Assembly (NCBI GenBank): GCA_902826455.1
Contig: CADEEV010000004.1
Location: forward strand, 62,001 to 126,000
Source of the DNA: an uncultured Acidobacteriota bacterium
GTDB lineage: Bacteria; Acidobacteriota; Vicinamibacteria; Fen-336
Length of the DNA: 64,000 nucleotides
Direction of reading: 5' to 3'
Shown here in pieces: positions 1 through 64,000 of the stretch. Under the pieces are notes generated by a model that was given only the letters and a program-made list of their open reading frames with translations, was not told the origin of the DNA and ran no database searches. Position numbers and translations under genes: made by a program. Positions within the stretch are counted from its first letter, which is position 1, and every line of letters begins with the position of its first letter.

Positions 1-191
1 CGTTCGTCCCGCTGACGTACGGCGATCCACTCTCCGACGTCGACGCCTTCCATGTCGTCCGCGTGGCGGTCGATCGCTCGGCCCTCGCGAGCTACGGGCT
101 CGCGTCGACCGGCGGCGACACGGGACGCGTCGACGCGGAGCTCCTCGTGGGCCAGGACGGCCTCGCCCGCGGCATTCGTTTCGTGAACTGA
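1..191 (+). CDS. C-terminal fragment of an unrecognised protein
   Basis: An open frame enters from the left window edge and ends at TGA 189-191, leaving 62 residues in frame 3. The visible tail is a mixed sequence ending in GLARGIRFVN, with no motif I can name. Ala, Val and Asp content and GC3 bias fit a real high-GC gene. It lies 24 bases before the next start at 216 on the same strand, so the two may be cotranscribed. The product cannot be named from this fragment. Confidence 0.6.
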   Translation, partial: FVPLTYGDPLSDVDAFHVVRVAVDRSALASYGLASTGGDTGRVDAELLVGQDGLARGIRFVN

Positions 192-215
192 AGTGACGGT
201 ATGAACGGAGGACTC

Positions 216-1064
216 ATGCGTCTTGCATTCGTCGTCGCCGCAGCCCTGGCTCTCGCGGGAGCCGCCGGCGCCCAGGACGGACCACCGCCCCACGGACCGG
301 GCGGCGGGCCGCCCGATCCCCTGATGATGGTGGGCGTCGAGGACGGCTTCGAGCGGGCCGTCGTGAAGGGCCAGCCGTACCAGGCCGAGGCCGTCACCGA
401 GATCGTGCACCACCTGGCCGACGGCAATACCATCCAGCGCAAGCTCACGTCGCAGGTGTACCGCGACGGCGACGGCCGCACCCGGCGCGAGTCCTCCTTC
501 GCCGGCCTCGGCCCCTTCGCCCCGGCCGAGGGCCGGGCGCCCAACGTCTTCATCTCAGACCCCGCCGCCGGCGTCGCCTACGTGCTCGACGCCGACACGA
601 AGACCGCCCGCAAGCTGCCGCGGCCACCCGACTTCGACGGCAAGGGCGGCAAGGACGGCCGTCACGACCGCGTGTTCTTCCACGCGCCCGGCCCCGGCGG
701 CATGCCCGAGGGCAAGGGCATCGAGCGCGTCTTCAAGAAGCGGCTGCCCGAGCCCACCAAGGAGCCCCTTGGAACCCAGACGATCGAGGGCGTCGAGGCC
801 GAGGGCACGCGCACCACGATCACGATCCCCGCCGGCGACATCGGGAACGAGAAGCCCATCCAGATGGTCAGCGAACGCTGGTACTCGAACGAGCTCAAGG
901 CCGTCGTGCTGAGCAAGCACAACGACCCGCGCATGGGCGAGACGACGTATCGCCTCACCAACATCAACCGGGGCGAGCCCGACCGGTCGCTGTTCGAGGT
1001 TCCCTCGGACTACGCGGTGAAGGACGTGCCGACGCGAGGTCGATCCAAGGCCCCGCAGCTGTGA
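216..1064 (+). CDS. secreted hypothetical protein, Acidobacteriota-type family
   Basis: The 282-residue product starts with a clear Sec signal peptide ([19 protein letters not shown], likely cut before QD), followed by a Pro/Gly-rich linker and a soluble region. The C-terminal third contains SERWYSNELKAVVLSKHNDP and then MGETTYRLTNINRGEPD. I associate this pattern, from memory, with secreted proteins of unknown function in Acidobacteria. No catalytic residues are recognisable. I prefer ATG 216 over ATG 201 because the signal peptide then begins correctly; GGAGGA at 207-212 lies just upstream, although only 3 bases away. The stop overlaps the next start (GTGA, 1061-1064), so the two genes are probably translationally coupled. 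Confidence 0.75.
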   Translation: MRLAFVVAAALALAGAAGAQDGPPPHGPGGGPPDPLMMVGVEDGFERAVVKGQPYQAEAVTEIVHHLADGNTIQRKLTSQVYRDGDGRTRRESSFAGLGPFAPAEGRAPNVFISDPAAGVAYVLDADTKTARKLPRPPDFDGKGGKDGRHDRVFFHAPGPGGMPEGKGIERVFKKRLPEPTKEPLGTQTIEGVEAEGTRTTITIPAGDIGNEKPIQMVSERWYSNELKAVVLSKHNDPRMGETTYRLTNINRGEPDRSLFEVPSDYAVKDVPTRGRSKAPQL

Positions 1065-1648
1065 CATCGACCTTCGCCGCCTTCGGCCTCATCCTCGGCC
1101 TGTCGGCCGCCGGCGCCACGGCGTCGGTGCCGGACGTGGTCGGACGCTGGGTGATCGAGCCCGGAGCGAGCGACGAGGGGGGAAGGCGACCCGAGCCGGG
1201 CGGCGCGGCACCGGCGCGCATCGGAGGCACGCCGCCCGGCGCCTTTCCCGAAGAGGTCCAGCCCGCGGGCGCGTTGCCCGCGGGCGGCGCGAGCGGCAGG
1301 CGTGGCGGCAACCCGGCCGCAGCCTTCGCGGAGTTCAACTCGAATCCCGAAGAGCTCGTCTTCGATCGGGATCCCGACGGCACGCTCACGCTCGACGCCG
1401 GCGACGGCGTCTCCAGGCTCTACCTCGACGGCCGGCGCTTCAAGCGCGCCAACGGCTTGCTGGAGACGACGGTGCGGATCAAGGAGGGGGCCCTGGTCCT
1501 CGACTCCCAGCCGAGCGGGGGCGGCGTGCGCGTGACGATCGCCTACGGCCTCGACGCCCAGGGACACCTGCTCGTCGACGCGACGCTCAAGGCGCCGCAG
1601 GGCAAGCCGGTCGTGAAGCGCCGGGTCTACACGCGCGCCGCGCGCTAG
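1061..1648 (+). CDS. secreted hypothetical protein coupled to the preceding gene
   Basis: The 195-residue product begins at GTG 1061 inside the GTGA junction with the preceding stop. Residues 1-22 form a hydrophobic signal peptide ending near ATASV. The rest is a low-complexity Gly/Pro/Ala stretch followed by a beta-rich region with the pattern VGRWVIEPG early and LTLDAGDGVSRLYLDGRR later. This resembles small periplasmic lipocalin-like or YceI-like beta proteins, but no family can be named. The immediate coupling to another exported protein suggests a shared extracytoplasmic role. Function unknown. Confidence 0.7.
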   Translation: MTSTFAAFGLILGLSAAGATASVPDVVGRWVIEPGASDEGGRRPEPGGAAPARIGGTPPGAFPEEVQPAGALPAGGASGRRGGNPAAAFAEFNSNPEELVFDRDPDGTLTLDAGDGVSRLYLDGRRFKRANGLLETTVRIKEGALVLDSQPSGGGVRVTIAYGLDAQGHLLVDATLKAPQGKPVVKRRVYTRAAR

Positions 1649-1651
1649 AAT
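1646..1651 (+). promoter_or_regulatory. -10 box of a probably leaderless clpS transcript
   Basis: TAGAAT is followed by six bases and then the ATG of clpS at 1658, and no Shine-Dalgarno sequence is present. Transcription would start at or next to the A of the ATG. The box overlaps the stop codon of the preceding gene. No convincing -35 hexamer is visible. Confidence 0.45.
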
Positions 1652-1657
1652 TCCCCC

Positions 1658-1972
1658 ATGGCGGACACGGAGAAGGAAGCCGGCGGCGCCCTCGCCGAGA
1701 AGACGCGGCCCAGGACCGAGAAGCCGCGCCAGTACGCGGTCGTGCTCCACAACGACGACTACACGACCATGCAGTTCGTGGTCGACGTGCTCGAGGGCAT
1801 CTTCCACAAGTCCCCCGCCGAGGCGCACCGGATCATGATGCACGTCCACACGCGCGGCCACGGCGTCTGCGGCCTCTACACCCACGACGTGGCGGAGACG
1901 AAGGTCGCCCAGGTCCAGGATCGGGCCCGGCGCGAGGGCTTTCCGTTGAGGGCGAGCGTCGAGGACGTCTAG
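1658..1972 (+). CDS. clpS: ATP-dependent Clp protease adaptor ClpS
   Basis: The 104-residue product matches the usual ClpS length. ClpS binds N-degrons (Leu, Phe, Tyr, Trp at the N-terminus) and hands substrates to ClpA(P). After a charged, disordered N-terminal arm (about residues 1-25) the core begins with YAVVLHNDDYTTMQFVVDVL, which carries the conserved LHNDDYT motif that shapes the N-degron pocket. The MMHVHTRGHGVCG segment carries the conserved His residues, and VAETKV the later helix. clpA follows 41 bases downstream on the same strand, the standard arrangement. The start has no Shine-Dalgarno sequence but a -10-like TAGAAT six bases upstream. Confidence 0.96.
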   Translation: MADTEKEAGGALAEKTRPRTEKPRQYAVVLHNDDYTTMQFVVDVLEGIFHKSPAEAHRIMMHVHTRGHGVCGLYTHDVAETKVAQVQDRARREGFPLRASVEDV

Positions 1973-2001
1973 GGGACCGGGCCCGGGGCCCCGACGTGCT
2001 C

Positions 2002-2007
2002 TACAAT
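2002..2007 (+). promoter_or_regulatory. -10 box of a probably leaderless clpA transcript
   Basis: TACAAT lies exactly six bases before ATG 2014. There is no Shine-Dalgarno sequence, and the spacing is the same as at clpS. This supports ATG 2014 over the in-frame GTG at 1996. No -35 match is seen in the GC-rich sequence upstream. Confidence 0.45.
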
Positions 2008-2013
2008 CGAAGC

Positions 2014-4263
2014 ATGTTCAGCGTCGCCCTCGAGATGGTCCTGAACGTGGCGTTCCGCGAGGCCGTCACGCGCCGTCACGCCAACCTCACCCTCGAACAC
2101 CTGCTCTACGCGGTCGCGAACGATCCGGGCGGCGAGGAGATCCTGCGGGCCTGCGGCGTCGATCTCGAGCGTTTGCGCAGCGAGCTGCGACGCCACCTCG
2201 AAGAGCACGAGGAGCGCCTGCCCAAGGGCAAGGACCTCGAGCCTACCCAGACCGTGGCCTTCAAGCGCGTCCTCCAGGCCGCCGTGCTCCACGTCCAGAG
2301 CGCCGGCCGCGACGAGGCCAAGGTCGGAGACGTGCTGGCCGCGCTGCTGCAGCATCCGAAGGCCCCGGCGGCGCTGCTCCTCGCGGCCCAGGGCGTCACT
2401 CGCCTCGACGTCCTCAACTACATCTCCCACGGCGTGAGCAAGGTTCCGACCGGTGCCGAGGGCGACACGGCCGTGGGCGCGGGCTCCGGCTCCGACGAGG
2501 AGGGCGCGCCACGCCCCTCCCGCGACCCGCTGACGGCCTACGCGGTGAACCTCACCGAGCGCGCCCGAAAGGGCGAGCTCGATCCCCTGGTCGGCCGGCT
2601 GTCCGAGGTCGAGCGCGCCCTCGAGGTGCTGTGCCGGCGCCGCAAGAACAACCCCGTGTTCGTCGGCGAGTCCGGCGTGGGCAAGACGGCGCTCGTCGAA
2701 GGGCTCGCCCAGCGGTTGCTCGCCGAGGACGTTCCCGAGGTCCTGAAGGGCGCCGAGATCTTCTCCCTCGACAGCGGCGCGCTGCTCGCCGGAACGCGCT
2801 TCCGCGGCGACTTCGAGGAGCGCTTCAAGGCCTTGATGGCCGCTCTCGACAAGCGCTCGAAGCCCATCCTGTTCATCGACGAGCTCCACACCATGGTCGG
2901 GGCCGGCGCCACGACGGGCGGGACCATGGACCTCGCGAACATGGTGAAGCCGATCCTCACGGAGGGCCGCGTCCGGCTCATGGGCTCCACCACCTTCGAG
3001 GAGTTCAAGCACATCGAGAAGGACCGCGCCCTGTTCCGTCGGCTCCAGAAGATCGCGGTCGACGAGCCGTCGCGGGAAGACACGATCAGGATCCTCGAGG
3101 GTCTGAAGTCGCGCTACGAGAGTCATCACCGCGTGACCTACACGGAGGCCGCCCTCGAGGCCGCCGCACGCCTCGCCCAGCGCCACCTGCGCGAGCATCG
3201 GCTTCCCGACAGCGCCGTGGACCTGATCGACGAGGCGGGCGCCGCGCTGCGGCTGCGCGCCGCGGCGGACGCGCACCCGACGGCCGACGTGGCCGAGATC
3301 GAGAAGGTCGTGGCGCGCATGGCGCGCATCCCCGAGAAGCAGGCCACGCTGTCCGAGAAGGAGCGCCTGCGCACTCTCGAGGAGTCCCTGACGCGCGTGG
3401 TCTTCGGCCAGGAAGAAGCGGTCCACGCCGTCGCCCAGGCGATCAAGCGCTCCCGCGCCGGCCTCGGCCATCCCGATCATCCGGCCGGCTGCTTCCTGTT
3501 CACGGGCCCCACGGGCGTCGGCAAGACCGAGCTCGCGCGGCAGCTCGCGAAGCACCTCGGCAACGAGTTCCACCGCTTCGACATGAGCGAGTTCATGGAG
3601 AAGCACGCCGTGGCCCGGCTGATCGGAGCGCCCCCGGGCTACGTGGGCTACGAGCAGGGCGGCCTCCTCGTCGACGCCGTGCGCAACCATCCCTACAGCG
3701 TCGTGCTGCTCGACGAGATCGAGAAGGCCCACTTCGACCTGTTCGGGATCCTGCTCCAGGTCATGGACCACGCGACGCTCACGGACAACACCGGGCGCAA
3801 GGCCGACTTCCGCCAGGTCGTGCTGATCATGACGTCGAATGCGGGATCGCGCGAGATGAGCCAGAAGGCGATCGGCTTCGCGTCGGACCCCGAGAAGGAA
3901 TCGGCGAGCCGGGGCAAGCACGCCCTCGAGCGCCTGTTCAGCCCCGAGTTCCGGAACCGCCTCGACGCCATCGTGCGCTTCAAGCCCCTCTCGACCGCGG
4001 TCATGGAGACGATCGTCGAGAAGTTCATCCTCGAGCTCGAGGCGCAGCTCGCCGAGCGCCGCGTCGCCATCACGCTCACGCCGGAGGCGAAGGCCCACCT
4101 CGCGAAGAAGGGCTACGACCCGACGTACGGCGCGCGGCCCCTGGCGCGCCTCATCCAGGCCGAGGTGCGCGATCCCCTGACGGACCTCATCCTCTTCGGC
4201 ACGCTCGAGCACGGCGGCACGGTCACGATCGGACTCGACGGAGAAAAGCTGACTTTCTCCTGA
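2014..4263 (+). CDS. clpA: ATP-dependent Clp protease ATPase subunit ClpA
   Basis: The 749-residue AAA+ unfoldase threads substrates into ClpP, including N-degron proteins delivered by ClpS. The order is an N-terminal Clp repeat domain (about 1-140), an acidic linker, D1 with Walker A GESGVGKT at about 218-225 and Walker B near LFIDELHTM, D2 with Walker A GPTGVGKT at about 499-506 and Walker B VLLDEIEKAH, and a C-terminal small domain with YGARPLARLIQ. Length and order match ClpA, and there is no coiled-coil M domain as in ClpB. ATG 2014 is chosen because the product then starts MFSVALEMVLN and a -10-like TACAAT sits six bases upstream. clpP is not in the window. Confidence 0.96.
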   Translation: MFSVALEMVLNVAFREAVTRRHANLTLEHLLYAVANDPGGEEILRACGVDLERLRSELRRHLEEHEERLPKGKDLEPTQTVAFKRVLQAAVLHVQSAGRDEAKVGDVLAALLQHPKAPAALLLAAQGVTRLDVLNYISHGVSKVPTGAEGDTAVGAGSGSDEEGAPRPSRDPLTAYAVNLTERARKGELDPLVGRLSEVERALEVLCRRRKNNPVFVGESGVGKTALVEGLAQRLLAEDVPEVLKGAEIFSLDSGALLAGTRFRGDFEERFKALMAALDKRSKPILFIDELHTMVGAGATTGGTMDLANMVKPILTEGRVRLMGSTTFEEFKHIEKDRALFRRLQKIAVDEPSREDTIRILEGLKSRYESHHRVTYTEAALEAAARLAQRHLREHRLPDSAVDLIDEAGAALRLRAAADAHPTADVAEIEKVVARMARIPEKQATLSEKERLRTLEESLTRVVFGQEEAVHAVAQAIKRSRAGLGHPDHPAGCFLFTGPTGVGKTELARQLAKHLGNEFHRFDMSEFMEKHAVARLIGAPPGYVGYEQGGLLVDAVRNHPYSVVLLDEIEKAHFDLFGILLQVMDHATLTDNTGRKADFRQVVLIMTSNAGSREMSQKAIGFASDPEKESASRGKHALERLFSPEFRNRLDAIVRFKPLSTAVMETIVEKFILELEAQLAERRVAITLTPEAKAHLAKKGYDPTYGARPLARLIQAEVRDPLTDLILFGTLEHGGTVTIGLDGEKLTFS

Positions 4264-4270
4264 AAACCCC

Positions 4271-4298
4271 TTGACACGCGGCGGCGACCGCGTACCAT
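4271..4298 (+). promoter_or_regulatory. sigma-70-type promoter of the arginine operon leader
   Basis: A perfect -35 box TTGACA (4271-4276) is separated by 16 bases from TACCAT (4293-4298), giving a predicted start near 4305. It lies 8 bases after the clpA stop and is the only strong promoter before argC, which follows about 180 bases downstream. The leader ORF starts only a few bases after the predicted transcript end. Confidence 0.7.
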
Positions 4299-4308
4299 TC
4301 GGATTGCG

Positions 4309-4386
4309 ATGATGTTTTGCCCCGCTGTGCGACCGCAGGCCCGCGTCAGGCGAGTCCCGTGTGTCCAGCGGGGTGTCCGCATCTAG
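4309..4386 (+). CDS. candidate arginine-rich leader peptide of the arg operon
   Basis: A 25-codon ORF runs from ATG 4309 (or ATG 4312) to TAG 4384-4386. It contains six Arg codons at positions 8, 12, 14, 15, 21 and 24: CGA 4330, CGC 4342, AGG 4348, CGA 4351, CGG 4369 and CGC 4378. The middle reads RPQARVRR. There is no Shine-Dalgarno sequence, and the ATG is only about 4 bases from the predicted transcript start, so translation would be leaderless. The ORF spans the first two segments of the attenuator and ends upstream of the terminator, as expected for a control peptide sensing charged Arg-tRNA. The interpretation is inference from arrangement; an ORF this short can occur by chance in GC-rich DNA. 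Confidence 0.65.
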   Translation: MMFCPAVRPQARVRRVPCVQRGVRI

Positions 4387-4444
4387 TCCAAACGCTACAA
4401 GCGACCGGACTGGAGTGACCCGCTGGAGACGAACTCCAGCGGGT
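4319..4444 (+). promoter_or_regulatory. transcription attenuator with three alternative stems
   Basis: Three overlapping pairings are visible. Segment 1 (4319-4327, GCCCCGCTG) pairs with segment 2 (4366-4374, CAGCGGGGT, one G-U). Segment 2 (4364-4372, TCCAGCGGG) also pairs perfectly over nine bases with segment 3 (4419-4427, CCCGCTGGA), an antiterminator. Segment 3 (4418-4428) pairs with segment 4 (4434-4444) as the terminator. A ribosome stalled at Arg codons 8-12 would cover segment 1 and leave 2 free to sequester 3, allowing read-through. A ribosome reaching the leader stop would cover segment 2, allowing termination. A small extra hairpin (AGTCC/GGACT, 4385-4411) lies between segments 2 and 3. 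Confidence 0.72.
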
Positions 4445-4454
4445 TTTGCTTTTT
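4418..4454 (+). terminator. intrinsic terminator in the argC leader
   Basis: CCCGCTGGAG (4419-4428), loop ACGAA and CTCCAGCGGG (4434-4443) form a perfect 10-bp stem, extended by A4418-T4444. It is followed by the T-rich tract TTTTGCTTTTT to 4454. It ends 24 bases before the argC start, so it can only act on leader transcripts; clpA read-through would also meet it. Confidence 0.85.
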
Positions 4455-4478
4455 GCGTCTGTGAAGGAGGCGTTCCGG

Positions 4479-5450
4479 GTGATACGAGTCGGGGTCTTCG
4501 GTGCGACGGGCTACGCCGGGAAGGAGTGCGTCCGCCTGCTCGAGTCTCATCCGAGCGCGCGCGTGGCCTTCACGACCGGCAGCGGCGGCGCTCACCTCGC
4601 CCACGAGGCCGGACTCGACCAGGCCGCGGACGCCTACCTGCTCGCCCTGCCCCACGGCGTGTCCGCGAAGTACGCCGCCAGCCTGCGCGCCGCGCGGCCC
4701 GACGCCACCGTCATCGATCTCTCCGGCGATCTGCGGCTCGCCACGGCCGCGGCCTACAAGCACTGGTACGGTCACGAGCATCCCGCTCCCCAGCTCCTCG
4801 ACGGCACTCCCTACGGACTGACCGAGGTCTACCGCGATCGCCTGCCAGGCGCGCGGCTCGTCTCGAACCCCGGGTGCTACGCGACCTCCGTGCTCCTGCC
4901 CCTCGTGCCGCTGCTGCGCGAAGCCCTCGTCGACCCCGACGACATCGTCGTGGACGCGAAGAGCGGCGCCACGGGGGCCGGCCGCGCCCCCAAGGAGGAG
5001 CTGCTGTTCTGCGAGGTCGCCGACGATCTCTCGGCCTACTCCCCGGGCCGCACCCACCGCCACGTGGCCGAGATCGAGCAGGTCCTGCACGAGACCAGCG
5101 GCAAGACCGTGGCCCTCACCTTCTGCCCCCACCTGCTGCCGGTGAAGCGCGGCATCCTGTCGGCGCTCTACCTGCGGAGCGCCGCGTCCCCGGCCGCTCT
5201 CGCCCAGGCGCTGCGGACGTTCTACGCGGCCGCACCCTTCGTCCGCATCGTCGACGCGCCTCCAAAGCTCTCGGACGTCGTCCTCACGAACGACTGCCGC
5301 ATCTCGGTCCACGCCGCCGCTCCCGGGCGCGTGGTCGTCTTCTCGGCGATCGACAACCTCGTGAAGGGCGCCGCGGGCCAGGCGATCCAGAACCTCAACC
5401 GCTGCCTCGGCTGGGACGAGCGCGCGGGGCTTCCCGGAGGGAATGCATAG
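4479..5450 (+). CDS. argC: N-acetyl-gamma-glutamyl-phosphate reductase
   Basis: The 323-residue cytosolic enzyme reduces N-acetylglutamyl phosphate to the semialdehyde with NADPH, the third step of arginine synthesis. The N-terminus IRVGVFGATGYAGKE is the dinucleotide-binding loop. The catalytic Cys lies in NPGCYATSV (about Cys133), and KSGATGAGR and HRHVAEIEQ follow as in the family. GTG 4479 is chosen because AAGGAGG at 4464-4470 is an ideal ribosome-binding site and the Rossmann loop then begins at residue 4. It is the first structural gene of a seven-gene operon ordered C-B-D-A-G-J-H and is preceded by the attenuator. A LysY role is possible for the fold, but the argG and argH neighbours settle it. 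Confidence 0.95.
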   Translation: MIRVGVFGATGYAGKECVRLLESHPSARVAFTTGSGGAHLAHEAGLDQAADAYLLALPHGVSAKYAASLRAARPDATVIDLSGDLRLATAAAYKHWYGHEHPAPQLLDGTPYGLTEVYRDRLPGARLVSNPGCYATSVLLPLVPLLREALVDPDDIVVDAKSGATGAGRAPKEELLFCEVADDLSAYSPGRTHRHVAEIEQVLHETSGKTVALTFCPHLLPVKRGILSALYLRSAASPAALAQALRTFYAAAPFVRIVDAPPKLSDVVLTNDCRISVHAAAPGRVVVFSAIDNLVKGAAGQAIQNLNRCLGWDERAGLPGGNA

Positions 5451-6245
5451 ATGAGCGTCAGGAAGAACAACGCGACGGCCCTCCCGGTCCGGGTCTACAA
5501 GCTGGGCGGCCCGGCCCTCGAGGACCCGGCCCTCATCGCGCCTCTCGCCGCCGACATCCGGCGCTTTCCGGGTCACGTGGTCCTCGTCCACGGGGGCGGC
5601 CGCCACGTGGACCGGATGCTGCGCTCCCTGGGCATCGAGTCCCGCTTCGTGGACGGCCGGCGCGAGACGTCGCCCGCGGCCATGGAGGTCGTCGAGATGA
5701 TCCTCTCCGGCGTCGTCAACAAGGCCCTCGCGGCGGACCTCACGCGCGCCGGCGTTCCGGCGGTGGGGCTCTCGGGCCGCGATGCCGGCCTTCTCCGCGC
5801 CGTGCCCGAGCCCGCGTTCGGCCGCGTCGGGAGCCAGGTGCGCACGAACCCCGACGCGATCCTCGCCCTCTGGAGCGGGCGCTTCCTGCCGGTCGTCTCC
5901 CCCGTCTCGAACGGTCCCGCGGGCGAGGCGCTGAACGTGAACGCCGACGAGGCGGCCCTCGGGCTCGCGACGAGTCTCTTCGCCTCGTCCCTCGTGTATC
6001 TCTCCGACGTCGACGGCGTGAAGGTCGGCGGCGGCCTGAGCCAGACCCTCGGAGCGGCGGAGGCCCACGCCCTCACCGAGGACGGCACGATCAGCGGCGG
6101 CATGGCGCTCAAGGTCCGCGCCGCCCTCGAAGCCGCGCGTGCCGGCATCCCCGAGGTGGTGATCGCGGGCCGCACCCGTCTCGAAGGCGGCTTTGCCGGC
6201 ACGACGCTCTGTGCCGCGGCCACGGCCGTCGAGGCTCGGGCATGA
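5451..6245 (+). CDS. argB: acetylglutamate kinase
   Basis: The 264-residue amino-acid kinase family enzyme phosphorylates N-acetylglutamate. Visible motifs are KLGG (residues 17-20), the glycine-rich HGGG (47-50), the substrate-binding LNVNADEAA segment and the late GGMALKVRAALEAA motif. The start follows the argC stop directly, with GGAGG at 5436-5440. The stop overlaps the argD ATG as ATGA (6242-6245). No long N-terminal helix of the arginine-inhibited hexameric type is evident, so feedback inhibition by arginine at this step is uncertain. This leaves room for transcriptional control by the leader. Confidence 0.94.
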   Translation: MSVRKNNATALPVRVYKLGGPALEDPALIAPLAADIRRFPGHVVLVHGGGRHVDRMLRSLGIESRFVDGRRETSPAAMEVVEMILSGVVNKALAADLTRAGVPAVGLSGRDAGLLRAVPEPAFGRVGSQVRTNPDAILALWSGRFLPVVSPVSNGPAGEALNVNADEAALGLATSLFASSLVYLSDVDGVKVGGGLSQTLGAAEAHALTEDGTISGGMALKVRAALEAARAGIPEVVIAGRTRLEGGFAGTTLCAAATAVEARA

Positions 6246-7405
6246 GCGCGCTGCTCGGCGTCTACGATCGCGACCTCGTGCTCGTGCGGGGCAAGGGCTC
6301 GCGGCTCTTCGCGGAGGACGGACGCGCCTTCCTGGACTTCGCCGCCGGCATCGGCGTGAACGGCCTCGGCTACGGCGACGCGAAGGTCCTCGCCGCGATC
6401 CGCAAGCAAGCGGGCCACCTGATCCACGCCAGCAACCTGTTCCACACCGAGCCCGCCTCGCTCCTCGCCGACCGTCTCGCCTCCCTCGCGTTCCCCTCCA
6501 GGGTCTTCTTCTGCAACTCGGGCACCGAGGCCTGGGAAGCCGCGCTCAAGTTCGCCCGCAAGATCGGCCGCGCCGCCGGCCGCACCGAGTTCCTGTGCTT
6601 CGAACGCGCGTTCCACGGCCGCACCCTGGGCGCCCTGTCCACGACCTGGAACCCCAAGTATCGCGAGCCCTTCGAGCCCCTGGTTCCCGGCGTGCGCTTC
6701 CTGCCCTGGGGCGACCTCGGCGCCGTGGCCGCCGCGATCAATGACAAGACCGCGGCCGTGATGCTCGAGCCGGTGCAAGGCGAGGGCGGCGTGCGTCCCG
6801 CCACGGCCGAGTTCCTGCGCGGCCTGCGCGAGCTCACCCACGAGCGTGGCGCGCTGCTCGCCCTCGACGAGGTCCAGTGCGGCCTCGGGCGCACCGGCAA
6901 GCTCTTCGCTTACGAGCACGCCGGCATCACGCCCGACCTGCTGACCCTCGCGAAGCCCCTGGGCGGCGGCCTGCCCATGGGCGCCGTGCTGGTGGCCGAC
7001 GCTTTCGCCTCCGCGATCGCCGTGGGCGACCACGGCAGCACGTTCGGCGGGAACCCCGTGGCCGCCGCCGCGTCCCTGGCCGTCCTCGACCGCCTCGCGG
7101 CCTCCGGCTTCGTGCCGGGAGTCGCCCGGCGCGCGAAGACGTTGCGCGCCGGGCTCAAGAAGCTCCAGAAGAAGCACGCGGCGATCGCCGAGGTGCGGGG
7201 CCTCGGCCTGATGATCGGCGTCGAGTTCAAGGGCGAGGCCGGCCCGGTCCTGAAGGGGCTGCGCGAGCGCGGCGTCCTGGCCACCAAGGCCGGCGACCGC
7301 GTGCTGCGCCTGCTGCCCCCGCTCGTGGTGAAGGCGGCCGAGGTGCGTGAGTTCCTCGCGGCCCTCGACGCGGTCCTGGAAGGAGGCGCCGGTGCAGCTC
7401 CGTAA
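6242..7405 (+). CDS. argD: acetylornithine aminotransferase
   Basis: The 387-residue class III PLP aminotransferase converts N-acetylglutamate semialdehyde to N-acetylornithine. It starts at ATG 6242 in the ATGA junction with argB. Typical features appear in order: [60 protein letters not shown] and [15 protein letters not shown] with the PLP Lys at about 238. Length is normal for ArgD. The following acetyltransferase overlaps its 3' end by 14 bases. Related transaminases exist, but context fixes the role. Confidence 0.94.
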
Positions 7406-7907
7406 GGCTCGTCCCAGCGACGTCGCTCCCCTGCTGGCGATCATCGACGCGTACGCGAAGCGCGGCCTGCTGCTGCCGCGCAGCGAGGAGTCGCTGCGCT
7501 CGCGCCTCGACGACTTCCTGGTCGCCGAAGTCGCGGGCGAAGTGGTGGGCTGCGGCGCCCTCACCGCCCTCGGTCCCGGCGTCGGCGAGGTGCGCACCCT
7601 CGCCGTGCGGGAGGACCAGGCGGGCAAGGGCATCGGCCACAAGCTCGTCGAACGCCTGCTCGAGATCGCGGGCGACCGCGGCTTCGCCGAGGTGCTCTCC
7701 CTCACGCGGCGCGTGTCGTTCTTCGCGAACCTCGGCTTCGAGGTGACGCGGCGCGAGCGCTTCCTCGACAAGCTGGCGGCGGACTGTCAGGCTTGCCCGT
7801 TCAACTCCAACTGCGACGAGACCGCGATGGTGCGGCCGCCGCTGCGCGCCACCGCGGCCGTCGTGCCGCCCCGTCTCGTCACGAGCCTCGACAAAGGAGC
7901 CGCCTAG
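7392..7907 (+). CDS. argA: short-form N-acetylglutamate synthase (GNAT)
   Basis: This 171-residue GNAT acetyltransferase probably makes N-acetylglutamate from glutamate and acetyl-CoA. The acetyl-CoA loop region is VRTLAVREDQAGKGIGHKLV. The C-terminus has NLGFEVTRRERFLDKL and the Cys-rich signature DCQACPFNSNCDETAM, which I associate with stand-alone S-NAGS proteins. GTG 7392 is preferred, with AAGGAGG at 7380-7386. It overlaps the argD end and sits inside the arginine operon, matching the role. Because argJ downstream also has potential synthase activity, this enzyme may be anaplerotic. Confidence 0.85.
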   Translation: MQLRKARPSDVAPLLAIIDAYAKRGLLLPRSEESLRSRLDDFLVAEVAGEVVGCGALTALGPGVGEVRTLAVREDQAGKGIGHKLVERLLEIAGDRGFAEVLSLTRRVSFFANLGFEVTRRERFLDKLAADCQACPFNSNCDETAMVRPPLRATAAVVPPRLVTSLDKGAA

Positions 7908-7910
7908 GAC

Positions 7911-9130
<1,220 letters not shown>

Positions 9131-9134
<4 letters not shown>

Positions 9135-10315
9135 GCGTCACCGCTCCCCGCGGCTTCCGGGCGGCGGCGGTCGGGGCCGGCATCAAGAAGAGCGGCCTCG
9201 ACCTCGTCGTCCTGGCCGCGGACGCCGCGTGCCCGGCGGCCGCGGTCTTCACCACGAACCTGGCCCAGGCCGCGCCCGTCCTCGTCTCGCGCGAGCACCT
9301 GGCCACGGGCCGCGCCCGCGCGGTGGTCGTGAACGCGGGCTGTGCCAACGCCGGCACCGGCCCCCGCGGCCTCGCCGACACCCGCGCCACGGCCGAGCAC
9401 GCGGCGCGCGCTCTCGGCTGCGCGCCCCAGGAGATCGTGGTCGCCTCCACCGGCGTGATCGGCGTGGCGCTGCCGATGGACAAGGTGCGGGCCGGCATCG
9501 ATGCGGCGGTGCCGGCGCTCGGCCGCGAGCACGGTCTCGCTGCCGCCTCCGCCATCATGACCACCGACACCCGGCCCAAGCACGTGGTCGTCGAGTTCCG
9601 CTGCGGAGGCGCGCAGGCCTCGATCGGCGCGATGGCGAAGGGCGCCGGCATGATCGCGCCGAACATGGCCACGATGCTGGCCTTCTTCACGACCGACGCG
9701 GCGGTCGAGCCCGTGCTGCTGCGTCGGGCCCTCGTCGAGGCCGTCGGCGAGAGCCTCAACCGCATCACCGTGGACGGCGACACCTCGACCAACGACACGG
9801 CCGTGGTGCTCGCGAGCGGCGCGGCCGGGAACGTTCCCGTGTCGGGTCCCGGGGCCGACTACGATGCCCTCCGCGACGCCCTGACCGAGGCCGCGCGGGA
9901 GCTCGCCGAGATGATCGTGCGCGACGGCGAGGGCGCCTCGCGCTTCGCCGAGATCCGCGTGGAGGGAGCGCGCACCGCGGCCGACGCGGACCGCATCGCC
10001 CGCGTGGTCGCGGACTCACCGCTCGTCAAGACGGCCCTCCATGGCGGCGACCCCAACTGGGGCCGGATCCTCGCGGCGCTCGGCCGCGCCGGCGTTCCCC
10101 TCGACATCGCGCGCACCGACATCTTCCTCGGGGACGTCTGGGTGTCTTCGGCCGGTGCCGCCCGGGAGTACGACGAGGCCCTCGCCCACCAGGCCCTGCT
10201 CCAGCCCACCGTCCGCCTGCGCATCCGGCTCGGCGAAGGCACCGCGACTGGTTGGATCTGGACCTGCGACCTGAGCCACGGCTACGTGGACATCAACGCG
10301 CACTACCGGAGCTGA
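9131..10315 (+). CDS. argJ: bifunctional glutamate N-acetyltransferase / ornithine acetyltransferase
   Basis: The 394-residue self-cleaving Ntn-type enzyme transfers the acetyl group of N-acetylornithine to glutamate, recycling it. The maturation site is MIAPNMATMLAF with the nucleophile Thr at about residue 181. TVDGDTSTNDT follows in the beta chain, and the C-terminus HGYVDINAHYRS is family-typical. GTG 9131 overlaps the argG stop. Its presence means the pathway is cyclic, so the operon's separate acetylglutamate synthase would only prime the cycle. Whether ArgJ is mono- or bifunctional cannot be told from sequence by eye. Confidence 0.94.
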
Positions 10316-10325
10316 GACGCGGCCG

Positions 10326-11696
10326 ATGAAACTCTGGGGCGGCAACTACTCGACGGATCCGGATCGCGCCTTCTGGAACTTCAACCAGTCCTTCTCCTTC
10401 GACCAGCGCCTGCTGGCCGAGGAGGTGGCGGCCTCGCGTGCCTACGTGCGCGCCCTCGGCCGCTGCGGCGCGCTGCCGGCCGCCGATGCGGCCGCGCTCG
10501 ACGCGGGTCTCGAGCAGGTGCTGGCTCAGGCGCGCCTCGAGCCCGAGCGCCTGGCCCTCGACGCCGAGGATGTCCACAGCTTCGTCGAGACCCGCCTCAA
10601 CGAGGTGGTAGGCGATCTCGCCGGCCAGGCCCACCTCGGCCGCAGCCGCAACGAGCAGTCGGTCACGGCGCTGCGGCTCTGGATCCGCGCCACGATCGAC
10701 GCGCTGCGCGACGCGCTCCGGGGGCTCGGCCTCGGCCTGGTGGCCCAGGGGCGCAAGGGGCACGACCTGGTGATGCCCGGCTACACCCACACGCGCGCCG
10801 CGGAGGCCATCACGTTCGGGCATCTCGCGGCCGCCCACGCCTGGCCCCTGGTGCGGGACTTCGAGCGCCTCGGCGAGGCACGGCGCCGCGTGAACGTGCT
10901 CCCGCTGGGCTCGGGCGCTCTCGCCGGGACGGCCCTCCCCCTCGATCGCGAGGCGCTCGCGGCGGAGCTCGGCTTCGAGGCGGTCTCGGGCAACGCCCTC
11001 GACGCGGTGAGCGACCGCGACTTCGTGTCGGAGTTCGTGTTCTGCTGCGCCCAGGTCCAGATCCACCTGTCGCGTCTCTGCGACGACCTGATCCGCTTCT
11101 CGGGCCCGGAGCACGGCTTCGTGACGCTCCCCGAGGCCTTCACGACCGGCTCGAGCCTGATGCCGCAGAAGAAGAACCCCGACGCCCTCGAGCTGGTGCG
11201 GGGCAAGTCGGGCCGCGTCCTCGGCGACCTCGTGGCCCTGCTCACGATCCTGAAGGGGATCCCCGCCGGCTACCAGAAGGATCTGCAGGAAGACAAGGAA
11301 GCGGTCTTCGACGCGGCCGACACGACGCTCGCCTCGGTCGGCGTGATCGGCGGCGTCGTGTCTGGCCTCGCCCTGCGTCCCGAGGCCATGCGCGCCGCGG
11401 CCGGCACCGAAGGCCTCATGGCGGCGGGCCTGGCCGTGGCTCTCGCCCGCGAGGGCCTGCCCTTCCGGAAGGCCCACGCGCTCGTCGGGTCCTTGGTGGG
11501 CGAGGCGGAGCGCAACGGCGAGAGCCTCCTGGCCGCCGCCCGCCGCGTCCTGCCGCAGCACTCGCCCGCCGTCGCGGGCCGCCTCGACGCCCTCTTCGAC
11601 CCGGCCCAGGCCGTGCAAACGAAAGCGGCGGCCGGGGGCACCGCCCCGGCCGCCGTGAGCGCGTCTCTCGACCAGATCGAGGCGAGACTGCGCTAG
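10326..11696 (+). CDS. argH: argininosuccinate lyase
   Basis: The 456-residue fumarase-fold lyase releases fumarate and arginine. MKLWGGNY at the N-terminus, HSFVETRL, the AGQAHLGRSRNEQS segment and the signature GSSLMPQKKNPDALELVRGK (catalytic Ser near 276) are all present. It is the last gene of the operon, 10 bases after argJ. The gene ends 6 bases before the convergent BON-LysM gene, and no terminator hairpin is seen between them. Confidence 0.96.
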   Translation: MKLWGGNYSTDPDRAFWNFNQSFSFDQRLLAEEVAASRAYVRALGRCGALPAADAAALDAGLEQVLAQARLEPERLALDAEDVHSFVETRLNEVVGDLAGQAHLGRSRNEQSVTALRLWIRATIDALRDALRGLGLGLVAQGRKGHDLVMPGYTHTRAAEAITFGHLAAAHAWPLVRDFERLGEARRRVNVLPLGSGALAGTALPLDREALAAELGFEAVSGNALDAVSDRDFVSEFVFCCAQVQIHLSRLCDDLIRFSGPEHGFVTLPEAFTTGSSLMPQKKNPDALELVRGKSGRVLGDLVALLTILKGIPAGYQKDLQEDKEAVFDAADTTLASVGVIGGVVSGLALRPEAMRAAAGTEGLMAAGLAVALAREGLPFRKAHALVGSLVGEAERNGESLLAAARRVLPQHSPAVAGRLDALFDPAQAVQTKAAAGGTAPAAVSASLDQIEARLR

Positions 11697-11702
11697 CGCC
11701 GC

Positions 11703-12080
11703 CTACTTCTGGGGGATCTTCAGGACCTGACCGGGCTTAATGAGGTCGGGGTTCTTGAGGATGTCCTTGTTGTTCTCGAAGATCTCCGTGTAGCGGTTGG
11801 CCTTGCCGAGGGTGCGCGCCGCGATCTTGCCGAGCGTGTCGCCCGACTTCACGGTGTAGCGGCCGTAGACGTCGGTGTTCTTCACCTTCACGGTGACCGC
11901 CACCTCGTTCTCCCAGCCCGCGTTCTCCTTGATCGCGTCCCAGAGCAGGTTCTTGTCCATCTCGTAGGGGGCCGTCCCCTTGATCTGGAGCTTGCCGCCC
12001 ACCTCTTCCACCGAGAGGTCGTCGAACTTCGACTCGTTCGTCTGCTCCAGCGCCTTCTTGTATTTCACCATCAAGGACAT
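11703..12080 (-). CDS. BON-LysM domain protein (YgaU/Kbp-like)
   Basis: The 125-residue protein has an N-terminal BON-type domain (about residues 10-70, with LQIKGTAPYEMDKNLLWDAI) and a C-terminal LysM domain (about 77-125, RYTVKSGDTLGKIAARTLG to IKPGQVLKIPQ). This is the layout of E. coli YgaU/Kbp, a potassium-binding protein linked to the cell envelope. No signal peptide is present, as in Kbp. The start at 12080 is favoured by GAGGAGGG at 12085-12092 on the minus strand. It diverges from aat, with 34 bases between the start codons. Confidence 0.85.
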   Translation of the reverse strand: MSLMVKYKKALEQTNESKFDDLSVEEVGGKLQIKGTAPYEMDKNLLWDAIKENAGWENEVAVTVKVKNTDVYGRYTVKSGDTLGKIAARTLGKANRYTEIFENNKDILKNPDLIKPGQVLKIPQK

Positions 12081-12102
12081 GAGTGCCCTCCTCACCTCGA
12101 AG

Positions 12103-12108
12103 CATAAT
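12103..12108 (+). promoter_or_regulatory. -10 box of a probably leaderless aat transcript
   Basis: CATAAT lies six bases before GTG 12115 and no Shine-Dalgarno sequence is present. This is the same geometry as at clpS and clpA. It sits in the 34-base gap between the divergent starts of the BON-LysM gene and aat. Confidence 0.4.
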
Positions 12109-12114
12109 CGATGC

Positions 12115-12807
12115 GTGGCGCTCTATCGCCTGGATCGGCGGCTGCTCTTCCCACCCGCCCACGAAGCCGAGGAGAGCGGGCTCCTGGCGGTCGGCGGGGA
12201 CCTCAAGCCCGATCGGCTGATCCTCGCCTACGAGAACGGGATCTTCCCGTGGTACTCGAAGGGCCAGCCGATCCTCTGGCACTCCCCGGACCCGCGCATG
12301 GTGCTGCTGCCGGGCGCCATGACGGTCCCGAAGAGCCTGCGCAAGCGCGCCCGGCAGGCGCCCTACCAGCTCACGCTCGACCGGGCCTTCCCCCGGGTCA
12401 TCGCCGCCTGCGGCGCGACACCGCGGCCCGGGCAGAACGACACCTGGATCACGGCCGAGATGAAGGAGGCCTACGTCGAGCTGCATCGCCGCGGCATCGC
12501 CCACTCCGCCGAGGCCTGGCTCGACGGCCGGCTCGTGGGAGGCCTCTACGGGCTCTCGCTCGGGGCAGTCTTCTTCGGCGAGTCGATGTTCGCCCTCGCG
12601 CCCGACGCCTCGAAGCTCGCCTTCGTCGCGCTGTGCGAGCGCCTCGTCGAGTGGTCGATCGGCCTCGTGGACTGCCAGGTGTACACGCCGCACCTGGCGC
12701 GCTTCGGCGCCGAGGAGTGGCCGCGCGCGCGCTATCTGACCGCGCTGCGCCGCGCGGTCCGGGCTCCGACCCGCCTGGGTCCCTGGAGCTTCGAGCCCGT
12801 TACCTAG
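12115..12807 (+). CDS. aat: leucyl/phenylalanyl-tRNA-protein transferase
   Basis: The 230-residue Aat adds Leu or Phe from aminoacyl-tRNA to proteins with N-terminal Arg or Lys, creating ClpS-recognised N-degrons. Conserved blocks are FPPAHEAEESGLLAVGGDL, YENGIFPWYSKGQPILWHSP with the aminoacyl-tRNA pocket, and GGLYGLSLGAVFFGESMF. GTG 12115 is the first in-frame start giving the normal Aat N-terminus. Its 3' end overlaps the convergent DUF481 gene by 8 bases. With clpS/clpA 8 kb upstream and bpt 2 kb downstream, a complete N-degron tagging and delivery set is encoded. Confidence 0.95.
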   Translation: MALYRLDRRLLFPPAHEAEESGLLAVGGDLKPDRLILAYENGIFPWYSKGQPILWHSPDPRMVLLPGAMTVPKSLRKRARQAPYQLTLDRAFPRVIAACGATPRPGQNDTWITAEMKEAYVELHRRGIAHSAEAWLDGRLVGGLYGLSLGAVFFGESMFALAPDASKLAFVALCERLVEWSIGLVDCQVYTPHLARFGAEEWPRARYLTALRRAVRAPTRLGPWSFEPVT

Positions 12808-13588
12808 CCGGCGGCGGAGGCGGGGGCGGGCACGGCGGCGCAGGCGGCGCCGGAGGCGGCCAGCGCGCCACGATCGAGGCGTAGATCGTGTTGTCGGTCT
12901 TCTTCTTCCCGGGCACGGGATCGTTGTAGAAGAACAGCGAGTCCCCGAGCTTGATCGCGAAGACCTGGTTGATCGCGGCCGTGATCGCGGTCTTCGACGT
13001 GAGCCGCCGGTCGGACGAGTCGTCGAAGCTCTGCAGGTAGTCGAGGTCCTGGGTGAGATCGGCCGTGGGCGAGATCTGCCACTTGTAGGCGATCGCGAAG
13101 CGGCCTCCCGCGACGTTCCGATCCTCGGCCGGGGCGAGCCGCTGCTGCCAGGTGTAGGCGAGAGCCGCCGAGGTGCTCAGGAAGTGCTTCGGGCCGCGGG
13201 CGAGCTTGTAGAGACCGCCCGACTCCAGCGTCTCCTCCCCGTCGATGCCCGCGAACGGGTTCCGGAGGTAGCTCAGCTGACCGTAGAGGGCGAAGCGCTC
13301 GCCGAGGCCGCGCTCGGCGCGGAGCAGGCCTTCGGTGCGCTCGGCCGTCTTCACGTCGGAGTCGCTGCTGCGCAGGTAGCCGCCGGAGATCCCGATCCTC
13401 CACGGGCCCTCGTCGTGGAACAGCTTCAGCGTGGCCCCGAACGTCGACGTCTCGCTGTTGCCGCTGGTCTTGATGAAGGACAGCCCTCCCTCGCCCGACC
13501 ACGACGGGGGCGAGGGCGGCGCCTCTTGAGCGACGACAGCGCCGGCGACGCCCCACAGCGCGAGCACTGCGAACGCGAGTCTCTTCAT
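12800..13588 (-). CDS. DUF481 outer-membrane beta-barrel protein
   Basis: The 262-residue product starts with signal peptide MKRLAFAVLALWGVAGAVVAQ and continues with alternating beta strands (GEGGLSFIKTSGNSETSTFG, RIGISGGYLRSS, ALYGQLSYLRN), typical of DUF481/YdiY-like outer-membrane proteins. ATG 13588 has GGAGGGGGC directly upstream. The last 20 residues form an unusual proline-rich tail with one Cys, which follows the last predicted strand. Function of the family is not established; salt or acid stress has been linked to it. It overlaps aat by 8 bases tail to tail. Confidence 0.82.
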   Translation of the reverse strand: MKRLAFAVLALWGVAGAVVAQEAPPSPPSWSGEGGLSFIKTSGNSETSTFGATLKLFHDEGPWRIGISGGYLRSSDSDVKTAERTEGLLRAERGLGERFALYGQLSYLRNPFAGIDGEETLESGGLYKLARGPKHFLSTSAALAYTWQQRLAPAEDRNVAGGRFAIAYKWQISPTADLTQDLDYLQSFDDSSDRRLTSKTAITAAINQVFAIKLGDSLFFYNDPVPGKKKTDNTIYASIVARWPPPAPPAPPCPPPPPPPAR

Positions 13589-13627
13589 GCCCCCTCCACC
13601 ACGGAACGATGATCCCACGACGGCCGG

Positions 13628-14356
13628 CTAACCACGACGGACCCTGCCGCGCGGCCGCCGTGGCCGCAGCGCCCGCGCGCGGGCGTCCGAGCGCTCGAGG
13701 GCGGCCCGCGCGTCCGCGAACGCGGCGGGCAGCCCGCTCTCGATGCGCAGGGGCTCGCCGGTCACGGGGTGCCGCAGCTCGAGGCGCGCCGCGTGGAGAA
13801 GGCATCGCTCCGCGGCCCGGGAGGCGCCGCCGTAGACCGTGTCCCCCAGGATGGGAAGGCCCGAGTCCGCGAGGTGCACGCGGATCTGGTGCTTGCGGCC
13901 CGTGCGCGGCCTCGCCTCGACGAGCAGCGCGCGCGGCCACTCCTCCGCCAACCGGAAATCGGTGCGCGCGAGGGCGCCGCCCTCCGCGACGCTCGCCATG
14001 CGGCCCTTGCCGGCGCGGGCGATCCGGCTCTCGACGCTCCAGGTCGGAGCGGGCATCCTGCGCGGGCGCGCGACGAGAGCGAGATAGGTCTTCCGGACCT
14101 CCCCGGCTTCGAACTGCCGCGCCAGGCCCGGGTTCGCGGCGGCCGTCTTCGCGAACATCACGACCCCCGACGTCTCGAGGTCGAGGCGCTGGTGGACGCC
14201 CAGGACGCCTTCGAGTCCGCCCGCGCGGAGCTCGGCCTCGAGGCGTCGCACGAGGCTCGGGCGCGCCGGGTCGGCCGTCGGCACGGTCGGCACCCCGGGC
14301 GGCTTGTCCACGGCGATCACGTCCGCGTCCTCGTACAGGACGACCAGCGCGCTCAC
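13628..14356 (-). CDS. RluA-family RNA pseudouridine synthase
   Basis: The 242-residue enzyme isomerises uridine to pseudouridine in rRNA or tRNA. It starts VVLYEDADVIAVDKPPGVPT, a typical RluA-family opening without an S4 domain. HQRLDLETSGVVMFAKT holds the catalytic Asp, and RTGRKHQIRVHLADSGLPI plus GDTVYGG are the later family motifs. The His-Gln-Arg form of the catalytic motif is a known variant. GTG 14356 overlaps the bpt stop as GTGA. The basic tail at the C-terminus may bind RNA. The target site cannot be assigned. Confidence 0.9.
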   Translation of the reverse strand: MSALVVLYEDADVIAVDKPPGVPTVPTADPARPSLVRRLEAELRAGGLEGVLGVHQRLDLETSGVVMFAKTAAANPGLARQFEAGEVRKTYLALVARPRRMPAPTWSVESRIARAGKGRMASVAEGGALARTDFRLAEEWPRALLVEARPRTGRKHQIRVHLADSGLPILGDTVYGGASRAAERCLLHAARLELRHPVTGEPLRIESGLPAAFADARAALERSDARARALRPRRPRGRVRRG

Positions 14357-15138
14357 TCGCTCTCGTTTCCGTGTTCGAGGTTCTCCGTGAAGGCGGCATC
14401 GGAGCCGAGGACCTCGTTGGGGGTGTAGTTCGCCTTGTAGCGCAAGGTCCGCGCGGCGTCCACGTAGTACCCGAGATACAGCCACGGCAGGCCGCGACGC
14501 CGCGCCTCCTCCACGAGCCACACCACGTTGAAGACGCCCAGGGAGCGCCGGGCCAGCTCGGGCTCGAAGTAGCAGTAGACCGCCGACAGCGCCAGCGGCA
14601 TGAAGTCCACGAGGGCCACGCCCACGAGCTTCTCCTCCAGCCGGTAGACGACCTCGAACGTGTCGATCGAGCTCGAGTAGAGGAAGCGCTCGAACTCCTC
14701 GGGCGAGCCGTCCATCTCGCCCTCGTGCCGGGCCTCGAGATAGCGTCGGTAGAGCGCGTGCTTCTCGGGCGTGGGCCGCGGGTTCCCCACGCGCACGTCG
14801 AGGTCGCGGTTGCGGGCCGCCGCGCGGCGCTGGCTGCGGTTGGGACGGAAGTCGCCGACGCGCACCCGCAGCATGCGGCAGGCGTCGCAGCCCTCGCAGT
14901 CGGGTCGATACACCACGCGCCCGAGGCGGCGGAAGTTGAGGTCCATGAGGCCGTGGTACACGGAGGACGAGAACGGGCGCGGAGCGAGCACGACGTGGCG
15001 GGCCATCCGGCCGTCGACGTAGGGACACGGGAAGGGCTCGCCCGGAGCGACCTGCGAGCGCTCGAGGGCCCCGGCCAGCGTCCGCGTCAGTGCCGTGTGT
15101 CGGAGCAGCGCCGCTGGGTCGGGCGGGACCGACGCCAC
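14353..15138 (-). CDS. bpt: aspartate/glutamate leucyltransferase
   Basis: The 261-residue Bpt attaches Leu from Leu-tRNA to proteins with N-terminal Asp or Glu, producing ClpS-type N-degrons. It is related to eukaryotic arginyltransferases. Key segments are the N-terminal PCPYVDGRMARH, the paired Cys motif CEGCDACRMLRVRV with FRPNRSQRRA, and the GNAT-like second half with YLGYYVDAARTLRYKANY. The likely start GTG 15138 lies close after the stop of the DUF349 gene. Together with aat, clpS and clpA this covers both acidic and basic secondary N-degrons. Confidence 0.93.
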   Translation of the reverse strand: MASVPPDPAALLRHTALTRTLAGALERSQVAPGEPFPCPYVDGRMARHVVLAPRPFSSSVYHGLMDLNFRRLGRVVYRPDCEGCDACRMLRVRVGDFRPNRSQRRAAARNRDLDVRVGNPRPTPEKHALYRRYLEARHEGEMDGSPEEFERFLYSSSIDTFEVVYRLEEKLVGVALVDFMPLALSAVYCYFEPELARRSLGVFNVVWLVEEARRRGLPWLYLGYYVDAARTLRYKANYTPNEVLGSDAAFTENLEHGNESE

Positions 15139-15144
15139 GACGCC

Positions 15145-17523
15145 CTAGGAGGCTCCGGCTCGCGGGCGGGACGGCGCGCTTCGCTCCCGGGCCGGGCGCG
15201 GCGCCGCGAACGGCGCGCACGCGGCTTCGAAGCGGGCGTCGAGAGCGGCCCCGATCTCCCCCGGCACGTGGCCCAGGCGCTTCCACGACTCGCGCGCGGC
15301 CTGCACCTCTTCGGCCTCGACCCGCGCCTGGCTCTCCGCCTCCGCCTTGCCGCCCATCGTGTTGCTCGCGAGGGCTTCCTTCAGCCGTCGCGCGAGGTCG
15401 GCCCCGCTGAGCTCCGCGGGGCTCGGCGGCGCGGCCGCGGCCCGGGCGGCGAGGGCTTCGACGCGCGCCAGGAGCTTCTCCTTGCGCGTGCGGTTCACCT
15501 CGGGATCGAGCTCCGTGCCCTTGAAGGCCTCGGGCCACGCGGCCACCAGCCGGTTGCGGGCTTCGACGAAGCGGCTCGCGAACGCGGCCTCCTCGGCCGC
15601 CGGAAGGCCCGACGGCTGACGCAGCCGGGCCTGGAGGCCGGCCAGGGTTCCGGCGAGGCCTTCGGGCGCGTCGCCGGCTTCGGCGGGAACGAGGCCCTCG
15701 ATCTCCGTGCACAGCGCCTCGCGCTCGGCCCGCTGCGCCGTGGCCGCGATCTCGTCCCGGTGCTTGTAGCGTTCGAAGACCGCGTCGCAGGCCGTCCGGA
15801 AGCGCTGCCACAGCTCGTCGGACTTGCTGCGCTTGACGGCCCCGACTCCCTTCCATTCCGCCTGGAGCTTCTTGACCTCGGCGACGGCCAGCGTCCAGTC
15901 GGTGGAGGCCGCGAGGGCTTCGGCCCTGTCGATCAGCGCCTGCTTGGCGGTGAGGTTCGTGCCCCACTCCTCCTTGCGCTGCTTCAGGTCGTCCTGCTTG
16001 CGCTTGAAGAAACGGTCGCAGGCGGTGCGGAAGCGCTGCCAGACGGCCTCGGCCTTGGTGCGCGGCGGGGGCCCGACGGCCTTCCACTGGGTCTGGAGCG
16101 CCTTCAGCTCCTCGGCGGCCTTGATCCACTCGCTGGATTCCGAGAGCGCTTCGGCCTTCTCGCACAGCGCGATCTTCTGCTTGAGGTTCTCGCCTTCGAC
16201 CGCGGCCTTCTTCGCGAAGTAGGCGTCGAGAGGCGCCTTCGCGGCCGCGCGGGCGGCCTGGTAGCGCAGGCGCAAGCGCTCGGCCTCGTCGCGAGGCGCG
16301 TGGCGCGCCGCCGACCAGCGCTCGTCGCACTCCCGGAGCTCGCGGGCGACCTTCTCGAAGTCCTCGCGGCCGGCGAGCTCCTCCATCCGCTCGCAGAGCT
16401 GCTCCTGGATCGCCGCGTTGCTCCAGCGGGTCCAGTCCTCGGCCTCGCGCAAAGGCTGGGTCGCGGCGAACAGGGTCGCCCGGGCCGCCTTCAGTCGCTG
16501 GGACAGCTTCGGCGAGACCTGGGCCACGAGCTCGTGGAGTCCGCGGACGTCGCGCAGGCCCGCGTCCGCGTCGCGCAGCGTCAGGCCCTGGGTCGCGGCC
16601 AGGGTCTCGAGGCGAACGGCGAGAGCCTCGACCTTCGCGGTCCGCTCACGGCGCTCCTTCTCCTGGGCCGCGCGCACCTCGGCCGGGGTCGGACCCGACG
16701 GGACCGCAGCGGCGGCGACCTCCGCCGGAGCGGCTTCGAGCTCGGGCTCCGAGGCTGCGGTCGGCTCCTCGATCACGGCATCGGGGTTCGCCACGACGGC
16801 CTCGACGGCCACGGGTTCCGCGGGAAACACCTCCGGCTCGGGCTCCGGCTCCGGTTCGGGTTCCCAGGCCACGGGAGGCGGCGGCTCGGGCTTCGGGGTG
16901 AGGAGCACGATGCGGCTCGCCGCGCGCCGCTGCACTCCCCCGTTGCGGGCCTTGGCCGCGACCTCGCCCAGGGCGTCCAGCGCGTCGATGCGATCCACCG
17001 CCGCAGAGCCCACGTCCTTGTGCTCGGACTTCGAGGCGACCTCGACCACGAGCGCCGGGTCCTTCACGCGCTCGAGGGCCAGGCGCCGCACCGCCGCGTC
17101 GTCGGCGCCCCGGGCGACGTTCGCGAGGGCGCGCTCGTCCTGGAGCCGGGAGACCGCCAGCAGCCGCAAGGGCGCGAGGGCGGCACCCTTGGACAGGGCC
17201 GTCAGGGCCCGGGCATCGTCGATGCCGGCGATCGCCTCGCGGGCCGGCGCTTCGTTCGTTCCCTGGGCGACTTCGAGGAGCCGGGCGCGCGCTTCGTCGC
17301 GAACCGCGGCGTCGCTCTCGTCGCGGGCCGCGTCGAGCACGATCGCGAGGGCCTGGACCCGCTTGCGGGCGGCCCGGCGCACCCGGGGATCCGCGTCGTG
17401 ACGCGCCAGGCTCGTCAGGAGCTCCTGGTCTTCCGACGGCACGTCCCGGACGCCTTCGAGGCGCACCGCGGCGTCGTCGTGCTCCCAGCGGTTCTGGCGG
17501 CGGAAACGGTCGAGGAGGGCCAT
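15145..17523 (-). CDS. large DUF349 repeat protein with HEAT-like N-terminus
   Basis: The 792-residue protein has three parts. Residues about 1-215 look like short alpha-helical HEAT-type repeats (runs such as DPRVRRAARKRVQAL and DAAVRRLALERVKDP). Residues about 215-290 are an Ala/Pro/Glu-rich linker with a Pro-Glu dipeptide run encoded near 16838-16862. The rest carries several DUF349 repeats (such as ELKALQTQWKAVGPPPR and EVKKLQAEWKGVGAVKR), helical pairs with a conserved Trp-Lys. Function of DUF349 is unknown. The gene is divergent from ftcD across a 68-base gap. Confidence 0.8.
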   Translation of the reverse strand: MALLDRFRRQNRWEHDDAAVRLEGVRDVPSEDQELLTSLARHDADPRVRRAARKRVQALAIVLDAARDESDAAVRDEARARLLEVAQGTNEAPAREAIAGIDDARALTALSKGAALAPLRLLAVSRLQDERALANVARGADDAAVRRLALERVKDPALVVEVASKSEHKDVGSAAVDRIDALDALGEVAAKARNGGVQRRAASRIVLLTPKPEPPPPVAWEPEPEPEPEPEVFPAEPVAVEAVVANPDAVIEEPTAASEPELEAAPAEVAAAAVPSGPTPAEVRAAQEKERRERTAKVEALAVRLETLAATQGLTLRDADAGLRDVRGLHELVAQVSPKLSQRLKAARATLFAATQPLREAEDWTRWSNAAIQEQLCERMEELAGREDFEKVARELRECDERWSAARHAPRDEAERLRLRYQAARAAAKAPLDAYFAKKAAVEGENLKQKIALCEKAEALSESSEWIKAAEELKALQTQWKAVGPPPRTKAEAVWQRFRTACDRFFKRKQDDLKQRKEEWGTNLTAKQALIDRAEALAASTDWTLAVAEVKKLQAEWKGVGAVKRSKSDELWQRFRTACDAVFERYKHRDEIAATAQRAEREALCTEIEGLVPAEAGDAPEGLAGTLAGLQARLRQPSGLPAAEEAAFASRFVEARNRLVAAWPEAFKGTELDPEVNRTRKEKLLARVEALAARAAAAPPSPAELSGADLARRLKEALASNTMGGKAEAESQARVEAEEVQAARESWKRLGHVPGEIGAALDARFEAACAPFAAPRPARERSAPSRPRAGAS

Positions 17524-17591
17524 CGATTCAGTTCACCAAGGAACGGTTATCGTAGCTCAAGTTAAGATCCACGACGTTCGCTGGAGGATGG

Positions 17592-19208
17592 ATGGCCAAG
17601 ATCGTCGAGTGCGTCCCCAATTTCTCGGAAGGCCGCGACCGGGCGGTGATCGACGCCCTCGCCGACGCGATCCGCCGCACCCCGGGCTGCACCGTCCTCG
17701 ACGTCGATCCAGGCGCCTCCACGAACCGGACCGTGTTCACGTTCGTGGGCTCTCCGGATGCCGTGGTCGAGGGCGCCCTCGCGGCCGCGCGCGTGGCCCG
17801 GGAGCGCATCGACATGCGGCGGCACCAGGGCGAGCACCCCCGGATGGGCGCCCTCGACGTCTGCCCTTTCGTGCCCGTCTCCGAAGTCACCATGGAGGAG
17901 TGTGTCGCCTGCGCGCGGGAGTTCGGCACCCGCGCCGCGGCCGAGCTGGGCATCCCGGTCTACCTCTACGAAGAGGCCTCCCGCCAGCTCCACCGCAAGA
18001 GCCTCAAGCAGATCCGCGAGGGCGAGTACGAAGGCGTCGCCGCCCGTATCCGACGCCCCGAGTGGCGGCCCGACTTCGGCCCCGCCGAGTTCGTCCCCGA
18101 ATGGGGCGCGACCGTCACCGGCGCGCGCTTCTTCCTGATCGCCTACAACGTCAACATCCTCGGCACCAAGGAGCAGGCCCACCGCATCGCCCTCAACCTG
18201 CGCGAGCAGGGTCGCGGCCCCGACGATCCGGGCCGGCTGAAGGCCGTCAAGGCGATCGGCTGGTGGGTGGACGAGTACGGCCTCGCGCAGGTGTCGATGA
18301 ACCTGGACGACTACACGGTCACGCCGCCCCACGTCGCCTTCGAGGCCTGCGTCGAGGAGGCCGCGAAGCTCGGTGTCGGCGTCGCGGGCTCCGAGCTCGT
18401 GGGCCTCGTGCCGCGGCGGGCGCTCCTGGCGGCGGCCGATCACTACGTGCAGAAGGAGGCGCTGTTCGTCGTCGACGAACGCCAGAAGCTGCGCCTTGCC
18501 GTCGAGCGTCTCGGGCTGTCCTCGATCACGCCCTTCGTGCCCGAGAAGCGCGTGATCGAGTCCCTGATCGCGTCGGGCACGAGCGAGCCGTTGCTCGCCC
18601 TCAGCGTGCGGGAGTTCGTGGAGCTCCTGGGGGCTCGCACGCCGGCGCCCGGGGGCGGCTCGGCGGCCGCGGTGACGGCGAGCATGGGGGCGGCGCTCGG
18701 GGCGATGGCCGGCTGGATGACCTACGGCAAGCGCAAGTTCGAGGAGAAGGACGCGGTGATGCGCCGGCTGATCCCGCCCCTCGACGCCGCCGTGAAGGCG
18801 CTCCTGCCGATGGTGGACGCGGACACGAACGCCTTCACGGACTACATGGACGCCCTCGGCCTGCCGAAGGACACGGAAGAACAGAAGAAGGCCCGCGACG
18901 TCGCGATGCAGGCGGGCCTGCGCAGCGCCGTCGAGGTGCCCCTGGCCACGATGCGCCTCGCCGACGCCGCCTGGGACGCCATGGTCGGCATGGCCGAGCA
19001 CTCGAACCTGGCCTCGCGCTCCGACCTGGAGGTCGGCGCCCGCTGCCTGGAGACCGGGATCTGGGGAGCCCACCGCAACGTCGCGATCAACCTCGGACAG
19101 ATCCACGACGAGGCCTTCCGTCGCCGCGTCGGCGCCGAAGCCGATTCCCTGGGCGCGCGCGCCACCGCCAAGTGCGCCGAGGTCCTGTCCGTCGTCGGGG
19201 CTCGCTGA
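17592..19208 (+). CDS. ftcD: glutamate formimidoyltransferase / formimidoyl-THF cyclodeaminase fusion
   Basis: The 538-residue bifunctional enzyme acts in histidine degradation. Residues 1-325 are the formiminotransferase N and C domains (MAKIVECVPNFSEGRD, MRRHQGEHPRMGALDVCPFV, NINILGT-type strand). Residues about 335-538 are the four-helix cyclodeaminase (FVELLGARTPAPGGGSAAAV). The arrangement matches the mammalian fusion. TGGAGG lies 7 bases before ATG. Histidine-degradation genes (hutHUI) are not in the window. A DinB-like protein follows with a TGATG overlap. Confidence 0.93.
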   Translation: MAKIVECVPNFSEGRDRAVIDALADAIRRTPGCTVLDVDPGASTNRTVFTFVGSPDAVVEGALAAARVARERIDMRRHQGEHPRMGALDVCPFVPVSEVTMEECVACAREFGTRAAAELGIPVYLYEEASRQLHRKSLKQIREGEYEGVAARIRRPEWRPDFGPAEFVPEWGATVTGARFFLIAYNVNILGTKEQAHRIALNLREQGRGPDDPGRLKAVKAIGWWVDEYGLAQVSMNLDDYTVTPPHVAFEACVEEAAKLGVGVAGSELVGLVPRRALLAAADHYVQKEALFVVDERQKLRLAVERLGLSSITPFVPEKRVIESLIASGTSEPLLALSVREFVELLGARTPAPGGGSAAAVTASMGAALGAMAGWMTYGKRKFEEKDAVMRRLIPPLDAAVKALLPMVDADTNAFTDYMDALGLPKDTEEQKKARDVAMQAGLRSAVEVPLATMRLADAAWDAMVGMAEHSNLASRSDLEVGARCLETGIWGAHRNVAINLGQIHDEAFRRRVGAEADSLGARATAKCAEVLSVVGAR

Positions 19209-19708
19209 TGGCCACCGAGGCCTGGCTGCGCGGTCCCGTCGAGAACCTCGACCCCTGGCTCCAGCCCGCCGCCCACGCGCTCATCCAGGCGGTGGAGGAT
19301 CTGGCTCGCGCCGCCGAGGGGTTGTCCCACGCGCAGCTCCACGCGCGTCCGGGCGGCGCCGCCTCGATCGCGTTCCACATCCGCCACACGGGGGGCGCCA
19401 CCGACCGGTTGCTCACCTATGCGCGCGGCGAGGCCCTCACTCCCGAGCAGAAGCAGGCGGCGGCGGCGGAAGGTCAGGAGACGGCGGACGACGCCGCGGC
19501 GCTCCTCGCCGGCCTCGACGCGGCCCTCGCCCGCGCCCTCGCCCAGCTCCGGGCCACGCCCCGCGAGAGCCTGCCGACCTTCCGCGGCGTCGGCCGCGCC
19601 CAGCTTCCGAGCACCGTGTTGGGCCTGCTCTTCCACGCCGCCGAACACGCCTCGCGCCACGCGGGCCAGGCGATCACCACCGCGAAGCTCGTAAGCGCGA
19701 CGGCCTGA
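19208..19708 (+). CDS. DinB-like four-helix-bundle protein
   Basis: The 166-residue protein starts at ATG 19208, sharing one base with the ftcD stop. It has the DinB/YfiT-like layout of four helices with three spaced His residues suited to metal binding: IAFHIRHTGGATDRLL near residues 60-75 and LFHAAEHASRHAGQ near 142-155. Members of this superfamily include metal-dependent thiol transferases and many uncharacterised proteins. The overlap with ftcD suggests cotranscription but does not define a reaction. Confidence 0.78.
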   Translation: MATEAWLRGPVENLDPWLQPAAHALIQAVEDLARAAEGLSHAQLHARPGGAASIAFHIRHTGGATDRLLTYARGEALTPEQKQAAAAEGQETADDAAALLAGLDAALARALAQLRATPRESLPTFRGVGRAQLPSTVLGLLFHAAEHASRHAGQAITTAKLVSATA

Positions 19709-19718
19709 GGCGCAGCCA

Positions 19719-21797
19719 ATGACCTCCCCGAAGCACCCCGTCCTTCGAGGCCTGAGCCTCGGCACCCTCGGCGTCGCCGGCCTCGCCCTCGTGACGAGCA
19801 CCGTCGAAGTTCTCGGCCGCTCGCCGAACTGGCTGGCGCTCGCCCCCGTGTTGGGCTCCGTGCTCGTGCTCGCCGTGCCGGGGCTCGTGCTGTGGCGCGT
19901 GGGCCGGCGCTGGGGTTGGACGCGCGTCCTGGATGTCTGGGTCCTGCTCTGCGCCCTCGAGGTGCTCTTCTTCATCGTGCCGGGGTTGACTCCCGCCGAG
20001 CGGATCCTCTCGACGCTCTGGGCGGGACTCGGGGGCGCCCTGCTCGGCGCCGGAGTCGTCCTGTGGCGTGCCGGCCGTCGGGGCTGGCGCGCGGCTGCCG
20101 CCGCCCTCGCGGGCGCCGCGGCGCTGATCGCAGGCCTGGCCTGGCTGGCCTGGGACGGACCGGGCCCCCGCTATGCGGCGGGAGCCCCGGCCCGGGACGA
20201 CGGCACGCTGCCGCCCGACCCCGGGCAGCCGGGCACCCACGCGGTCCGGATGCTGACCTACGGCAGCGGCCAGGACCGCCACCGCCCGGAGTACGGGAGC
20301 CGCGTCGAGCTGCGGACGCCGAGCGTCGACGCCTCCCGCCTGTTCACGTGGAGCGGCCTTGGCGGCGCCGCGCGCCGCCGCTACTGGGGCTTCGGGCCGG
20401 AGGCGCTTCCCCTCCAGGCCCGGGTCTTCCTGCCCGACGGGCCGGGCCCGTTCCCGCTCGTGCTGATCCTCCACGGCAACCACGTCGCCGAGGAGTTCTC
20501 CGAGAGCGGCTACGACTCCCTCGCGCAGCTCCTCGCGAGCCGCGGCTCCATCGCGGCCTCGATCGACGAGAACTTCCTCAACTTCTCCATCGTCGACCTC
20601 ATGGGCGGCGCCGGCATCACCGAGAGCGCCCGGGCGTTCGTGCTCCTCCAACACCTGCGTCTGTGGCGCGAATGGACGGGCACGCCTGGAAATCCCTTCA
20701 GCGGCCGGGTCGATCTCGAGCGGATCGCGGTGATCGGGCACTCCCTGGGAGGCGGCGCCGCCGCGGCCGCCGCCAGGAACCCCGAGGGAGCGCCCCGCAT
20801 CCGCGCCATCGCGGCCTTCTCGCCGGTCGCCTCGAGCGTCGCGGTCGACAGCCGGCCGGAGCCGCTCCGCGACGTCGACTACCTCGTGCTCCAGGGCGGC
20901 GTCGACGGGGCCGTGAGCTCGTTCGAGGGCGCCTGTCAGTACGACCGGGTCCTGTTCACGCCCGGCGGCCGCGGCTTCAAGGCAGGCCTCTTCCTCGATG
21001 CCGCGAACCACGGCCAGTTCAACAGCGTCTGGGGACGCCGGGACTCGTTCGGCCTGCGCAGTCACTTCCTCAACCTGGCGCCCCTCATGCCGGGCGACAT
21101 GCAGCGGAAGATCACGGCCGTCTACGTCTCGGGCTTCCTCGAGGCGGCGCTCCGTGGCGACGCGCGCTACCGCGCGCTCTTCCGGGGAGCCCGCAGCCTT
21201 CCCTACGGCCTGCCCGCGACCCGCGCCCTGCACCAGTACGACGATGCCGCGACGCGGCCGCTCGTCACCGCGGAGGAGGACTACGACCGTCGCACGGGCA
21301 CCTGGCCCGGCGCCACGACCGACTGCGCGGGCGGCGCGGCCTGCGCGGAGGAGACCCTGACGACGCGCTGGGGACACGCCGTGAGCCGCGTCGTCAGCGT
21401 CGACTGGAGGCCCTCCGGCGAGCCCGGCCGCTACGGCGTTCAGCTGCCGGCGAGCGCCGCCGTGGACCCGAAGGCCGCCCTGAGCTTCCGGCTCGCGAAC
21501 GCGGGAGCCGTCGGCGAGCCCCTCGCGTTCTCGGTCGAGGTGACGGATCGCGCGGGCGCGTCGGCGCGCCTGAGCCTCGACGCGACGCTCCTCGAGCCGG
21601 CCCCCATCTTCAAGACGGGCAGCCTCGGGCTGGCGGCCGCCCCGGAAGCCGTGTTCGAGGACTTCGAGATCCCTCTCGCGCGCTTCGCCGCCGCGACCCA
21701 GGGCCTGCGCCTCGAGCGCCTGCGCTCGATCGCCTTCGTCTTCGATCGCACCGCATCCGGACGGGTGCATCTCGACGACATCGGCCTGCGTCCCTAG
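19719..21797 (+). CDS. membrane-anchored alpha/beta hydrolase
   Basis: The 692-residue protein has about four or five hydrophobic segments in residues 1-150, then a large extracytoplasmic part. The alpha/beta-hydrolase core shows FPLVLILHGNH and a nucleophile elbow GHSLGGGAAAAAA. The late FLDAANHGQFNS may supply the His. After the hydrolase, residues about 540-692 look like a beta-sandwich ending GRVHLDDIGLRP, similar to carbohydrate- or allophanate-type accessory domains. Substrate unknown; chlorophyllase- or PET-hydrolase-like secreted lipases share this core. The product is probably anchored at the inner membrane with its domain outside. Confidence 0.72.
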   Translation: MTSPKHPVLRGLSLGTLGVAGLALVTSTVEVLGRSPNWLALAPVLGSVLVLAVPGLVLWRVGRRWGWTRVLDVWVLLCALEVLFFIVPGLTPAERILSTLWAGLGGALLGAGVVLWRAGRRGWRAAAAALAGAAALIAGLAWLAWDGPGPRYAAGAPARDDGTLPPDPGQPGTHAVRMLTYGSGQDRHRPEYGSRVELRTPSVDASRLFTWSGLGGAARRRYWGFGPEALPLQARVFLPDGPGPFPLVLILHGNHVAEEFSESGYDSLAQLLASRGSIAASIDENFLNFSIVDLMGGAGITESARAFVLLQHLRLWREWTGTPGNPFSGRVDLERIAVIGHSLGGGAAAAAARNPEGAPRIRAIAAFSPVASSVAVDSRPEPLRDVDYLVLQGGVDGAVSSFEGACQYDRVLFTPGGRGFKAGLFLDAANHGQFNSVWGRRDSFGLRSHFLNLAPLMPGDMQRKITAVYVSGFLEAALRGDARYRALFRGARSLPYGLPATRALHQYDDAATRPLVTAEEDYDRRTGTWPGATTDCAGGAACAEETLTTRWGHAVSRVVSVDWRPSGEPGRYGVQLPASAAVDPKAALSFRLANAGAVGEPLAFSVEVTDRAGASARLSLDATLLEPAPIFKTGSLGLAAAPEAVFEDFEIPLARFAAATQGLRLERLRSIAFVFDRTASGRVHLDDIGLRP

Positions 21798-21800
21798 GCG

Positions 21801-22286
21801 TCAGCCCGCGAGGGCCACGCTCACCCAGGTCGGCGCGAGGAGCCGTTCCAGGTCGCGCACCGCGAGCCCGACCAGGAAGCCACGGCTGCCGCCGTTGATG
21901 TAGATCCGCGCGAGCTGCCGGATCGATCCCTCGGCGAAGACGGGCAGGGCACGGCGCGTGCCGAACGGAGACGTGCCGCCGAACACGCAACCCGTATGGC
22001 GCGTCGCCGTCTCCGGCGCGCAGAGCCCGACGGACCGGCGGCCGGCCTGACGCGCGAGGGCCTTCAGGCTGACGTCGCGATCGCCGTGCATCAGCACGAG
22101 GAGCGCCTCGCCGGCGTCGTCCTCCAGGACCAGCGTCTTCACCACGAGGTGCTCGTCCACCCCGAGCGCCCGCGCCGACGCGGAAGTGCCTCCGTGCTCC
22201 TCGTAACGATAGAGGTGCTCCGTGTAGTCGACCTGGTGCTGGCGCAGAAGTCGCACCGCCGGGGTCGAGGGGGCGCGGCCGCTCAC
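21801..22286 (-). CDS. ybaK: YbaK/EbsC-type aminoacyl-tRNA deacylase
   Basis: The 161-residue protein belongs to the YbaK/ProX editing family that hydrolyses mischarged tRNA, for example Cys-tRNA(Pro). Recognisable parts are the N-terminal STPAVRLLRQHQVDYTEHLY, VDEHLVVKTLVLED with the conserved Lys, and GCVFGGTSPFGTRRALPVF with the glycine-rich GTSPFG loop. GTG 22286 lies just after the stop of the CDP-alcohol phosphotransferase gene. It is the last gene of the minus-strand lipid cluster, with no obvious functional link to it. Confidence 0.9.
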   Translation of the reverse strand: MSGRAPSTPAVRLLRQHQVDYTEHLYRYEEHGGTSASARALGVDEHLVVKTLVLEDDAGEALLVLMHGDRDVSLKALARQAGRRSVGLCAPETATRHTGCVFGGTSPFGTRRALPVFAEGSIRQLARIYINGGSRGFLVGLAVRDLERLLAPTWVSVALAG

Positions 22287-22288
22287 GG

Positions 22289-23035
22289 CTAGGGTCGCTT
22301 GAGCTCCAGGAGGCGCGCCGAGATCCAGAACGTCCGGTGCGCCGCCGTGAGGAACGTGCCGACCGCGATCAGGGTCACGGTCCACAGGATCACGCTGCCC
22401 TGTGGCCGCCCCAGGGCGGCCGCGAGCGGCGCGTCGGCCAGGCACGCGAGGCACGAGAGGACCAGCCGCTCGGCCCTCTGCATCAGGCCCTCCTTGCACA
22501 GCACGCCCACGCTCTCGCCGCGGGCGCGCGTGTAGCTCACGAGCAGGGAGCCCGTGATCGCCCCGGCCGCCGCGAGCGGGCCCCAGGCGAAGCCGCGCAG
22601 GAAGACGACGAAGCCCAGGAAGGCGAACACCTCCACGAAGCGGTCGAGGGTGCTGTCGATGAACTTGCCGTAGCTCGAGTCGAGCTTCAGGGCCCGAGCC
22701 ATGCGGCCGTCGAGGATGTCGCACACGCCGCCGAGGGCGATCGCCCAGCCGCCCCACTCCACGCGCCCGCTGCCGATCAGGATGCCCGACAGCGCGCCGA
22801 AGGCCAGGCCCGCGAAGTTGAAGGCGTCGGGACCGACACCGAGCGCCAGGAACAGGCGCTCGGCCGGAGAGATCACCCACATGAACCAGTGGACGAGGAA
22901 GTTGCCGACGCCCATCACGAACTGGGTGCCCTTCTTCTCCGCGTCGGCGTCGCGGCGGCCCACGACCGCGTAGACCGCCATGGAGGCGCCGGCGAGCCCG
23001 AGAGCCCCGAGAAGAACCGACAGGGATGCCGTCAC
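22289..23035 (-). CDS. CDP-alcohol phosphotransferase family enzyme
   Basis: The 248-residue integral membrane enzyme transfers a phosphatidyl-like group from a CDP-lipid to an alcohol. The complete signature D-x2-D-G-x2-A-R-x8-G-x3-D-x3-D is present, with D106, D109, G110, A113, R114, G123, D127 and D131. Several hydrophobic helices surround it. The alcohol (glycerol 3-phosphate, inositol phosphate, serine or other) cannot be read from sequence. GTG 23035 starts one base after the stop of the Tam41-like nucleotidyltransferase gene, whose product would supply its CDP-lipid. Confidence 0.88.
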   Translation of the reverse strand: MTASLSVLLGALGLAGASMAVYAVVGRRDADAEKKGTQFVMGVGNFLVHWFMWVISPAERLFLALGVGPDAFNFAGLAFGALSGILIGSGRVEWGGWAIALGGVCDILDGRMARALKLDSSYGKFIDSTLDRFVEVFAFLGFVVFLRGFAWGPLAAAGAITGSLLVSYTRARGESVGVLCKEGLMQRAERLVLSCLACLADAPLAAALGRPQGSVILWTVTLIAVGTFLTAAHRTFWISARLLELKRP

Positions 23036-23036
23036 G

Positions 23037-24020
23037 TCAGAGATCCTTGTCCCGAAGATAGCGGAAGACGCGCGGCCAGAGAAACAGCAGCGGCCAGCGC
23101 CGCTCGCGGGACGTCAACTCGATCTTCTTGCCCGTGTGGCGCTCGGCCTTGCGCAGCAGGTAGTCGAGCCAGTCCTCGAAGGTCACGACGTACTTCGACC
23201 AGCGCAGGGTGGCCCGCACCAGGGAGCGGCGGAAGTAGCTCTCGACGGCCGCGCGCTCCCGGGAGCTCACCGGCGCCGCGAGGGCGTAGCGGCCCTCTCC
23301 CACGGCCCGGAGCGCCCCGTCCTCGGCGTAGGCCGCGAGCAGCCGCGAGTAGAGCGGCAGCAGCTCCTCTCGCTGGGCCTCGAAGAGCGCGTCCGAGCGC
23401 CCCCCCGGCTCGGGCCGGATCTCCTTCGAGAGCGACACGCGCAGCAGCGTCCGGCAGTAGGACTCGGCGTCGAAGCTCTCGGGCAGCCACGGCCGGATCC
23501 AGGCGAGCGTCACGGCGTGGGCGGAGGCGAGGGCCGCGAGCGCCTCGCCGCGAGCGCCGGGCTCCGCGGCATAGACGACCTGGGCCGGCTGGAAGAGCCG
23601 CCCCGCGCAGAAGTGGTCCCGGCGCTCCGTCGAGGTGTCGCGCGAGAAGGCCGCCCGGTCGATGACCGCGCACTTGCCGTGGAGCTCGCCGCCCGTCACG
23701 GCCATGCGGAAGGAGATCTGGTTCGGAGGCAGCCAGCTGTTGAGCCAGGCGAACAGCCCCGGCGAGCGCCGCTGCTTGCCCGCCGCGCGCAGCCCGCGAT
23801 AGAAGCGGCCGTACCCGTCGGTCAGGACGAAGAGATCGAAGGCGCTCCACTGGTTGCGGGCCGCCGCCCCGCTGCGCTGCGACCCGAAGAACACCACGCT
23901 CCGCACCGACCCCTGGCCGGCCTCGGCGATGGCCCGCGCCAGGGCCTCGGCCTCGGGACGCGCGGGCTCGCGGGACGCACGCTCGTCGACCAGGGCGCGC
24001 GCGACGTCAGGCGCGGCCAC
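23037..24020 (-). CDS. Tam41-like nucleotidyltransferase (putative CDP-lipid synthase)
   Basis: The 327-residue protein has a nucleotidyltransferase-like start SVRSVVFFGSQRSG (G46, S47) followed by SAFDLFVLTD (D62, D68). The middle reads LHGKCAVIDRAAFSRDTS and then DHFCAGRLFQPAQVVYA. The order K..VI....F..D...D...AGRL.KP..V matches my memory of mitochondrial Tam41, the soluble CDP-diacylglycerol synthase. No membrane helices of CdsA type are present. It lies between an acyltransferase gene (14-base overlap) and a CDP-alcohol phosphotransferase gene, exactly where a CDP-lipid synthase is needed. Function is inference from motif order and context. Confidence 0.6.
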   Translation of the reverse strand: MAAPDVARALVDERASREPARPEAEALARAIAEAGQGSVRSVVFFGSQRSGAAARNQWSAFDLFVLTDGYGRFYRGLRAAGKQRRSPGLFAWLNSWLPPNQISFRMAVTGGELHGKCAVIDRAAFSRDTSTERRDHFCAGRLFQPAQVVYAAEPGARGEALAALASAHAVTLAWIRPWLPESFDAESYCRTLLRVSLSKEIRPEPGGRSDALFEAQREELLPLYSRLLAAYAEDGALRAVGEGRYALAAPVSSRERAAVESYFRRSLVRATLRWSKYVVTFEDWLDYLLRKAERHTGKKIELTSRERRWPLLFLWPRVFRYLRDKDL

Positions 24021-24786
24021 GCCGCTCCCGCATCTCGCGAAGATGGTGCACCATCCGGCTCCGGCAATCCTCGACGAATGCCGGCAGCTCCGCTTCGGCC
24101 TCGGGGGGCCGGAAGGGCCCGAGCACCTCCACCTCGCCGCGCAGCTTGGGAACGTTCGCGAGGAAGTCCACGAAGCGGCGGCCTTCCCACAGACCGTCGA
24201 GCACGACGAGATGCACGGGCACGCGGCGCGCGGCCAGGCTCGCGATCGTGCCGGCGGCCCGGAACGGCCGGATCTCGCCGTCGACGGAGCGGTGGCCCTC
24301 GGGGAACACCACGAGGCCATGGGGCTGACGCGCGGCCGACTCGCGCATCGCCTCGACGGCGCCACGCGCGTCGCGCCGGGGATCCACCACGGGGCATTCG
24401 AGCAGCCAGATGGACGGCGCGACGAGCGGGATGAACCAGCGCGTGTAGAGGCGCCGGGGCACGTAGGCCGGGCAGTAGGGGCGCGCCATCAGCGTCGCGA
24501 TCGGGATGTCGAGCTGGGACTGATGGTTCATCAGGATCAACGACGGCCCGGCCGTGGGAATCACGCCCCGCAGGTCGAAGCGGGCGCCTCCCAGCTTGAA
24601 GAGGCCCAGGATGCCCCAGGACATCCAGCGCATGAACCAGGAGACGAGGCCGCGCCGGCCCCCGCGCCAGAGGGTGGCCACGGGCAGCACGAAGAGGTAG
24701 CAGAGCGGGGCGTTGACCGCGAACCACAGCACGACCGCGAGGAGCGAGAGCGCTCCGCGCAGGGGTCGCAGCACGCCCTTCGCCAC
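24007..24786 (-). CDS. PlsC-type 1-acyl-glycerol-3-phosphate acyltransferase family protein
   Basis: The 259-residue membrane acyltransferase has an N-terminal hydrophobic stretch (about residues 10-40), the catalytic NHQSQLD (87-93), and FPEGHRS (161-167) for glycerol-phosphate binding. GPSLILMNHQSQLDIPI is a typical PlsC segment. It could make phosphatidate from lysophosphatidate, or acylate another lipid acceptor given the sphingolipid-like genes upstream. GTG 24786 is one base after the lipid kinase stop. Its 3' end overlaps the Tam41-like gene by 14 bases. Confidence 0.88.
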   Translation of the reverse strand: MAKGVLRPLRGALSLLAVVLWFAVNAPLCYLFVLPVATLWRGGRRGLVSWFMRWMSWGILGLFKLGGARFDLRGVIPTAGPSLILMNHQSQLDIPIATLMARPYCPAYVPRRLYTRWFIPLVAPSIWLLECPVVDPRRDARGAVEAMRESAARQPHGLVVFPEGHRSVDGEIRPFRAAGTIASLAARRVPVHLVVLDGLWEGRRFVDFLANVPKLRGEVEVLGPFRPPEAEAELPAFVEDCRSRMVHHLREMRERRGRA

Positions 24787-24787
24787 G

Positions 24788-25741
24788 TCAGGCCCCCGTC
24801 GGCACGAGGACGTCGAGAGCCGCGGGCACGCTCTCGACGCGCACGGTCGCGGAGCTGGCCCGGTTCCATTCGCCGTCGGTCTCGTAGGCCGGAGGCGCGT
24901 CGAAGCGCAGCTCGAGGGAGCGCGTCTGCGTCGCCTCGACGTGGGGCGACGCCGCGTGGGTGCCGGCCATGAGCTTCTGCATGATCGCGAGGCGCGCCCA
25001 GAAATCCATGTTCGCGAAGGCGACGACGTCCAGCTTCCCGTCGGCCAGGTCCGCCTCGGGCGCGATCTTGAAGCCGCCGCCGAAAACCCGGGCGTTCGCG
25101 ATCACGAGCATCAACATCCCCTTGCGGACGGCCGGGCCGCCGTCCGCGGCCACGTCGACCGAGAAGCCGGGGAACGAGCGCAGCTGGCGCAGGGCGCAGT
25201 AGAGGTACAGGAGGCTGCCCTCGAGATACGACACGCTCCACGAGTCCTCGAGCACGGCCACGTCGTAGCCGAAGCCGGCGATGTTCAGGAAGTGTCGGCC
25301 CTCGACGCGGCCGACGTCGATCGTGCGCACGTGACCGGCCGCCACGATCGCGGCACAGCCCCGCACGTCGCTGGGCGGGATGGCCAGGGACTTCGCGAGG
25401 TCGCAGCCGGTGCCGCCCGGCACGAGGCCGAGGCGCGCCCGCTTGCCCGAGGCGAGGATCGCGTTCCCGACGTGGCTCCAGGTGCCGTCGCCCCCCACGG
25501 CCACGATCGTGTCGTAGCCCTGGGCGATCGCCTCGGACGTGAGACGACCCTCGTCGCCGGCCTTGGTGGTGAGGCCGTGCCCCACCTCGAGCCCGTGCCC
25601 CTTCAGGGCCTCCAGCACCGGGGTCACGAAGCGCGCCCCGCGTCCCTTCCCCGACCGCGGGTTGAAGACGACGAAGACGCGGCTCAGACGGTCTGGAGGG
25701 TGATGAGCGGGTCGAAGGTCTGCTTGCCGTCGCGCATCCAC
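24788..25741 (-). CDS. diacylglycerol/sphingosine kinase-like lipid kinase
   Basis: The DAGK catalytic domain is clear: FVVFNPRSGKGRG, TIVAVGGDGTWSHVGNAIL with the GGDGT loop, and GLVPGGTGCDLAKSL. NIAGFGYDV and GGGFKIAPEADLADG complete the lipid kinase pattern. The family phosphorylates diacylglycerol, ceramide or sphingoid bases. The start is uncertain: the only canonical start near the conserved core is GTG 25741, inside the preceding gene by 58 bases. A CTG at 25685-25687 would give a CTGA junction and the expected N-terminus SRVFVVFNPRSG. It is placed between the decarboxylase-like gene and plsC-type gene. Confidence 0.85.
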   Translation of the reverse strand: MDARRQADLRPAHHPPDRLSRVFVVFNPRSGKGRGARFVTPVLEALKGHGLEVGHGLTTKAGDEGRLTSEAIAQGYDTIVAVGGDGTWSHVGNAILASGKRARLGLVPGGTGCDLAKSLAIPPSDVRGCAAIVAAGHVRTIDVGRVEGRHFLNIAGFGYDVAVLEDSWSVSYLEGSLLYLYCALRQLRSFPGFSVDVAADGGPAVRKGMLMLVIANARVFGGGFKIAPEADLADGKLDVVAFANMDFWARLAIMQKLMAGTHAASPHVEATQTRSLELRFDAPPAYETDGEWNRASSATVRVESVPAALDVLVPTGA

Positions 25742-26361
25742 AGCTCGCGGAAGGGCACGTCGTAGACCTCGCCGATCTCCAGCGGCTTGTTGAAGGCGTG
25801 GTCGTGGAGCACGAGCTTGCCGAGCTCCTCTTCGTGCTCGCTCTGCTGGCCTTCCATCACGATCTGCGCGAGGTAGGCGCCCTGATCGTTCTTCATGAAC
25901 GACTGATAGAGGTGCGACACCGGCTGCCATGAGTGGTCGCCGATCGTCAGGTCCGCGACGGCGTCACCGCCCGAGGCGACGTGGGCCGTCACCAGGTGTC
26001 CGTTCTTCTCGAAGCGGACGTCCACGTCCTCCATCCAGTGCGGCAGGTGCCAGCGCTCGATGGCGTGCTCGCGGGCCGCCTTCGTGGTGGTCGCGACCTG
26101 GTACGGGAAGAAGGCCGACTTCGGCAGGCGCTCGCCGGGCTTGACGAGCGGCGAGACGATCACGGCCATCACGACCTCGCCGTAGCTGCCGACCATGCTC
26201 TCGTTGAAGTCGAACACGGTCATGGCGAATATGCTCGTGCCGTGGTGCGGCTCGACGGGCTCGAGGTGCGAGGGCAGGATGCGGCGGGCGTTCTCGGTCG
26301 GGAACTCGAAGAAGCCGCTGATGGCGTCCGCGTAGCCGTAGCGGGTCTTGCCGTCGTTCAC
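25684..26361 (-). CDS. acetoacetate decarboxylase-like superfamily protein
   Basis: The 225-residue soluble protein begins near GTG 26361, overlapping the stop of the serine palmitoyltransferase-like gene (GTGA). Segments such as YGYADAISGFFEFPTENARR, FAMTVFDFNESMVGSYGEVV and FPYQVATTTKAAREHAIERW resemble the acetoacetate decarboxylase fold, whose members include decarboxylases, aldolase-dehydratases and lipid-binding-type proteins. I cannot confirm the catalytic Lys by eye. Tight coupling to the condensing enzyme suggests it acts on the keto product or on its precursor. The reaction is unknown. Confidence 0.65.
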   Translation of the reverse strand: MNDGKTRYGYADAISGFFEFPTENARRILPSHLEPVEPHHGTSIFAMTVFDFNESMVGSYGEVVMAVIVSPLVKPGERLPKSAFFPYQVATTTKAAREHAIERWHLPHWMEDVDVRFEKNGHLVTAHVASGGDAVADLTIGDHSWQPVSHLYQSFMKNDQGAYLAQIVMEGQQSEHEEELGKLVLHDHAFNKPLEIGEVYDVPFRELWMRDGKQTFDPLITLQTV

Positions 26362-27638
26362 TGAATGATCCCTTCCTCGCGCAAGACCGAGCCGATCGTC
26401 TGGGTCGCGAACTCGAGCTCGGCCTCGGTGTGGGCGGCGGAGATCGAGATGCGCAGCCGGGACTTGTGCTTCGGGACCGCCGGGTAGGTGACGGGCTGCA
26501 GGTAGAGGCCGCGGTCCTGGATCTTCTCGGCCACCGCGAACACCCGCGCGTCGTTGTTGATGAGCACCGGCATGACCTGGGACGTCGACTTCCCGATGTC
26601 GATGCCCTCTTCCGCGAAACGCCGCCGCATGTAGGCCACGTTGCTCCAGAGCTTCGCGCGCAGCTCCGGCTCGTTCTCCGCGATCTCGAGGCCGGCCTTG
26701 AGGCCCGCCGCGATCATGGGCGCGAGGTTGCACGAGAAGAAGCGCGAGCGGCCGAAGGCGTTCACGTAGTCGATCAGGTCTTTCGAGCCGCACACGAAGC
26801 CGCCCTGGCCGCCCAGGCTCTTCGAGAACGTGCCGAGGTGGAAGTCGACCTCCTTGTCGAGGCCGAAGTGCTCCGCGACGCCGCGGCCGTTCTGGCCGAA
26901 CAGGAACGTCGAGTGGGCCTCGTCGATGAGGATGCGGGCCCCGTGACGCTTCGCGACCTCCACGATCTCGGGCAGCGCGCACACGTCGCCGTCCATGGAG
27001 TAGACGCCCTCGACCACCACGAGCTTCTTGCCCGTGCACTTGAGGAGCTTGCGCTCCAGGTCCATGGGGTTGTTGTGGCGGAAGAACGTGGTCTTGGACT
27101 TCGCGAGGATCGCGCCGTCCACGATCGAGGCGTGGGAGTACTGGTCGAGCAGGATCGAGTCGCCGGCGCGCATCAGGGCCGAGATGAAGCCGACGTTCGC
27201 GCTGTAGCCGGTCGGGAAAAGGATGGCGGCCTCCTTGTCCTTGAAGGAGGCGACCGAGTCCTCGAGCTCCTTGTGGATGTCCAGGGTGCCCGAGAGGATC
27301 GGCGAGCCGGAGGCGCCCAGGCCGTACTTCTCGATGGCGGCGATCGCGGCCTGCTTGACCTCGGGCCGGTAGGAGATGCCCAGGTAGTTGTAGGAGGCCA
27401 GGTTGAGGAGGTCGACCAGCTTCCCGTTCTTGCGGTTCTTGACCGTGACGCGGGTCGTGGGGGCGGTCTGGAGCGGCTCCGAGTACAGGTAGTACCCGTT
27501 CGGGAGGGCCTCCGCGTACCACTCGGAGAACGGCTTCAGCAGGTTCAGGGGATCGTCGCCGGCCCCGTAGTAGAAATTGCTGTAGTCGTACTCGGCGAAG
27601 GCCGTCTTGCCGGCTTCCTTCTTGTGGGCCGCCTCCAT
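26358..27638 (-). CDS. alpha-oxoamine synthase, serine palmitoyltransferase-like
   Basis: The 426-residue PLP enzyme condenses an amino acid with an acyl thioester. The PLP Lys lies in FHLGTFSKSLGGQGGFVCGS at about Lys273; IDEAHSTFLFGQNGRG and YSHASIVDGAILAKS are also family motifs. The TFSKSLG site resembles serine palmitoyltransferase more than KBL or BioF, and a reductase-type SDR lies directly upstream, so a long-chain-base role is likely. GGGAGAGG before ATG 27638 is a good ribosome-binding site. BioF- and KBL-type roles cannot be excluded; no biotin or threonine genes are near. Confidence 0.72.
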   Translation of the reverse strand: MEAAHKKEAGKTAFAEYDYSNFYYGAGDDPLNLLKPFSEWYAEALPNGYYLYSEPLQTAPTTRVTVKNRKNGKLVDLLNLASYNYLGISYRPEVKQAAIAAIEKYGLGASGSPILSGTLDIHKELEDSVASFKDKEAAILFPTGYSANVGFISALMRAGDSILLDQYSHASIVDGAILAKSKTTFFRHNNPMDLERKLLKCTGKKLVVVEGVYSMDGDVCALPEIVEVAKRHGARILIDEAHSTFLFGQNGRGVAEHFGLDKEVDFHLGTFSKSLGGQGGFVCGSKDLIDYVNAFGRSRFFSCNLAPMIAAGLKAGLEIAENEPELRAKLWSNVAYMRRRFAEEGIDIGKSTSQVMPVLINNDARVFAVAEKIQDRGLYLQPVTYPAVPKHKSRLRISISAAHTEAELEFATQTIGSVLREEGIIQ

Positions 27639-27742
27639 GCTTTACCTCTCCCGGCGCCAAACGACGAGGCGCTCACCCCTGAACAGAAGGCGCGATTTTA
27701 GCAGCCGAGGTGCAGGACGGGAAGCCCTCTTCCGAAAAAACC

Positions 27743-28525
27743 CTAGGGCTTGGGCTCGAACATCTTGGCAGCCACATACTTGGAGACGGACTGCGGTGTG
27801 AGTCTCTGGGCCGCGACGGTGGCCCGGTTCAGCCATCCGGTGACGATCCGCTCCTTGCCGCGATCGAGGCCGGCCAAGGACTCGGCCACCACGGCCTCCG
27901 GGGTCTGGGTCGTGGTCTTGTTGAACGGCACCTGGTCCGTCCCGGCCACCTGCTGGAACTCGGTGGCCGTCAGCCCCGGGCACAGCGCCTGGACTCGGAC
28001 CCCGCTCCCCCGCAGCTCGAACGCCACCCCGTCCGTGAAGGACAGGAGGAAGGACTTGCTGGCCGCGTAGGTGGACATGTACGGGACGGGCTGGAAGGCC
28101 GACGTGGACACGACGTTGATGAGGGCGCCTCGCTTGCGGGCCACCATCCCCGGCACGAAGCGCCGGGTCATGAGGACCGTCGCGCGCACGTTGAGGTCCA
28201 GCATGGCCAGGATCCGGTCCTCGGGCTCCTCCACGAAGCGCCCGGTGTGGCCGACGCCGGCGTTGTTCACGAGGGTGTCGACCCCGAGGCCCCGGGCCTC
28301 GAGCGTCGCGGCCAGCTCGGCGACGGCCCGCGGCTGCGCGAGGTCGGCCGCGACAACCGCCACGTACTCGGAGCCTCCCAGCTCGGCGGCCAGGGCCTCG
28401 AGCCGATCGACGCGGCGCGCCACGAGGATCAGGCGCTCCCCCCGAGCCCGAAGCGCCCGGGCGAACGCCGCGCCGATACCCGCCGAGGCGCCGGTGACGA
28501 GAGCCCGCAGGTCCGCGGCGGCCAC
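27743..28525 (-). CDS. short-chain dehydrogenase/reductase
   Basis: The 260-residue classical SDR has the cofactor loop VTGASAGIGAAFARAL (residues about 9-24), NNAGVGHTGRF, and catalytic Ser with YMSTYAASKSFL (Tyr-x3-Lys). It ends with family-typical LCPGLTATEF. Its position between the radical SAM gene and the serine palmitoyltransferase-like gene suggests the 3-keto reduction step of long-chain-base synthesis, as in bacterial ceramide loci. Other fatty-acyl reductions are equally compatible with the fold. A 104-base gap separates it from the next gene, with a T6 tract just after its stop but no strong stem. Confidence 0.82.
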   Translation of the reverse strand: MAAADLRALVTGASAGIGAAFARALRARGERLILVARRVDRLEALAAELGGSEYVAVVAADLAQPRAVAELAATLEARGLGVDTLVNNAGVGHTGRFVEEPEDRILAMLDLNVRATVLMTRRFVPGMVARKRGALINVVSTSAFQPVPYMSTYAASKSFLLSFTDGVAFELRGSGVRVQALCPGLTATEFQQVAGTDQVPFNKTTTQTPEAVVAESLAGLDRGKERIVTGWLNRATVAAQRLTPQSVSKYVAAKMFEPKP

Positions 28526-28534
28526 GCGCGCGCC

Positions 28535-29590
28535 CTAGCCGGCGAGGACGCTGTCGGACGCGGGCGTCGGAGCCGGCACTTCGGCCGCGGCCGGAGCCGT
28601 CGACGGCACGCGCGGCCGGAGCGGCAGCATCGCGATCGCCTTCTGCGGCGAGCGCCAGTTGTCCAGGATCGCCGTCTGCTGGACGCAGTTGACCGTGCAG
28701 TACGCGGCGCACGACTTCTTGGTCCCGTACTCGCGCCGCAGGTCGGCTTTCCCGTAGTCCGCGAGGGGAATGCCGGGCTTGCCGCGCTGCTGCGAGCAAT
28801 AGCTCACGATCCCGCCCTCGTCGACGTAGAGGTAGCGGGCGCCGGCGCGGCAGCTCCACTCGTTCGACACGCCTTTCGCCAGGTTGTCCTGGAAGAAGTG
28901 GTTGAAGCGCAGGATGCCGCTGCGCGAGTACGAGCGCAGCGTCTCGTAGACCTTCATCTCGCGCTCGCCCAGCGGCTTCAACTGGCCGTGGCCGTCGTGG
29001 ATGATGCCGATCGAGCTCATGAAGCCGAGCTCGCGGGCGCGCTTGGCCACCGTCAACGCGTCCTCGGGATTGCGCACGCCGCTGCCCACCACAGAATTGA
29101 TGGCCACCGTGAAGTCGGCGTGCTCGGCGAGCCACTTGAGCTTGGGCTCGAGGAGCCGGAGGCTCTTCATCGAGCTCTCGTCGGGCTCCACGTTGTCGAC
29201 GCTGATCTGCAGGTGGTCGAGGCCCGCGGCATTCAACTGCTCGATGCGCTCGCGGGAGAGGTAGTAGCCGTTCGTGATCAGCGTGACGAACAGGCCGCGC
29301 TGGCGGCCCCGGGCCACCAGCTTGTCGAGGTCGGGGTGCATCATCGGCTCGCCGCCGCTGAACGTCATCACCGCCGTCCCCAGGTCCGCGAGCTTGTCGA
29401 TGCGCGCCAGCAGCGCGTCCGTCGGCACGGGCTTCGAGACCGCGTCGTACTCGTTGCAGTACGCGCAGGAGAGGTTGCAGCGCCGCATCGGGATGAGGTG
29501 GACCAGCACCGGGTGGTGCCGGTCGAGGAGGGCCCAGGCCATCTTGCCCGCGATGCGCAGCGTGCGGTGCAGCCGTGTGGACAGCTTCAT
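28535..29590 (-). CDS. radical SAM protein with C-terminal Cys-rich (SPASM-like) region
   Basis: The 351-residue enzyme has the [4Fe-4S] motif CNLSCAYC (Cys38, Cys42, Cys45), GGEPMMHPDLDKL for SAM binding, and a later Cys cluster including YCSQQRGKPG, CAAYCTVNCVQQ, likely for extra Fe-S clusters. The last 40 residues are Ala/Pro-rich. This architecture modifies peptides, lipids or tRNA; the substrate is not visible. It is the first gene of the minus-strand lipid cluster, 9 bases before the SDR gene. A TGCTATCAT -10-like sequence lies upstream near 29620-29630. A lipid-modifying role is inference. Confidence 0.8.
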   Translation of the reverse strand: MKLSTRLHRTLRIAGKMAWALLDRHHPVLVHLIPMRRCNLSCAYCNEYDAVSKPVPTDALLARIDKLADLGTAVMTFSGGEPMMHPDLDKLVARGRQRGLFVTLITNGYYLSRERIEQLNAAGLDHLQISVDNVEPDESSMKSLRLLEPKLKWLAEHADFTVAINSVVGSGVRNPEDALTVAKRARELGFMSSIGIIHDGHGQLKPLGEREMKVYETLRSYSRSGILRFNHFFQDNLAKGVSNEWSCRAGARYLYVDEGGIVSYCSQQRGKPGIPLADYGKADLRREYGTKKSCAAYCTVNCVQQTAILDNWRSPQKAIAMLPLRPRVPSTAPAAAEVPAPTPASDSVLAG

Positions 29591-29702
29591 TGGGGGATCG
29601 CCATCGCGGGTAAGGGCGGGATGATAGCAGAAAGTCCGCCGATTCCTTGCGCCGCTTCTCCTTCGCGGTTAATCTCTTGCGTTCCGGAGAGGCGACTCGA
29701 GC

Positions 29703-30809
29703 ATGGCAAACCTGGCCGCAGCCAACGTGATGCACCGCAAGACCCGCACGGCGGTGTCCGTGTTCGCGGTGGCCATGGAAGTCGCGATGGTCATGATCCT
29801 GGTCGGGATGGCGAACGGCACCCTCGGCGACATCGCCGGCCGATTGCAGAACGTGGGCGCCGACGTGCTGTTCCAGCCCCCCGACGCCTCCTTGATCCTG
29901 GGCGCCACGAGCGCCGTGATGCCGGTCAAGTTCGTCGACCTGATGCGCGAGGTCGAGGGCGTGAAGGACGTGGCGCCCGTGCTCAACTGGCACGTCTCGC
30001 AGATCAAGGGCGAGTCCCGCGCGGTCAACCTGTGGGCCGTCGACTACCCTTCCTTCAGCCGGATCTCCGGGGGCCTCGACCTCGTCTCGGGGCACGCGCT
30101 CCAGGGACCGGACGAGCTGATGATGGACACGGTGCTGGCCAACGCCACGGGGATCAAGGCCGGCGACGCGCTGCACATGCTGAACCGCGACTTCCGCGTG
30201 GCGGGGATCTTCCGCGCCGGCGCCGGCGGCCGTCTGTATGCCCGCCTCGAGGACATCCAGGCCGCGATCGGGACGCCCGACAAGGCGTCGTTCTTCCTGA
30301 TCAAGGGCACGTCCGCCCTGGCCGCGGACCGCCTCACGGAAGCCCTCCAGGCTCGTTTCAAGGGCTACAAGATCACGCCCATGGCCCAGGTCTCCAAGGT
30401 CATGCAGCAGAACGCCGTGGGACTCGAGCAGTTCAAGACCGCGCTCACGGGCATGGCGGTCGTGATCTCCTTCCTGGTGGTGCTGCTCGCGATGTACACG
30501 ACGATCATCGAGCGCACCCGCGAGATCGGGATCCTGCGGGCGATCGGGGCGGGACAGGCCACGGTCGTGCGGCTGGTCGTGACCGAGAGCTTCCTGATCT
30601 GCGCGGCCGGCGTCGTGGTCGGCATGGCGCTGGCCGTGGGCACCGCGCTCTACCTGCCCCGGATCTTCCCGACCCTCGCGGTCACCCTGAGCCGGGAGTG
30701 GGCCGCGATCGCGGCGGCGCTCGGCATCGCGGGGGGCCTGCTGGGCTCGATCTACCCTGCCGTCAAGGCGGCCCGGATGGACCCCATCCAGGCCCTCAAC
30801 TTCGAATGA
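29703..30809 (+). CDS. ABC transporter permease, MacB/FtsX type
   Basis: The 368-residue membrane protein has an N-terminal TM segment (about residues 18-38), a long periplasmic domain (about 40-240, including the MacB-like RVAGIFRAGAGGRLYARL), and three C-terminal TM segments (about 255-280, 300-325, 335-355). It ends YPAVKAARMDPIQALNFE, the FtsX C-terminal motif. ERTREIGILRAIGAG is the coupling helix typical of MacB-type permeases. No ATPase lies beside it. GGAGAGG precedes ATG 29703. It diverges from the radical SAM gene and is followed by a methyltransferase gene. Confidence 0.87.
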   Translation: MANLAAANVMHRKTRTAVSVFAVAMEVAMVMILVGMANGTLGDIAGRLQNVGADVLFQPPDASLILGATSAVMPVKFVDLMREVEGVKDVAPVLNWHVSQIKGESRAVNLWAVDYPSFSRISGGLDLVSGHALQGPDELMMDTVLANATGIKAGDALHMLNRDFRVAGIFRAGAGGRLYARLEDIQAAIGTPDKASFFLIKGTSALAADRLTEALQARFKGYKITPMAQVSKVMQQNAVGLEQFKTALTGMAVVISFLVVLLAMYTTIIERTREIGILRAIGAGQATVVRLVVTESFLICAAGVVVGMALAVGTALYLPRIFPTLAVTLSREWAAIAAALGIAGGLLGSIYPAVKAARMDPIQALNFE

Positions 30810-30823
30810 GGCCCCGCTAGTCG

Positions 30824-31429
30824 ATGTCAATGTTCGCGAAGCTCGTGGAGCGCGTCTCCGACAACCCGGTCCTGTTCATCTTCTTCCGCAGCCTGCTGGA
30901 GAGCGACTTCAAGGCCATCCGCAGCGTGATCCGCCGCGACCTCGCCCTCGGTGGGAAGCTGAGCAGCCTGGACCTCGCCTGCGGTCCGGGGGCGTTCGCC
31001 GACCTGTTCGCGGGCGACGACTACGTGGGCGTCGACCTGAACGCCCGCTACATCGACTACGCGCGGCGTCACCGCCAGGGCAGCTTCGTCGTGGGCGACG
31101 CGCGCGCGGTCGAGCTCCCGGACGGCCGCTTCGACCAGATCCTGATCTTCGGCCTGCTCCATCACCTCGACGACGCGTCCGTGCGCTCCGTGCTCAAGGA
31201 GTCGAAGCGGATGCTGAAGCCCGGCGGCCGGATCCTCGCGATCGAGGACATCCCGGCGCGCTCGAAGCTGAACGTGATCGGCCACCTGCTCCACAACATC
31301 GAGAACGGCGAGCATATCCGGCCGAGCGAGGAGTACCGCAAGCTCTACGCCGAAACGCTCACCGTGGCGCGCGAGGAGGTCCTGCGCAGCGGGATCTGCG
31401 ACTACTACGCGGCGGTCCTTACTCCTTAA
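30824..31429 (+). CDS. class I SAM-dependent methyltransferase
   Basis: The 201-residue protein has the SAM-binding core LSSLDLACGPGAFADLF, DLNARYIDYARR, ILIFGLLHHLDDASVRSVL and MLKPGGRILAIED, a UbiE/type 11 pattern. The acceptor is unknown. It follows the permease by 14 bases. Its TAA at 31427-31429 runs directly into the open frame of the next membrane protein, which lacks a canonical start. A frameshift in either gene cannot be excluded from this sequence alone. Confidence 0.85.
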   Translation: MSMFAKLVERVSDNPVLFIFFRSLLESDFKAIRSVIRRDLALGGKLSSLDLACGPGAFADLFAGDDYVGVDLNARYIDYARRHRQGSFVVGDARAVELPDGRFDQILIFGLLHHLDDASVRSVLKESKRMLKPGGRILAIEDIPARSKLNVIGHLLHNIENGEHIRPSEEYRKLYAETLTVAREEVLRSGICDYYAAVLTP

Positions 31430-31484
31430 GACCGGGCTCGTCCTGCTGGCGACGCTGCTGGGCGGGCTCACCCCGGCCATCGGC

Positions 31485-33434
31485 GTGTCGCTGGCGCGCG
31501 TCGCCGTCTTCAAGCTCGGTCCCAACGACACCGAGCACCTGCGCGGCTTCCGGGACGACTGGGAACGGGACGGCGCCACCATCTTCCGTTGGACGACCCC
31601 TTCGGCCCGCATCGACCTTCCCCTTCATGTAAAGGGTGAGGGTTTGCGGCTCAGGCTGCGGGCCCGTCGGCATTTCGTCGAGCCCGCCCAGGTGCGGCTC
31701 GGACTCGAGGGCCGGACCATCGGCGTCTTCGCCATCCAGGCCAACGACCGCGAACCCTATCGCATCTACGAGTTCGCCCTGCCTCCGCTCGAGGGCCAGC
31801 ACCGCTTCGCGCTGTCGATCGAGTCGTCGTCCGAGAACCCCCGGCCGCTCGGCCTGGCCCTGGACTGGATCGAGATCGTGACCCCCGAGCGGCGTGCCTT
31901 CGCCCTCGCTCCGGCGGCAGCCCTTCGCGGCGCCGTCGTGGGTCTCGTCGCGGTCGCGGCTCCCGTGCTCGCCGGTGGCAGCCTCGCTCTCGCCGGTGCT
32001 CACGGCGCTCTCGTCGTCCTGGCCCTGCTGGCCGGCGCCGCGGCCGATCCCCTGGCCGTGGAGCGCATCCTGAGAAACGGGACTGGCCCCTACGCGATCG
32101 CCGGCCTCCTCGCGTGCGTGCTCCTGTACGCCTTCCGCGGTGCGGGAGCCTTCACCGCCGATGCCCGCGGACCGTGGCGGCGCTCGGCCCTGGCGGTGCT
32201 GGTCCTGCTGGCCGTCGCGCTGCGCCTAGCCCTGCTCCTCCACCCGCGCTTCTACTATCCCGACGTGCGCATCCACGGCCTCTTCGTACGGGAGCTCGCG
32301 CGCACCGGGTTCGTCGCGTTCATGGAACACTTCACGGACAACCAGTTCCGCTACAGCCTCGGGCTTCAGTTCGAGAGCGGGCACTGGTACGCCTTCCCTT
32401 ATCCGCCGGTCTTCTACCTGCTGTGCGGACCCTTGGTGACCCTGTTCCGGTACTCGCCGGAGGTGGCAGCCGCGATCCTGCCCTCCGTCGTCAACGGCCT
32501 CGAGGTGCTGGCGGTCTTCGCGATCGCGCGGCTGCTGGGTCTCGCCGCCGGCTCGGCGCTGGCCGCGGCGGCAACGGTCCCCCTCCTGCCATTGCTGCTC
32601 GTCCGGCTCTCCCTCGCCTACTTCCCCGCCATCACGGGCCATGGCGTCGACGTGCTCGTGATCCTGGCGGTGCTCGCGTTCGCGCCCCGTTTCCAGCGCG
32701 CGCCGGCCATCGTGACGATTGCTGGCCTCGTCGCGCTCGCGTTGCTGACGTACACGCAGTCCCTCGTCAACCTCGGGCTCCTGCTGCCGCTGTTCCTGCT
32801 CCTGCAGCTCTTCTTCGACCGCGGGCCGGGCGCATGGCGTCGCCACGGCGCCTTCGCACTCGCGGGAGCGCTCGGAGCGCTGCTCGCCGTCGGCGTATTC
32901 TACGGCCGCTACGTCCCCGTCTTCGTCGACATGCAGGGCGGCGTGCCGATGGCCGGAGAGGCGATCGTGCTCGAGCGCCTGGAACGTCTGCATGCGGTGC
33001 AACCGGAAGCGAACGTCGAAGAGCACGACGATCCGTACGCACAGCCCAACACGGATCTCTGGCGCGGCGTGCGCAAGGCGGGCTATCGCGTCTGGATCTT
33101 CTACGGGCCGCTGGCGATCGCGATCGCGATCGGTTTTCTAATGCTGATCAAAAGATCCGAGCCGATGCTCGCGCGCTTCGTGTGGGCGTGGGGCGCCAGC
33201 TTCGTCCTGATCTGCATCGGTTCCGGGGGATTCCCCGGGCCGAACCTTTTGCGATACGCGAAGGAACTGGAGCTGGTCGCGCCGCTGTGCGGGATCGCGA
33301 TCGCGATCGTGGGCGCGTGGCTCGCCGCGCGCTCGCGTCTGGCTGCAGTGCTCTACGCGGCAGGCGCGCTCGCGTACGGTGTGATGCGCTTGCTGACGAT
33401 CTGGAGCGAGCGCGTCACGACCCTGACGCGCTGA
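31485..33434 (+). CDS. multi-span GT-C-like membrane glycosyltransferase
   Basis: The 649-residue product (from GTG 31485) has an extracytoplasmic beta-rich part at residues about 5-130, then about ten or more TM helices. The loop after an early TM carries FYYPDVRIHGLFVRELARTG, matching the acidic first-loop motif of GT-C glycosyltransferases, and YAFPYPPVFYLLCGP is typical of PMT-like proteins. It probably transfers a sugar from a polyprenyl donor. The frame remains open upstream to the methyltransferase and encodes KTGLVLLATLLGGLTPAI, a likely membrane anchor, so the true start may be non-canonical or lost to a frameshift. No Shine-Dalgarno sequence precedes GTG 31485. Confidence 0.72.
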   Translation: MSLARVAVFKLGPNDTEHLRGFRDDWERDGATIFRWTTPSARIDLPLHVKGEGLRLRLRARRHFVEPAQVRLGLEGRTIGVFAIQANDREPYRIYEFALPPLEGQHRFALSIESSSENPRPLGLALDWIEIVTPERRAFALAPAAALRGAVVGLVAVAAPVLAGGSLALAGAHGALVVLALLAGAAADPLAVERILRNGTGPYAIAGLLACVLLYAFRGAGAFTADARGPWRRSALAVLVLLAVALRLALLLHPRFYYPDVRIHGLFVRELARTGFVAFMEHFTDNQFRYSLGLQFESGHWYAFPYPPVFYLLCGPLVTLFRYSPEVAAAILPSVVNGLEVLAVFAIARLLGLAAGSALAAAATVPLLPLLLVRLSLAYFPAITGHGVDVLVILAVLAFAPRFQRAPAIVTIAGLVALALLTYTQSLVNLGLLLPLFLLLQLFFDRGPGAWRRHGAFALAGALGALLAVGVFYGRYVPVFVDMQGGVPMAGEAIVLERLERLHAVQPEANVEEHDDPYAQPNTDLWRGVRKAGYRVWIFYGPLAIAIAIGFLMLIKRSEPMLARFVWAWGASFVLICIGSGGFPGPNLLRYAKELELVAPLCGIAIAIVGAWLAARSRLAAVLYAAGALAYGVMRLLTIWSERVTTLTR

Positions 33435-33440
33435 CGGTCG

Positions 33441-34283
33441 CTAGCCCTCGTCGTTCATCAGTTCCTCGATGATCGCTTGCAGTGCGTGCACGATCTCCTC
33501 GCGAGGAACCTGCGCCTTCTTGAACTGGAGCGAGAGCGCGAAGCTCTTCTCCCGGGGCTGGTATTTGAAGACGAAGTGCTTCGGGCGGCCGCGCTGAGGC
33601 TTGGCCTTCTCTTCCTTGACCACGCGCCGTGCCGCCTCGCGGGTGAAGCCTTCGGTCTGGAGACGCTCGATCAGCGCCACCATTTTCTGAGGATCGCCCT
33701 GGCGAACGATCTGCAAGAGCAACGACTTACCGTGAATGTCGGCCAGCCGACAGAGCTGCCGAACCTCTTCTGGCATCGCGGTCAGGGATAGCGTTTCCGT
33801 GAGTCCCGTGCGGCTCTTTCCGAGCCTCTCGGCCATCTTCTCGTGGGTGTAGCCATACGTCTCGGTGAGGATCCTCAAGGCATCCGCTTCCTCGAACGCG
33901 CTCAGGTCCTTGCGCTGAAGGTTCTCGATCAGCGCGAGCTCCATCGTCTCCGCATCGGAGCTGTCGCGGACGACGCAGGGGATCTCCGCGATCCCGACTT
34001 CCTGAGCCGCGCGGAAGCGGCGCTCACCCGCGATGATCTGGAACCGGCTTCCGACGGGCCGCACCAGGATCGGCTCGAGGATGCCTTTCTCGCGCAGCGA
34101 CGACACCAGCTCCGAGAGATCGCCCATCGCCTGTCGTGGCTGGTTGGGATTGGGGTCGATGTCTTCGATGGGCACGAGCTGGCCGAAGGGCTGGCCGCTG
34201 GGACGCGTGAGCTGATCCACGTAGTGCGTGTCGTGGCGCATGCGCAGGGTTTCGGGCAGGCCGGAGCGCCGGATGCTAGACAC
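33441..34283 (-). CDS. parB: chromosome partitioning protein ParB
   Basis: The 280-residue ParB/Spo0J protein contains the CTPase/clamp region with GERRFRAAQEVG and IENLQRKDLSAFEEADAL, then a HTH domain (MAERLGKSRTGLTETLSL). The C-terminus with FALSLQFKKAQVPREEIV is not the usual ParB dimer domain. It starts at GTG 34283 and overlaps parA by 8 bases. ParB binds parS sites and loads condensin near the origin. I did not find a canonical TGTTCCACGTGGAACA-like site in this window. Confidence 0.9.
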   Translation of the reverse strand: MSSIRRSGLPETLRMRHDTHYVDQLTRPSGQPFGQLVPIEDIDPNPNQPRQAMGDLSELVSSLREKGILEPILVRPVGSRFQIIAGERRFRAAQEVGIAEIPCVVRDSSDAETMELALIENLQRKDLSAFEEADALRILTETYGYTHEKMAERLGKSRTGLTETLSLTAMPEEVRQLCRLADIHGKSLLLQIVRQGDPQKMVALIERLQTEGFTREAARRVVKEEKAKPQRGRPKHFVFKYQPREKSFALSLQFKKAQVPREEIVHALQAIIEELMNDEG

Positions 34284-35031
34284 GTTCGATGACCTCCTCG
34301 CAGAGCCGGTAGTACTCGTACGCGCCGGTGGACTGCGGAGCGAAAGTGAAGATCGACTCGCGGTGCGCGGGGCTCTCTTCGAGGCGGATGCTCTTGCTGA
34401 TCGTGGTCTGGAAGATACGATCCCCGAAGACGTCGGCGATCGCCTTCTGGACGTCGCGCGCGAGCGTCGTGCGCTTGTCGTGCAGCGTGATCACGGCTCC
34501 GAGCAGCTTCAGGTTCGGGTTGGGCCGCGAGCGGATGCGCTCCACCGTCTCGAGCAGGTCGTCCGTGCCCTCGAGCGCGAAATAGCTGGACTGGACCGGC
34601 ACCAGCAGGTGGGTGGCGGCCACGAGGGCGTTCACCGTGATCAGGCCGAGCGCAGGAGGCGTGTCGATCACGACGAACTCGTAGGTGTCCTTCACCGCAT
34701 CGAGCTTGTCCTTCAACCGGAAGTGCGCGTCGAGCTCGCCCACCAGCTTGGCTTCGAGCTTCGCGAGTGCGATGCGCGAGGGCGCCAGGTCCAGGTTCGG
34801 AACCTTGCTCGGAACCACGACGTCGGCGATCGGCAGGCCGTCGCCGATCACGTCGTACATCGACTTCTGCAACGCGCGAATGTCGACGTAGGTCATGGAG
34901 GAGTTCGCCTGCGGATCCAGGTCGATGAGCAGCGTGCGACGTCCACGCATGGCGAGCGCGGCGGCCAGGTTGATCGCTGTGGTGGTCTTCCCGACGCCGC
35001 CCTTCTGGTTCGCGATCGCGATGACGATCAA
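34276..35031 (-). CDS. parA: chromosome partitioning ATPase ParA
   Basis: The 251-residue ParA/Soj P-loop protein has the deviant Walker A KGGVGKTT (residues 10-17), IDLDPQANSS, and VVIDTPPALGLITVNAL. No N-terminal HTH is present, so it is the chromosomal Soj type. TTG 35031 gives the standard MIVIAIANQKGG start. It works with ParB in origin segregation. The gap upstream (35032-35136) shows no parS site. Confidence 0.93.
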   Translation of the reverse strand: MIVIAIANQKGGVGKTTTAINLAAALAMRGRRTLLIDLDPQANSSMTYVDIRALQKSMYDVIGDGLPIADVVVPSKVPNLDLAPSRIALAKLEAKLVGELDAHFRLKDKLDAVKDTYEFVVIDTPPALGLITVNALVAATHLLVPVQSSYFALEGTDDLLETVERIRSRPNPNLKLLGAVITLHDKRTTLARDVQKAIADVFGDRIFQTTISKSIRLEESPAHRESIFTFAPQSTGAYEYYRLCEEVIERV

Positions 35032-35136
35032 CGGAGCCTCGGAGGGGGAGAAATCATGGGGCTGTCGGGATCTTAGGCAAAGGCACGACGGTGGGTCAAG
35101 GACGAACGTCCCGGAGGCGCGCCGGGGTGGCGCGAC

Positions 35137-35619
35137 TCACATCTTGTACTGGCCCAGCTCGTCCTCGGAAAGGCCTTCCAGCCACTGCTGCAGGCGCCCC
35201 ACGTCGGAGTCGCGGTTCTTCTCCGAGTTCGACGCCCCGTCGATGACCGCCTCCTCCACGAAGATCGGCGAGCGGGTGCGCAGTGCCAGGGCGATCGCGT
35301 CGGAGGGCCGCGCGTCGACGCGGCGCTCGCCGTCGCTGCCGCGCAGGTGGATCTCGGCGTAGAAGGTGTTCTCGCGCAGATCGCACACCACGATGCGTTG
35401 GACCTCGGCCCGCAGGTCGTCGATCACGTTCTTCAGCAGGTCGTGGGTCATCGGCCGCGGCGTCTGCACGTTCTCGATCTGGAGCGCGATCGCGTTGGCT
35501 TCGAAGACCCCGACCCAGATCGGCAGGACGCGCTGCCCTTCCTGGTCGCGCAGCACGATGATGGGCATGTTGGTGATCGGGTCGATCATCAGCCCCTTGA
35601 TGGTCATCTCGACTTGCAT
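35137..35619 (-). CDS. bifunctional nuclease family protein (DUF151)
   Basis: The 160-residue protein matches the BFN/DUF151 family: it begins VEMTIKGLMIDPITNMPIIV, has VLPIWVGVFEANAIALQIE, TPRPMTHDLLKN and the RPSDAIALALRTRSPIFVEE core. Plant and bacterial members have been described as nucleases acting on DNA and RNA, but many are untested. A TATATT box and GAGGAGCG lie before ATG 35619. The upstream neighbour miaB is close (42 bases), so cotranscription is possible. Confidence 0.9.
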   Translation of the reverse strand: MQVEMTIKGLMIDPITNMPIIVLRDQEGQRVLPIWVGVFEANAIALQIENVQTPRPMTHDLLKNVIDDLRAEVQRIVVCDLRENTFYAEIHLRGSDGERRVDARPSDAIALALRTRSPIFVEEAVIDGASNSEKNRDSDVGRLQQWLEGLSEDELGQYKM

Positions 35620-35661
35620 CCCGCGCTCCTCAGGACAATATAGGAACGGCGGAAGGTCCCG

Positions 35662-36984
35662 TCAATGAAGCGGTTGAACGGCCACGCGGCCGGTCAGCGC
35701 GTTCGGCCCGGATCCCGTGATCTCCACCTGACGCAGCTGTCCGAGCCATTCGGCCGGCCCGTCGAAGTGGACCAACTGGAAGCGGCGGCTGCGGCCGGAG
35801 AGCCGTCCAGGAGCGTCTACCGTCTCGACCAGGACCTGCTCGGTCGACCCGACGCGCTCGGCATGGCGCTGTGCCTGGAAGCGCTGCTGCCGCTCGTTCA
35901 GGACGCGTACGCGCCGCTTCTTCTCCGTTTCGGGCACGTCGTCGTCGAGGCGCAGAGCGGTCGTTCCGGGTCGCGCCGAGTAGGCGAACACGAAGAGCCC
36001 GTCGAAGCCCACGGCATCCACGAGGTCGACCGTTTCCTGGAACTCGTCCTCGCTCTCGCCGGGGTAGCCCACGATCAGGTCGGAGGTCAGCGCGAGCTCG
36101 GGAACCGCGGCGCGCAGCAGCGCGACCTTCTCGAGATAGCCGGCGCGCGTGTACCCGCGGCGCATGGAGTCCAGGATGCGATCGGACCCGGACTGCACCG
36201 GCAGATGCAGGTACGGGCAGAGCCGCTGGAGGTCGCGCAGGGCGGCCGCGAAGCGGGCGTCTACGTGGCTGGGGTGCGAGGTCGTGAAGCGCAGGCGAAG
36301 GAGACCCGGAACCGCGTCCACGGCCGCCAGGAGGCCCGCGAAGTCGACGCCGTCGTGCTCGTAGGCGTTGACCGTCTGGCCGAGCAGCATCACCTCGGGG
36401 TAGCCGCGCGCTACCAGGCCGCGCACCTCCGTGAGGATCGCGTCGACCGGCCGACAGACCTCGGTGCCGCGCGTCCGCGGCACGACGCAGAAGCTGCAGA
36501 CGTGATTGCAGCCCTCCATCGCCGTCACGTAGGCCCGCACGTCGCTCGAGTGGGCCACGTCGGCGTCGGGAACCGTGAACGAGTCCGCCGAGCGATCGAG
36601 ATCCACGAGCGGCCCGCTACCCTCGACGACGCGCCGGAGGAACTCGGGAACGCGCGCGACGTTGTGCGTGCCGACGAGCAGGTCGACGTTGCCGGCGCGG
36701 CTCAGGACCTTCTCGCCTTCGAGCTGAGCCACGCAGCCGCCGACGCCGATCTTGAGCTCCGGGCGCTCGCGCTGCGCCTTCTTGAGCCGACCGAGCGAGT
36801 GGAAGAGCTTCTCCTGGGCCTTCTCGCGAACCGCGCAGGTGTTGATGAAAACGAAGTCCGCGTCCTCGGCCGAGGCCGCGCGCTCGTGACCGTCGGCGAG
36901 CAGCAGCCCTTCGACCTTCTCCGAGTCGTTGACGTTCATCTGGCAGCCAAAGGTCTCGACGAAGAAGCGGCTTTTGCTTTTCAT
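35662..36984 (-). CDS. miaB: tRNA-2-methylthio-N6-dimethylallyladenosine synthase
   Basis: The 440-residue radical SAM methylthiotransferase acts on tRNA position A37. The UPF0004 domain has Cys14, Cys50 and Cys84 (FGCQMN, NTCAVRE, GGCVAQ), the SAM domain has CNHVCSFC (Cys159, Cys163, Cys166), and a TRAM-like tail covers about 380-440. YLHLPVQSGSDRIL is a MiaB signature. RimO-like or MtaB alternatives are less likely given the N-terminal pattern. recN follows upstream on the same strand (17-base gap). Confidence 0.92.
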   Translation of the reverse strand: MKSKSRFFVETFGCQMNVNDSEKVEGLLLADGHERAASAEDADFVFINTCAVREKAQEKLFHSLGRLKKAQRERPELKIGVGGCVAQLEGEKVLSRAGNVDLLVGTHNVARVPEFLRRVVEGSGPLVDLDRSADSFTVPDADVAHSSDVRAYVTAMEGCNHVCSFCVVPRTRGTEVCRPVDAILTEVRGLVARGYPEVMLLGQTVNAYEHDGVDFAGLLAAVDAVPGLLRLRFTTSHPSHVDARFAAALRDLQRLCPYLHLPVQSGSDRILDSMRRGYTRAGYLEKVALLRAAVPELALTSDLIVGYPGESEDEFQETVDLVDAVGFDGLFVFAYSARPGTTALRLDDDVPETEKKRRVRVLNERQQRFQAQRHAERVGSTEQVLVETVDAPGRLSGRSRRFQLVHFDGPAEWLGQLRQVEITGSGPNALTGRVAVQPLH

Positions 36985-37000
36985 TCTCGAAAGATCCGTG

Positions 37001-38683
37001 TCAGGCCCGCAGGCCCTGCCTGACCATCTCGCGCGCGTGACGGCGCGCGGTCTCCGTGATCGTCTCGCCGCCCAGCATGCGCGCCACTTCCTCGACGTGA
37101 GCGTCTTCGTCGAGAGCGCGGACCTCGGCCACGGTGCGATTCTTCTCGACGCGCTTCGAGACGGCCAGGTGCGCCTGGGCCAGCGAGGCGATCTGCGGCA
37201 GGTGCGTCACGCACAACACCTGATGCCGCTCGGCGATGGTCCGCAGCTTGCGGCCGACGACCTCCGCCACGCGGCCGCCGATGCCGGCATCCACTTCGTC
37301 GAACACGAGCGTCTTGTCCTCGGCCTCGAGCCCCGAGGCCGCGTTGAGCGCGAGGAGGATGCGGGACATCTCGCCGCCCGAGGCGATGCGCGCGAGCGGC
37401 CGGAGGTCCTCGCCCGGATTCGGAGAGATCAGGAACTCGGCCGCCTCGATGCCATGGGCGCCCCAGGACGACGTGTCGGTCGCATCGGTCGGAGGCAGGT
37501 CCGGCTCGAACTGGACGCGGAAGCGGGTCCGCTCCATGGCCAGCTGGGCCAGCTCTGCCTCGACGCGCTTCTGGAGATCCTTGGCGGCGGCGCGGCGCTT
37601 GCGGGAGAGCTCCGACGCCTTCGCGAAGTAGCGTTGGGCGACCGTCGCCCGTTCCGCGAGGAGCGCCTTTTCCCGCTCGTCGGCCGAGCCGGCGGGCCCG
37701 AGCTCCGCCCGGCTCCGGGCGCCGAAGGCCACGACCTCTTCGAGGGTCGCCCCGTATTTCTTCTTGAGACGTTCGATCAGGGCGAGCCGGGACTCGATCT
37801 CGTCCAGGCGGCCCGGCGTCACCTGAAGGCCTTCGCGGTAGTCGCGAAGGAAGTAGGACAAGTCCTCGATCGGGGCGAGGACGCCGGAGCGCCCCGCCGC
37901 GTGCTCGCCGAACCGGCCGTCGATGGCGGCGAGCTCGTCGACGCGCTTGTACACCTGGGCCAGCCGCCCGAGCGCGGCGCCCTCGTCTTCGTAGAGAAGA
38001 CCGTAGGCTTCCGCGGCCAGCGCCGCCAGCCGTCCGGCGTTCGCCTGGACGCGCTTCTCGGAGCGCAGCGTCTCCTCCTCGTCCGGCTGGAGCGCCGCCT
38101 GCTCGATCTCGGTCGCCTGGAACTCGAGCATCTCCCGGCGGCGCTCCCAGTCCCGGCGATCCTTGCGCAGGGACTCGAGCTCGCCGTCCAGCGTGCGCAA
38201 GCGCTGGAACAGGGATCCGACCTCCTGGCTCTCGAGGCCCGCATGCCGATCCAGGAGGCCGAGGTGAGTGTCCGCGTCGAGGAGTCCCTGGGGTTCGTGC
38301 TGGCCGTGGATCGTCACGAGCCGGTTGCCGAGGTCGCGAAGGACGCCGAGCGGCACGAGCGCGCCGTTGACCGTCGCCTTCCCCTTGCCCGAGGCGTTGA
38401 GCTCCCGGCGGATGACGATCTCGTCACCCTCGACCGGCAGGCCGTGGGACTCGAGAAGGGCGGCCGCGGAGCGCGCCTCGAGCAGGCCTTCGACCACGGC
38501 ATGCTCCTGCCCGCTACGGATCAGCTCCGGGGAGCCTCGGTCCCCGAGAAGAAGGCCGAGCGCGTCCACCAGGATCGACTTCCCCGCTCCCGTTTCTCCC
38601 GTGAGAAGCGTGAGGCCCTCGCCAAGCTCCAACTCGGCGGAGGCGACCAGGGCGATATTGTTGATTTTGAACCACTTAATCAT
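37001..38683 (-). CDS. recN: DNA repair protein RecN
   Basis: The 560-residue SMC-like ATPase acts in double-strand break repair. It starts MIKWFKINNIALV with Walker A GETGAGKS (residues 29-36), a long coiled coil in the middle, and the C-terminal signature LVFDEVDAGIGGRVAEVVG. Length is normal. It is transcribed from a promoter-like region at 38703-38731 with an inverted repeat at 38684-38700 covering the transcript start. RecN is an SOS gene in many bacteria, so the repeat could be a damage-response operator. Confidence 0.95.
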   Translation of the reverse strand: MIKWFKINNIALVASAELELGEGLTLLTGETGAGKSILVDALGLLLGDRGSPELIRSGQEHAVVEGLLEARSAAALLESHGLPVEGDEIVIRRELNASGKGKATVNGALVPLGVLRDLGNRLVTIHGQHEPQGLLDADTHLGLLDRHAGLESQEVGSLFQRLRTLDGELESLRKDRRDWERRREMLEFQATEIEQAALQPDEEETLRSEKRVQANAGRLAALAAEAYGLLYEDEGAALGRLAQVYKRVDELAAIDGRFGEHAAGRSGVLAPIEDLSYFLRDYREGLQVTPGRLDEIESRLALIERLKKKYGATLEEVVAFGARSRAELGPAGSADEREKALLAERATVAQRYFAKASELSRKRRAAAKDLQKRVEAELAQLAMERTRFRVQFEPDLPPTDATDTSSWGAHGIEAAEFLISPNPGEDLRPLARIASGGEMSRILLALNAASGLEAEDKTLVFDEVDAGIGGRVAEVVGRKLRTIAERHQVLCVTHLPQIASLAQAHLAVSKRVEKNRTVAEVRALDEDAHVEEVARMLGGETITETARRHAREMVRQGLRA

Positions 38684-38731
38684 CGTCGGGGGTTCCGACG
38701 GGAGGATAGCACATGGCTCCGCGTGCTGTAA
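38684..38731 (-). promoter_or_regulatory. recN promoter with candidate operator
   Basis: On the minus strand, TTACAG (38731-38726) or TTTACA one base earlier precedes TATCCT (38708-38703) with about 17-18 bases between. A perfect 6-bp inverted repeat CGTCGG (38684-38689) / CCGACG (38695-38700) with a 5-base spacer sits between the -10 box and the recN ATG, across the predicted start site. It could be an operator or an RNA hairpin blocking initiation. The repressor is unknown. Confidence 0.5.
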
Positions 38732-38760
38732 ATCATGATCCCATCACGAGTTCCGGCTAA

Positions 38761-38768
38761 AATCGTTG
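38761..38768 (+). repeat. left 8-bp target site duplication
   Basis: AATCGTTG directly precedes the left terminal repeat and recurs at 41551-41558 immediately after the right terminal repeat. Eight bases is the usual duplication length of the IS1595 family. Confidence 0.9.
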
Positions 38769-38793
38769 GGGGACTATGCCGAACTTGACACCA
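38769..38793 (+). repeat. left terminal inverted repeat
   Basis: It begins GGGGACTATGCC and ends with TTGACACCA. Compared with the right end read on the minus strand it differs at positions 6, 12 and 14 only. TTGACA at 38785-38790 inside the repeat is the -35 box of an inward promoter. Confidence 0.88.
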
Positions 38794-38813
38794 CAGTCCC
38801 CCGTGCGTAAGTT
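38785..38813 (+). promoter_or_regulatory. inward promoter at the left end of the element
   Basis: TTGACA (38785-38790), 17 bases, TAAGTT (38808-38813), then six bases to ATG 38820. The predicted transcript starts at or next to the ATG, so the passenger gene would be leaderless. The -35 box is part of the inverted repeat; the -10 box is outside it. Confidence 0.6.
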
Positions 38814-38819
38814 CTTGAC

Positions 38820-39701
38820 ATGTCGCCATCTTCCGGATACTGGCTCCAGGCGGGGTCCTATTACCGACGACTGCTCTCCATGGCCTTCCATGGCGCTTGG
38901 GCGGTCGTCGGTGGGGTCTCCACGATTGCGGGCCTGGCGATTCCATTGCTCCTCAGACTCTACTTCGTGGGTCGTCCCGATACTTCGGCGGCCCTGGTCG
39001 AAAAGTTGAACGACGCGATTTGGCAGCTTCCCTTAGCCGCCTTCGGGATCGTGTTCGGCGTGCGGCTTGTGCTGGCCCCGTTCTGGGCGTTCGTGGAGGA
39101 TCGTAGGATCACCGCCGCGCCAGCCCTATCTCTAGAAGAGCAACATCGCCGTTTTGCCGAACGCATTCGAGAAGAGAAACTCACACGAGCTCTGACCTCG
39201 GTCGCACAAGGAGCACAAGGAGAGCACCGGAAGGCCATAGAAGATCTCTCGGCCAAGCTTTCCAAGGCCGAGGAAGAATTGAGGCGGGAACGCGATCACT
39301 CCGAAGAGGAGCGGGCCGAACAGCGTAAGTGGCGTCACTTCCTTCGCCATTTGAGGCGTCTCCGGGACTTCGCTGTAGTGCGCCTTCAGAACAACCAATA
39401 CGCCATCAAGGGAAAGCCCGGGTTTATATCGCCACGCCAAATGCCACCGTTTGACGACTACAACGCTATTGACTGGCTTGGTCTCTGCGAGAAGTGGGAG
39501 CAGGCAACGCTGAAGCTGCTGACTCGCCATTCTCTCGAAAGCAAACTATCGACTCTAGGGTCCGTCACGATCCGGCCAGAGGCGGACCGATGGCCCGCCC
39601 AGGTCAGGAAGCATTACCAGGAAATGATGGAGCGCCTCGACCGCATCAACGCTCTTATACCCATCGTGGAGAAGCGGGCGGTGTGGCGGGACAAGGCCTA
39701 G
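38820..39701 (+). CDS. passenger membrane coiled-coil protein of unknown function
   Basis: The 293-residue protein has two TM helices (about residues 26-49 and 68-91), a charged coiled coil (about 105-175, rich in Glu, Arg and Lys with repeated EE and RR), and a soluble C-terminal domain (about 180-293) with aromatic and basic residues. No known family is recognised. It is read inward from the left end of the element, starting at an ATG six bases after a -10 box. Composition differs from chromosomal neighbours. A role in defence or element maintenance is possible but not shown. Confidence 0.7.
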   Translation: MSPSSGYWLQAGSYYRRLLSMAFHGAWAVVGGVSTIAGLAIPLLLRLYFVGRPDTSAALVEKLNDAIWQLPLAAFGIVFGVRLVLAPFWAFVEDRRITAAPALSLEEQHRRFAERIREEKLTRALTSVAQGAQGEHRKAIEDLSAKLSKAEEELRRERDHSEEERAEQRKWRHFLRHLRRLRDFAVVRLQNNQYAIKGKPGFISPRQMPPFDDYNAIDWLGLCEKWEQATLKLLTRHSLESKLSTLGSVTIRPEADRWPAQVRKHYQEMMERLDRINALIPIVEKRAVWRDKA

Positions 39702-39726
39702 GCTATGTGGGGAACTAGGTTTCGCT

Positions 39727-40344
39727 CTACGTACGGTAGTCGGTGTGGTCTAGGCAGGCGTCGTACCATTCCTTGCTGATCTTCACTGGAATGAGACTAT
39801 TGCCGATACCGATTGGCTTGCGTCTCAGATCCCGAAAGCGGGCTTCGTCGTATGGAAAGGCTGATTCAAATGAAAGAATCCGGCCTTGATCTTGGCCGAT
39901 TTTCTTGGCAGCTTCGACGGCTGGTAGTAGGTCGCTGTCCTCGCTGACGATGATGGCAACGTCGTAGCGTTGCTCGTAGGCGTATCGAACTAAGTCGACG
40001 GCAATGCTTACGTCCACGCCTTTCTCATTGAAATCAGGACCGTTGCCGGTTAGACGGCCACGAAAGACATAGACATCGGCTCGCGTAAGGGCGCGAATCT
40101 TGTTTGCCCACCACTGATTCCAAGGCGCATCCTGGCCGGCCGATGGCACTCCCGTATAGAAGCGCGTCTCAACCAGAACGCGACCCGGAGAACGCGCGAC
40201 TAGGGAATCGGCCATGGCAACAACGTCGCAATTGGGTTGGAAGTACGGCGAGCCGCCCTCCACGATGCCGGGAGGAGCCCATAGCTCTTTCGCGCGACGG
40301 TAGAGGTTCTGTCCATCGAAGAACAGAACGCATCGTTGGGGCAT
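39727..40344 (-). CDS. NYN-domain (LabA/DUF88-like) putative ribonuclease
   Basis: The 205-residue protein has a PIN-like NYN fold. CVLFFDGQNLYRRAKELW carries the first acidic residue and Asn (D10, N13), EKGVDVSIAVDLVRYAY carries D111 and D117, and VSEDSDLLPAVEAAK carries the last acidic cluster (D136, D138). This matches the SGDSDF-type motif of LabA/NicB-like RNases. ATG 40344 starts the conserved core directly; GTG 40371 upstream would add nine residues. It is carried by the IS1595-type element and is read on the same strand as the transposase. Its substrate is unknown; the family includes RNA decay and toxin-like nucleases. Confidence 0.82.
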   Translation of the reverse strand: MPQRCVLFFDGQNLYRRAKELWAPPGIVEGGSPYFQPNCDVVAMADSLVARSPGRVLVETRFYTGVPSAGQDAPWNQWWANKIRALTRADVYVFRGRLTGNGPDFNEKGVDVSIAVDLVRYAYEQRYDVAIIVSEDSDLLPAVEAAKKIGQDQGRILSFESAFPYDEARFRDLRRKPIGIGNSLIPVKISKEWYDACLDHTDYRT

Positions 40345-40398
40345 AAAAGAAAACGCCCCGCCCAGGGACACGCCAAAGACTCATGCCAGCGAGCGGGG
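40345..40398 (-). terminator. terminator-like hairpin abutting the NYN start codon
   Basis: On the minus strand CCCCGC (40398-40393) can pair with GCGGGG (40361-40356), followed by CGTTTTCTTTT up to the ATG at 40344. The stem is only 6 bp with a loop of about 31 bases, so it is weak. It could end transcription of the upstream small gene or attenuate the NYN gene. Confidence 0.3.
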
Positions 40399-40411
40399 AG
40401 GAATTGGTTCT

Positions 40412-40440
40412 AGGGTACGAGCACTGTTGCGGCCTGTCAA
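40412..40440 (-). promoter_or_regulatory. promoter of the NYN gene
   Basis: On the minus strand TTGACA (40440-40435), a 17-base spacer and TACCCT (40417-40412). The -35 box overlaps the stop codon of the small basic gene. The predicted start near 40405 leaves a 60-base leader that contains the hairpin at 40398-40356. Confidence 0.55.
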
Positions 40441-40583
40441 CCCTTAGTACGCAAAGTGGCACTAGCCCTCTTTGTTGGTTTTCGCTTTTCCTTCTTTGGC
40501 GGCTGAACCTTAGCGGTGACTAGCGCGCCTATCGCTTCTTCAAACGAGAGCGGGTGTAACGAGACCGGCTTGGCTTTGGGCAT
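40437..40583 (-). CDS. small basic passenger protein, 48 residues
   Basis: This short ORF starts MPKAKPVSLHPLSFEEAIGA and ends in a Lys/Arg-rich tail (KKEKRKPTKRA). GGAG lies about 8 bases before ATG 40583. The VSLHPLSFEEAI pattern is familiar to me from short proteins of unknown function found beside mobile or toxin-like genes. It lies between the transposase and the NYN gene on the same strand. It could be an antitoxin-like or RNA-binding partner of the NYN protein; that is inference from position only. Confidence 0.6.
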   Translation of the reverse strand: MPKAKPVSLHPLSFEEAIGALVTAKVQPPKKEKRKPTKRASATLRTKG

Positions 40584-40614
40584 AGGCGGAACTCCATCGG
40601 CCGCCGCCGTGCTT

Positions 40615-41499
40615 TCAACAAGCGCGGAGGATGGCTTCGAACATGTTGGGAGTCTTCCGGTTGTTGTGCCGGAAGGAAAACTCGGCAAGGTAGAGCGGCA
40701 GGTACGCGCGGGAAACCTGGTGGAAGTTCCCCATGATGCCGCGCTTGAGCAGGGACCAGAACGAGTCGATGTTGGCCGTGTGGACGTTGCCGCGAACGTA
40801 CTCCCCACGGCTGTGCCGAACGCTCGCGTGCGTCTGGCGGAGATGCCGGTAGCCGGAAGCGTCATCGTGCGCGACAAGGGAAACCTTGTCAGCCACCGTC
40901 TCGTCAACGAAACCCTGGAGCGTCTTGGCGGACGTGTTCTCGATGACCTTGCAAACGACGTTGCCCTTGCGAGCGATAGCGCCGATGACCGGCGTGTGGT
41001 TGACCGCGCCACGGCCCTCGAACTTCACACGCTCCGACGCATGGCGGTTCTTCTGCTCGCCGCCGATGTAGGTCTCGTCAACCTCGACGACTCCCCCGTC
41101 GCCGCCCATGAGGCCCGCGAAGCCGGCATCCTGCATGGCCGCACGGACGCGATGGCACATGTACCAGGCCGAGCGGTAGGAGCCAAGGCCGAGCGTGCGC
41201 TGGATCTGAAGCGCGCTAACGCCCTTCTTCGCCTTGGTCATCAGAAAGATGGCCTGGAACCACGTCCGAAGCGGTATGTTGGTGTTCTCGAAGATCGTTC
41301 CGACCAAGGGGGAGAAACGGTAGCCGCCCTTGGAGTGCTTACACACCCACTTCCACACCTTCCCACCCTTGAGGCGGTACACCTTGGCCGAGTCGCACTT
41401 GGGGCAGCGTACGCCGTTCGGCCAGCGGAGCTTAACGAGGAAAGCCATGCACTCGTCGTCCGTGGGGAACCGATCAAGCAACTGTGAAAGCGTCATCAT
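40615..41499 (-). CDS. IS1595-family transposase (ISXO2-like)
   Basis: The 294-residue transposase starts with a zinc-ribbon region (CPKCDSAKVYRLKGGKVWKW, then VCKHSKGGYRFSPLVGTIFE) and continues with the ISXO2-type DDE domain: VVEVDETYIGGEQKNRHA holds the first Asp, SLVAHDDASGYRHL the second, and ANIDSFWSLLKRGIMGNFHQ plus FSFRHNNRKTP the C-terminal motif. It appears complete. The paired ATG codons at 41499 and 41496 follow a TATATT box by six bases, so translation is probably leaderless. Confidence 0.93.
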   Translation of the reverse strand: MMTLSQLLDRFPTDDECMAFLVKLRWPNGVRCPKCDSAKVYRLKGGKVWKWVCKHSKGGYRFSPLVGTIFENTNIPLRTWFQAIFLMTKAKKGVSALQIQRTLGLGSYRSAWYMCHRVRAAMQDAGFAGLMGGDGGVVEVDETYIGGEQKNRHASERVKFEGRGAVNHTPVIGAIARKGNVVCKVIENTSAKTLQGFVDETVADKVSLVAHDDASGYRHLRQTHASVRHSRGEYVRGNVHTANIDSFWSLLKRGIMGNFHQVSRAYLPLYLAEFSFRHNNRKTPNMFEAILRAC

Positions 41500-41505
41500 G
41501 AGGAG

Positions 41506-41534
41506 AATATAGGACTTATTTTGGCTGGTGTCAA
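41506..41534 (-). promoter_or_regulatory. transposase promoter at the right end of the element
   Basis: On the minus strand TTGACA (41534-41529), 17 bases, TATATT (41511-41506), then six bases to ATG 41499. The -35 box lies inside the right inverted repeat, mirroring the left end. Confidence 0.75.
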
Positions 41535-41550
41535 GTCCAGCATAATCCCC
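41526..41550 (-). repeat. right terminal inverted repeat
   Basis: Read on the minus strand it begins GGGGATTATGCT and ends TTGACACCA, matching the left end at 22 of 25 positions. The 8-bp duplication AATCGTTG follows directly. Confidence 0.88.
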
Positions 41551-41558
41551 AATCGTTG
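41551..41558 (+). repeat. right 8-bp target site duplication
   Basis: AATCGTTG, identical to 38761-38768. The final TTG joins ACA to keep a TTGACA sequence at 41556-41561 on the tolQ side. Confidence 0.9.
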
Positions 41559-41615
41559 ACACTCCCCAACCTATTGTGGCATCCTCAATTGGTAGCGCTA
41601 TTTAGAGAGGTCTCG

Positions 41616-42341
41616 TTGCTCATTGCTCCACTCTTGATCCAGGCACAGGGCGGCACGTTCGAGGGCGGCTTCGGCGGCTGGGTAGGCCACACCGGGCCGG
41701 TGGCGCGCGGCGTCCTGCTGCTGCTCATCGTCTTCTCCCTGATCTCGTGGGCAATCATCATCTATAAGGGCATAGCCCTGCGCCGGGCCATGTCCGAATC
41801 GCAGACGTTCCTGCAGGTCTTTCGGAAGAGCAGCAAATTCTCCGAGGTCAACGCGGTCTGCGTCCAGCTCAAGACGAGCCCCCTCGTGGGCGTCTTCCAG
41901 GCCGGCTACCTCGAGGTCAACCAGCAGGTCCGCGGCGCCACGGCTCCGGCGGCAGGCTCCGCCGCGAAGCCGACGGTCAAGAGCCTCGAGTCCCTCACGC
42001 GCGCCCTCGCGCGAGCGGCCGGCGCCGAGGTGACGCGCATCGAGCGCCGCGTCACGTTCCTCGCGACCACGGCGTCCGTGACGCCCTTCATCGGCCTCTT
42101 CGGAACGGTGTGGGGGATCATGAACGCCTTTTCCGACATCGGCCGGATGGGCTCAGCGAACCTCGCCGTCGTGGCGCCGGGCATCTCGGAAGCGCTGATC
42201 ACGACGGCCGCGGGCCTGGCCGCGGCGATCCCGGCCGCAGTGTTCTTCAACTTCTACAACAGCCGCATCAAGGTCCTCTCGTCGATGATGGACGACTTCG
42301 CCCTGGAATTCCTCAACATCGTCGAGCGTAACTTCACGTAA
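41616..42341 (+). CDS. tolQ: TolQ/ExbB/MotA-family proton channel protein
   Basis: The 241-residue inner-membrane protein is the TolQ-type stator. Three TM segments are visible (about residues 30-50, 150-170, 190-215), with TPFIGLFGTVWGIMNAF and ISEALITTAAGLAAAIPAAV, the conserved TM2 and TM3 cores. TTG 41616 is chosen for GAGAGG just upstream; the in-frame TTG at 41556 would overlap the IS duplication and is unlikely. It heads the Tol-Pal operon, which keeps the outer membrane attached during division. The IS element lies directly upstream and may have separated the operon from its original promoter. Confidence 0.92.
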   Translation: MLIAPLLIQAQGGTFEGGFGGWVGHTGPVARGVLLLLIVFSLISWAIIIYKGIALRRAMSESQTFLQVFRKSSKFSEVNAVCVQLKTSPLVGVFQAGYLEVNQQVRGATAPAAGSAAKPTVKSLESLTRALARAAGAEVTRIERRVTFLATTASVTPFIGLFGTVWGIMNAFSDIGRMGSANLAVVAPGISEALITTAAGLAAAIPAAVFFNFYNSRIKVLSSMMDDFALEFLNIVERNFT

Positions 42342-42343
42342 GC

Positions 42344-42814
42344 ATGCAGTCAGGCGGCGGGACGGACAGCAGCAGCTCGGGCGCGGCGGCCGCCTACAAG
42401 GGGCTCCGCTCGTCCCGCAGCACCCACGTGATGGGCGAGATCAACGTCACCCCGCTCGTCGACGTGGTGCTCGTGCTGCTGCTGGTCTTCATGGTGACGG
42501 CGCCGATGATGAGCCGCGGCATCGACGTGTCGTTGCCGGTGGCGAACCAGCCGAAGAACGAGCCCGAGGATCGCGTCACGGTCTCGATCAACGCCCAGGA
42601 GCGGGTGTACGTCGCCGACCGCCCGATCGCGATGCCACTCCTCGAGGAGCACATCAAGGGACTGATGAGCGGGCGCACGGCGAAGGTCGTCTACCTGCGC
42701 GCGGACGAGAAGATCCGCTACGGCAAGGTCATCGAGGTGGTGGACCGCTTGAAGCGCGGCGGCGTCGAGCAGATCGGCTTCGTCTACGTGCTGCCGGGCG
42801 AGAAGACCAAGTGA
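42344..42814 (+). CDS. tolR: TolR/ExbD-family protein
   Basis: The 156-residue protein has a single N-terminal TM helix with the essential Asp in INVTPLVDVVLVLLLVFMV, then a periplasmic domain. The SRGIDVSLPVAN segment after the helix is family-typical. It couples with TolQ to use the proton gradient. The stop overlaps the TonB-like start as GTGA (42811-42814). Confidence 0.92.
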   Translation: MQSGGGTDSSSSGAAAAYKGLRSSRSTHVMGEINVTPLVDVVLVLLLVFMVTAPMMSRGIDVSLPVANQPKNEPEDRVTVSINAQERVYVADRPIAMPLLEEHIKGLMSGRTAKVVYLRADEKIRYGKVIEVVDRLKRGGVEQIGFVYVLPGEKTK

Positions 42815-43575
42815 ACGATCCGGTCGACCGCCTGCTTGCCGAGCGCGAGCAGATGGACCGCGGCTTCCAGGCGAGCGTCGTGATCTCCGTCGCGGCGCAT
42901 CTCGTGCTGCTGGGAACCACGGTCGCGGCCGCGGTGTTCGGATCGAAAGCGCCGGCCTTGCAGGTGCAGGACGGCTTCGCCGTTCCACTGCCTCCGGGCG
43001 GTGGCGGAGTGCGGAGCGCGGCGCCACCGGCGCCCGCCGTCACGACGCCGGCGCAGCCGGAACCCGAGAAGGACGTGCCTCCCCCGCCTGTCCAACCGCC
43101 CCCCAAGATCGTCAAGCCTCCGAAGGACGAGCCGAAGCAGGGCCTGCCCGAGCTCGACGCGAGGAAGAGCAAGACGAAGCCGTCGCCCACGCCCGCCCCG
43201 CGCTCCGGCGGCGTCGCCGGCGGCACGGGGACGGCGGTCCAGACCCCCGGCCTCGAGTTCGGCCCGCCGGGGCCGGGCGTGCCGGGCGGCACCGACATGC
43301 TCGGGGACTTCTACCTCGCCGGCGTCCAACGCAAGATCTGGATGCTCTGGACGCAGCAGATCCGCCCCGCGGCACCGCAACCCGTGACGATCAGCTTCAC
43401 GATCACCGCCGACGGCACCGTGACCGACGTCCGGGTCGTCCAGTCCAGCGGCATCTATCTCGTCGACAGTGCCGCACAACGCGCTGTCTTCTCTGCGGCC
43501 CCGTTCGGTCCGCTACCCAAGAACTATGGAACTGACCGATACACGATCCAGGCGCTCTTCAAGCCGAGCAACTAA
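42811..43575 (+). CDS. TonB/TolA-like energy transducer
   Basis: The 254-residue protein has one TM helix (about residues 23-43), a long Pro/Lys/Glu-rich spacer (about 55-150), and a C-terminal TonB-type domain (VTISFTITADGTVTDVRVVQ, then SAPFGPLP-like end). In Tol clusters this position belongs to TolA, which bridges TolQR to Pal/TolB. The TonB-like end supports the same mechanical role. It starts at GTG 42811 overlapping tolR, and its 3' end overlaps tolB by about 50 bases. Confidence 0.85.
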   Translation: MNDPVDRLLAEREQMDRGFQASVVISVAAHLVLLGTTVAAAVFGSKAPALQVQDGFAVPLPPGGGGVRSAAPPAPAVTTPAQPEPEKDVPPPPVQPPPKIVKPPKDEPKQGLPELDARKSKTKPSPTPAPRSGGVAGGTGTAVQTPGLEFGPPGPGVPGGTDMLGDFYLAGVQRKIWMLWTQQIRPAAPQPVTISFTITADGTVTDVRVVQSSGIYLVDSAAQRAVFSAAPFGPLPKNYGTDRYTIQALFKPSN

Positions 43576-44926
43576 GGCCGCTCTCGCAGGGGCCGCCGCT
43601 CTCGCTGCGCTCGCGCTGGCGAGCGGGACGCTGCGCGCCCAGCAGCCCCCCGCGACCCCGGGCGCCGGAGCGCCGCAGATACCCCAGATCGTCATCGACG
43701 GGTCGAGCCAGCGCTTCGCGGTGCCGGACTGCCTGCCGCGCAGGGACGACCCGACGTTGCGCGAGGCGTGCCGCACGTTCACCCAGGTGCTGAGGAACGA
43801 CCTCAAGTTCGAGGGCATCTTCCAGTTCGTGCCGGAAAGCCTGTTCTCCGCGATCCCGGCCCTGAACCCCGACAACCCCAACTTCGAGGACTGGAAGTCG
43901 ATCGGCGCGAAGGTCCTCGTGGTGACCCGGGCCGACCTCGCGGGCAGCGATCTCACGATCGAGGCGCGCGCGTATGCCGTCGAGACGGGACAGGCGCTGC
44001 TGACCAAGCGCTACGCGGGCCGGGCCGACAATCCACGCACCTTCGCCCATCAGCTCTCCGACGACGTGACGGCGCTGACGCAGCAGGTGCGCGGCGTCGC
44101 CCGCACGCGCATCGCCTTCGTCTCGGACCGCGACAGCACCAAGGAGAAGCGCACCAAGGAGCTGTACATCGCGGACTACGACGGCTTCAACCCGCGGCGC
44201 GTGACCGTGAACAGCTCGCTCAACATCCTGCCGGCATGGCGGCCCGACGGCCAGGCCCTCGCGTACGTCTCGTACCGGCAGGAGCGCAACCCGATGATCT
44301 TCCTCGCCGAGATCTTCGCCGGCCGCTCGAGCGGCAACATCACCGGCGAGCGCGGCGGGGGCCAGGCCTTCGCTCCCGCCTGGAGCCCCGACGGCAAGCG
44401 CCTGGTGTACTCCGGGAACCGCAACGGCAACATGGAGATCTACTCCGTGAACGCCGACGGCTCCGACCATCGCCGTCTCACGAACAGCGCGGCCTCGGAC
44501 ACGGCGCCCTGCTTCAGTCCGACCGGGCAGGAGATCGCCTTCACCTCGAGCCGCACCGGCACGCCCCAGATCTACCTGATGGACAACGAGGGCCTGAACC
44601 TGCGCCGCTTGACCACGGTCGGCAACTGGAACGACGCGCCGGCCTGGAATCCTTCGAGGCAGTACAGCGAAATCGCGTTCACGGCGCGCATCGAGGGCGG
44701 CTTCGAGGTCGCAGTGATCGACCTCGCGACCCGCCAGGTCCGCCAGATCACCGAAGGCCGCGGCAGCTGCGAGTACCCCACCTGGGCGCCCAACGGCCGT
44801 CATCTCGCGTTCTCGTGCAACCGCGGCGGCACGTGGCAGGTCAGCGTCGCCGATCGTGAAGGCCGTGAGGTCGTTCCCCTCGCGACCGGTTCCGGAAACA
44901 ACGTCCAGCCTGATTGGGGTCCCTGA
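43526..44926 (+). CDS. tolB: Tol-Pal system beta-propeller protein TolB
   Basis: The 466-residue periplasmic protein has an N-terminal basic and hydrophobic signal region (to about residue 40), a TolB N-domain (RDDPTLREACRTFTQVLRND to about 190), and WD40-like PD40 repeats (such as AFAPAWSPDGKRLVYSGNRN and YPTWAPNGRHLAFSCNRGG). ATG 43526 lies within the preceding gene; upstream alternatives would overlap it more. It interacts with Pal, encoded directly after. Confidence 0.93.
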   Translation: MELTDTRSRRSSSRATKAALAGAAALAALALASGTLRAQQPPATPGAGAPQIPQIVIDGSSQRFAVPDCLPRRDDPTLREACRTFTQVLRNDLKFEGIFQFVPESLFSAIPALNPDNPNFEDWKSIGAKVLVVTRADLAGSDLTIEARAYAVETGQALLTKRYAGRADNPRTFAHQLSDDVTALTQQVRGVARTRIAFVSDRDSTKEKRTKELYIADYDGFNPRRVTVNSSLNILPAWRPDGQALAYVSYRQERNPMIFLAEIFAGRSSGNITGERGGGQAFAPAWSPDGKRLVYSGNRNGNMEIYSVNADGSDHRRLTNSAASDTAPCFSPTGQEIAFTSSRTGTPQIYLMDNEGLNLRRLTTVGNWNDAPAWNPSRQYSEIAFTARIEGGFEVAVIDLATRQVRQITEGRGSCEYPTWAPNGRHLAFSCNRGGTWQVSVADREGREVVPLATGSGNNVQPDWGP

Positions 44927-44927
44927 T

Positions 44928-45476
44928 ATGAAGAAGACACTCTCCGTCCTCCTCCTCGTCGCCCTCGCCGCCTGCGGCGGCAACAAGCGGCCGCCCGTCG
45001 TCACCGGCTCGACCGGCAGCGCCGGCTCGCGCACGACGACCGTGGCTCCTCCGCCCGACACCATCAGCGAGGGGCCGGACATCCAACCGGTGGACGGCTC
45101 CGCCATCGGCGCCACGACGTTCTCCGACGAGTCGGGCGAAGGCGGACCGCTGGCCGACATCCACTTCGAGTACGACTCGGCCGCCTTGACCGACGAGGCG
45201 CGCGGCGTCCTCGAGCGGCACGCGGCGTGGATGAAGGCCCACACCGGGCTGCGCATCGCCGTCGAGGGTCACTGTGACGATCGCGGCACCACGGAGTACA
45301 ACCTTGCGTTGGGCGACCAGCGCGCGCGCGCCGCGTACGACTACCTCGTCAGCCTCGGTGTCCCGAAGGCGGGCCTCACGACGGTCTCGTACGGCAAGGA
45401 GCGCCCGGTCGACCCCAACGGCAACGAAGCGGCCTGGGCCAAGAACAGGCGCGCCCACTTCGCGGTCTCGCGCTGA
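44928..45476 (+). CDS. pal: peptidoglycan-associated lipoprotein Pal
   Basis: The 182-residue lipoprotein has lipobox LAAC (Cys16), a disordered linker, and an OmpA-like domain (about 75-182) with IHFEYDSAALTDEARGVLER, VEGHCDDRGTTEYNLALGDQ-type motif and the Asp/Arg pair that binds diaminopimelate. It anchors the outer membrane to peptidoglycan. It starts one base after tolB. Confidence 0.95.
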   Translation: MKKTLSVLLLVALAACGGNKRPPVVTGSTGSAGSRTTTVAPPPDTISEGPDIQPVDGSAIGATTFSDESGEGGPLADIHFEYDSAALTDEARGVLERHAAWMKAHTGLRIAVEGHCDDRGTTEYNLALGDQRARAAYDYLVSLGVPKAGLTTVSYGKERPVDPNGNEAAWAKNRRAHFAVSR

Positions 45477-45545
45477 GCCGGGGGCCAAGACCCGCCGTTG
45501 TATGATGCGGGCTGGCCCGCACGAGTCTCCCGAGGAGGTCCTCCC

Positions 45546-46346
45546 GTGATCCGTCGCCTCGTCGCCGTCGCCTTCCTGCTGACCGCCGCGGCGCCCGCCT
45601 GGGCCGCCAACAAGGACATCGAGCGCCTCCAGCTCCAGATCTCCAACCTGCAGGCCCAGGTCTCGGACCTCCAGCGCAAGTATGACGACAGCCTGCGGGA
45701 GCTGAAGCGGCTCAACGAGGTCCTCGCGGACCAGGGCAACCAGGCGCGCAAGGCCGTGATCGACCGCCAGACCAAGGACGAGGCCCTGCAGCTCGCCCTC
45801 AAGGACATGACCGATCGGCTGGGAGAGATCAGCGAGAAGCTGCAGGTCCAGGCCGCGAGCGCCCCCGCCTATCCTGCCCCATCCCTGCCTCCGGGCGAGG
45901 TGCCGCCGTCCGGAGCCCAGACGCTGCCCGGCGGCAGCCCGTCTCCGGTCGGTCCCGTCGGCGCCGCCGCAGCCCCTGCGCCTCGCGAGCTCTACAGCCA
46001 GGCGTACGCCGACTACGCCCGCGGCAACTACGATCTCGCGATCCAGGGCTTCCAGGAGTACCTCCGGACCTATCCGAGCACCGAGTTCTCCGACAATGCC
46101 CAGTACTGGATCGGGGAGTGTCTCTACGGCAAGCAGAAGTACGCCGAGTCGATCGACGCCTGGAACCTGCTGTTCCGCGACTTCCCCTCGAGCGACAAGC
46201 TGCCCGACGCGCGCTTCAAGAAGGGCCTCGCCCTCGAGCGCCTCGGCCGGCGCAGTCAGGCTCTCGTGGAGTACCGCTACGTGGTCGACCGCTACCCGAA
46301 CTCCGAGGCGGGCCGCAAGGCGCGCGAGAAGCTGAACGCGCAGTAA
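45546..46346 (+). CDS. cpoB: CpoB/YbgF-type Tol-Pal coordinator
   Basis: The 266-residue secreted protein has a signal peptide (to WAANK), an N-terminal coiled coil (IERLQLQISNLQAQVSDLQR, about residues 20-95), a Pro-rich linker, and C-terminal TPR repeats (RELYSQAYADYARGNYDLAI, then GECLYGKQKYAESIDAW). This layout matches CpoB/YbgF, which links Tol-Pal and cell-wall synthesis. GTG 45546 follows AGGAGG at 45533-45538 closely. A TATGAT -10-like box is near 45500, so it may also have its own promoter. Confidence 0.92.
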   Translation: MIRRLVAVAFLLTAAAPAWAANKDIERLQLQISNLQAQVSDLQRKYDDSLRELKRLNEVLADQGNQARKAVIDRQTKDEALQLALKDMTDRLGEISEKLQVQAASAPAYPAPSLPPGEVPPSGAQTLPGGSPSPVGPVGAAAAPAPRELYSQAYADYARGNYDLAIQGFQEYLRTYPSTEFSDNAQYWIGECLYGKQKYAESIDAWNLLFRDFPSSDKLPDARFKKGLALERLGRRSQALVEYRYVVDRYPNSEAGRKAREKLNAQ

Positions 46347-46366
46347 GAGTCTAGAAAGGAATCTCC

Positions 46367-46816
46367 ATGGCGAGCGTCAACAAGGTCGTCCTGCTGGGCA
46401 ACCTCGGCAAGGACCCGGAAATTCGCTACATGCAGTCGGGCGAGCCGGTCGCGAACTTCTCCCTCGCGACGAGCGAGCAGTGGACCGACAAGAGCGGCCA
46501 GAAGCAGGAGCGCACCGAGTGGCACCGGGTCGAGGTCTTCGGCAAGACCGCCCAGGTCGTCCGCGACTACTGCCAGAAGGGCAAGCAGGTCTACATCGAG
46601 GGCTCGATCCGCTACGACGAGTGGACCGACAAGGACGGCAACAAGAAGTACATGACCAAGATCCGCGTCAGCGGGCCGGGCTCGCGCCTGGTGCTCCTCG
46701 GCAGCCGCGGCGAAGGCGGCGGCGGACGCTCCCAGGGCGGACCGCCCGAGGGCGGGCGCGACTCCGGTCCGCCGCCCGACGATTTCCAGGTCACCGACGA
46801 GGACGTTCCGTTCTAG
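46367..46816 (+). CDS. ssb: single-stranded DNA-binding protein
   Basis: The 149-residue SSB has the OB-fold core (VNKVVLLGNLGKDPEIRYMQ to about residue 105) and a Gly-rich disordered tail ending DEDVPF, the acidic tip that recruits partner proteins. Length is normal for a homotetrameric SSB. AAAGGA precedes ATG 46367. It acts in replication and repair. It follows cpoB by 20 bases. Confidence 0.96.
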   Translation: MASVNKVVLLGNLGKDPEIRYMQSGEPVANFSLATSEQWTDKSGQKQERTEWHRVEVFGKTAQVVRDYCQKGKQVYIEGSIRYDEWTDKDGNKKYMTKIRVSGPGSRLVLLGSRGEGGGGRSQGGPPEGGRDSGPPPDDFQVTDEDVPF

Positions 46817-46852
46817 ACGCCGGGCCCCGGCGCCCGGCTTCAGCTCCAGCTC

Positions 46853-47929
46853 ATGTCCACGCTCCTCGCGGTCGAGCGCTACCTGCCCCCCTTCCGCTAC
46901 GACCAGGAGATCGTCACCGGCTGGGTCCGCCGCTGGATCGAGGAATACGGCGATCCCGGCTCGGCGAGCCGCCTGCTATCGGTGTACGCGGCGGCCGGAG
47001 TCAAGACCCGCGCGAGCGTCGTGCCCATCGAAGAGGTCTTCGCACCCGGGGACTTCGAGACCCAGAACGACCGCTACCGGGACATCGCCCGGAGCGTCGC
47101 CGTGGATCTCGCGCGGCGCGCCCTCGACAAGGCCGGCCTCGCGCCGGGCGAGGTCGACCTGGTCGTGAGCGTCTCCTGCACGGGCTTCATGATCCCGGCC
47201 ATCGACGCCTACGTGGCGGACGCCCTCGGCATGGGCCCCCGCCTCACCCGCCTGCCGATCACGGAGAGCGGCTGCGCGGGGGGCGTCGTCGGCCTCGCCC
47301 GCGCCCACGACTACCTGAGGGCGCATCCTGACCGCGCGGCCCTCGTCCTCGCCGTGGAGTTCTCGAGCCTGACCTTCCAGCGCTGGGACGTCTCGGCCAC
47401 GAACGTCGTATCGACGGCGATCTTCGGGGACGGCGCGGCCGCGGTCGTGATGGTGGGCGCCGGCCATCCCCGGGCCACGGCGCCCGGCGGACTCGCCCGC
47501 CTGACGGACGCGGACTCGACCTTCTTCCGGGGCACCACGCACCTCATGGGCTTCCACCTGCGGAACCAGGGCCTGCAGATCGTCCTCGATCGGGGCCTCG
47601 CACCGTTCGTGCGCCGCGAGGTCGTCGCGGCGGTGCAGGGCTTCCTCGAGCCGCGCGCTCTGGCGCGTACCGACGTGGCGCACTGGATCCTGCACCCGGG
47701 TGGCCGCCGCATCATCGAGGTCATGGCCGAGAAGCTGGGCCTCACCGACGCGGACCTGGCGCCCACCGAGGCGGTCCTCTCCGAGCACGGCAACATGAGC
47801 TCGGTCACGGTCCTCTTCGTCCTCGACGAGATCCTCCGGGGCGGAGGCGTCCGGAGCGGCGAGCGCGGCGTGCTGGGGGCCTTCGGGCCCGGCTTCTGCG
47901 CCGAGTTCGCGCTCCTGGACTTCCTCTAG
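46853..47929 (+). CDS. type III polyketide synthase
   Basis: The 358-residue chalcone-synthase-like enzyme makes a polyketide from a CoA starter and malonyl-CoA. The Cys-His-Asn triad is visible: Cys141 in ITESGCAGGVVG, His281 in WILHPGG and Asn314 in SEHGNMSS. FGPGFCAEFALLDFL is the family C-terminus. The next two genes encode a methyltransferase and a flavoprotein, an arrangement like the Streptomyces srsABC genes for methylated phenolic lipids. The starter chain length and ring type cannot be predicted by eye. Confidence 0.93.
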   Translation: MSTLLAVERYLPPFRYDQEIVTGWVRRWIEEYGDPGSASRLLSVYAAAGVKTRASVVPIEEVFAPGDFETQNDRYRDIARSVAVDLARRALDKAGLAPGEVDLVVSVSCTGFMIPAIDAYVADALGMGPRLTRLPITESGCAGGVVGLARAHDYLRAHPDRAALVLAVEFSSLTFQRWDVSATNVVSTAIFGDGAAAVVMVGAGHPRATAPGGLARLTDADSTFFRGTTHLMGFHLRNQGLQIVLDRGLAPFVRREVVAAVQGFLEPRALARTDVAHWILHPGGRRIIEVMAEKLGLTDADLAPTEAVLSEHGNMSSVTVLFVLDEILRGGGVRSGERGVLGAFGPGFCAEFALLDFL

Positions 47930-47938
47930 GCCGACACC

Positions 47939-48610
47939 ATGGATCTGAGCCGCCGCGCCACCGACCCGGAGCTGCTCGACGAGGGCGTGCCCGAGGACGA
48001 GGCGCTGCGCAGCCTCGCCGACCTGCGCTTCGTGAACCGATGGCTGGGGACCGGGAGCAGCGTCCTCGGCGCGGTGCTGCCGCTTCTCGACGGCGTCGCG
48101 CGGCCCAGCGTCCTCGACGTCGGCTCGGGCTCCGGAGATCTGCCGGCGCTCGTGCGCCGCCACTGTCCGGCCGTCTCTCTCGCCGTGGCCCTCGACATCA
48201 AGGCGCTGCACCTCCGGGAGGCCCCCTCCGGGGTCGCGCCCGTCGTCGCGGACGTCCACGGGCTGCCCTTCCCGCCGGCGAGCTTCGACGTCGTGACGGC
48301 GTCGCTGTTCCTCCACCATTTCGACGGTCCCGACACGGCCCAGGTCCTGGCTTCCCTGTACCATCTCGCGCGCCGGGGCCTCGTCGTGCACGACCTGCAT
48401 CGCGCCCGGGTTCCGTATTGGTTCGCGAAGGCGACGTTCCCCTGGTTGCTGCGCTCGCCCGTCAGCGTCGCGGACGGCCTGCTCTCGATCCGGCGCGCGT
48501 TCACGCCGCGCGAGCTCGCCGCGTCCTTCTCCGAGGCCGGCATCCCGCGAGTCCGGGTCGAGCGTCACTTCCCCTATCGCCTGGTCGCCGTGGCGACGAG
48601 GCCGGCGTGA
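47939..48610 (+). CDS. polyketide-associated SAM methyltransferase
   Basis: The 223-residue class I methyltransferase has SAM-binding VLDVGSGSGDLPALVRR, ALDIKALHLREAP and DVVTASLFLHHFDGPD with the later LARRGLVVHDLHR. It is placed between the type III PKS and the flavoprotein (10 bases after one, 4-base overlap with the other), so it probably methylates the phenolic product or its oxidised form. Position, not sequence, suggests the substrate. Confidence 0.87.
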   Translation: MDLSRRATDPELLDEGVPEDEALRSLADLRFVNRWLGTGSSVLGAVLPLLDGVARPSVLDVGSGSGDLPALVRRHCPAVSLAVALDIKALHLREAPSGVAPVVADVHGLPFPPASFDVVTASLFLHHFDGPDTAQVLASLYHLARRGLVVHDLHRARVPYWFAKATFPWLLRSPVSVADGLLSIRRAFTPRELAASFSEAGIPRVRVERHFPYRLVAVATRPA

Positions 48611-49797
48611 CACCGCGTGACGTCGTGGTCGTGGGCGGCGGCCCGGCCGGGACGGCGAGCGCGATCCTGCTGCGCCAACAGGGCCACGACGTGGTCCTGC
48701 TGGACGAGGCCCGCTTTCCCCGCGACAAGGTCTGCGGCGAAGGCGTCTCGCCCGAGGCCTGGCGCCTGCTCTCGGCACTGGGGGCGAGCGAGGCCGTCCG
48801 CGGCCTCGACCCCTGGCCCTTGCGAGGCATGGAGCTCACCTCTCCGTCGGGCATCTCGTTCGCCGGGCGCTACCGCGGGGCGGCGGAGGCCGGGTTCGCC
48901 GTGCGGCGGCAGCTCCTCGACGCCGCCCTCCTCGAGGTGGCGCGCCGTGCCGGCGTCGAGATCCGCGAGGCCGTGCGCGTGACCGATCTCGAGCTCCGGG
49001 ACGGTCGGGTGTCGGGCGTGTCCTGCGAGGGTGGGAACGGAGTCGAGACCGTGAGCGCCCGCCTCGTGGTCGGCGCCGATGGGCGCCGCAGCGTGGTGGC
49101 CCGGCGCCTGGGGCTATTGCGGGAGCACCGGTCCCTCCGCAAGTTCGCCGTCCGCGGCTATTGGGAGGGCGTAGAAGGCCTGCAGCAGCAGGGCGAGATG
49201 CACGTGGGCGGCGGGGGCTACTGCGGAGTCGCGCCCCTCGCGGCCACGCGCGCGAACGTGGCCTTCGTCCTGGACCGCGAGCGGATGACGGAAGCCGCGG
49301 GCGACATCGAGAACTTCTACCGTCGCTCTCTCGCAGCCTGGCCGGCGCTGGCCGAGCGCCTGGAGAATGCGACGCTACTCGAGGCGCCGAGGGCCATCGG
49401 GCCGCTCGCCCTCGAGGCCCGCCGCGTGTCCGCGCCCGGCGCGCTCCTCGTCGGCGATTCGGCCGGCTTCTACGATCCGTTCACCGGCGAGGGCGTGACG
49501 CTCGCGTTGCGCAGCGCCGAGCTCGCGCTGCCGGTCGCCCACGCCGCGCTACGCTCCGGGCGGCTCGACGATCTCTCCGCGTACGACCGTGCGCGGCATG
49601 CGGCCACGCGCGACAAGTTCCGGCTCAACCGCCTGCTCCAGCGCACGGTCGCGTGGCCGGCCCTCGCCGACGCGGTCGCGGGGCGCTTGCGGCGCCGCGC
49701 CGACCTCGCCGACCGGCTCGTGGGCATCGCGGGTGACTTCGTGCCCGCGCGCACGGCGTTCGACCTGCGGTTCGCCTGGGACCTGCTCCGGGCCTAG
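48607..49797 (+). CDS. FAD-dependent oxidoreductase/hydroxylase
   Basis: The 396-residue flavoprotein has the Rossmann motif VVVVGGGPAGTASAILLRQ (about residues 6-24), GEGVSPEAWRLL, and the second FAD motif LLVGDSAGFYDPFTGEG. It belongs to the geranylgeranyl reductase/PHBH group. GTG 48607 overlaps the methyltransferase stop. In the srs-like arrangement it would hydroxylate a resorcinol ring to a quinone; a reductase role on an isoprenoid tail is also possible. It ends 5 bases before convergent glnN. Confidence 0.85.
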   Translation: MTPRDVVVVGGGPAGTASAILLRQQGHDVVLLDEARFPRDKVCGEGVSPEAWRLLSALGASEAVRGLDPWPLRGMELTSPSGISFAGRYRGAAEAGFAVRRQLLDAALLEVARRAGVEIREAVRVTDLELRDGRVSGVSCEGGNGVETVSARLVVGADGRRSVVARRLGLLREHRSLRKFAVRGYWEGVEGLQQQGEMHVGGGGYCGVAPLAATRANVAFVLDRERMTEAAGDIENFYRRSLAAWPALAERLENATLLEAPRAIGPLALEARRVSAPGALLVGDSAGFYDPFTGEGVTLALRSAELALPVAHAALRSGRLDDLSAYDRARHAATRDKFRLNRLLQRTVAWPALADAVAGRLRRRADLADRLVGIAGDFVPARTAFDLRFAWDLLRA

Positions 49798-49801
49798 CGC
49801 G

Positions 49802-51967
49802 TCAGACGAGCAGCAGCATCTCCCGGTACTTCGGGAGGCTCCAGAACTCGTCGGCCACCGACTCCTCGACGCGGTCGCAGGCCTCGCGCACGCTCGCCAT
49901 GGCCGGCACCACCTCTTCGGCCAGCAGGTGTGCCCTCTTCTCGAGGCTGGCCTCGGCGCTGGCGCGGTCGCTCGCTTCCTGGAGCTCCCCCACGCGCGTG
50001 AGCACGTCGTCCATGTGGCCGCCCAGGCGCTCGAGAGCCACCGAGATCGCCCGGCGCGCCCCCGCGCTGCTGAGCAGCGAGTGCTGGCGGTACGCCGCCG
50101 GCAGCACGTGGGTCTGCACGAGGCTCTTCAGGGCCTCGACCTCGATCTCGATGTCCTTGATGTAGCGCTCGATCTTCACGTGGTAGCGCGCCTCGACCTC
50201 GGTCTCGGAGAACACGCGGGTACGGGCCAGGAACTCCCGCGCGTCCTTCTTCACCATCTCGGCCAGCGCCTCGGGCGTGCGGCGCAGGTTGGGCAGGCCG
50301 CGGCGCGCGGCCTCGTCCACCCACTCGGCCGAGTAGTTGTTGCCCTCGAAGCGGATCGCCTTCGTAGCGACGATCGCCTCCTTCACCACCGCGAGCACGG
50401 CGTCCGGCAGGCTCGCGCCGCGAGCCAGCCGGTCCTTGAGCGCCGCCTCGAACTCGCCCAGAGCCTCGGCTACGGCCGCGTTCAGGAACGCCACCGGGAT
50501 CGAGATCGATGCCGCCGACGAGACCGCGCGGAACTCGAACTTGTTGCCAGTGAAGGCGAAGGGCGAGGTGCGGTTGCGGTCGGTCTGGTCCTTGGCGATC
50601 TCGGGGAGCTGGCGAATGCCGAGGCCGATCTTGTCGATCCCGGCCTGGCCGCCGATCTCCCCCTTCTCGATGGCGTCGAGCACGTGGGTGAGCTGCTCGC
50701 CCAGGAAGACCGAGATGATCGCGGGCGGCGCCTCGTTGGCGCCGAGACGGTGGTCGTTGCCCGAGCTCGCGATGGCGGCGCGCAACAGGCCCGCGCGACG
50801 GTGCACGCCGCGCAGGGTCGCGGTCAGGAACACCAGGAACTCGAGGTTGCGCTGCGGCGTCGCGCCGGGCTCCAGGAGGTTGCGGCCGTTGGAGTCCTGC
50901 ATGGACCAGTTGCAGTGCTTGCCGCTGCCGTTGACGCCCGCGAAGGGCTTCTCGTGGAGCAGGCACGCGAAGTTGTGGCGCCGGGCCACCCGCGTCATCG
51001 TCTCCATCACGATCTGGTTGTGGTCGGAGGCGACGTTCGCCTCCTCGAAGATCGGCGCCGTCTCGTACTGGCTCGGGGCCACCTCGTTGTGGCGGGTCTT
51101 GATCGGGATGCCGAGCTTGTAGAGCTCGTGCTCGGCCTCCTGCATGAAGGCCAGCACGCGGTCCTTGATGCTGCCGAAGTAGTGGTCCTCGAGCTCCTGG
51201 CCCTTGGGCGGACGCGCCCCGAGCAGGGTGCGGCCGCACGAGACCAGATCGGGCCGCAGCGAGTAGAACGCGCGGTCCACGAGGAAGTACTCCTGCTCCG
51301 CGCCCATGGTCGGGACCACGCGCACGGACGTCTTGTCGCCGAACAGCCGCAGGATCGCGAGGGCGCGCTCCGAGAGCGCCTCCATCGAGCGCAGCAGCGG
51401 CGTCTTGTTGTCGAGGGCGTCGCCGTGGTAGCTGATGAAGACCGACGGCACGCACAGCGTCTTGCCGTTCGGGCCCTCCACGATGAAGATCGGGCTCGAA
51501 GGATCCCAGGCCGTGTAGCCGCGCGCCTCGAACGTGGTGCGCATGCCGCCCGACGGGAAGCTCGAGGCGTCGGGCTCGCTCTGGATGAGCTGGGCGCCGC
51601 TGAAGCGCTCCATGGGCAGGCCTTCGTCGTCGAAGGTCAGGAAGGCGTCGTGCTTCTCGGCCGTGAGGCCGGTCTGGGGCTGGAACCAGTGGCAGAAGTG
51701 CGTGGCGCCCTTCTCGAGAGCCCACTCCTTGACGGCATGGGCGACCTCGTTGGCGATGCCGGGCTCGAGGCGGCTCCCGCGCCGGATCGTCTCCTGGAGG
51801 GAACCGAACACCGACTTGGGCAGCTTCTTCTTCATGGCGGAGGTGTCGAAAGTGTTGGAGCCAAAGGTCTCCGCGACCTTCACCCCGCGCGCCATCTCCG
51901 GCAACGACCGGATCTGCCGCGACGTCACCTCACGAATGGCCCACAGCCTGCCGGACGCGTCGGACAT
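49802..51967 (-). CDS. glnN: glutamine synthetase type III
   Basis: The 721-residue GSIII makes glutamine from glutamate and ammonia. It is much longer than GSI and carries the GSIII N-domain (FGSNTFDTSAMKKKLP, GSLQETIRRG). The catalytic half shows MGAEQEYFLVD, RHNEVAPSQYETAPIFEEAN and FAGVNGSGKHCNWSM, all with metal and ATP ligands. AGGAGGG lies before ATG 51967, and a promoter is visible at 51991-52018. No adenylylation loop is expected in this class. Confidence 0.95.
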   Translation of the reverse strand: MSDASGRLWAIREVTSRQIRSLPEMARGVKVAETFGSNTFDTSAMKKKLPKSVFGSLQETIRRGSRLEPGIANEVAHAVKEWALEKGATHFCHWFQPQTGLTAEKHDAFLTFDDEGLPMERFSGAQLIQSEPDASSFPSGGMRTTFEARGYTAWDPSSPIFIVEGPNGKTLCVPSVFISYHGDALDNKTPLLRSMEALSERALAILRLFGDKTSVRVVPTMGAEQEYFLVDRAFYSLRPDLVSCGRTLLGARPPKGQELEDHYFGSIKDRVLAFMQEAEHELYKLGIPIKTRHNEVAPSQYETAPIFEEANVASDHNQIVMETMTRVARRHNFACLLHEKPFAGVNGSGKHCNWSMQDSNGRNLLEPGATPQRNLEFLVFLTATLRGVHRRAGLLRAAIASSGNDHRLGANEAPPAIISVFLGEQLTHVLDAIEKGEIGGQAGIDKIGLGIRQLPEIAKDQTDRNRTSPFAFTGNKFEFRAVSSAASISIPVAFLNAAVAEALGEFEAALKDRLARGASLPDAVLAVVKEAIVATKAIRFEGNNYSAEWVDEAARRGLPNLRRTPEALAEMVKKDAREFLARTRVFSETEVEARYHVKIERYIKDIEIEVEALKSLVQTHVLPAAYRQHSLLSSAGARRAISVALERLGGHMDDVLTRVGELQEASDRASAEASLEKRAHLLAEEVVPAMASVREACDRVEESVADEFWSLPKYREMLLLV

Positions 51968-51990
51968 CGAATCCCTCCTGTAACCGGGGG

Positions 51991-52018
51991 ATTATAGGAA
52001 GGCGTCGGCGGCGGCCAA
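51991..52018 (-). promoter_or_regulatory. glnN promoter
   Basis: On the minus strand TTGGCC (52018-52013), a 16-base spacer and TATAAT (51996-51991). The glnN ribosome-binding site AGGAGGG follows before ATG 51967. Confidence 0.6.
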
Positions 52019-52046
52019 GATTTTTTCCGGGCGCTGACAGAAACGT

Positions 52047-52664
52047 CTAGGGCGCCGTCCTCGCGACAATTTTGTAGTCCAGGCCCAGCTCGTTCTTGAC
52101 CTTGACCACCCCGGCCACCGAGACCGGGCTGATGCCGAAATCGGTCTGCTTCAGCACCACCTGGCCGGTGGCCGTGAGGACCCCGGCGGCCTTCTCGAGG
52201 CGCAGGGGCAGCACGATCGACTGGATCTTGTCGCGCAGCGTGAGGTTTCCCGTGACCCTGAGGTTCCAGGACCCGTCGGGCACCTGGCGGCCCTCGACGC
52301 GGGTCGACTCGAAGGTCGCCACCGGGAAGCGCCCGACGTCCAGGACCTCGGCGCCGGCCATCTTCTCCTGGACCTTCGGCACGTCCTCGGGCGGCTCCTC
52401 CTTGCCCGAGACCTGGAGCCGCGCCATCTCGAACTTGAGGCTGACCGACGACTTCCCCACCTCGGCCTCGTTCGCGACCACCCGGCCTTCGAAAGCCGAG
52501 GTCGTCACCTCGTGGGAATGGCCCGCGAAGCTGAACAGCCCGGACTTGCCGACGTCGATCCGGAAGGTGCTCGCCGCCGCGTCGACCACGTAGGTTTCCT
52601 GGGCGGTCGCGGAAGCCGTCGCGACGAACGCCACGAGCACGACCGCCGCCTTGATGCCGTCCAA
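52047..52664 (-). CDS. YceI-family periplasmic lipocalin-like protein
   Basis: The 205-residue protein begins at TTG 52664, just after an ideal GGAGGTGATC. It has a signal peptide ([19 protein letters not shown]) and a YceI beta-barrel: [37 protein letters not shown] and the last strand [19 protein letters not shown]. YceI proteins bind polyprenyl or fatty amphiphiles in the periplasm. The gene is divergent from the E1 dehydrogenase gene, which starts 98 bases away. Confidence 0.9.
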
Positions 52665-52761
52665 GATCACCTCCGTGAACCCCTCCGGCAGTCTATTCCG
52701 AGGCGGGCCGCACGGGGAGGATGCGTTAGAATCGGGCGTCTCATCTGGAGGTCTTCTTTCA

Positions 52762-54867
52762 TTGGCAACCACCGCGATCCAGAGGCTGCAGGGGCTCGAC
52801 CGCTCGACGCTCCTCTCCATGTACCGCACGATGTACCTCTCGCGCCGGATCGACGACAAGGAAATCCAGCTCAAGCGGCAGAACAAGATCTTCTTCCAGA
52901 TCAGCGGCGCCGGCCATGAAGCGATCCTGATCGCGGCCGGCCTGGTGCTGAAGCCGAGCCATGACTGGTTCTACGGCTACTACCGCGATCGCGCCCTGAT
53001 GCTGCATCTCGGGGCGACGCCCCTCGAGATGTTCCAGGCCGCGACGGGCGCCAAGGACGATCCGGCCTCGGGCGGGCGCCAGATGCCCTCGCACTGGGGC
53101 TTCAAGCACCTCAACGTGGTGACGAAGTCGTCTCCCACCGGCACGCAGTTCCTGCAGGCGGTGGGCTGCGCGGAGGCCGGCCTGTACCTCGGCAACGGCA
53201 CGGCCGGAGACAACCCCGGGATCCCCTTCCAGTCCGACGAGATCGTCTACTGCTCGACCGGCGAGGGCACCACGTCCGAGGGCGAGTTCTGGGAGAGCCT
53301 CAACACCGCGTCGAACCGGAGGCTGCCGGTCCTCTACGTGGTCGAGGACAACGGCTACGCGATCTCCGTCCCGGTCGAAGCCCAGACCCCGGGCGGCAAC
53401 GTCTCCAAGCTCGTGCGCATGTTCCCCGACCTGCTGGTCCGGGAGGTGGACGGCTGCGATCCCCTCGCGAGCCTCGCGGTGATGCGCGAGGCCGCCGCCT
53501 GGTGCCGCGCTCGCCGTGGCCCGGCCCTCGTCCACGCCAAGGTGATCCGGCCCTACTCCCACTCGCTCTCCGACGACGAGGCGCTCTATCGCAGCGCCGG
53601 CGAGCGCGAGCGCGACGCCCAGCGCGATCCCCTCAAGACCTTCCCCCGGCTGTTGATCGCCGAGGGCATCGTGACCGAGGAAGAGCTGGTCACGCTGCGG
53701 GAGGAGACCGACCGGGAGATCCAGAAGGCGGCGGACGCGGCCTGCATCGCGCCCGTTCCGGATCCCGACTCGGCCCTGCGCCACGTCTACTCCCACGTCG
53801 ATCCGACCTCGCGGGCCTTCGAGTCCCCGGCGCAGCCCACGGGCGACCCCAAGACCGTCGTCGACCTCTTGAACGCCTGCCTCCACGACGAGATGGCGCG
53901 CGACAAGCGCATCGTGGTCTTCGGCGAGGACGTCGCCGATTGCAGCCGGGAACAGAGCCTCGGCGAGGTCAAGGGCAAGGGCGGAGTGTTCAAGGTCACG
54001 AACAACCTGCAGCGCCGCTTCAGTTCCGAGCGCGTCTTCAACTCCCCGCTAGCCGAGGCCAACATCGTCGGCCGCGCCATCGGCATGGCCACCCGCGGCC
54101 TGAAGCCGGTCGTGGAGATCCAGTTCTTCGACTACATCTGGCCGGCCTACATGCAGATCCGCAACGAGCTCGCCCTGATCCGCTGGCGCTCGAACGGGGC
54201 CTTCAAGTGCCCGGTGGTGATCCGCGTGACCTACGGCGGCTACCTGCAGGGCGGCGCCGTGTACCACAGCCAGTGCGGCGAGGTCCTCTTCACCCACATC
54301 CCGGGGCTGCGCGTCGTGATCCCCTCGAACGCCCAGGACGCCAACGGCCTCCTGCGCACGGCGATCCGCAGCGACGACCCCGTGCTGTTCCTCGAACACA
54401 AGCATCTGTACCGGCAGACCTACAACAAGGGCATCTATCCGGGGCCCGAGTACATGATCCCGTTCGGCAAGGCGGCGACCCCGCGCGTCGGCGAGGACCT
54501 GACGATCGTGACCTTCGGCGCGCTGGTGCAGCGCTCGCTCGTCGCCGCGCGCAAGGCCGAGACGGAAGGCCTGAGCGTCGAGGTCATCGACCTGCGCAGC
54601 CTGGCGCCCTACGACTGGGACACGATCGCCGCGAGCGTCAAGAAGACCGGCCGCGTGATCGTGGCCCAGGAAGACCAGCGCTCCTGGGGCTATACGGCCG
54701 AGCTTGCCGCCCGTATCGGCGAGGAGTTGTTCGAGTACCTGGATGCGCCGGTGAAGCGCATCGGCGCCCTCGACTGCTTCGTCGGCTACAGCCCCGTGCT
54801 CGAGGACGCGATCCTGCCCCAGACCGAGGACATCCTGACGGCCATCCGAGACATCACCCGGTACTAG
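52762..54867 (+). CDS. 2-oxo acid dehydrogenase E1, alpha and beta fused
   Basis: The 701-residue single chain combines the E1 alpha part (about residues 1-345, with [20 protein letters not shown] and [14 protein letters not shown] for thiamine diphosphate) and the beta part (about 360-701, with [40 protein letters not shown] and [12 protein letters not shown]). Branched-chain (2-oxoisovalerate) and pyruvate/acetoin types share these motifs; the fused form resembles branched-chain E1. TTG 52762 follows GGAGG at 52747-52751 by 10 bases. E2 and E3 genes are not beside it. Confidence 0.88.
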
Positions 54868-54880
54868 GGCGTCAAGACCG

Positions 54881-55405
54881 TCACTTCGCGTCCTGCTGCA
54901 TGTCCGTGAACTGCTCGACCCGGGCCAGAGCCTGTCGCTCGATGGCCTTTGCGAGGTCCTTTCGTGAGACATGCTCGGATGAGAGCATGCTGAAGACGGG
55001 GATCATCCCGCGCTTCTCCGGATCGCGTGCCCAGATGCCCGGCTCCCGAATCTCGGCAACCACACGCACCAGGATCGGATCCTGCGTCCTCTGGCCCAGG
55101 TAGCTCTCGACCTGGACCACGAACAGCGGCATGAGGCCGTTGGGCTTGTCCTGCACGTCGAAGCCGACCTTCGTGAGTCGTTCCCGCACGGCCTCCGCGA
55201 GCCGGGTGCGGAGCTCGAGGCGCCTGGCGTTGGAGAGACCGGATAACTGCTCTGCGAGGTCTCCGGGCAGCGGGATGGGCAGCGCGACCTTGACCTCGAC
55301 GTTCACGTCGCCCAGACCGTCGATCCGTACGGCGATCGGCCCGCGTGAGCCGGGTTGCGGAGCGCCGAGAGACAGGAGCAACGCCGCCGTCGCGATGATG
55401 TTCAT
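54881..55405 (-). CDS. secreted protein of unknown function
   Basis: The 174-residue product begins with a short signal peptide (MNIIATAALLLSLGAPQPG) and then a mixed alpha/beta region without a recognised motif. LRTRLAEAVRERLTKVGFDV suggests a helix near the middle, and LFVVQVESYLGQRTQDPI strands after it. It is the last gene of the minus-strand rpoN-PTS run, 12 bases after the cupin gene. Function unknown; its end converges with the E1 gene. Confidence 0.68.
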   Translation of the reverse strand: MNIIATAALLLSLGAPQPGSRGPIAVRIDGLGDVNVEVKVALPIPLPGDLAEQLSGLSNARRLELRTRLAEAVRERLTKVGFDVQDKPNGLMPLFVVQVESYLGQRTQDPILVRVVAEIREPGIWARDPEKRGMIPVFSMLSSEHVSRKDLAKAIERQALARVEQFTDMQQDAK

Positions 55406-55417
55406 CTCGTCTGTCGC

Positions 55418-55825
55418 CTAGGGCTTGTTCGTGCCCTGGCGGCCGTAGCGGTCTTCGAGGCGCACGACGTCCTCGAGCTCGGGGGTCGAGACCTCGATGA
55501 TGTCGACGTCCGTGATGCCGGTCATCCGGTGCACGGTGCCGGGCGTGATGTGGAAGACGTCGCCGGGGTTCATCTCGATCCTGCGGAGCTCGCCCGCGTC
55601 GCCCGCCGGCTTCGTCTCGAAGAGCAGCTTCCCCGACTGGATCAGGATCGTCTCGTCCTTCACGTGGTGGTACTGGAGCGAGAGGCTCTCCCCCGCCTTC
55701 ACGTGGAGGATCTTGCCGACGTAGCGCTCGGTCCGGGCCCACCAGATCTCGTGACCCCAGGGTTTGTCGACCTTCTTCGCCTCAAAGGACACCGTGCTGC
55801 TCCTTGAATCCTGCAAGTATGCCAT
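55418..55825 (-). CDS. cupin, mannose-6-phosphate isomerase type II-like
   Basis: The 135-residue single cupin has DKPWGHEIWWARTERYVGKI near the start and cupin motif LQYHHVKDETILIQSGKLLF with metal-binding His and Glu, then FHITPGTVHRMTG. This matches the phosphomannose isomerase domain found in GMP/PMI enzymes but here stands alone. The ATG at 55825 overlaps the HPr stop (TGATG). Its PTS gene context may link sugar phosphate metabolism; activity is not certain. Confidence 0.85.
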   Translation of the reverse strand: MAYLQDSRSSTVSFEAKKVDKPWGHEIWWARTERYVGKILHVKAGESLSLQYHHVKDETILIQSGKLLFETKPAGDAGELRRIEMNPGDVFHITPGTVHRMTGITDVDIIEVSTPELEDVVRLEDRYGRQGTNKP

Positions 55826-56091
55826 CAGGCCTCGCCGAAGCCGCCCTCGACCAGCGCCGTCAGGGCCTCTACGCAGGCGGCCTCGTCGTCGCCGTCGATC
55901 ACCAGCGTGAGGCGGGTGCCGCGCGATGCGGCCAGCAGCAGGATCCCCAGGATGGACTTGCCGTCCACCGTCCGGGTCGCGTTGTTGACCGTGACGCGGG
56001 CCCGGAAGCGGCTCGCGGCCTGGACGAAGCGCGCCGCCGCCCGGGCGTGGAGACCCAGCCGGTTCCGGATCTCCACCTCGCGCCGGATCAC
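55825..56091 (-). CDS. ptsH: phosphocarrier protein HPr (NPr-like)
   Basis: The 88-residue HPr has the active His15 in RNRLGLHARAAARF and Ser46 in DGKSILGILLLAA, the site for HprK. The ARAA after His replaces the usual ARPA and is more like regulatory NPr proteins. It lies directly after the EIIA gene with a 4-base overlap and 1.3 kb from hprK, so both phosphorylation routes are available. No EI gene is in the window. Confidence 0.94.
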   Translation of the reverse strand: MIRREVEIRNRLGLHARAAARFVQAASRFRARVTVNNATRTVDGKSILGILLLAASRGTRLTLVIDGDDEAACVEALTALVEGGFGEA

Positions 56092-56486
56092 GCCTGCTTC
56101 TTCTCGAGCAGCTCGCTCGCGACGTAGATCGCGCCCTTGCCCTGGTCGCGGATCACCCGCGCCACCTCGAGCAGCTCGCCTTCTCGCAGGGTGCTGACCT
56201 TGATCAGCATCGGCAGGTTCACGCCCGTCACGATCTCGACGTCCGGCGCCAGGAACGGCAGGCTGACGTTGGTCGGCGTGCCGCCGAACATGTCGGTCAG
56301 GATCAGGGCCGGGGGCCCGCCCACCTCGGCGAGCGCATGGCCGATCGCGGCCTGTGCCGCGGCCATGTCGTCGCTCCAGCCCACCGAGACCGCCGCGACC
56401 CGGGGCATCTCCCCGACGATCTCGGTCGCCGCCTTCACGAGTTCGACGGCCACCTGCCCGTGGCTCACCACGACGACGCCGATCAC
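56088..56486 (-). CDS. PTS EIIA domain protein, mannose family
   Basis: The 132-residue EIIA has the phosphorylation His9 in MIGVVVVSHGQVAVEL and LTDMFGGTPTNVSL, the mannose-family core. It has no EIIB, EIIC or EIID partner nearby. In similar rpoN-linked clusters the protein works as a regulatory phosphoacceptor rather than in sugar import. It is between rapZ and HPr with 4-base overlaps on both sides. Confidence 0.92.
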   Translation of the reverse strand: MIGVVVVSHGQVAVELVKAATEIVGEMPRVAAVSVGWSDDMAAAQAAIGHALAEVGGPPALILTDMFGGTPTNVSLPFLAPDVEIVTGVNLPMLIKVSTLREGELLEVARVIRDQGKGAIYVASELLEKKQA

Positions 56487-57367
56487 GGGAGCTTCACGTC
56501 GCGGTGCCGGACGCTCGGCGAGTAGCCCCGCTCGGCCAGCGCCTTGCCGAGCTCGTTCGCGATCATGACCGAGCGATGCTTGCCGCCCGTGCAGCCGATG
56601 GCCACAGTGAGATAGCTCTTGCCTTCCTTCACGTAGCGCGGGATCACGAAGCCCAGGAACGAAAGCACTTTCTTCAGGAACTTGGCCGTGTCGGGCTGCG
56701 CCTTCATGTAGCGGATCACCGGCGCGTCGTTGCCGGTCAGACGCCGCAGCCGCCGCACGAAGTTGGGATTGGGCAGGAAACGCAGGTCGAAGACCAGGTC
56801 CGCCTCGGAGGGCAGCCCGTGCTTGAAGCCGAAGGACAGGATCGAGATCACCGTCTCCTGGCCCTCCGGCCGGCGCTCGTAGTGCTCCTTCACGTAGTCG
56901 CGGAGCTGATGCACCGTGAAGGCCGAGGTGTCGAGGATGCGGTCGGCCATCTTGCGGATCCGGGCCAGGGCGGCGCGCTCGGTGTTGATGCCCTCGGTCA
57001 CGGGCTCGTTGAGCGCCATGGGATGCGGCCGGCGCGTCTCGCTGAAGCGCCGCATCAGGACCTTCGAGTCGGCCTCGAGGAACAACAACGAGGCCTTCAC
57101 GCCGCGGGCCCTTATCGCGAGGTAGGCGGCCGGCAGGCGCCGCACGAAGTCCCGCTCGCGCACGTCCACCACCAGCGCCGAGCGGTGCAGGTCGGGCGAG
57201 TCGCGGATCAGGTCGGCGAAGGGGGGGATCAGGGCCGTCGGCAGGTTGTCGACGCAGAACCAGCCGGCGTCCTCGAGGGCCCGCATCACGTGGGTCTTGC
57301 CCGACCCCGACAGGCCCGTGATCACGAGGATCTCGGCGCTGCCCTTCTTCGCCCGCGTCGTGGTCAC
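56483..57367 (-). CDS. rapZ: RapZ/YvcJ-family nucleotide-binding protein
   Basis: The 294-residue P-loop protein has Walker A GLSGSGKT (residues 18-25), CVDNLPTALIP, and the C-terminal GCTGGKHRSVMIAN with HRD at the end. RapZ in E. coli is an RNase E adaptor controlling glmS; other members bind uridine- or UDP-sugar ligands. GTG 57367 overlaps the hprK stop as GTGA. The hprK-rapZ-EIIA-HPr order is a widespread regulatory PTS arrangement. Confidence 0.94.
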   Translation of the reverse strand: MTTTRAKKGSAEILVITGLSGSGKTHVMRALEDAGWFCVDNLPTALIPPFADLIRDSPDLHRSALVVDVRERDFVRRLPAAYLAIRARGVKASLLFLEADSKVLMRRFSETRRPHPMALNEPVTEGINTERAALARIRKMADRILDTSAFTVHQLRDYVKEHYERRPEGQETVISILSFGFKHGLPSEADLVFDLRFLPNPNFVRRLRRLTGNDAPVIRYMKAQPDTAKFLKKVLSFLGFVIPRYVKEGKSYLTVAIGCTGGKHRSVMIANELGKALAERGYSPSVRHRDVKLP

Positions 57368-58332
57368 GCTTCTCCCCGCCGGATCATGGCGTCCACCCTG
57401 GCCGCCAGCGTCCGGGCCGCATCGTAGCCGCGTTCCTTGAGGAGCTGGTTGCGCGAGGCGACCTCGACCAGGAGCGCCACGTTCCGTCCGGGCGCCACCG
57501 GCATCCGGACCAGGGGAACGGGCAGCCCGAGGATGTCGACCGACTCGTTCGACAGCCCCAGCCGGTCGTACTCGCGGCCGCTCTCCCAGCGCTCGAGGTT
57601 CACCACCAGCTCGAGGCGCTTGGAGAGCCGGATCGCCGACACGCCGTAGAGGTCCTTGATGTTGATGACGCCGAGGCCACGCAGCTCCATGTGGTACCGC
57701 GTCAGGTCGGGCGACGCGCCGAACAGCGAGTCCCCCATCTTCTTGATCTCGACCACGTCGTCGGCCACCAGTCGATGGCCGCGGTCGATCAGCTCGAGGG
57801 CGCACTCGGACTTGCCGATGCCGCTGTCGCCGGTGATCAGGACGCCCAGGCCGAACACGTCCATCAGCACCGAGTGCTGGTGCACGCGCTCGGCCAGGCG
57901 CTCGTCGAGGAAGGTCGAGAGCTGCTTGATGAACGCGGTCGAGTCCATGGACGTGGCGAGCAAAGCGATCCCGCGGGCCTCGGCGGCCTCGGCCAGCTCC
58001 CGCGGGGGCTTCAGCCCCTTCGTCACGACGAAGCAGGAGATCCTCCGGCGGCACAGCTTCCGCAGGATCGCGGCCCGGGCGGCGCGATCGAGCTTGCGCA
58101 GGTAGCTGATCTCGCTGCCGCCCACGATCTGCACGCGTCCGTAGCGGATGTAGTCCGTGTGGCCCGACAGGGCGAGACCGGGACGCTGCACCCGCGACAG
58201 CAGGATGCCGCGCTTGAGCCCTGCCTGTCCCGAGACGAGTCGCAGGCCCAGGGCCGCCGCTTCGCGGCCGACGAGGGCGGACACCAGCACGAGGGGAGCC
58301 TTGGGCGCGACGGCCCCCAGACGACGCGCCAA
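57364..58332 (-). CDS. hprK: HPr kinase/phosphorylase
   Basis: The 322-residue enzyme phosphorylates Ser46 of HPr with ATP and reverses it by phosphorolysis. It has the N-terminal DRTGG-like domain, the Walker A GDSGIGKS at about 168-175 with the preceding QHSVLMDVFGLGVLI His region, and the HPrK signature MELRGLGVINIKDLYG. TTG 58332 is just before the hpf stop. It works with the HPr gene 1.3 kb downstream. Confidence 0.95.
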   Translation of the reverse strand: MARRLGAVAPKAPLVLVSALVGREAAALGLRLVSGQAGLKRGILLSRVQRPGLALSGHTDYIRYGRVQIVGGSEISYLRKLDRAARAAILRKLCRRRISCFVVTKGLKPPRELAEAAEARGIALLATSMDSTAFIKQLSTFLDERLAERVHQHSVLMDVFGLGVLITGDSGIGKSECALELIDRGHRLVADDVVEIKKMGDSLFGASPDLTRYHMELRGLGVINIKDLYGVSAIRLSKRLELVVNLERWESGREYDRLGLSNESVDILGLPVPLVRMPVAPGRNVALLVEVASRNQLLKERGYDAARTLAARVDAMIRRGEA

Positions 58333-58335
58333 CGA

Positions 58336-58881
58336 CTACGCCTCGGGCTCGATCAGGCCCAGGTGGCCGTCCTGGCGGCGGTAGAGGACGCTGACCTGCT
58401 CGGTGCCGGCGTTCCGGAACACGACGAGCCCGTGAGCGCTCCCCTCGATCTCGAGGGCGGCTTCCTCGACCGTCATGGGCTTGGCCACGAAGCGCCGGCT
58501 GCGGAAGATGCGCGTCGGGCTCTCGGCCCGCTTCTCGCGCACCGCCACGGAAGGCGCGTTCCAGGCCGGGGTGCCCCGCGCCGGGCCGCGACGCTTGCGT
58601 TCCTGGCGCTTGCCCATCTGGCGCTGGGCCTGCCGGGCGATCTTGTCGATGACGGTGGTCAGGGCCACGCCCGGATCGCCCGACTCCTCGGTGGCGGCCA
58701 GCACCAGGTGGGGCGAGCGCACGCTGACCTCGGCGATCTGGCGGTGCTTGTCGGCGGCCAGCACCACGTGGGCGTCGGTGATCCCGTGGAGCACCCGCTC
58801 CAGCTTCTTGAGCTTCTTCTCGGCCAGCGCGCGCAGCTCCGGGGCGACCTCGGTCTGACGTCCCGTGTACTCGATCCTCAT
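58336..58881 (-). CDS. hpf: ribosome hibernation promoting factor, long form
   Basis: The 181-residue protein has an N-terminal HPF/YfiA domain (MRIEYTGRQTEVAPELRALA to about residue 95), a basic linker and a C-terminal dimerisation domain (RRFVAKPMTVEEAALEIEG). This long form makes 100S ribosome dimers. GGAGGCGCCC precedes ATG 58881. Its place after rpoN is standard. Confidence 0.95.
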   Translation of the reverse strand: MRIEYTGRQTEVAPELRALAEKKLKKLERVLHGITDAHVVLAADKHRQIAEVSVRSPHLVLAATEESGDPGVALTTVIDKIARQAQRQMGKRQERKRRGPARGTPAWNAPSVAVREKRAESPTRIFRSRRFVAKPMTVEEAALEIEGSAHGLVVFRNAGTEQVSVLYRRQDGHLGLIEPEA

Positions 58882-58912
58882 GGGCGCCTCCGTTCTCGTC
58901 GGTTACGAGCGG

Positions 58913-60340
58913 CTAGTGGACCGACCTCCGCAGGTTCGAAGGAGGGATGCGCAGCTCTTCACGGTACTTCGCGACGGTGCGGCGGGCCAGGGGCAGGCCT
59001 TCGCGGCCGAGGGTCTCGGCGATCTGGGAGTCCGAGAGCGGCCGGGCCCCGTCCTCGCTCTCGATCATCTTCCGGATCCGGTCCTTGATCGTGACCGAGC
59101 TCACGGCCTCCCCCATGTTCGAGGTGATGCCGCTGTGGAAGAAGAAGCGCAGCTCGTAGACGCCGCGCGGCGTGTGCATGTACTTGTTCGCCACCACCCG
59201 CGAGACCGTCGACTCGTGCATGCCGATGTCGTTCGCGACGTCGCGCAGCACGAGGGGCCGGAGGTGGGCGACGCCGTGGTCGAGGAAGCCGCGCTGGTGC
59301 TTCACGATCGACTCGGACACCTTGTAGATCGTGCGCTGGCGCTGGTCGACGCTCTTCAGGAGCCACAGCGCGCTGCGCAGCTTGTCCTTCACGTAGTCGC
59401 GGGTCTCCTGGGAGTTGCCCTCGCGGTTGTCGAGCATGCGGCGGTAGGTGGAGCTGATGCGCAGCTTCGGCAGCCCGTCGTCGTTGAGGACGACCTTGTA
59501 GTCGTCCCCCTCCTTGACGATGTACACGTCGGGCAGCACGTAGGTCGAGCTGTTCGGGCTGTACTTGCGGCCCGGCTTCGGGTCGAGGCGCCGGATCACC
59601 TCGAGGTGGTGGGACACCTCGTCGGGCGTCAGGCCCATGTGCCGGCCGATCTCGGTGTACTGGTGGCTCTGGAGCTGCTTCAGGTGGTCGCGGACCATGA
59701 GGTCCGTCGGCGTGTTCTCGAGGCCGAGCTGCCGCAGCTGGAGCCGCAGGCATTCCGAGAGGTCGCGGGCGGCGATCCCGGGCGGGTCGAGGGTCTGGAC
59801 GACGGCCAGCGCCTTCTCGACCTCCGCGGCCGGGAACGGGCCCATGTTCGCGATCTCCTCGACCGAGGCCCGCAGCATGCCGTCCTCGTCGAGGTTGTGG
59901 ATGATCGCGTCGCCGATCTCGAGGATCAGCTCGTCGGAGACCGACATGTGGAGCTGCCAGGAGAGGTGGTCGTAGAGATCCGGGGGCTCGGTGAGCGTGT
60001 TCTCGATCGGCGGCATCTCGGGGATGTCGGCATTGCGCGGCCGGCGGTCGCCCTTGTCGTCGAGGTAGTCCTCGAAGAACTTCTCGACGTCGATGTCCTT
60101 CAGGGGGTCGTTGCGCTCGGCCTCCTCCCCGGCCTCCTGGTTCGCGACCTCGTCCGTCGACATCGTCTCCTGGACGGGCACCTCCTCGAGCAGGGGGTTC
60201 TCCATCACCTCCTGCTCCAGCACCTCCGCGAGCTCGAGGGTGGTGAGGGGCAGCAGCTTGATGGCCTGCTGCAGCGACGGCGTGAGGATCAGCCGCTGGG
60301 AGAGACGAGTCGAAAGGCCTAGTTTTTGAAGGATGGCCAA
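58913..60340 (-). CDS. rpoN: RNA polymerase sigma-54 factor
   Basis: The 475-residue sigma-54 has the Gln/Leu-rich region I (LSQRLILTPSLQQAIKLLPL), an acidic region II (about 55-115), the core-binding region, and the DNA-binding C-terminus with RpoN box ARRTVAKYREEL. It directs enhancer-dependent promoters. TTG 60340 gives the normal N-terminus; no Shine-Dalgarno sequence is obvious. lptB is 12 bases upstream, the standard order. Confidence 0.96.
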   Translation of the reverse strand: MAILQKLGLSTRLSQRLILTPSLQQAIKLLPLTTLELAEVLEQEVMENPLLEEVPVQETMSTDEVANQEAGEEAERNDPLKDIDVEKFFEDYLDDKGDRRPRNADIPEMPPIENTLTEPPDLYDHLSWQLHMSVSDELILEIGDAIIHNLDEDGMLRASVEEIANMGPFPAAEVEKALAVVQTLDPPGIAARDLSECLRLQLRQLGLENTPTDLMVRDHLKQLQSHQYTEIGRHMGLTPDEVSHHLEVIRRLDPKPGRKYSPNSSTYVLPDVYIVKEGDDYKVVLNDDGLPKLRISSTYRRMLDNREGNSQETRDYVKDKLRSALWLLKSVDQRQRTIYKVSESIVKHQRGFLDHGVAHLRPLVLRDVANDIGMHESTVSRVVANKYMHTPRGVYELRFFFHSGITSNMGEAVSSVTIKDRIRKMIESEDGARPLSDSQIAETLGREGLPLARRTVAKYREELRIPPSNLRRSVH

Positions 60341-60352
60341 GGGCTGCGGTTC

Positions 60353-61087
60353 CTAGAGCGACTCGTCCAGTCGGAAAGTCTCGCCGAGGTAGACCCGACG
60401 CACTTCTTCGTCGGCAGCGAGCTCCCCTGGGGTTCCCGAGCGAAAGACCTCACCGCCCGTGAGGATATAAGCGCGATCCGTGATTTTCAAGGTTTCGCGC
60501 ACGTTGTGGTCTGTGATCAGGACCCCGATGCCGCGGTTCTTCAGGTGCTGGATCAGGGCCTGGATGTCGCTGACGGCGATCGGGTCGATGCCCGCGAAGG
60601 GCTCGTCCAGCAGCATGAAGGTCGGCGACGTCGCCAGGGCCCGGCAGATCTCGAGGCGGCGCCGCTCGCCGCCGGACAGGGTGTAGGCCGGCTGCTTCGC
60701 GATCTTCTGGATGCCCAGCTCCTCGAGCAGCGCCCGGGCGCGCGCGCGCTGCTCGGCGGGCGGCAGGCCCAGGGTCTCCAGGATCGCCGTCACGTTCTGT
60801 TCCGCGGTCAGCTTGCGGAAGACGCTCGCCTCCTGAGGCAGGTAGCCGATCCCGGCCCGGGCCCGCTGGTACATGGGCAGGCCCGTGATGTCGCGATCCC
60901 CCAGGAACACCTGGCCGCTGTCGGGTCGCGCCAGGCCGACGACCATGTAGAACGTCGTCGTCTTCCCGGCGCCGTTCGGGCCCAGCAGGCCCACCACTTC
61001 CCCTTCGTGGATGCCGAGGGCCACGTGGTTCACAACCACGCGTCGGCCGTAGGACTTGGTGAGGGCGCGGGCCTCGAGGAGGCTCAC
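60353..61087 (-). CDS. lptB: LPS export ABC transporter ATP-binding protein
   Basis: The 244-residue ATPase powers LPS extraction with LptFG. Walker A GPNGAGKT (residues 36-43), [15 protein letters not shown] and Walker [17 protein letters not shown] are present, the last matching LptB exactly in style. The start overlaps the stop of the LptC/A-like gene by 4 bases. It precedes rpoN. Confidence 0.95.
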
Positions 61088-63081
61088 TGAGGAGCGGGCT
61101 CCTGCTTCAAGATCGTCTCGGTGCGCCCTTCCTCTTCACCATCCACGAGGATCGTATCGTCGCCCACCTTGAAGGTCAAAGAACGGCCGCGCGTCTGGCG
61201 GTCGGCCTCGACGAGCACCACGTTGTCCCCCGTGAGCACCATGGTCTCGTCGGCGGGTGTGTAGACGCCGCGCCGGCCGGTCGCCTTCCGGATCCCCTGC
61301 TCGACCGATACCGGCTCGCCGGCCACGAGCTTGTCGACGGCGTTTCCGTCGGGGGTCAGCGTGATCGTGGCCTTCGGGCTGACGGTCGAGATGTCGCCCT
61401 GCTTGATCGTGACGTCGCCGTTGTAGACGATCCGGCCGGCCCCTTCCTCGTAGACCATGTCCTTTCCGCGTCCCTCGACCGCGGCCGGCTCCGGGTCGCC
61501 GGGCTTCGACGCTCGCGGGTGCAGGAGCGACACGACGCCCTCGCTGCCGATCAGGCGCCGGGCGCCCTTGGCGTCCTCCTCGAGCACCAGCCGGGGCGCC
61601 CGGATCTCGTCGCGGCCCGAGCGCAGCAGCGCGCCGTCCTCGTACAACGCCGACTTCTTCGCCTGGGTGTATGCGAAGCGCGCGCTCGTCACGAGGGTGG
61701 GCGCGTCCTCGCCCGACAGCAGCCCCGTGCGCACGCTTCCCGTGCGGCGCCGGAGCAGGTGCCGGACGTTGCGCACCGCGTTCACGTCGCCGGTATCGGG
61801 GATGATGTCGATCGTCTCCGCCTGCAGGTCGCCCGCCTCCTGGTGGATCTTCGGATCCTCCTGCAGCCGCAGCGAGCCGCCCTGCGTGTAGCGCGCGAAG
61901 CCGCTCGTGGCCTTGTCCCCGGGGCGCGAGAACGTCACGTTCTCGTCGAAGTCCATGCGCTCGGTCTCCCCGGTCTCCGGGTTCAGCTTGCCGCGGATCC
62001 GGTTGGCGGTGACGAGTCGCGGCTGGGGATCCTTGCCCACCGTCTCCGCGAGCATCCGACACTCCTTGTTGCCGCGCCACTTCTCGGCCCGGCCCGCCGC
62101 GTCGAAATCGAAGGTCAGGACGTCGGCGTCGATGGTGCGGCGCTCGGGGCGTTGCTTCGGTCCCGGCAGCAGCACCAGGCGCGCTCCGCCCTGGGCCACG
62201 GTCTTCTCGAGGGTGCGATCGGGCCGGAAGCTCAGGAAGAGCCGGCGCGAGCGCAGGTCCCGCATCCCTCCGCCCGCCGCGGCCACCGCCTGCATGCCCG
62301 GGAGCACGTCCGCGCCGCTGGTCTTCAGCACCACGCTGCCGCTGGCCACGGCCGAGCTGACGAGGCGCGTCGCCGGGTCGAAGGACAGGGCGAGGTCGTC
62401 GCTCCGGAGCTGGTCGCGGCCCTGGTCGAGGGCTACGTCGCCCTGGAAGCGCATCAGGCCCTGGGACCGCAGCAGCGTCGCGCGCCGGCTCTTGATCAGC
62501 GTCGGCGGCTTGCCGTCCTCGCTCTCGATCCGGAACGCCACGTCGGCCGGCATGGCGATGCGACCCGACTCGCCGTCGTACTGGACGCCCGTCGAGCTCC
62601 CGGTGAGGCCCTTGCGCAGGTACCGGGCCGGTCCGTCGGTCTTCGCCATGCCGCGGTCGCTGCGGTAGGTGAGATCGTCGGTCTCGACCTGCAGCCCGTC
62701 CGTGGTCTCGATCTTGACGTGGCCCCGGAACACGACGCGACCCTGCTTCTCGTTGTACGCCGCCTCGTCCGAGCGGATCGTCAGGGTCCCTTCCTTGCCC
62801 TCCTGGACGTAGAGCGACTTGACGGTCACGCCCCGCAGCCGCATCGCCTCGCCCTCCTGCCCCACGAGGCCCTCGTACTCGATCGTCGTGCGCTCCTTGC
62901 CGTCCTTGTACATCCGGTAGACGCCGTTCGTCTGGTGGGTCTCGGTGACGGGCTTCGATGGCGCGCCGGCGGACGGGCCGCTCACCGGCGTCGCGGGCGC
63001 GCGCCGAAGGCTCAAGGCCACGGCGGCGACGAGCGCGACGCACACGGCGACGAGCGCCATCCGCACGGCCTTCATGCTCAT
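61084..63081 (-). CDS. LptC/LptA-type LPS transport protein, long fusion
   Basis: The 665-residue protein starts with an N-terminal membrane anchor ([18 protein letters not shown], residues about 6-24), an LptC-like segment ([20 protein letters not shown]), and then a long series of OstA/LptA beta-jellyroll repeats (for example [20 protein letters not shown] and [20 protein letters not shown]). E. coli encodes LptC (about 190 residues) and LptA (about 185) separately; here a single chain could span the whole periplasmic bridge. ATG 63081 or 63075 are both possible; a TAGAAT box at 63091-63096 lies nearby without a Shine-Dalgarno sequence. Confidence 0.8.
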
Positions 63082-63122
63082 CAGGGGTCGATTCTATCGT
63101 GGGGGGCCGTGGCCCCTGAACG

Positions 63123-64000
63123 TCAGACGGTCGCGGGCGCCTCGAGGAACTCGCGACCGAGCCGCCCCATCTGCCGGAACTTGTCGTAGCGCGTGGCCGG
63201 GAGGGTGGCGGCGTCCTGCGCCAGGAGCTCCTCGAGCTGCCGATCGAGGACCGCGTCGACGTTCTTGAAGAGCAGCTCGTGGTCGGAGTGGGCCCCGCCC
63301 GGGGGCTCGGGGATCACGTCGTCGATCAGGCCCATGCCCTTGAGATCGACGGCCGTGATCTTCATCGCGGCCGCGGCCTCGGAGGCCCGGCCCGCGTCGC
63401 GCCACAGGATCGACGCACAGCCCTCGGGCGAGATGACCGAGTAGACCGAGTGCTCCAGCATGTTGACGCGGTCGCCCACGGCGATCGCGAGGGCGCCGCC
63501 GCTGCCGCCCTCCCCCGTCACGAGGACGATGACGGGAACCTGGAGTCGCGCCATCTCGCGCAGGTTCCAGGCGATCGCCTCGGCCTGCCCGCGCTCCTCG
63601 GCATCCAGGCCGGGATAGGCTCCGGGCGTGTCGATGAAGGTCAGGATGGGACGCCGGAACTTCGCGGCGAGCTCCATCACGCGCATCGCCTTGCGGTAGC
63701 CCTCGGGCTTCGGCATCCCGAAGTTGCGGTAGATCTTCTGTTTGGTGTCGCGGCCCTTCTGGTGGCCGATGACGGCGATCGGCCGCTCCTTGTAGAGGGC
63801 GAAGCCGCACACGAGGGCCGGATCGTCTCCGAAGCGCCGGTCGCCGTGGATTTCGGTCCACTCCGTGAACAGCGCGTTCACGTAGTCGAGGGTGTAGGGC
63901 CGGTTGCCGTTGCGGGCCACGAGCGTCTTCTGCCAGGGCGTGAGCTTGCCGTAGATCTCGCGCTGCGCCTTCAGGAGCTCGTCGGCCAGCTTCGCGGCCT
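63123..64000 (-). CDS. accA: acetyl-CoA carboxylase carboxyltransferase subunit alpha (partial)
   Basis: The frame runs past the right edge, so the N-terminus is missing. Visible features are [60 protein letters not shown] and [17 protein letters not shown], matching AccA from its second quarter on. The C-terminus is complete at 63123. AccA and AccD transfer the carboxyl group to make malonyl-CoA. Malonyl-CoA also feeds the type III PKS. It starts the minus-strand run to lptB and rpoN, with a 41-base gap. Confidence 0.94.

Follow-up and report, generated by a model that had tools for sequence, protein, structure and literature searches.

The window, that is, the whole 64,000-nucleotide stretch of Acidobacteriota DNA analysed here, carries an arginine biosynthetic operon with the gene order argC-B-D-(GNAT)-G-J-H. 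Upstream lies clpA, which is oriented in the same direction as the operon and ends at 4263. The interval between clpA and argC holds a promoter, a short open reading frame (ORF), RNA segments with alternative pairings, and an intrinsic terminator that sits between this leader ORF and argC. These features, and the genes that follow them, are listed below.

4271–4298, + strand: sigma-70-type promoter TTGACA-16-TACCAT (TTGACA at 4271–4276, TACCAT at 4293–4298)
4309–4386, + strand: putative leader ORF MMFCPAVRPQARVRRVPCVQRGVRI, 25 codons plus TAG, kept in 10/10 homologues
4319–4327, + strand: segment 1, pairs with 4366–4374
4348–4353, + strand: candidate regulatory tandem Arg codons AGG-CGA, codons 14–15; Arg-Arg here in 10/10
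4364–4372, + strand: segment 2 as 5' arm of the antiterminator, pairs with 4419–4427
4366–4374, + strand: segment 2 in the 1:2 register, pairs with segment 1 (4319–4327)
about 4384–4414, + strand: stop-codon hairpin, nested in the loop of the 2:3 antiterminator
4418–4454, + strand: intrinsic terminator, 11-pair stem 4418–4428/4434–4444 with loop ACGAA, then TTTTGCTTTTT
4419–4427, + strand: segment 3 as 3' arm of the antiterminator, pairs with 4364–4372
4464–4470, + strand: AAGGAGG, ribosome-binding site of argC, seen directly
4479–5450, + strand: argC, GTG start, first gene of the operon (ArgC homologues; TIGR01850, E 6.7e-99)
5451–11696, + strand: remaining operon genes, argB to argH
5451–6245, + strand: argB
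6242–7405, + strand: argD-like gene (argD-type aminotransferase)
7347–7907, + strand: GNAT acetyltransferase
7911–9134, + strand: argG
9131–10315, + strand: argJ
10326–11696, + strand: argH

The promoter, the 25-codon ORF with its six Arg codons and the three mutually exclusive pairings (9, 9 and 11 pairs) had been proposed in a sequence-only reading of this DNA, and all were recovered at the positions given there. Stem 1:2 (4319–4327/4366–4374) has nine pairs, one of them G-U, and stem 2:3 (4364–4372/4419–4427) has nine Watson–Crick pairs. The antiterminator (2:3) shares segment 3 with the terminator (3:4), while the 1:2 protector hairpin excludes the antiterminator. The nested hairpin around the UAG stop codon, which was absent from that reading, was found in all ten leaders compared.

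These parts are unlikely to arise by chance in a sequence of this composition. The promoter is the sole sigma-70-like site in the first 20 kb of the window, where shuffles give 0.3. Folding of the leader (4305–4455) returned a z-score of -5.24, with no equally stable structure among 200 shuffles (0/200). Dinucleotide shuffles of 4299–4455 yielded a nine-pair terminator with U tract in 0/2000 cases, nor did they yield the nested set of three stems. A transcription start at about 4305 is predicted, which would make the leader ORF near-leaderless.

The same arrangement of parts recurs in nine relatives. The ArgC of the window served as query to assemble a homologue set. It comprises the window's own genome and nine more from its family of soil Acidobacteriota, ten in all, each with a close ArgC and sufficient DNA upstream of it; the ArgC proteins of the relatives are 65–74% identical to that of the window. 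Three of the ten leaders come from one genus, and the rows of the alignment are not independent. All ten leaders have a TTGACA-type promoter with a TATNNT-type -10 element, a leader ATG 37–42 nt after TTGAC and, before argC, a hairpin followed by a T tract (U tract in the RNA). The parts, their geometry and their conservation are thus documented by comparison as well as by the sequence of the window, as is the absence of ArgR described below.

Changes in the leader ORF among relatives are suggestive of a translated sequence. Its length ranges from 23 to 34 codons, all length differences are in-frame multiples of three, and synonymous changes of Arg codons are seen among the ten leaders. The peptides fall into two subgroups of seven and three leaders, exemplified by MFLPPAVRPQARVRRGPCVRRGEPV and MTTLLAKRMRLSTRRYPCARRAATALGRGVTGA, which share Arg-Arg-x-Pro but little else beyond the second Arg pair. 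Retention of the ORF and its Arg codons in relatives had been set beforehand as a test, and both the ORF and the tandem Arg pair are present in 10/10. Every one of the ten pairs opens with AGG, and its second codon is CGA, CGC or AGG. Seven window genes together contain 219 Arg codons, of which AGG accounts for 2.3% and CGA for 1.8%, compared with 69% for CGC. Arginine makes up 18–30% of leader codons versus 8.1% in neighbouring genes. Of the three reading frames, frame 0 is the richest in Arg codons in eight of the ten leaders, tied in one and lower in one. Downstream of the pair, all ten leaders keep a Pro codon and nine keep a second Arg pair. The invariant Pro is beyond what codon sensing alone explains.

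The position of the Arg pair relative to the antiterminator is also maintained. In the window, the 5' arm of the antiterminator begins 16 nt past the first regulatory Arg codon, and across the family this distance is 16–17 nt in nine leaders and 14 nt in one. With such spacing, the antiterminator would begin just beyond the RNA covered by a ribosome that has stalled at the Arg pair. When a ribosome was modelled with AGG in its A site and the RNA between its front edge and the 3' limit of segment 3 was folded, a 2:3 stem of 8–10 pairs formed in 10/10 leaders, in every case with the nested hairpin holding the stop codon inside it. The geometry had been read earlier as that of trp/his-type attenuators. 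That reading stands insofar as completion of the ORF would cover segment 2 and a stall would free the antiterminator; it does not stand in its proposal that the stalled ribosome covers segment 1. A ribosome on AGG-CGA would cover about 4330–4362, which lies 3' of segment 1, and the stall would therefore act by separating segment 1 from segment 2.

Covariation, which the same reading had put forward as a check, gave an answer that differs between stems. Stem 1:2 is paired in 97.1% of cells and stem 3:4 in 97%, each with two pairs changed on both sides, and the 1:2 stem of the second subgroup leans more on G-U pairs. In the stop-codon hairpin, three positions show compensatory change: U-A is replaced by G-C at stop-2 and stop+3, and C-G by U-A at stop+4. 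Stem 2:3 is paired in 95.6% of cells, against at most 54.4% in slid controls, but it is nearly invariant and the shuffle test (413/500) gives no covariation support. Because of this near-invariance, covariation neither supports nor refutes stem 2:3. When the whole leader was folded, the terminator was more stable even with a ribosome placed on the Arg pair, which means that the switch must be kinetic. Kinetic switching is accepted for the trp attenuator.

From these features we infer a start site, translation of the leader ORF, stalling on the Arg pair and a response to arginine, which would work together as follows. When arginyl-tRNA is plentiful, the leading ribosome would pass AGG-CGA and reach the UAG, opening the stop-codon hairpin and covering segment 2. 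With segment 2 covered, the 3:4 terminator would form and transcription would end near 4454. When arginyl-tRNA is scarce, the ribosome would stop on the Arg pair, its front edge reaching about 4361–4363 and leaving segment 2 free; this would hold for a ribosome on either Arg codon. The stop-codon hairpin could then fold and draw segments 2 and 3 together, so that 2:3 would form before segment 4 is made and the polymerase would continue into argC. If the leader is not translated at all, stem 1:2 would form and termination would be the default.

The genomic context of this leader differs from that of most arginine operons, which are the textbook case of control by the repressor ArgR. The earlier observation that the window holds no argR extends much further: the ArgR domain (PF01316) is absent from the window's own genome and from every genome sampled in the order (0/17), 14 of them belonging to the family and three to a sister family. 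ArgR control of the operon was therefore rejected. Among sampled genomes from the rest of the class, ArgR is present in 41 of 43, and there argR is often found divergent beside argC, with TATAAATATNC-like repeats seen directly between the two genes.

The distribution of the leader is narrower than that of ArgR absence. A covariance model (R1) built from the ten leaders was run on a phylum sample of 396 genomes, where three genomes of the family scored 130–139 bits and no other exceeded 41 bits; the window's own genome has one strong match. The search for further Arg attenuators in this sample returned no strong match beyond the family. Those weak matches that were examined were rejected as Arg attenuators, being terminators or leaders for other amino acids. 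A pattern scan of genome contigs pointed to four Acidobacteria metagenome genomes, and its five matches in other phyla were taken as chance. Upstream regions of argC in Acidobacteriota without detected ArgR (f16, f19, f20, f24, f66, f75 and f77) gave no tandem-Arg leader with a terminator. In the sister family (f2), two of the three genomes have a terminator before argC, but a tandem-Arg ORF was found in none. Together, the R1 scores and the negative upstream searches indicate that, within the sampled genomes, the attenuator is a family-level rather than a phylum-wide element.

Two further observations concern these lineages. The hairpin of the sister family (L101 and L103; also L026 and L024) has the form GACCCGC...GCGGGTC and is followed by a T tract; it precedes argC, where no tandem-Arg leader is present. 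In addition, ACGAGGTCATAAGACAC lies just upstream of argC in all three f2 genomes. This hairpin is possibly another control element in a lineage that lacks ArgR. Within the family of the window, two genomes that are 96–98% complete (G002 and G004) have no true ArgC, only matches at E values of about 1e-3 to 1e-4, which suggests that some genera of the family lost arginine synthesis.

A conserved leader of this kind could also be read in other ways. The peptide itself might arrest the ribosome, with an RR-x-P-x-x-RR motif that stalls in the presence of free arginine or a related metabolite, in which case the fold would be set by where the ribosome stalls and not by tRNA charging; the fungal arginine attenuator peptide and SpeFL are models for such behaviour. 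The retained Pro (10/10) and second Arg pair (9/10) fit this explanation, and a stall over segment 2 at high arginine would likewise lead to termination. However, residues other than Arg and Pro vary, with little else shared between the subgroups (RVRRGPCVRRG compared with STRRYPCARRA). The codons of the second pair fall within segment 2, where they are constrained by base pairing, and the first pair is located where codon stalling requires it. Peptide arrest is thus considered improbable. The leader might instead be a riboswitch, in which the 1:2 hairpin and its internal arms bind arginine or another ligand and set the terminator directly, leaving the ORF as a fortuitous feature. This idea draws on the 97% pairing of 1:2 across all ten leaders and on a long stretch of the 1:2 loop that is conserved in most members of the first, seven-leader subgroup. 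In the second subgroup, with its three leaders, the loop is different, though the Arg codons remain; length changes come in multiples of three, Arg codons change synonymously, and Rfam matches none of it. A riboswitch is consequently very unlikely. Rfam gave no sign of a T-box either, since no family reached its gathering score in the window and none was plausible at E values up to 10 over 4200–4600.

The last reading to be weighed is that of an ordinary terminator, belonging to the upstream gene or to a small RNA, with a coincidental link to arginine. In its favour, clpA in the window is co-directional and ends at 4263. Yet in eight of the nine relatives the upstream gene is divergent and acyl-CoA-dehydrogenase-like (its identity assigned by eye from sequence), so the terminator cannot serve the upstream gene there, and promoter, ORF and terminator nonetheless persist. 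The terminator is also placed downstream of the promoter, and only the Shine–Dalgarno sequence separates it from argC. There is very little chance that this explanation is correct. With high confidence, we class the leader as a ribosome-mediated transcription attenuator of the trp/his type, which would read arginyl-tRNA through an AGG-led Arg pair and control argC to argH in a lineage without ArgR.

Leaders that resemble attenuators for other amino acids were encountered elsewhere in the phylum. The window's own genome has one at L083 (G000:C28:46977-47113), where the ORF MTVLRNMCCCCQAPGAPGVFGHVAFEGLSS (ending in a stop codon) contains four TGT Cys codons and is followed by the hairpin GGCCCGGG and a T tract; it precedes a PAPS-reductase (cysH-like) gene, and TGT is locally rare (2/22 Cys codons). 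In other Acidobacteriota, L063, L071, L076, L079 and L080 each combine a terminator with a leader ORF in which His codons occur in runs (MQIRTHHRHAHHHHVTNVSADSSGL, ending in a stop codon, is one example), and a HisI-like protein (named by eye from sequence) is encoded downstream in L063, L071, L076 and L080. Judging from sequence, these five leaders are probable his attenuators. L067 and L068 contribute a leader with three Trp codons (GYWWWRQ) before a trpE-like gene and MAMCCCRRTWDGSPAVAFVS (ending in a stop codon), with Cys codons, before a cysteine-synthase-like gene. Weak R1 matches also include leaders with Cys codons before cysteine or sulfate-assimilation genes, and these genes, like the trpE-like one, were named by eye. 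The presence of His-, Trp- and Cys-codon leaders means that codon-reading attenuators are probably in regular use in the phylum, which makes an arginine version credible.

Codon-reading transcription attenuators have been described for the his, trp, thr, ilv, leu and phe operons and, in some groups, for cys operons, while RNA-level control of arginine genes is known through T-boxes. Like the trp and his attenuators (the Yanofsky type), the leader examined here combines a short ORF containing tandem codons for the pathway product with a 1:2 protector, a 2:3 antiterminator, a 3:4 terminator and the same stall logic, and it matches every feature of those systems that sequence can test. It differs from them in having a rare-codon Arg pair as the putative sensor, in its predicted near-leaderless ORF, and in the extra stop-codon hairpin inside the antiterminator. 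What would be new is arginine as the signal for this mechanism, at an operon that ArgR normally controls, and in a lineage devoid of ArgR.

Several known systems share individual elements with this leader. In the speF leader of Salmonella and E. coli, consecutive Arg codons (AGG-CGG, positions 12–13) of orf34/speFL sense arginine and choose between RNA folds, and a ‘downstream of stop’ hairpin takes part (PMC6386406). However, that leader regulates ornithine decarboxylase through Rho, RNase G and Shine–Dalgarno sequestration, rather than through an intrinsic terminator before arginine biosynthesis (PMC6386406). In Staphylococcus aureus, rare Arg codons (AGA and AGG) in the leader peptide rbfL cause pausing at low arginine, but the outcome is a block of the rbf ribosome-binding site, such that low arginine represses translation, with no terminator/antiterminator switch and no biosynthetic operon (PMC13009471). 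Arg-specific T-box leaders similarly place arginine genes under RNA-level control (PMC1262725). T-boxes, unlike the leader described here, work without a leader ORF, by direct binding of uncharged tRNA, and there is no T-box match at this locus. ArgR and its ARG boxes control the same operon but act through a DNA-binding repressor, none of which was found in this order. A survey of Actinobacteria reported no RNA element before arginine operons and mentioned arginine T-boxes elsewhere (PMC1262725). The sequence-only reading knew of no well-described Arg-codon attenuator of this kind, and likewise no Arg-codon transcription attenuator of an arg operon was found in the open-access papers searched, although subscription papers could hold one.

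A broader reading, which we favour with only moderate confidence, is that the whole family swapped ArgR for an Arg-codon attenuator that specifically senses the tRNA for AGG, from a near-leaderless ORF and with a stop-codon hairpin aiding the antiterminator. That would make it the first case in which Arg codons attenuate transcription of an arginine biosynthetic operon. Such an element would help to fill in a phylum where a 2010 survey found almost no predicted attenuators with an assigned function (PMC2965389). Because the order lacks ArgR and one family within it has an Arg attenuator at the same operon, the change of regulator could be placed on the tree. The family may also serve as a natural test case for the possible reasons behind rare codons in attenuation, and for the way in which leaderless ORFs sustain it.

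Follow-up and report, generated by a model that had tools for sequence, protein, structure and literature searches.

The ceramide phosphoglycerate locus of Caulobacter (CpgABC) is among the closest described systems to the cluster analysed here. The two have in common a sphingolipid (predicted for the cluster), a lipid kinase, and counterparts of a CDP-DAG-synthase-domain protein (CC_1161) and a CDP-alcohol-type-domain protein (CC_1159); the authors suggest that ceramide is NDP-activated (PMC11324152). In Bacteroides thetaiotaomicron, BT_1522-1526 include a CDP-alcohol phosphotransferase of the phosphatidylinositol-phosphate synthase (PIPS) type (BT_1523), as the cluster does, in a pathway ending in an inositol sphingolipid. 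This route runs from CDP-DAG to PIP-DAG and PI-DAG, with the formation of phosphoinositol dihydroceramide attributed to BT_1522 (PMC9246714). The same paper reports an alternative inositol lipid cluster in Bacteroides vulgatus and Prevotella, where a nucleotidyltransferase also adjoins a CDP-alcohol phosphotransferase; there, an NTP_transferase is proposed (unconfirmed) to make CDP-inositol and is accompanied by a HAD hydrolase (PMC9246714). Finally, ceramide loci with spt, acp, acyl-AMP ligase, epimerase, and N-acyltransferase genes (e.g., E. coli BL21) resemble the cluster in combining an SPT-side alpha-oxoamine synthase with a ketone reductase.

The first-pass annotation had placed nine genes on one strand of the window (the whole 64,000-nucleotide stretch analysed, from an uncultured Acidobacteriota bacterium). 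All nine ORFs of 21801-29590 are indeed on the minus strand, closely spaced and in the order it gave:

28535..29590, minus strand: radical SAM protein, 351 aa; best NCBIfam match PqqE/MoaA-like, far below cut-off; accessory
27743..28525, minus strand: SDR reductase, 260 aa; Pfam adh_short 2.2e-48; candidate 3-ketosphinganine-type reductase
26358..27638, minus strand: SPT-like alpha-oxoamine synthase (AOS), 426 aa; conserved N-terminal DYSNFYY-type extension; core
25684..26361, minus strand: ADC-fold protein, 225 aa; Pfam ADC 4.2e-6, below cut-off; GTG start overlapping the AOS stop; core
24788..25687, minus strand: lipid kinase (DAGK_cat and YegS_C), 299 aa; TIGR00147 at 169 bits for a cut-off of 118.65; CTG start assumed
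24007..24786, minus strand: PlsC-type acyltransferase, 259 aa; Pfam acyltransferase
23037..24020, minus strand: Tam41-like nucleotidyltransferase (NT) by predicted fold, 327 aa; candidate CTP:lipid-phosphate cytidylyltransferase
22289..23035, minus strand: CDP-alcohol phosphotransferase (CDP-AP), phosphatidylinositol-phosphate synthase type, 248 aa; DX2DGX2AR...GX3DX3D intact
21801..22286, minus strand: YbaK/EbsC-type Cys-tRNA(Pro) deacylase, 161 aa; NCBIfam 147.6 bits for a cut-off of 153.25; neighbour outside the pathway

The ends were said to be mostly overlapping, which applies to three of the eight junctions: AOS/ADC (4 nt, GTGA), ADC/kinase (4 nt, CTGA, provided that the kinase starts at CTG 25687), and PlsC/NT (14 nt). 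The others are close but gapped, by 9 nt (radical SAM/SDR), 104 nt (SDR/AOS), 1 nt (kinase/PlsC), 1 nt (NT/CDP-AP), and 2 nt (CDP-AP/YbaK). We chose CTG 25687 for the kinase because ATG, GTG, and TTG starts lose the N-terminal motif or run far into the ADC gene. Matches above the Pfam cut-offs were obtained for the radical SAM, SDR, aminotransferase-I/II (AOS) fold, DAGK and YegS_C, acyltransferase, CDP-OH_P_transf, and tRNA_edit (YbaK) families.

Going by the descriptions, the cluster is set apart from the Caulobacter locus by the predicted Tam41 fold of its putative activating enzyme and by a different SPT clade, acyltransferase, and head-group enzyme. The idea of an activated ceramide was already raised for Caulobacter (PMC11324152), and the cluster would be another version of it, with a Tam41-fold enzyme. 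Compared with the BL21-type loci, the nine proteins include no ACP or acyl-AMP ligase, and the reductase is a classical SDR instead of an epimerase-type one. No PP-binding (ACP) domain was found in the nine cluster proteins or in eight flanking proteins. A search for YghO/bCerS-type acyltransferases at E≤1e-6 gave no match in the window genome, a difference from both the Caulobacter and the BL21-type systems. In these two respects, acyltransferase and nearby ACP, the results support the contrast with known ceramide loci drawn in the first-pass annotation.

We analysed the neighbourhood of the AOS gene, within 6.5 kb, in 193 genomes of the class, mostly drafts; gene calls in these genomes came from a home-made codon scorer and were then checked with tblastn. 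The AOS is present in 21 genomes. Near it are an ADC-like gene (21/21), a lipid kinase (19/21), CDP-AP (19/21), NT (18/21; that of G003 was seen solely as a piece), and PlsC (15/21). A reductase is found in 19 of the 21 neighbourhoods: an SDR in 12 and an unrelated zinc ADH in 7. In the distant genus g64, the zinc ADH is in the operon in all seven genomes, and no SDR was found in the clusters. The set there forms a divergent pair of operons (CDPAP-NT-PlsC and AOS-ADC-kinase-ADH) and is complete in six genomes, the contig of the seventh beginning at the AOS. The conservation in 21 genomes and the rearranged order in one distant genus make it very unlikely that the core genes, which do not include YbaK, are neighbours by chance. 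The proposed nine-gene co-occurrence therefore holds for the core only. YbaK (1/21 clusters) was rejected as a pathway gene and the radical SAM protein (5/21) as a core gene, and three genomes with AOS, ADC, SDR, kinase, NT, and CDP-AP (G004, G009, and G010) have no PlsC there. The AOS-ADC pair stands without a kinase or an NT in G007, where CDP-AP is still present beside it, and in G005, a 68% complete genome with a short contig at this place. Across the 193 genomes, ADC-like proteins (E≤1e-8) occur in 22 and the NT (E≤1e-6) in 19, a part of the first-look candidates having been scored in many genomes for the latter. At these thresholds, neither was found in the class outside the 21 AOS genomes and G001, whose contig C261 carries an NT, a CDPAP, and an ADC piece.

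The PLP enzyme had been called serine palmitoyltransferase-like, a label that clustering with BioF or KBL would have contradicted. We built AOS trees from hand-picked rows (48 and 35 of the ~80 available), in which the BioF references are long branches. The cluster AOS, together with an AOS from a PKS locus, is the sister group of the SPT rows (support 95/89), and a topology grouping the cluster with SPT without the PKS-locus AOS is rejected (p 0.0038). The label thus stands in the sense of a sister lineage: the AOS branches beside the known SPTs and outside their clade. Its nearest relatives outside the cluster are located in a fatty-acid/PKS-type locus. Kinship with BioF or KBL appears disfavoured from the sequences, although not firmly, since AU tests of alternative placements gave p values of 0.044 (BioF), 0.082 (KBL), and 0.054 (GCAT). 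The best PDB relatives are SPT structures (3a2b/8guh, 312 bits; next 249 bits), and the PLP lysine (GTFSK) and the stacking PLP histidine are kept in all 21 AOS sequences (the window and 20 orthologues). The AOS scores under every NCBIfam cut-off for SPT (370.9/640, 339.8/500, and 264.8/670 bits) and also under those for bioF (363/426), KBL (337/460 and 286/493), and ALAS (254/339).

The ADC-like protein is a core partner of the AOS, present in every cluster. Its assignment to the acetoacetate decarboxylase family is borderline in PF06314 (gathering threshold 29.8): the window protein scores 26.9 bits, and among orthologues (100 genomes) those of G002 (31.7) and G103 (34.6) are above the cut-off, G003, G011, G013, and G015 pass it with neighbouring pieces, G004, G008, G009, G010, G016, and G102 miss it, and G005, G007, G012, and G105 give no match. 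Acetoacetate decarboxylase has its catalytic lysine pair in PKK. The motif GYPKK is found in six of seven reference proteins, drawn from 12 loci; its by-eye counterpart in the cluster family reads WHLPHW, and no alignment column has a lysine in more than 9 of 18 sequences. The name is therefore justified by family, but we rejected acetoacetate decarboxylase activity because a conserved lysine is lacking. The predicted structure has a pLDDT of 41, an HH comparison with the reference proteins gave a probability of 1.8 (both profiles are shallow), and a PDB profile search returned one chance match (E 0.81).

The NT had no match in Pfam at E 0.1, in NCBIfam at E 0.001, or in a profile search of the PDB at E≤10. 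Its predicted model (pLDDT 76.5, pTM 0.73, built on four sequences) agrees with the Tam41 likeness proposed by the first-pass annotation: the top five Foldseek matches are all Tam41 (4.8e-7 to 3.6e-6; next 4.7e-4), and VIA gave Z 17.0 over 243 residues with Firmicutes Tam41 bound to CTP-Mg, 15.3 with mitochondrial Tam41, and 8.0 with the next fold. The overall predicted fold, with nucleotidyltransferase and helical parts, is thus common to the NT and to Tam41 (mitochondrial; Firmicutes 7ecd), whereas sequence identity is 10-13% and the lipid substrate proposed here is another. Residues S59, D62, K116, D135, and G140-R141-L142 are invariant in 16 NT sequences. Tam41 is a CDP-DAG synthase, and the model makes the NT a candidate CTP:lipid-phosphate cytidylyltransferase. 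The predicted fold speaks against the NT being a CDP-inositol synthase, the role suggested for the B. vulgatus enzyme. Our literature search, which reached few subscription journals, gave no match for bacterial Tam41 and a single, unrelated paper for CDP-ceramide combined with either cytidylyltransferase or ceramide phosphoinositol.

Profile matches of CDP-AP are to a PIPS fusion (5d92, 1.3e-23) and a CDP-DAG-inositol phosphatidyltransferase (6h53, 4.6e-23), and only at 4.5e-4 to the glycerophosphate transferase 7drj. The motif residues D106, D109-G110, A113-R114, G123, D127, and D131 are invariant in 17 sequences, as are R172, R187, and R190, the RAR/RAER arginines that in PIPS bind the acceptor phosphate. 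CDP-AP misses the NCBIfam PIPS cut-off (92/170 bits), as do the genome's other PIPS-type paralogue (115/170) and the enzyme of G008 linked to inositol-phosphate synthase (MIPS; 147/170). Judging from these similarities, inositol phosphate is the likeliest head group. The genome encodes MIPS, which is also found in relatives lacking the cluster. It further encodes a CdsA-family protein and a second PIPS-type enzyme (L162:2683-3321), so the cluster holds additional copies, which probably have a dedicated role. None of the nine proteins was recognised as a phosphatase that would act on a phosphoinositol-phosphate product.

Among the 21 cluster genomes, 15 gave no match to the YghO/aca family, which we take to be bCerS, 5 gave a strong one (G005, G007, G011, G012, and G013), and 1 a weak one (G010, 2.3e-17). 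Because the genomes G011-G013 have a YghO-family gene in addition to the cluster, we rejected the cluster as a strict replacement of the canonical ceramide locus. In G011, a CerR-like reductase adjoins the YghO-family gene, and that stretch has no SPT. The pathway has no certain candidate for its N-acyltransferase, since PlsC enzymes form esters and PlsC is missing in three otherwise full clusters. We had equated YghO with the N-acyltransferase aca from the BL21 gene order, compared with PMC9386255, which words the role of aca in E. coli as 'might'.

We consider it an even call whether the cluster is a dedicated phosphosphingolipid operon working through a CDP-activated sphingoid lipid, and we infer every reaction, substrate, and step order in what follows. 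The AOS would join an amino acid, presumably serine because later steps need a primary hydroxyl, to a long-chain acyl thioester, giving a 3-keto sphingoid base. Its lysine-free ADC-fold partner may bind or convert this keto product. The SDR, or the zinc ADH in one genus, would reduce the ketone, a step that the swap between them fits. PlsC, where present, would acylate, and the DAGK/YegS-type kinase would phosphorylate the C1 hydroxyl. The Tam41-type NT would then activate the lipid phosphate with CTP, yielding either CDP-ceramide or a CDP-long-chain base, in which the PIPS-type CDP-AP would replace CMP by a phosphorylated polyol; inositol 1-phosphate is the most likely one. We advance more tentatively, as a possibility with the balance somewhat against it, the specific version in which the PIPS-type transferase makes a phosphoinositol sphingolipid directly from the CDP-ceramide or CDP-long-chain base supplied by the Tam41-type enzyme, without bCerS, a dedicated ACP, or a transferase moving phosphoinositol, and with the lysine-free ADC-fold protein as obligatory partner of the AOS.

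The activated lipid might instead be CDP-diacylglycerol. The product of the kinase, PlsC, NT, and CDP-AP would then be a glycerophospholipid, whether an ordinary or an unusual one (phosphatidylinositol phosphate, for example), either unrelated to the AOS product or with a head group later moved to ceramide as in Bacteroides. The sphingoid tail would be the same or absent. Relatives of Tam41, PlsC, and PIPS do act on glycerolipids. Moreover, B. thetaiotaomicron reaches phosphoinositol dihydroceramide with a PIPS and a separate transferase (PMC9246714). However, no such head-group transferase is among the nine proteins, a CdsA-family protein and a further PIPS-type enzyme are encoded elsewhere in the genome, the NT was found only together with the AOS, and G007 retains CDP-AP with AOS-ADC despite the loss of kinase and NT. 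We thus regard this scenario as unlikely.

Less probable again is a sphingoid phospholipid that has a different head group or lacks N-acylation, such as a long-chain base that is CDP-activated and that PlsC would O-acylate. PlsC enzymes form esters, and both the lack of an identified N-acyltransferase and the missing YghO/bCerS-type match in most cluster genomes would fit, but PlsC is gone from three otherwise full clusters and the PIPS kinship favours inositol phosphate. The least probable reading has the AOS making the head group: a small, aminoacetone-like amino ketone that the ADC-like protein would trim and the SDR or ADH would reduce to an amino alcohol, which CDP-AP would then attach to a CDP-activated lipid. 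The family name of the ADC-like protein suggests it, as do the KBL grouping of the AOS that is not firmly rejected (p 0.082) and the best NCBIfam models of the g64 ADH, which include threonine dehydrogenase (122 bits; top, Zn-dependent oxidoreductase at 124.5; all below cut-off). Yet the ADC-like protein has no conserved lysine, the AOS is closest to SPT, and CDP-AP retains the arginines known as acceptor-phosphate ligands.

If the phosphosphingolipid operon is confirmed, it would represent a second bacterial route to these lipids, in which CTP activates the sphingoid lipid itself, much as glycerolipids are made, through an enzyme type known chiefly from mitochondria. The range of inositol sphingolipids would widen to include a common soil phylum, the acetoacetate-decarboxylase fold would gain a new role, and the activated ceramide suggested for Caulobacter could be put to the test. 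Surveys requiring Spt, bCerS, and CerR jointly would miss such producers.

The distribution beyond the class was searched with two of the proteins. A pattern-based scan for the AOS across other phyla, which detects close relatives only, gave four acidobacterial MAGs at 79-83%, followed by matches at ≤40% over useful lengths. In 396 genomes of the phylum, the ADC-like family had eight matches: seven are this class's clusters, and one is partial and weak (G455, 5.2e-9).

The source of the window is a draft genome of 5.26 Mb (contig C4). The nine genes that the first-pass annotation placed on one strand are all present (21801-29590, minus strand): radical SAM, SDR, alpha-oxoamine synthase (AOS), acetoacetate-decarboxylase-fold protein (ADC-like), lipid kinase, PlsC, Tam41-like nucleotidyltransferase (NT), CDP-alcohol phosphotransferase (CDP-AP), and YbaK. 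They are tightly packed, even if the ends described as mostly overlapping do so at only 3 of 8 junctions (4, 4, and 14 nt); four junctions have gaps of 1-9 nt, and SDR and AOS lie 104 nt apart. We found no paper on the cluster in the open-licence literature. Its neighbours include a divergent FtsX/MacB-type permease (29703-30809), a 649-aa protein lacking Pfam matches at E 0.001 and hydrophobic by eye (31485-33434), and, ~4 kb away, ParB and ParA (33441-35031), a possible sign of the chromosomal origin.

Orthologues of the AOS occur in 21 of the 193 genomes of the class (E at most 1e-150, with the next match at 4.9e-91): 12 from the window's family, two from a second family, and seven from one genus of a third. 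Its close relatives in public records are from Vicinamibacteria/Acidobacteria MAGs (79-83% identity), and the other 41 loci of the scan show at most 44%. The co-occurrence proposed as a check was found for the ADC-like, kinase, CDP-AP, and NT genes. The proposed set thus exists and is conserved, and its description was good except that radical SAM and YbaK do not belong to the core.

Genes found within the stretches around the AOS of 21 genomes (clusters with the gene)
ADC-like protein: 21/21
Lipid kinase: 19/21
CDP-AP: 19/21
NT: 18/21
PlsC: 15/21
SDR: 12/21
Zinc ADH: 7/21
Radical SAM: 5/21
YbaK: 1/21

One contig (genome G104) starts at the AOS, so the absence of NT, PlsC, and CDP-AP there is uninformative. 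G005 (68% complete, contig end near) has only AOS-ADC, and G007 only AOS-ADC-CDP-AP; G004, G009, and G010 lack PlsC, the kinase-NT interval being too small for it. A distant genus encodes CDP-AP, NT, and PlsC on one strand and AOS, ADC-like, kinase, and ADH on the other; this ADH, a zinc-dependent dehydrogenase unrelated to the SDR, is present where the SDR is missing. The conservation of the gene set through this rearrangement is strong evidence for a joint function. Kinase, PlsC, and the reductases are members of large families; restriction to cluster genomes was scored for the ADC-like and NT families. The ADC-like family is found in 22 of 193 genomes (E≤1e-8), i.e., the 21 cluster genomes and G001, and the NT family in 19 (E≤1e-6), all among the same genomes. 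In G001, a single contig has NT, CDP-AP, and part of an ADC-like gene. In G003 (C138:215895-216805) the NT gene is in two pieces, one with an internal stop, a break that is either real or due to assembly. Three relatives (loci L086, L088, and L089) have, 3' of CDP-AP, genes sized as two FtsX permeases, an ABC ATPase, and an HlyD protein, possibly a lipid exporter; the domains were confirmed in L086 (393-4765), and the others assigned by gene size.

The AOS falls under every NCBIfam cut-off. Among PDB entries it scores highest against the SPT chains 3a2b and 8guh (312 bits), followed by an enzyme named BioF/KBL (249 bits) and other SPTs (248 and lower). In both trees (48 and 35 rows) it groups with AOS that the same class encodes in a fatty-acid/PKS-like locus, and this clade is sister to known SPTs, among them 3a2b and, in the second tree (support 95/89), E. 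coli BL21 Spt. The phylogeny proposed to separate SPT from BioF and KBL favours the former, but constraining the AOS with BioF, KBL, or GCAT costs 16-23 log-likelihood units (AU p 0.044, 0.082, and 0.054), and kinship with SPT is therefore preferred rather than proven. The name 'Spt-like' has been given in a Black Sea survey to a clade that extends beyond known SPTs (PMC11334938). The AOS of loci L108, L109, and L110 have an N-terminal extension similar to that of the cluster AOS; the L110 locus (8980-18191) also encodes an ACP, ketosynthase, acyltransferase, HMG-CoA-synthase-like protein, two enoyl-CoA hydratase-family proteins, a FabA-like protein, and SDRs, a fatty-acid/PKS-like cluster that may carry out beta-branching.

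The NT had no match in Pfam, NCBIfam, or PDB profile searches. Its AlphaFold model, built from four sequences (pLDDT 76.5, pTM 0.73), retrieved Tam41 at Foldseek ranks 1-5, with VIA Z of 17.0 to Firmicutes Tam41 with CTP-Mg (243 residues, 3.5 Å) and 15.3 to mitochondrial Tam41, against 8.0 for the next fold; the predicted structure thus resembles Tam41 far better than any other fold. Tam41 converts phosphatidate and CTP to CDP-DAG, and the window's genome also encodes a CdsA-family protein. The CDP-AP profile is nearest to phosphatidylinositol-phosphate synthase (PIPS) structures (1.3e-23), far from glycerophosphate transferase 7drj (4.5e-4); the genome has another PIPS-type enzyme (L162). Inositol-phosphate synthase is present there, as in 23 of the 26 genomes searched in all (own included), with or without the cluster, which gives a source of inositol phosphate yet does not single out the cluster.

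Taken in that order, kinase, Tam41-type NT, and CDP-AP would convert a lipid hydroxyl to a phosphate, then a CDP-lipid, then a phosphodiester. As the set also includes a ketone reductase and an AOS on the SPT side, a sphingoid base or ceramide built from serine would be the simplest lipid offering a primary hydroxyl, making a phosphosphingolipid route plausible from gene content. In Caulobacter, NDP-activated ceramide has already been suggested (PMC11324152) and the ceramide kinase CpgB assayed (PMC10331486). In Bacteroides, PI is made first (PMC9246714), whereas a CDP-activated sphingoid lipid is proposed here.

The ADC-like gene adjoins the AOS in all 21 genomes; in the window it overlaps the end of the AOS gene, stop codon included, by 4 nt. 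ADC works by a Schiff-base mechanism. Of seven reference ADC-family proteins of the class that were compared (from 12 candidates), six, all from one family, have GYPKK; the matching stretch in the cluster family is, by eye, WHLPHW. This family has no conserved lysine (at any alignment column, at most 9 of 18 sequences have Lys) and so should not use that mechanism. Its conserved residues are E19, E37, H39, H40, E177, H188, R205, and E206, and the predicted structure was too poor for fold reading. We guess that it serves the AOS as a partner or by handling its product.

YghO is a presumed N-acyltransferase of known ceramide loci (PMC9386255); in E. coli BL21 its gene adjoins those for Spt, ACP, acyl-AMP ligase, and epimerase. 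No YghO-type protein was found in the window's genome (E≤1e-6), and among the 21 cluster genomes there were none in 15, strong matches in five, and a weak one in one at this threshold. For a ceramide product, the amide would thus have to come from another enzyme here; the cluster PlsC is a candidate, except in the three clusters lacking it. In a different family of the class, the protein encoded next to an SPT shares 35% identity with YghO. Locus L113, likewise outside the window's family, is a more canonical SPT locus, with an SPT (509.5 bits, cut-off 500), a YghO-family protein, an epimerase-type reductase, and a PAP2 phosphatase.
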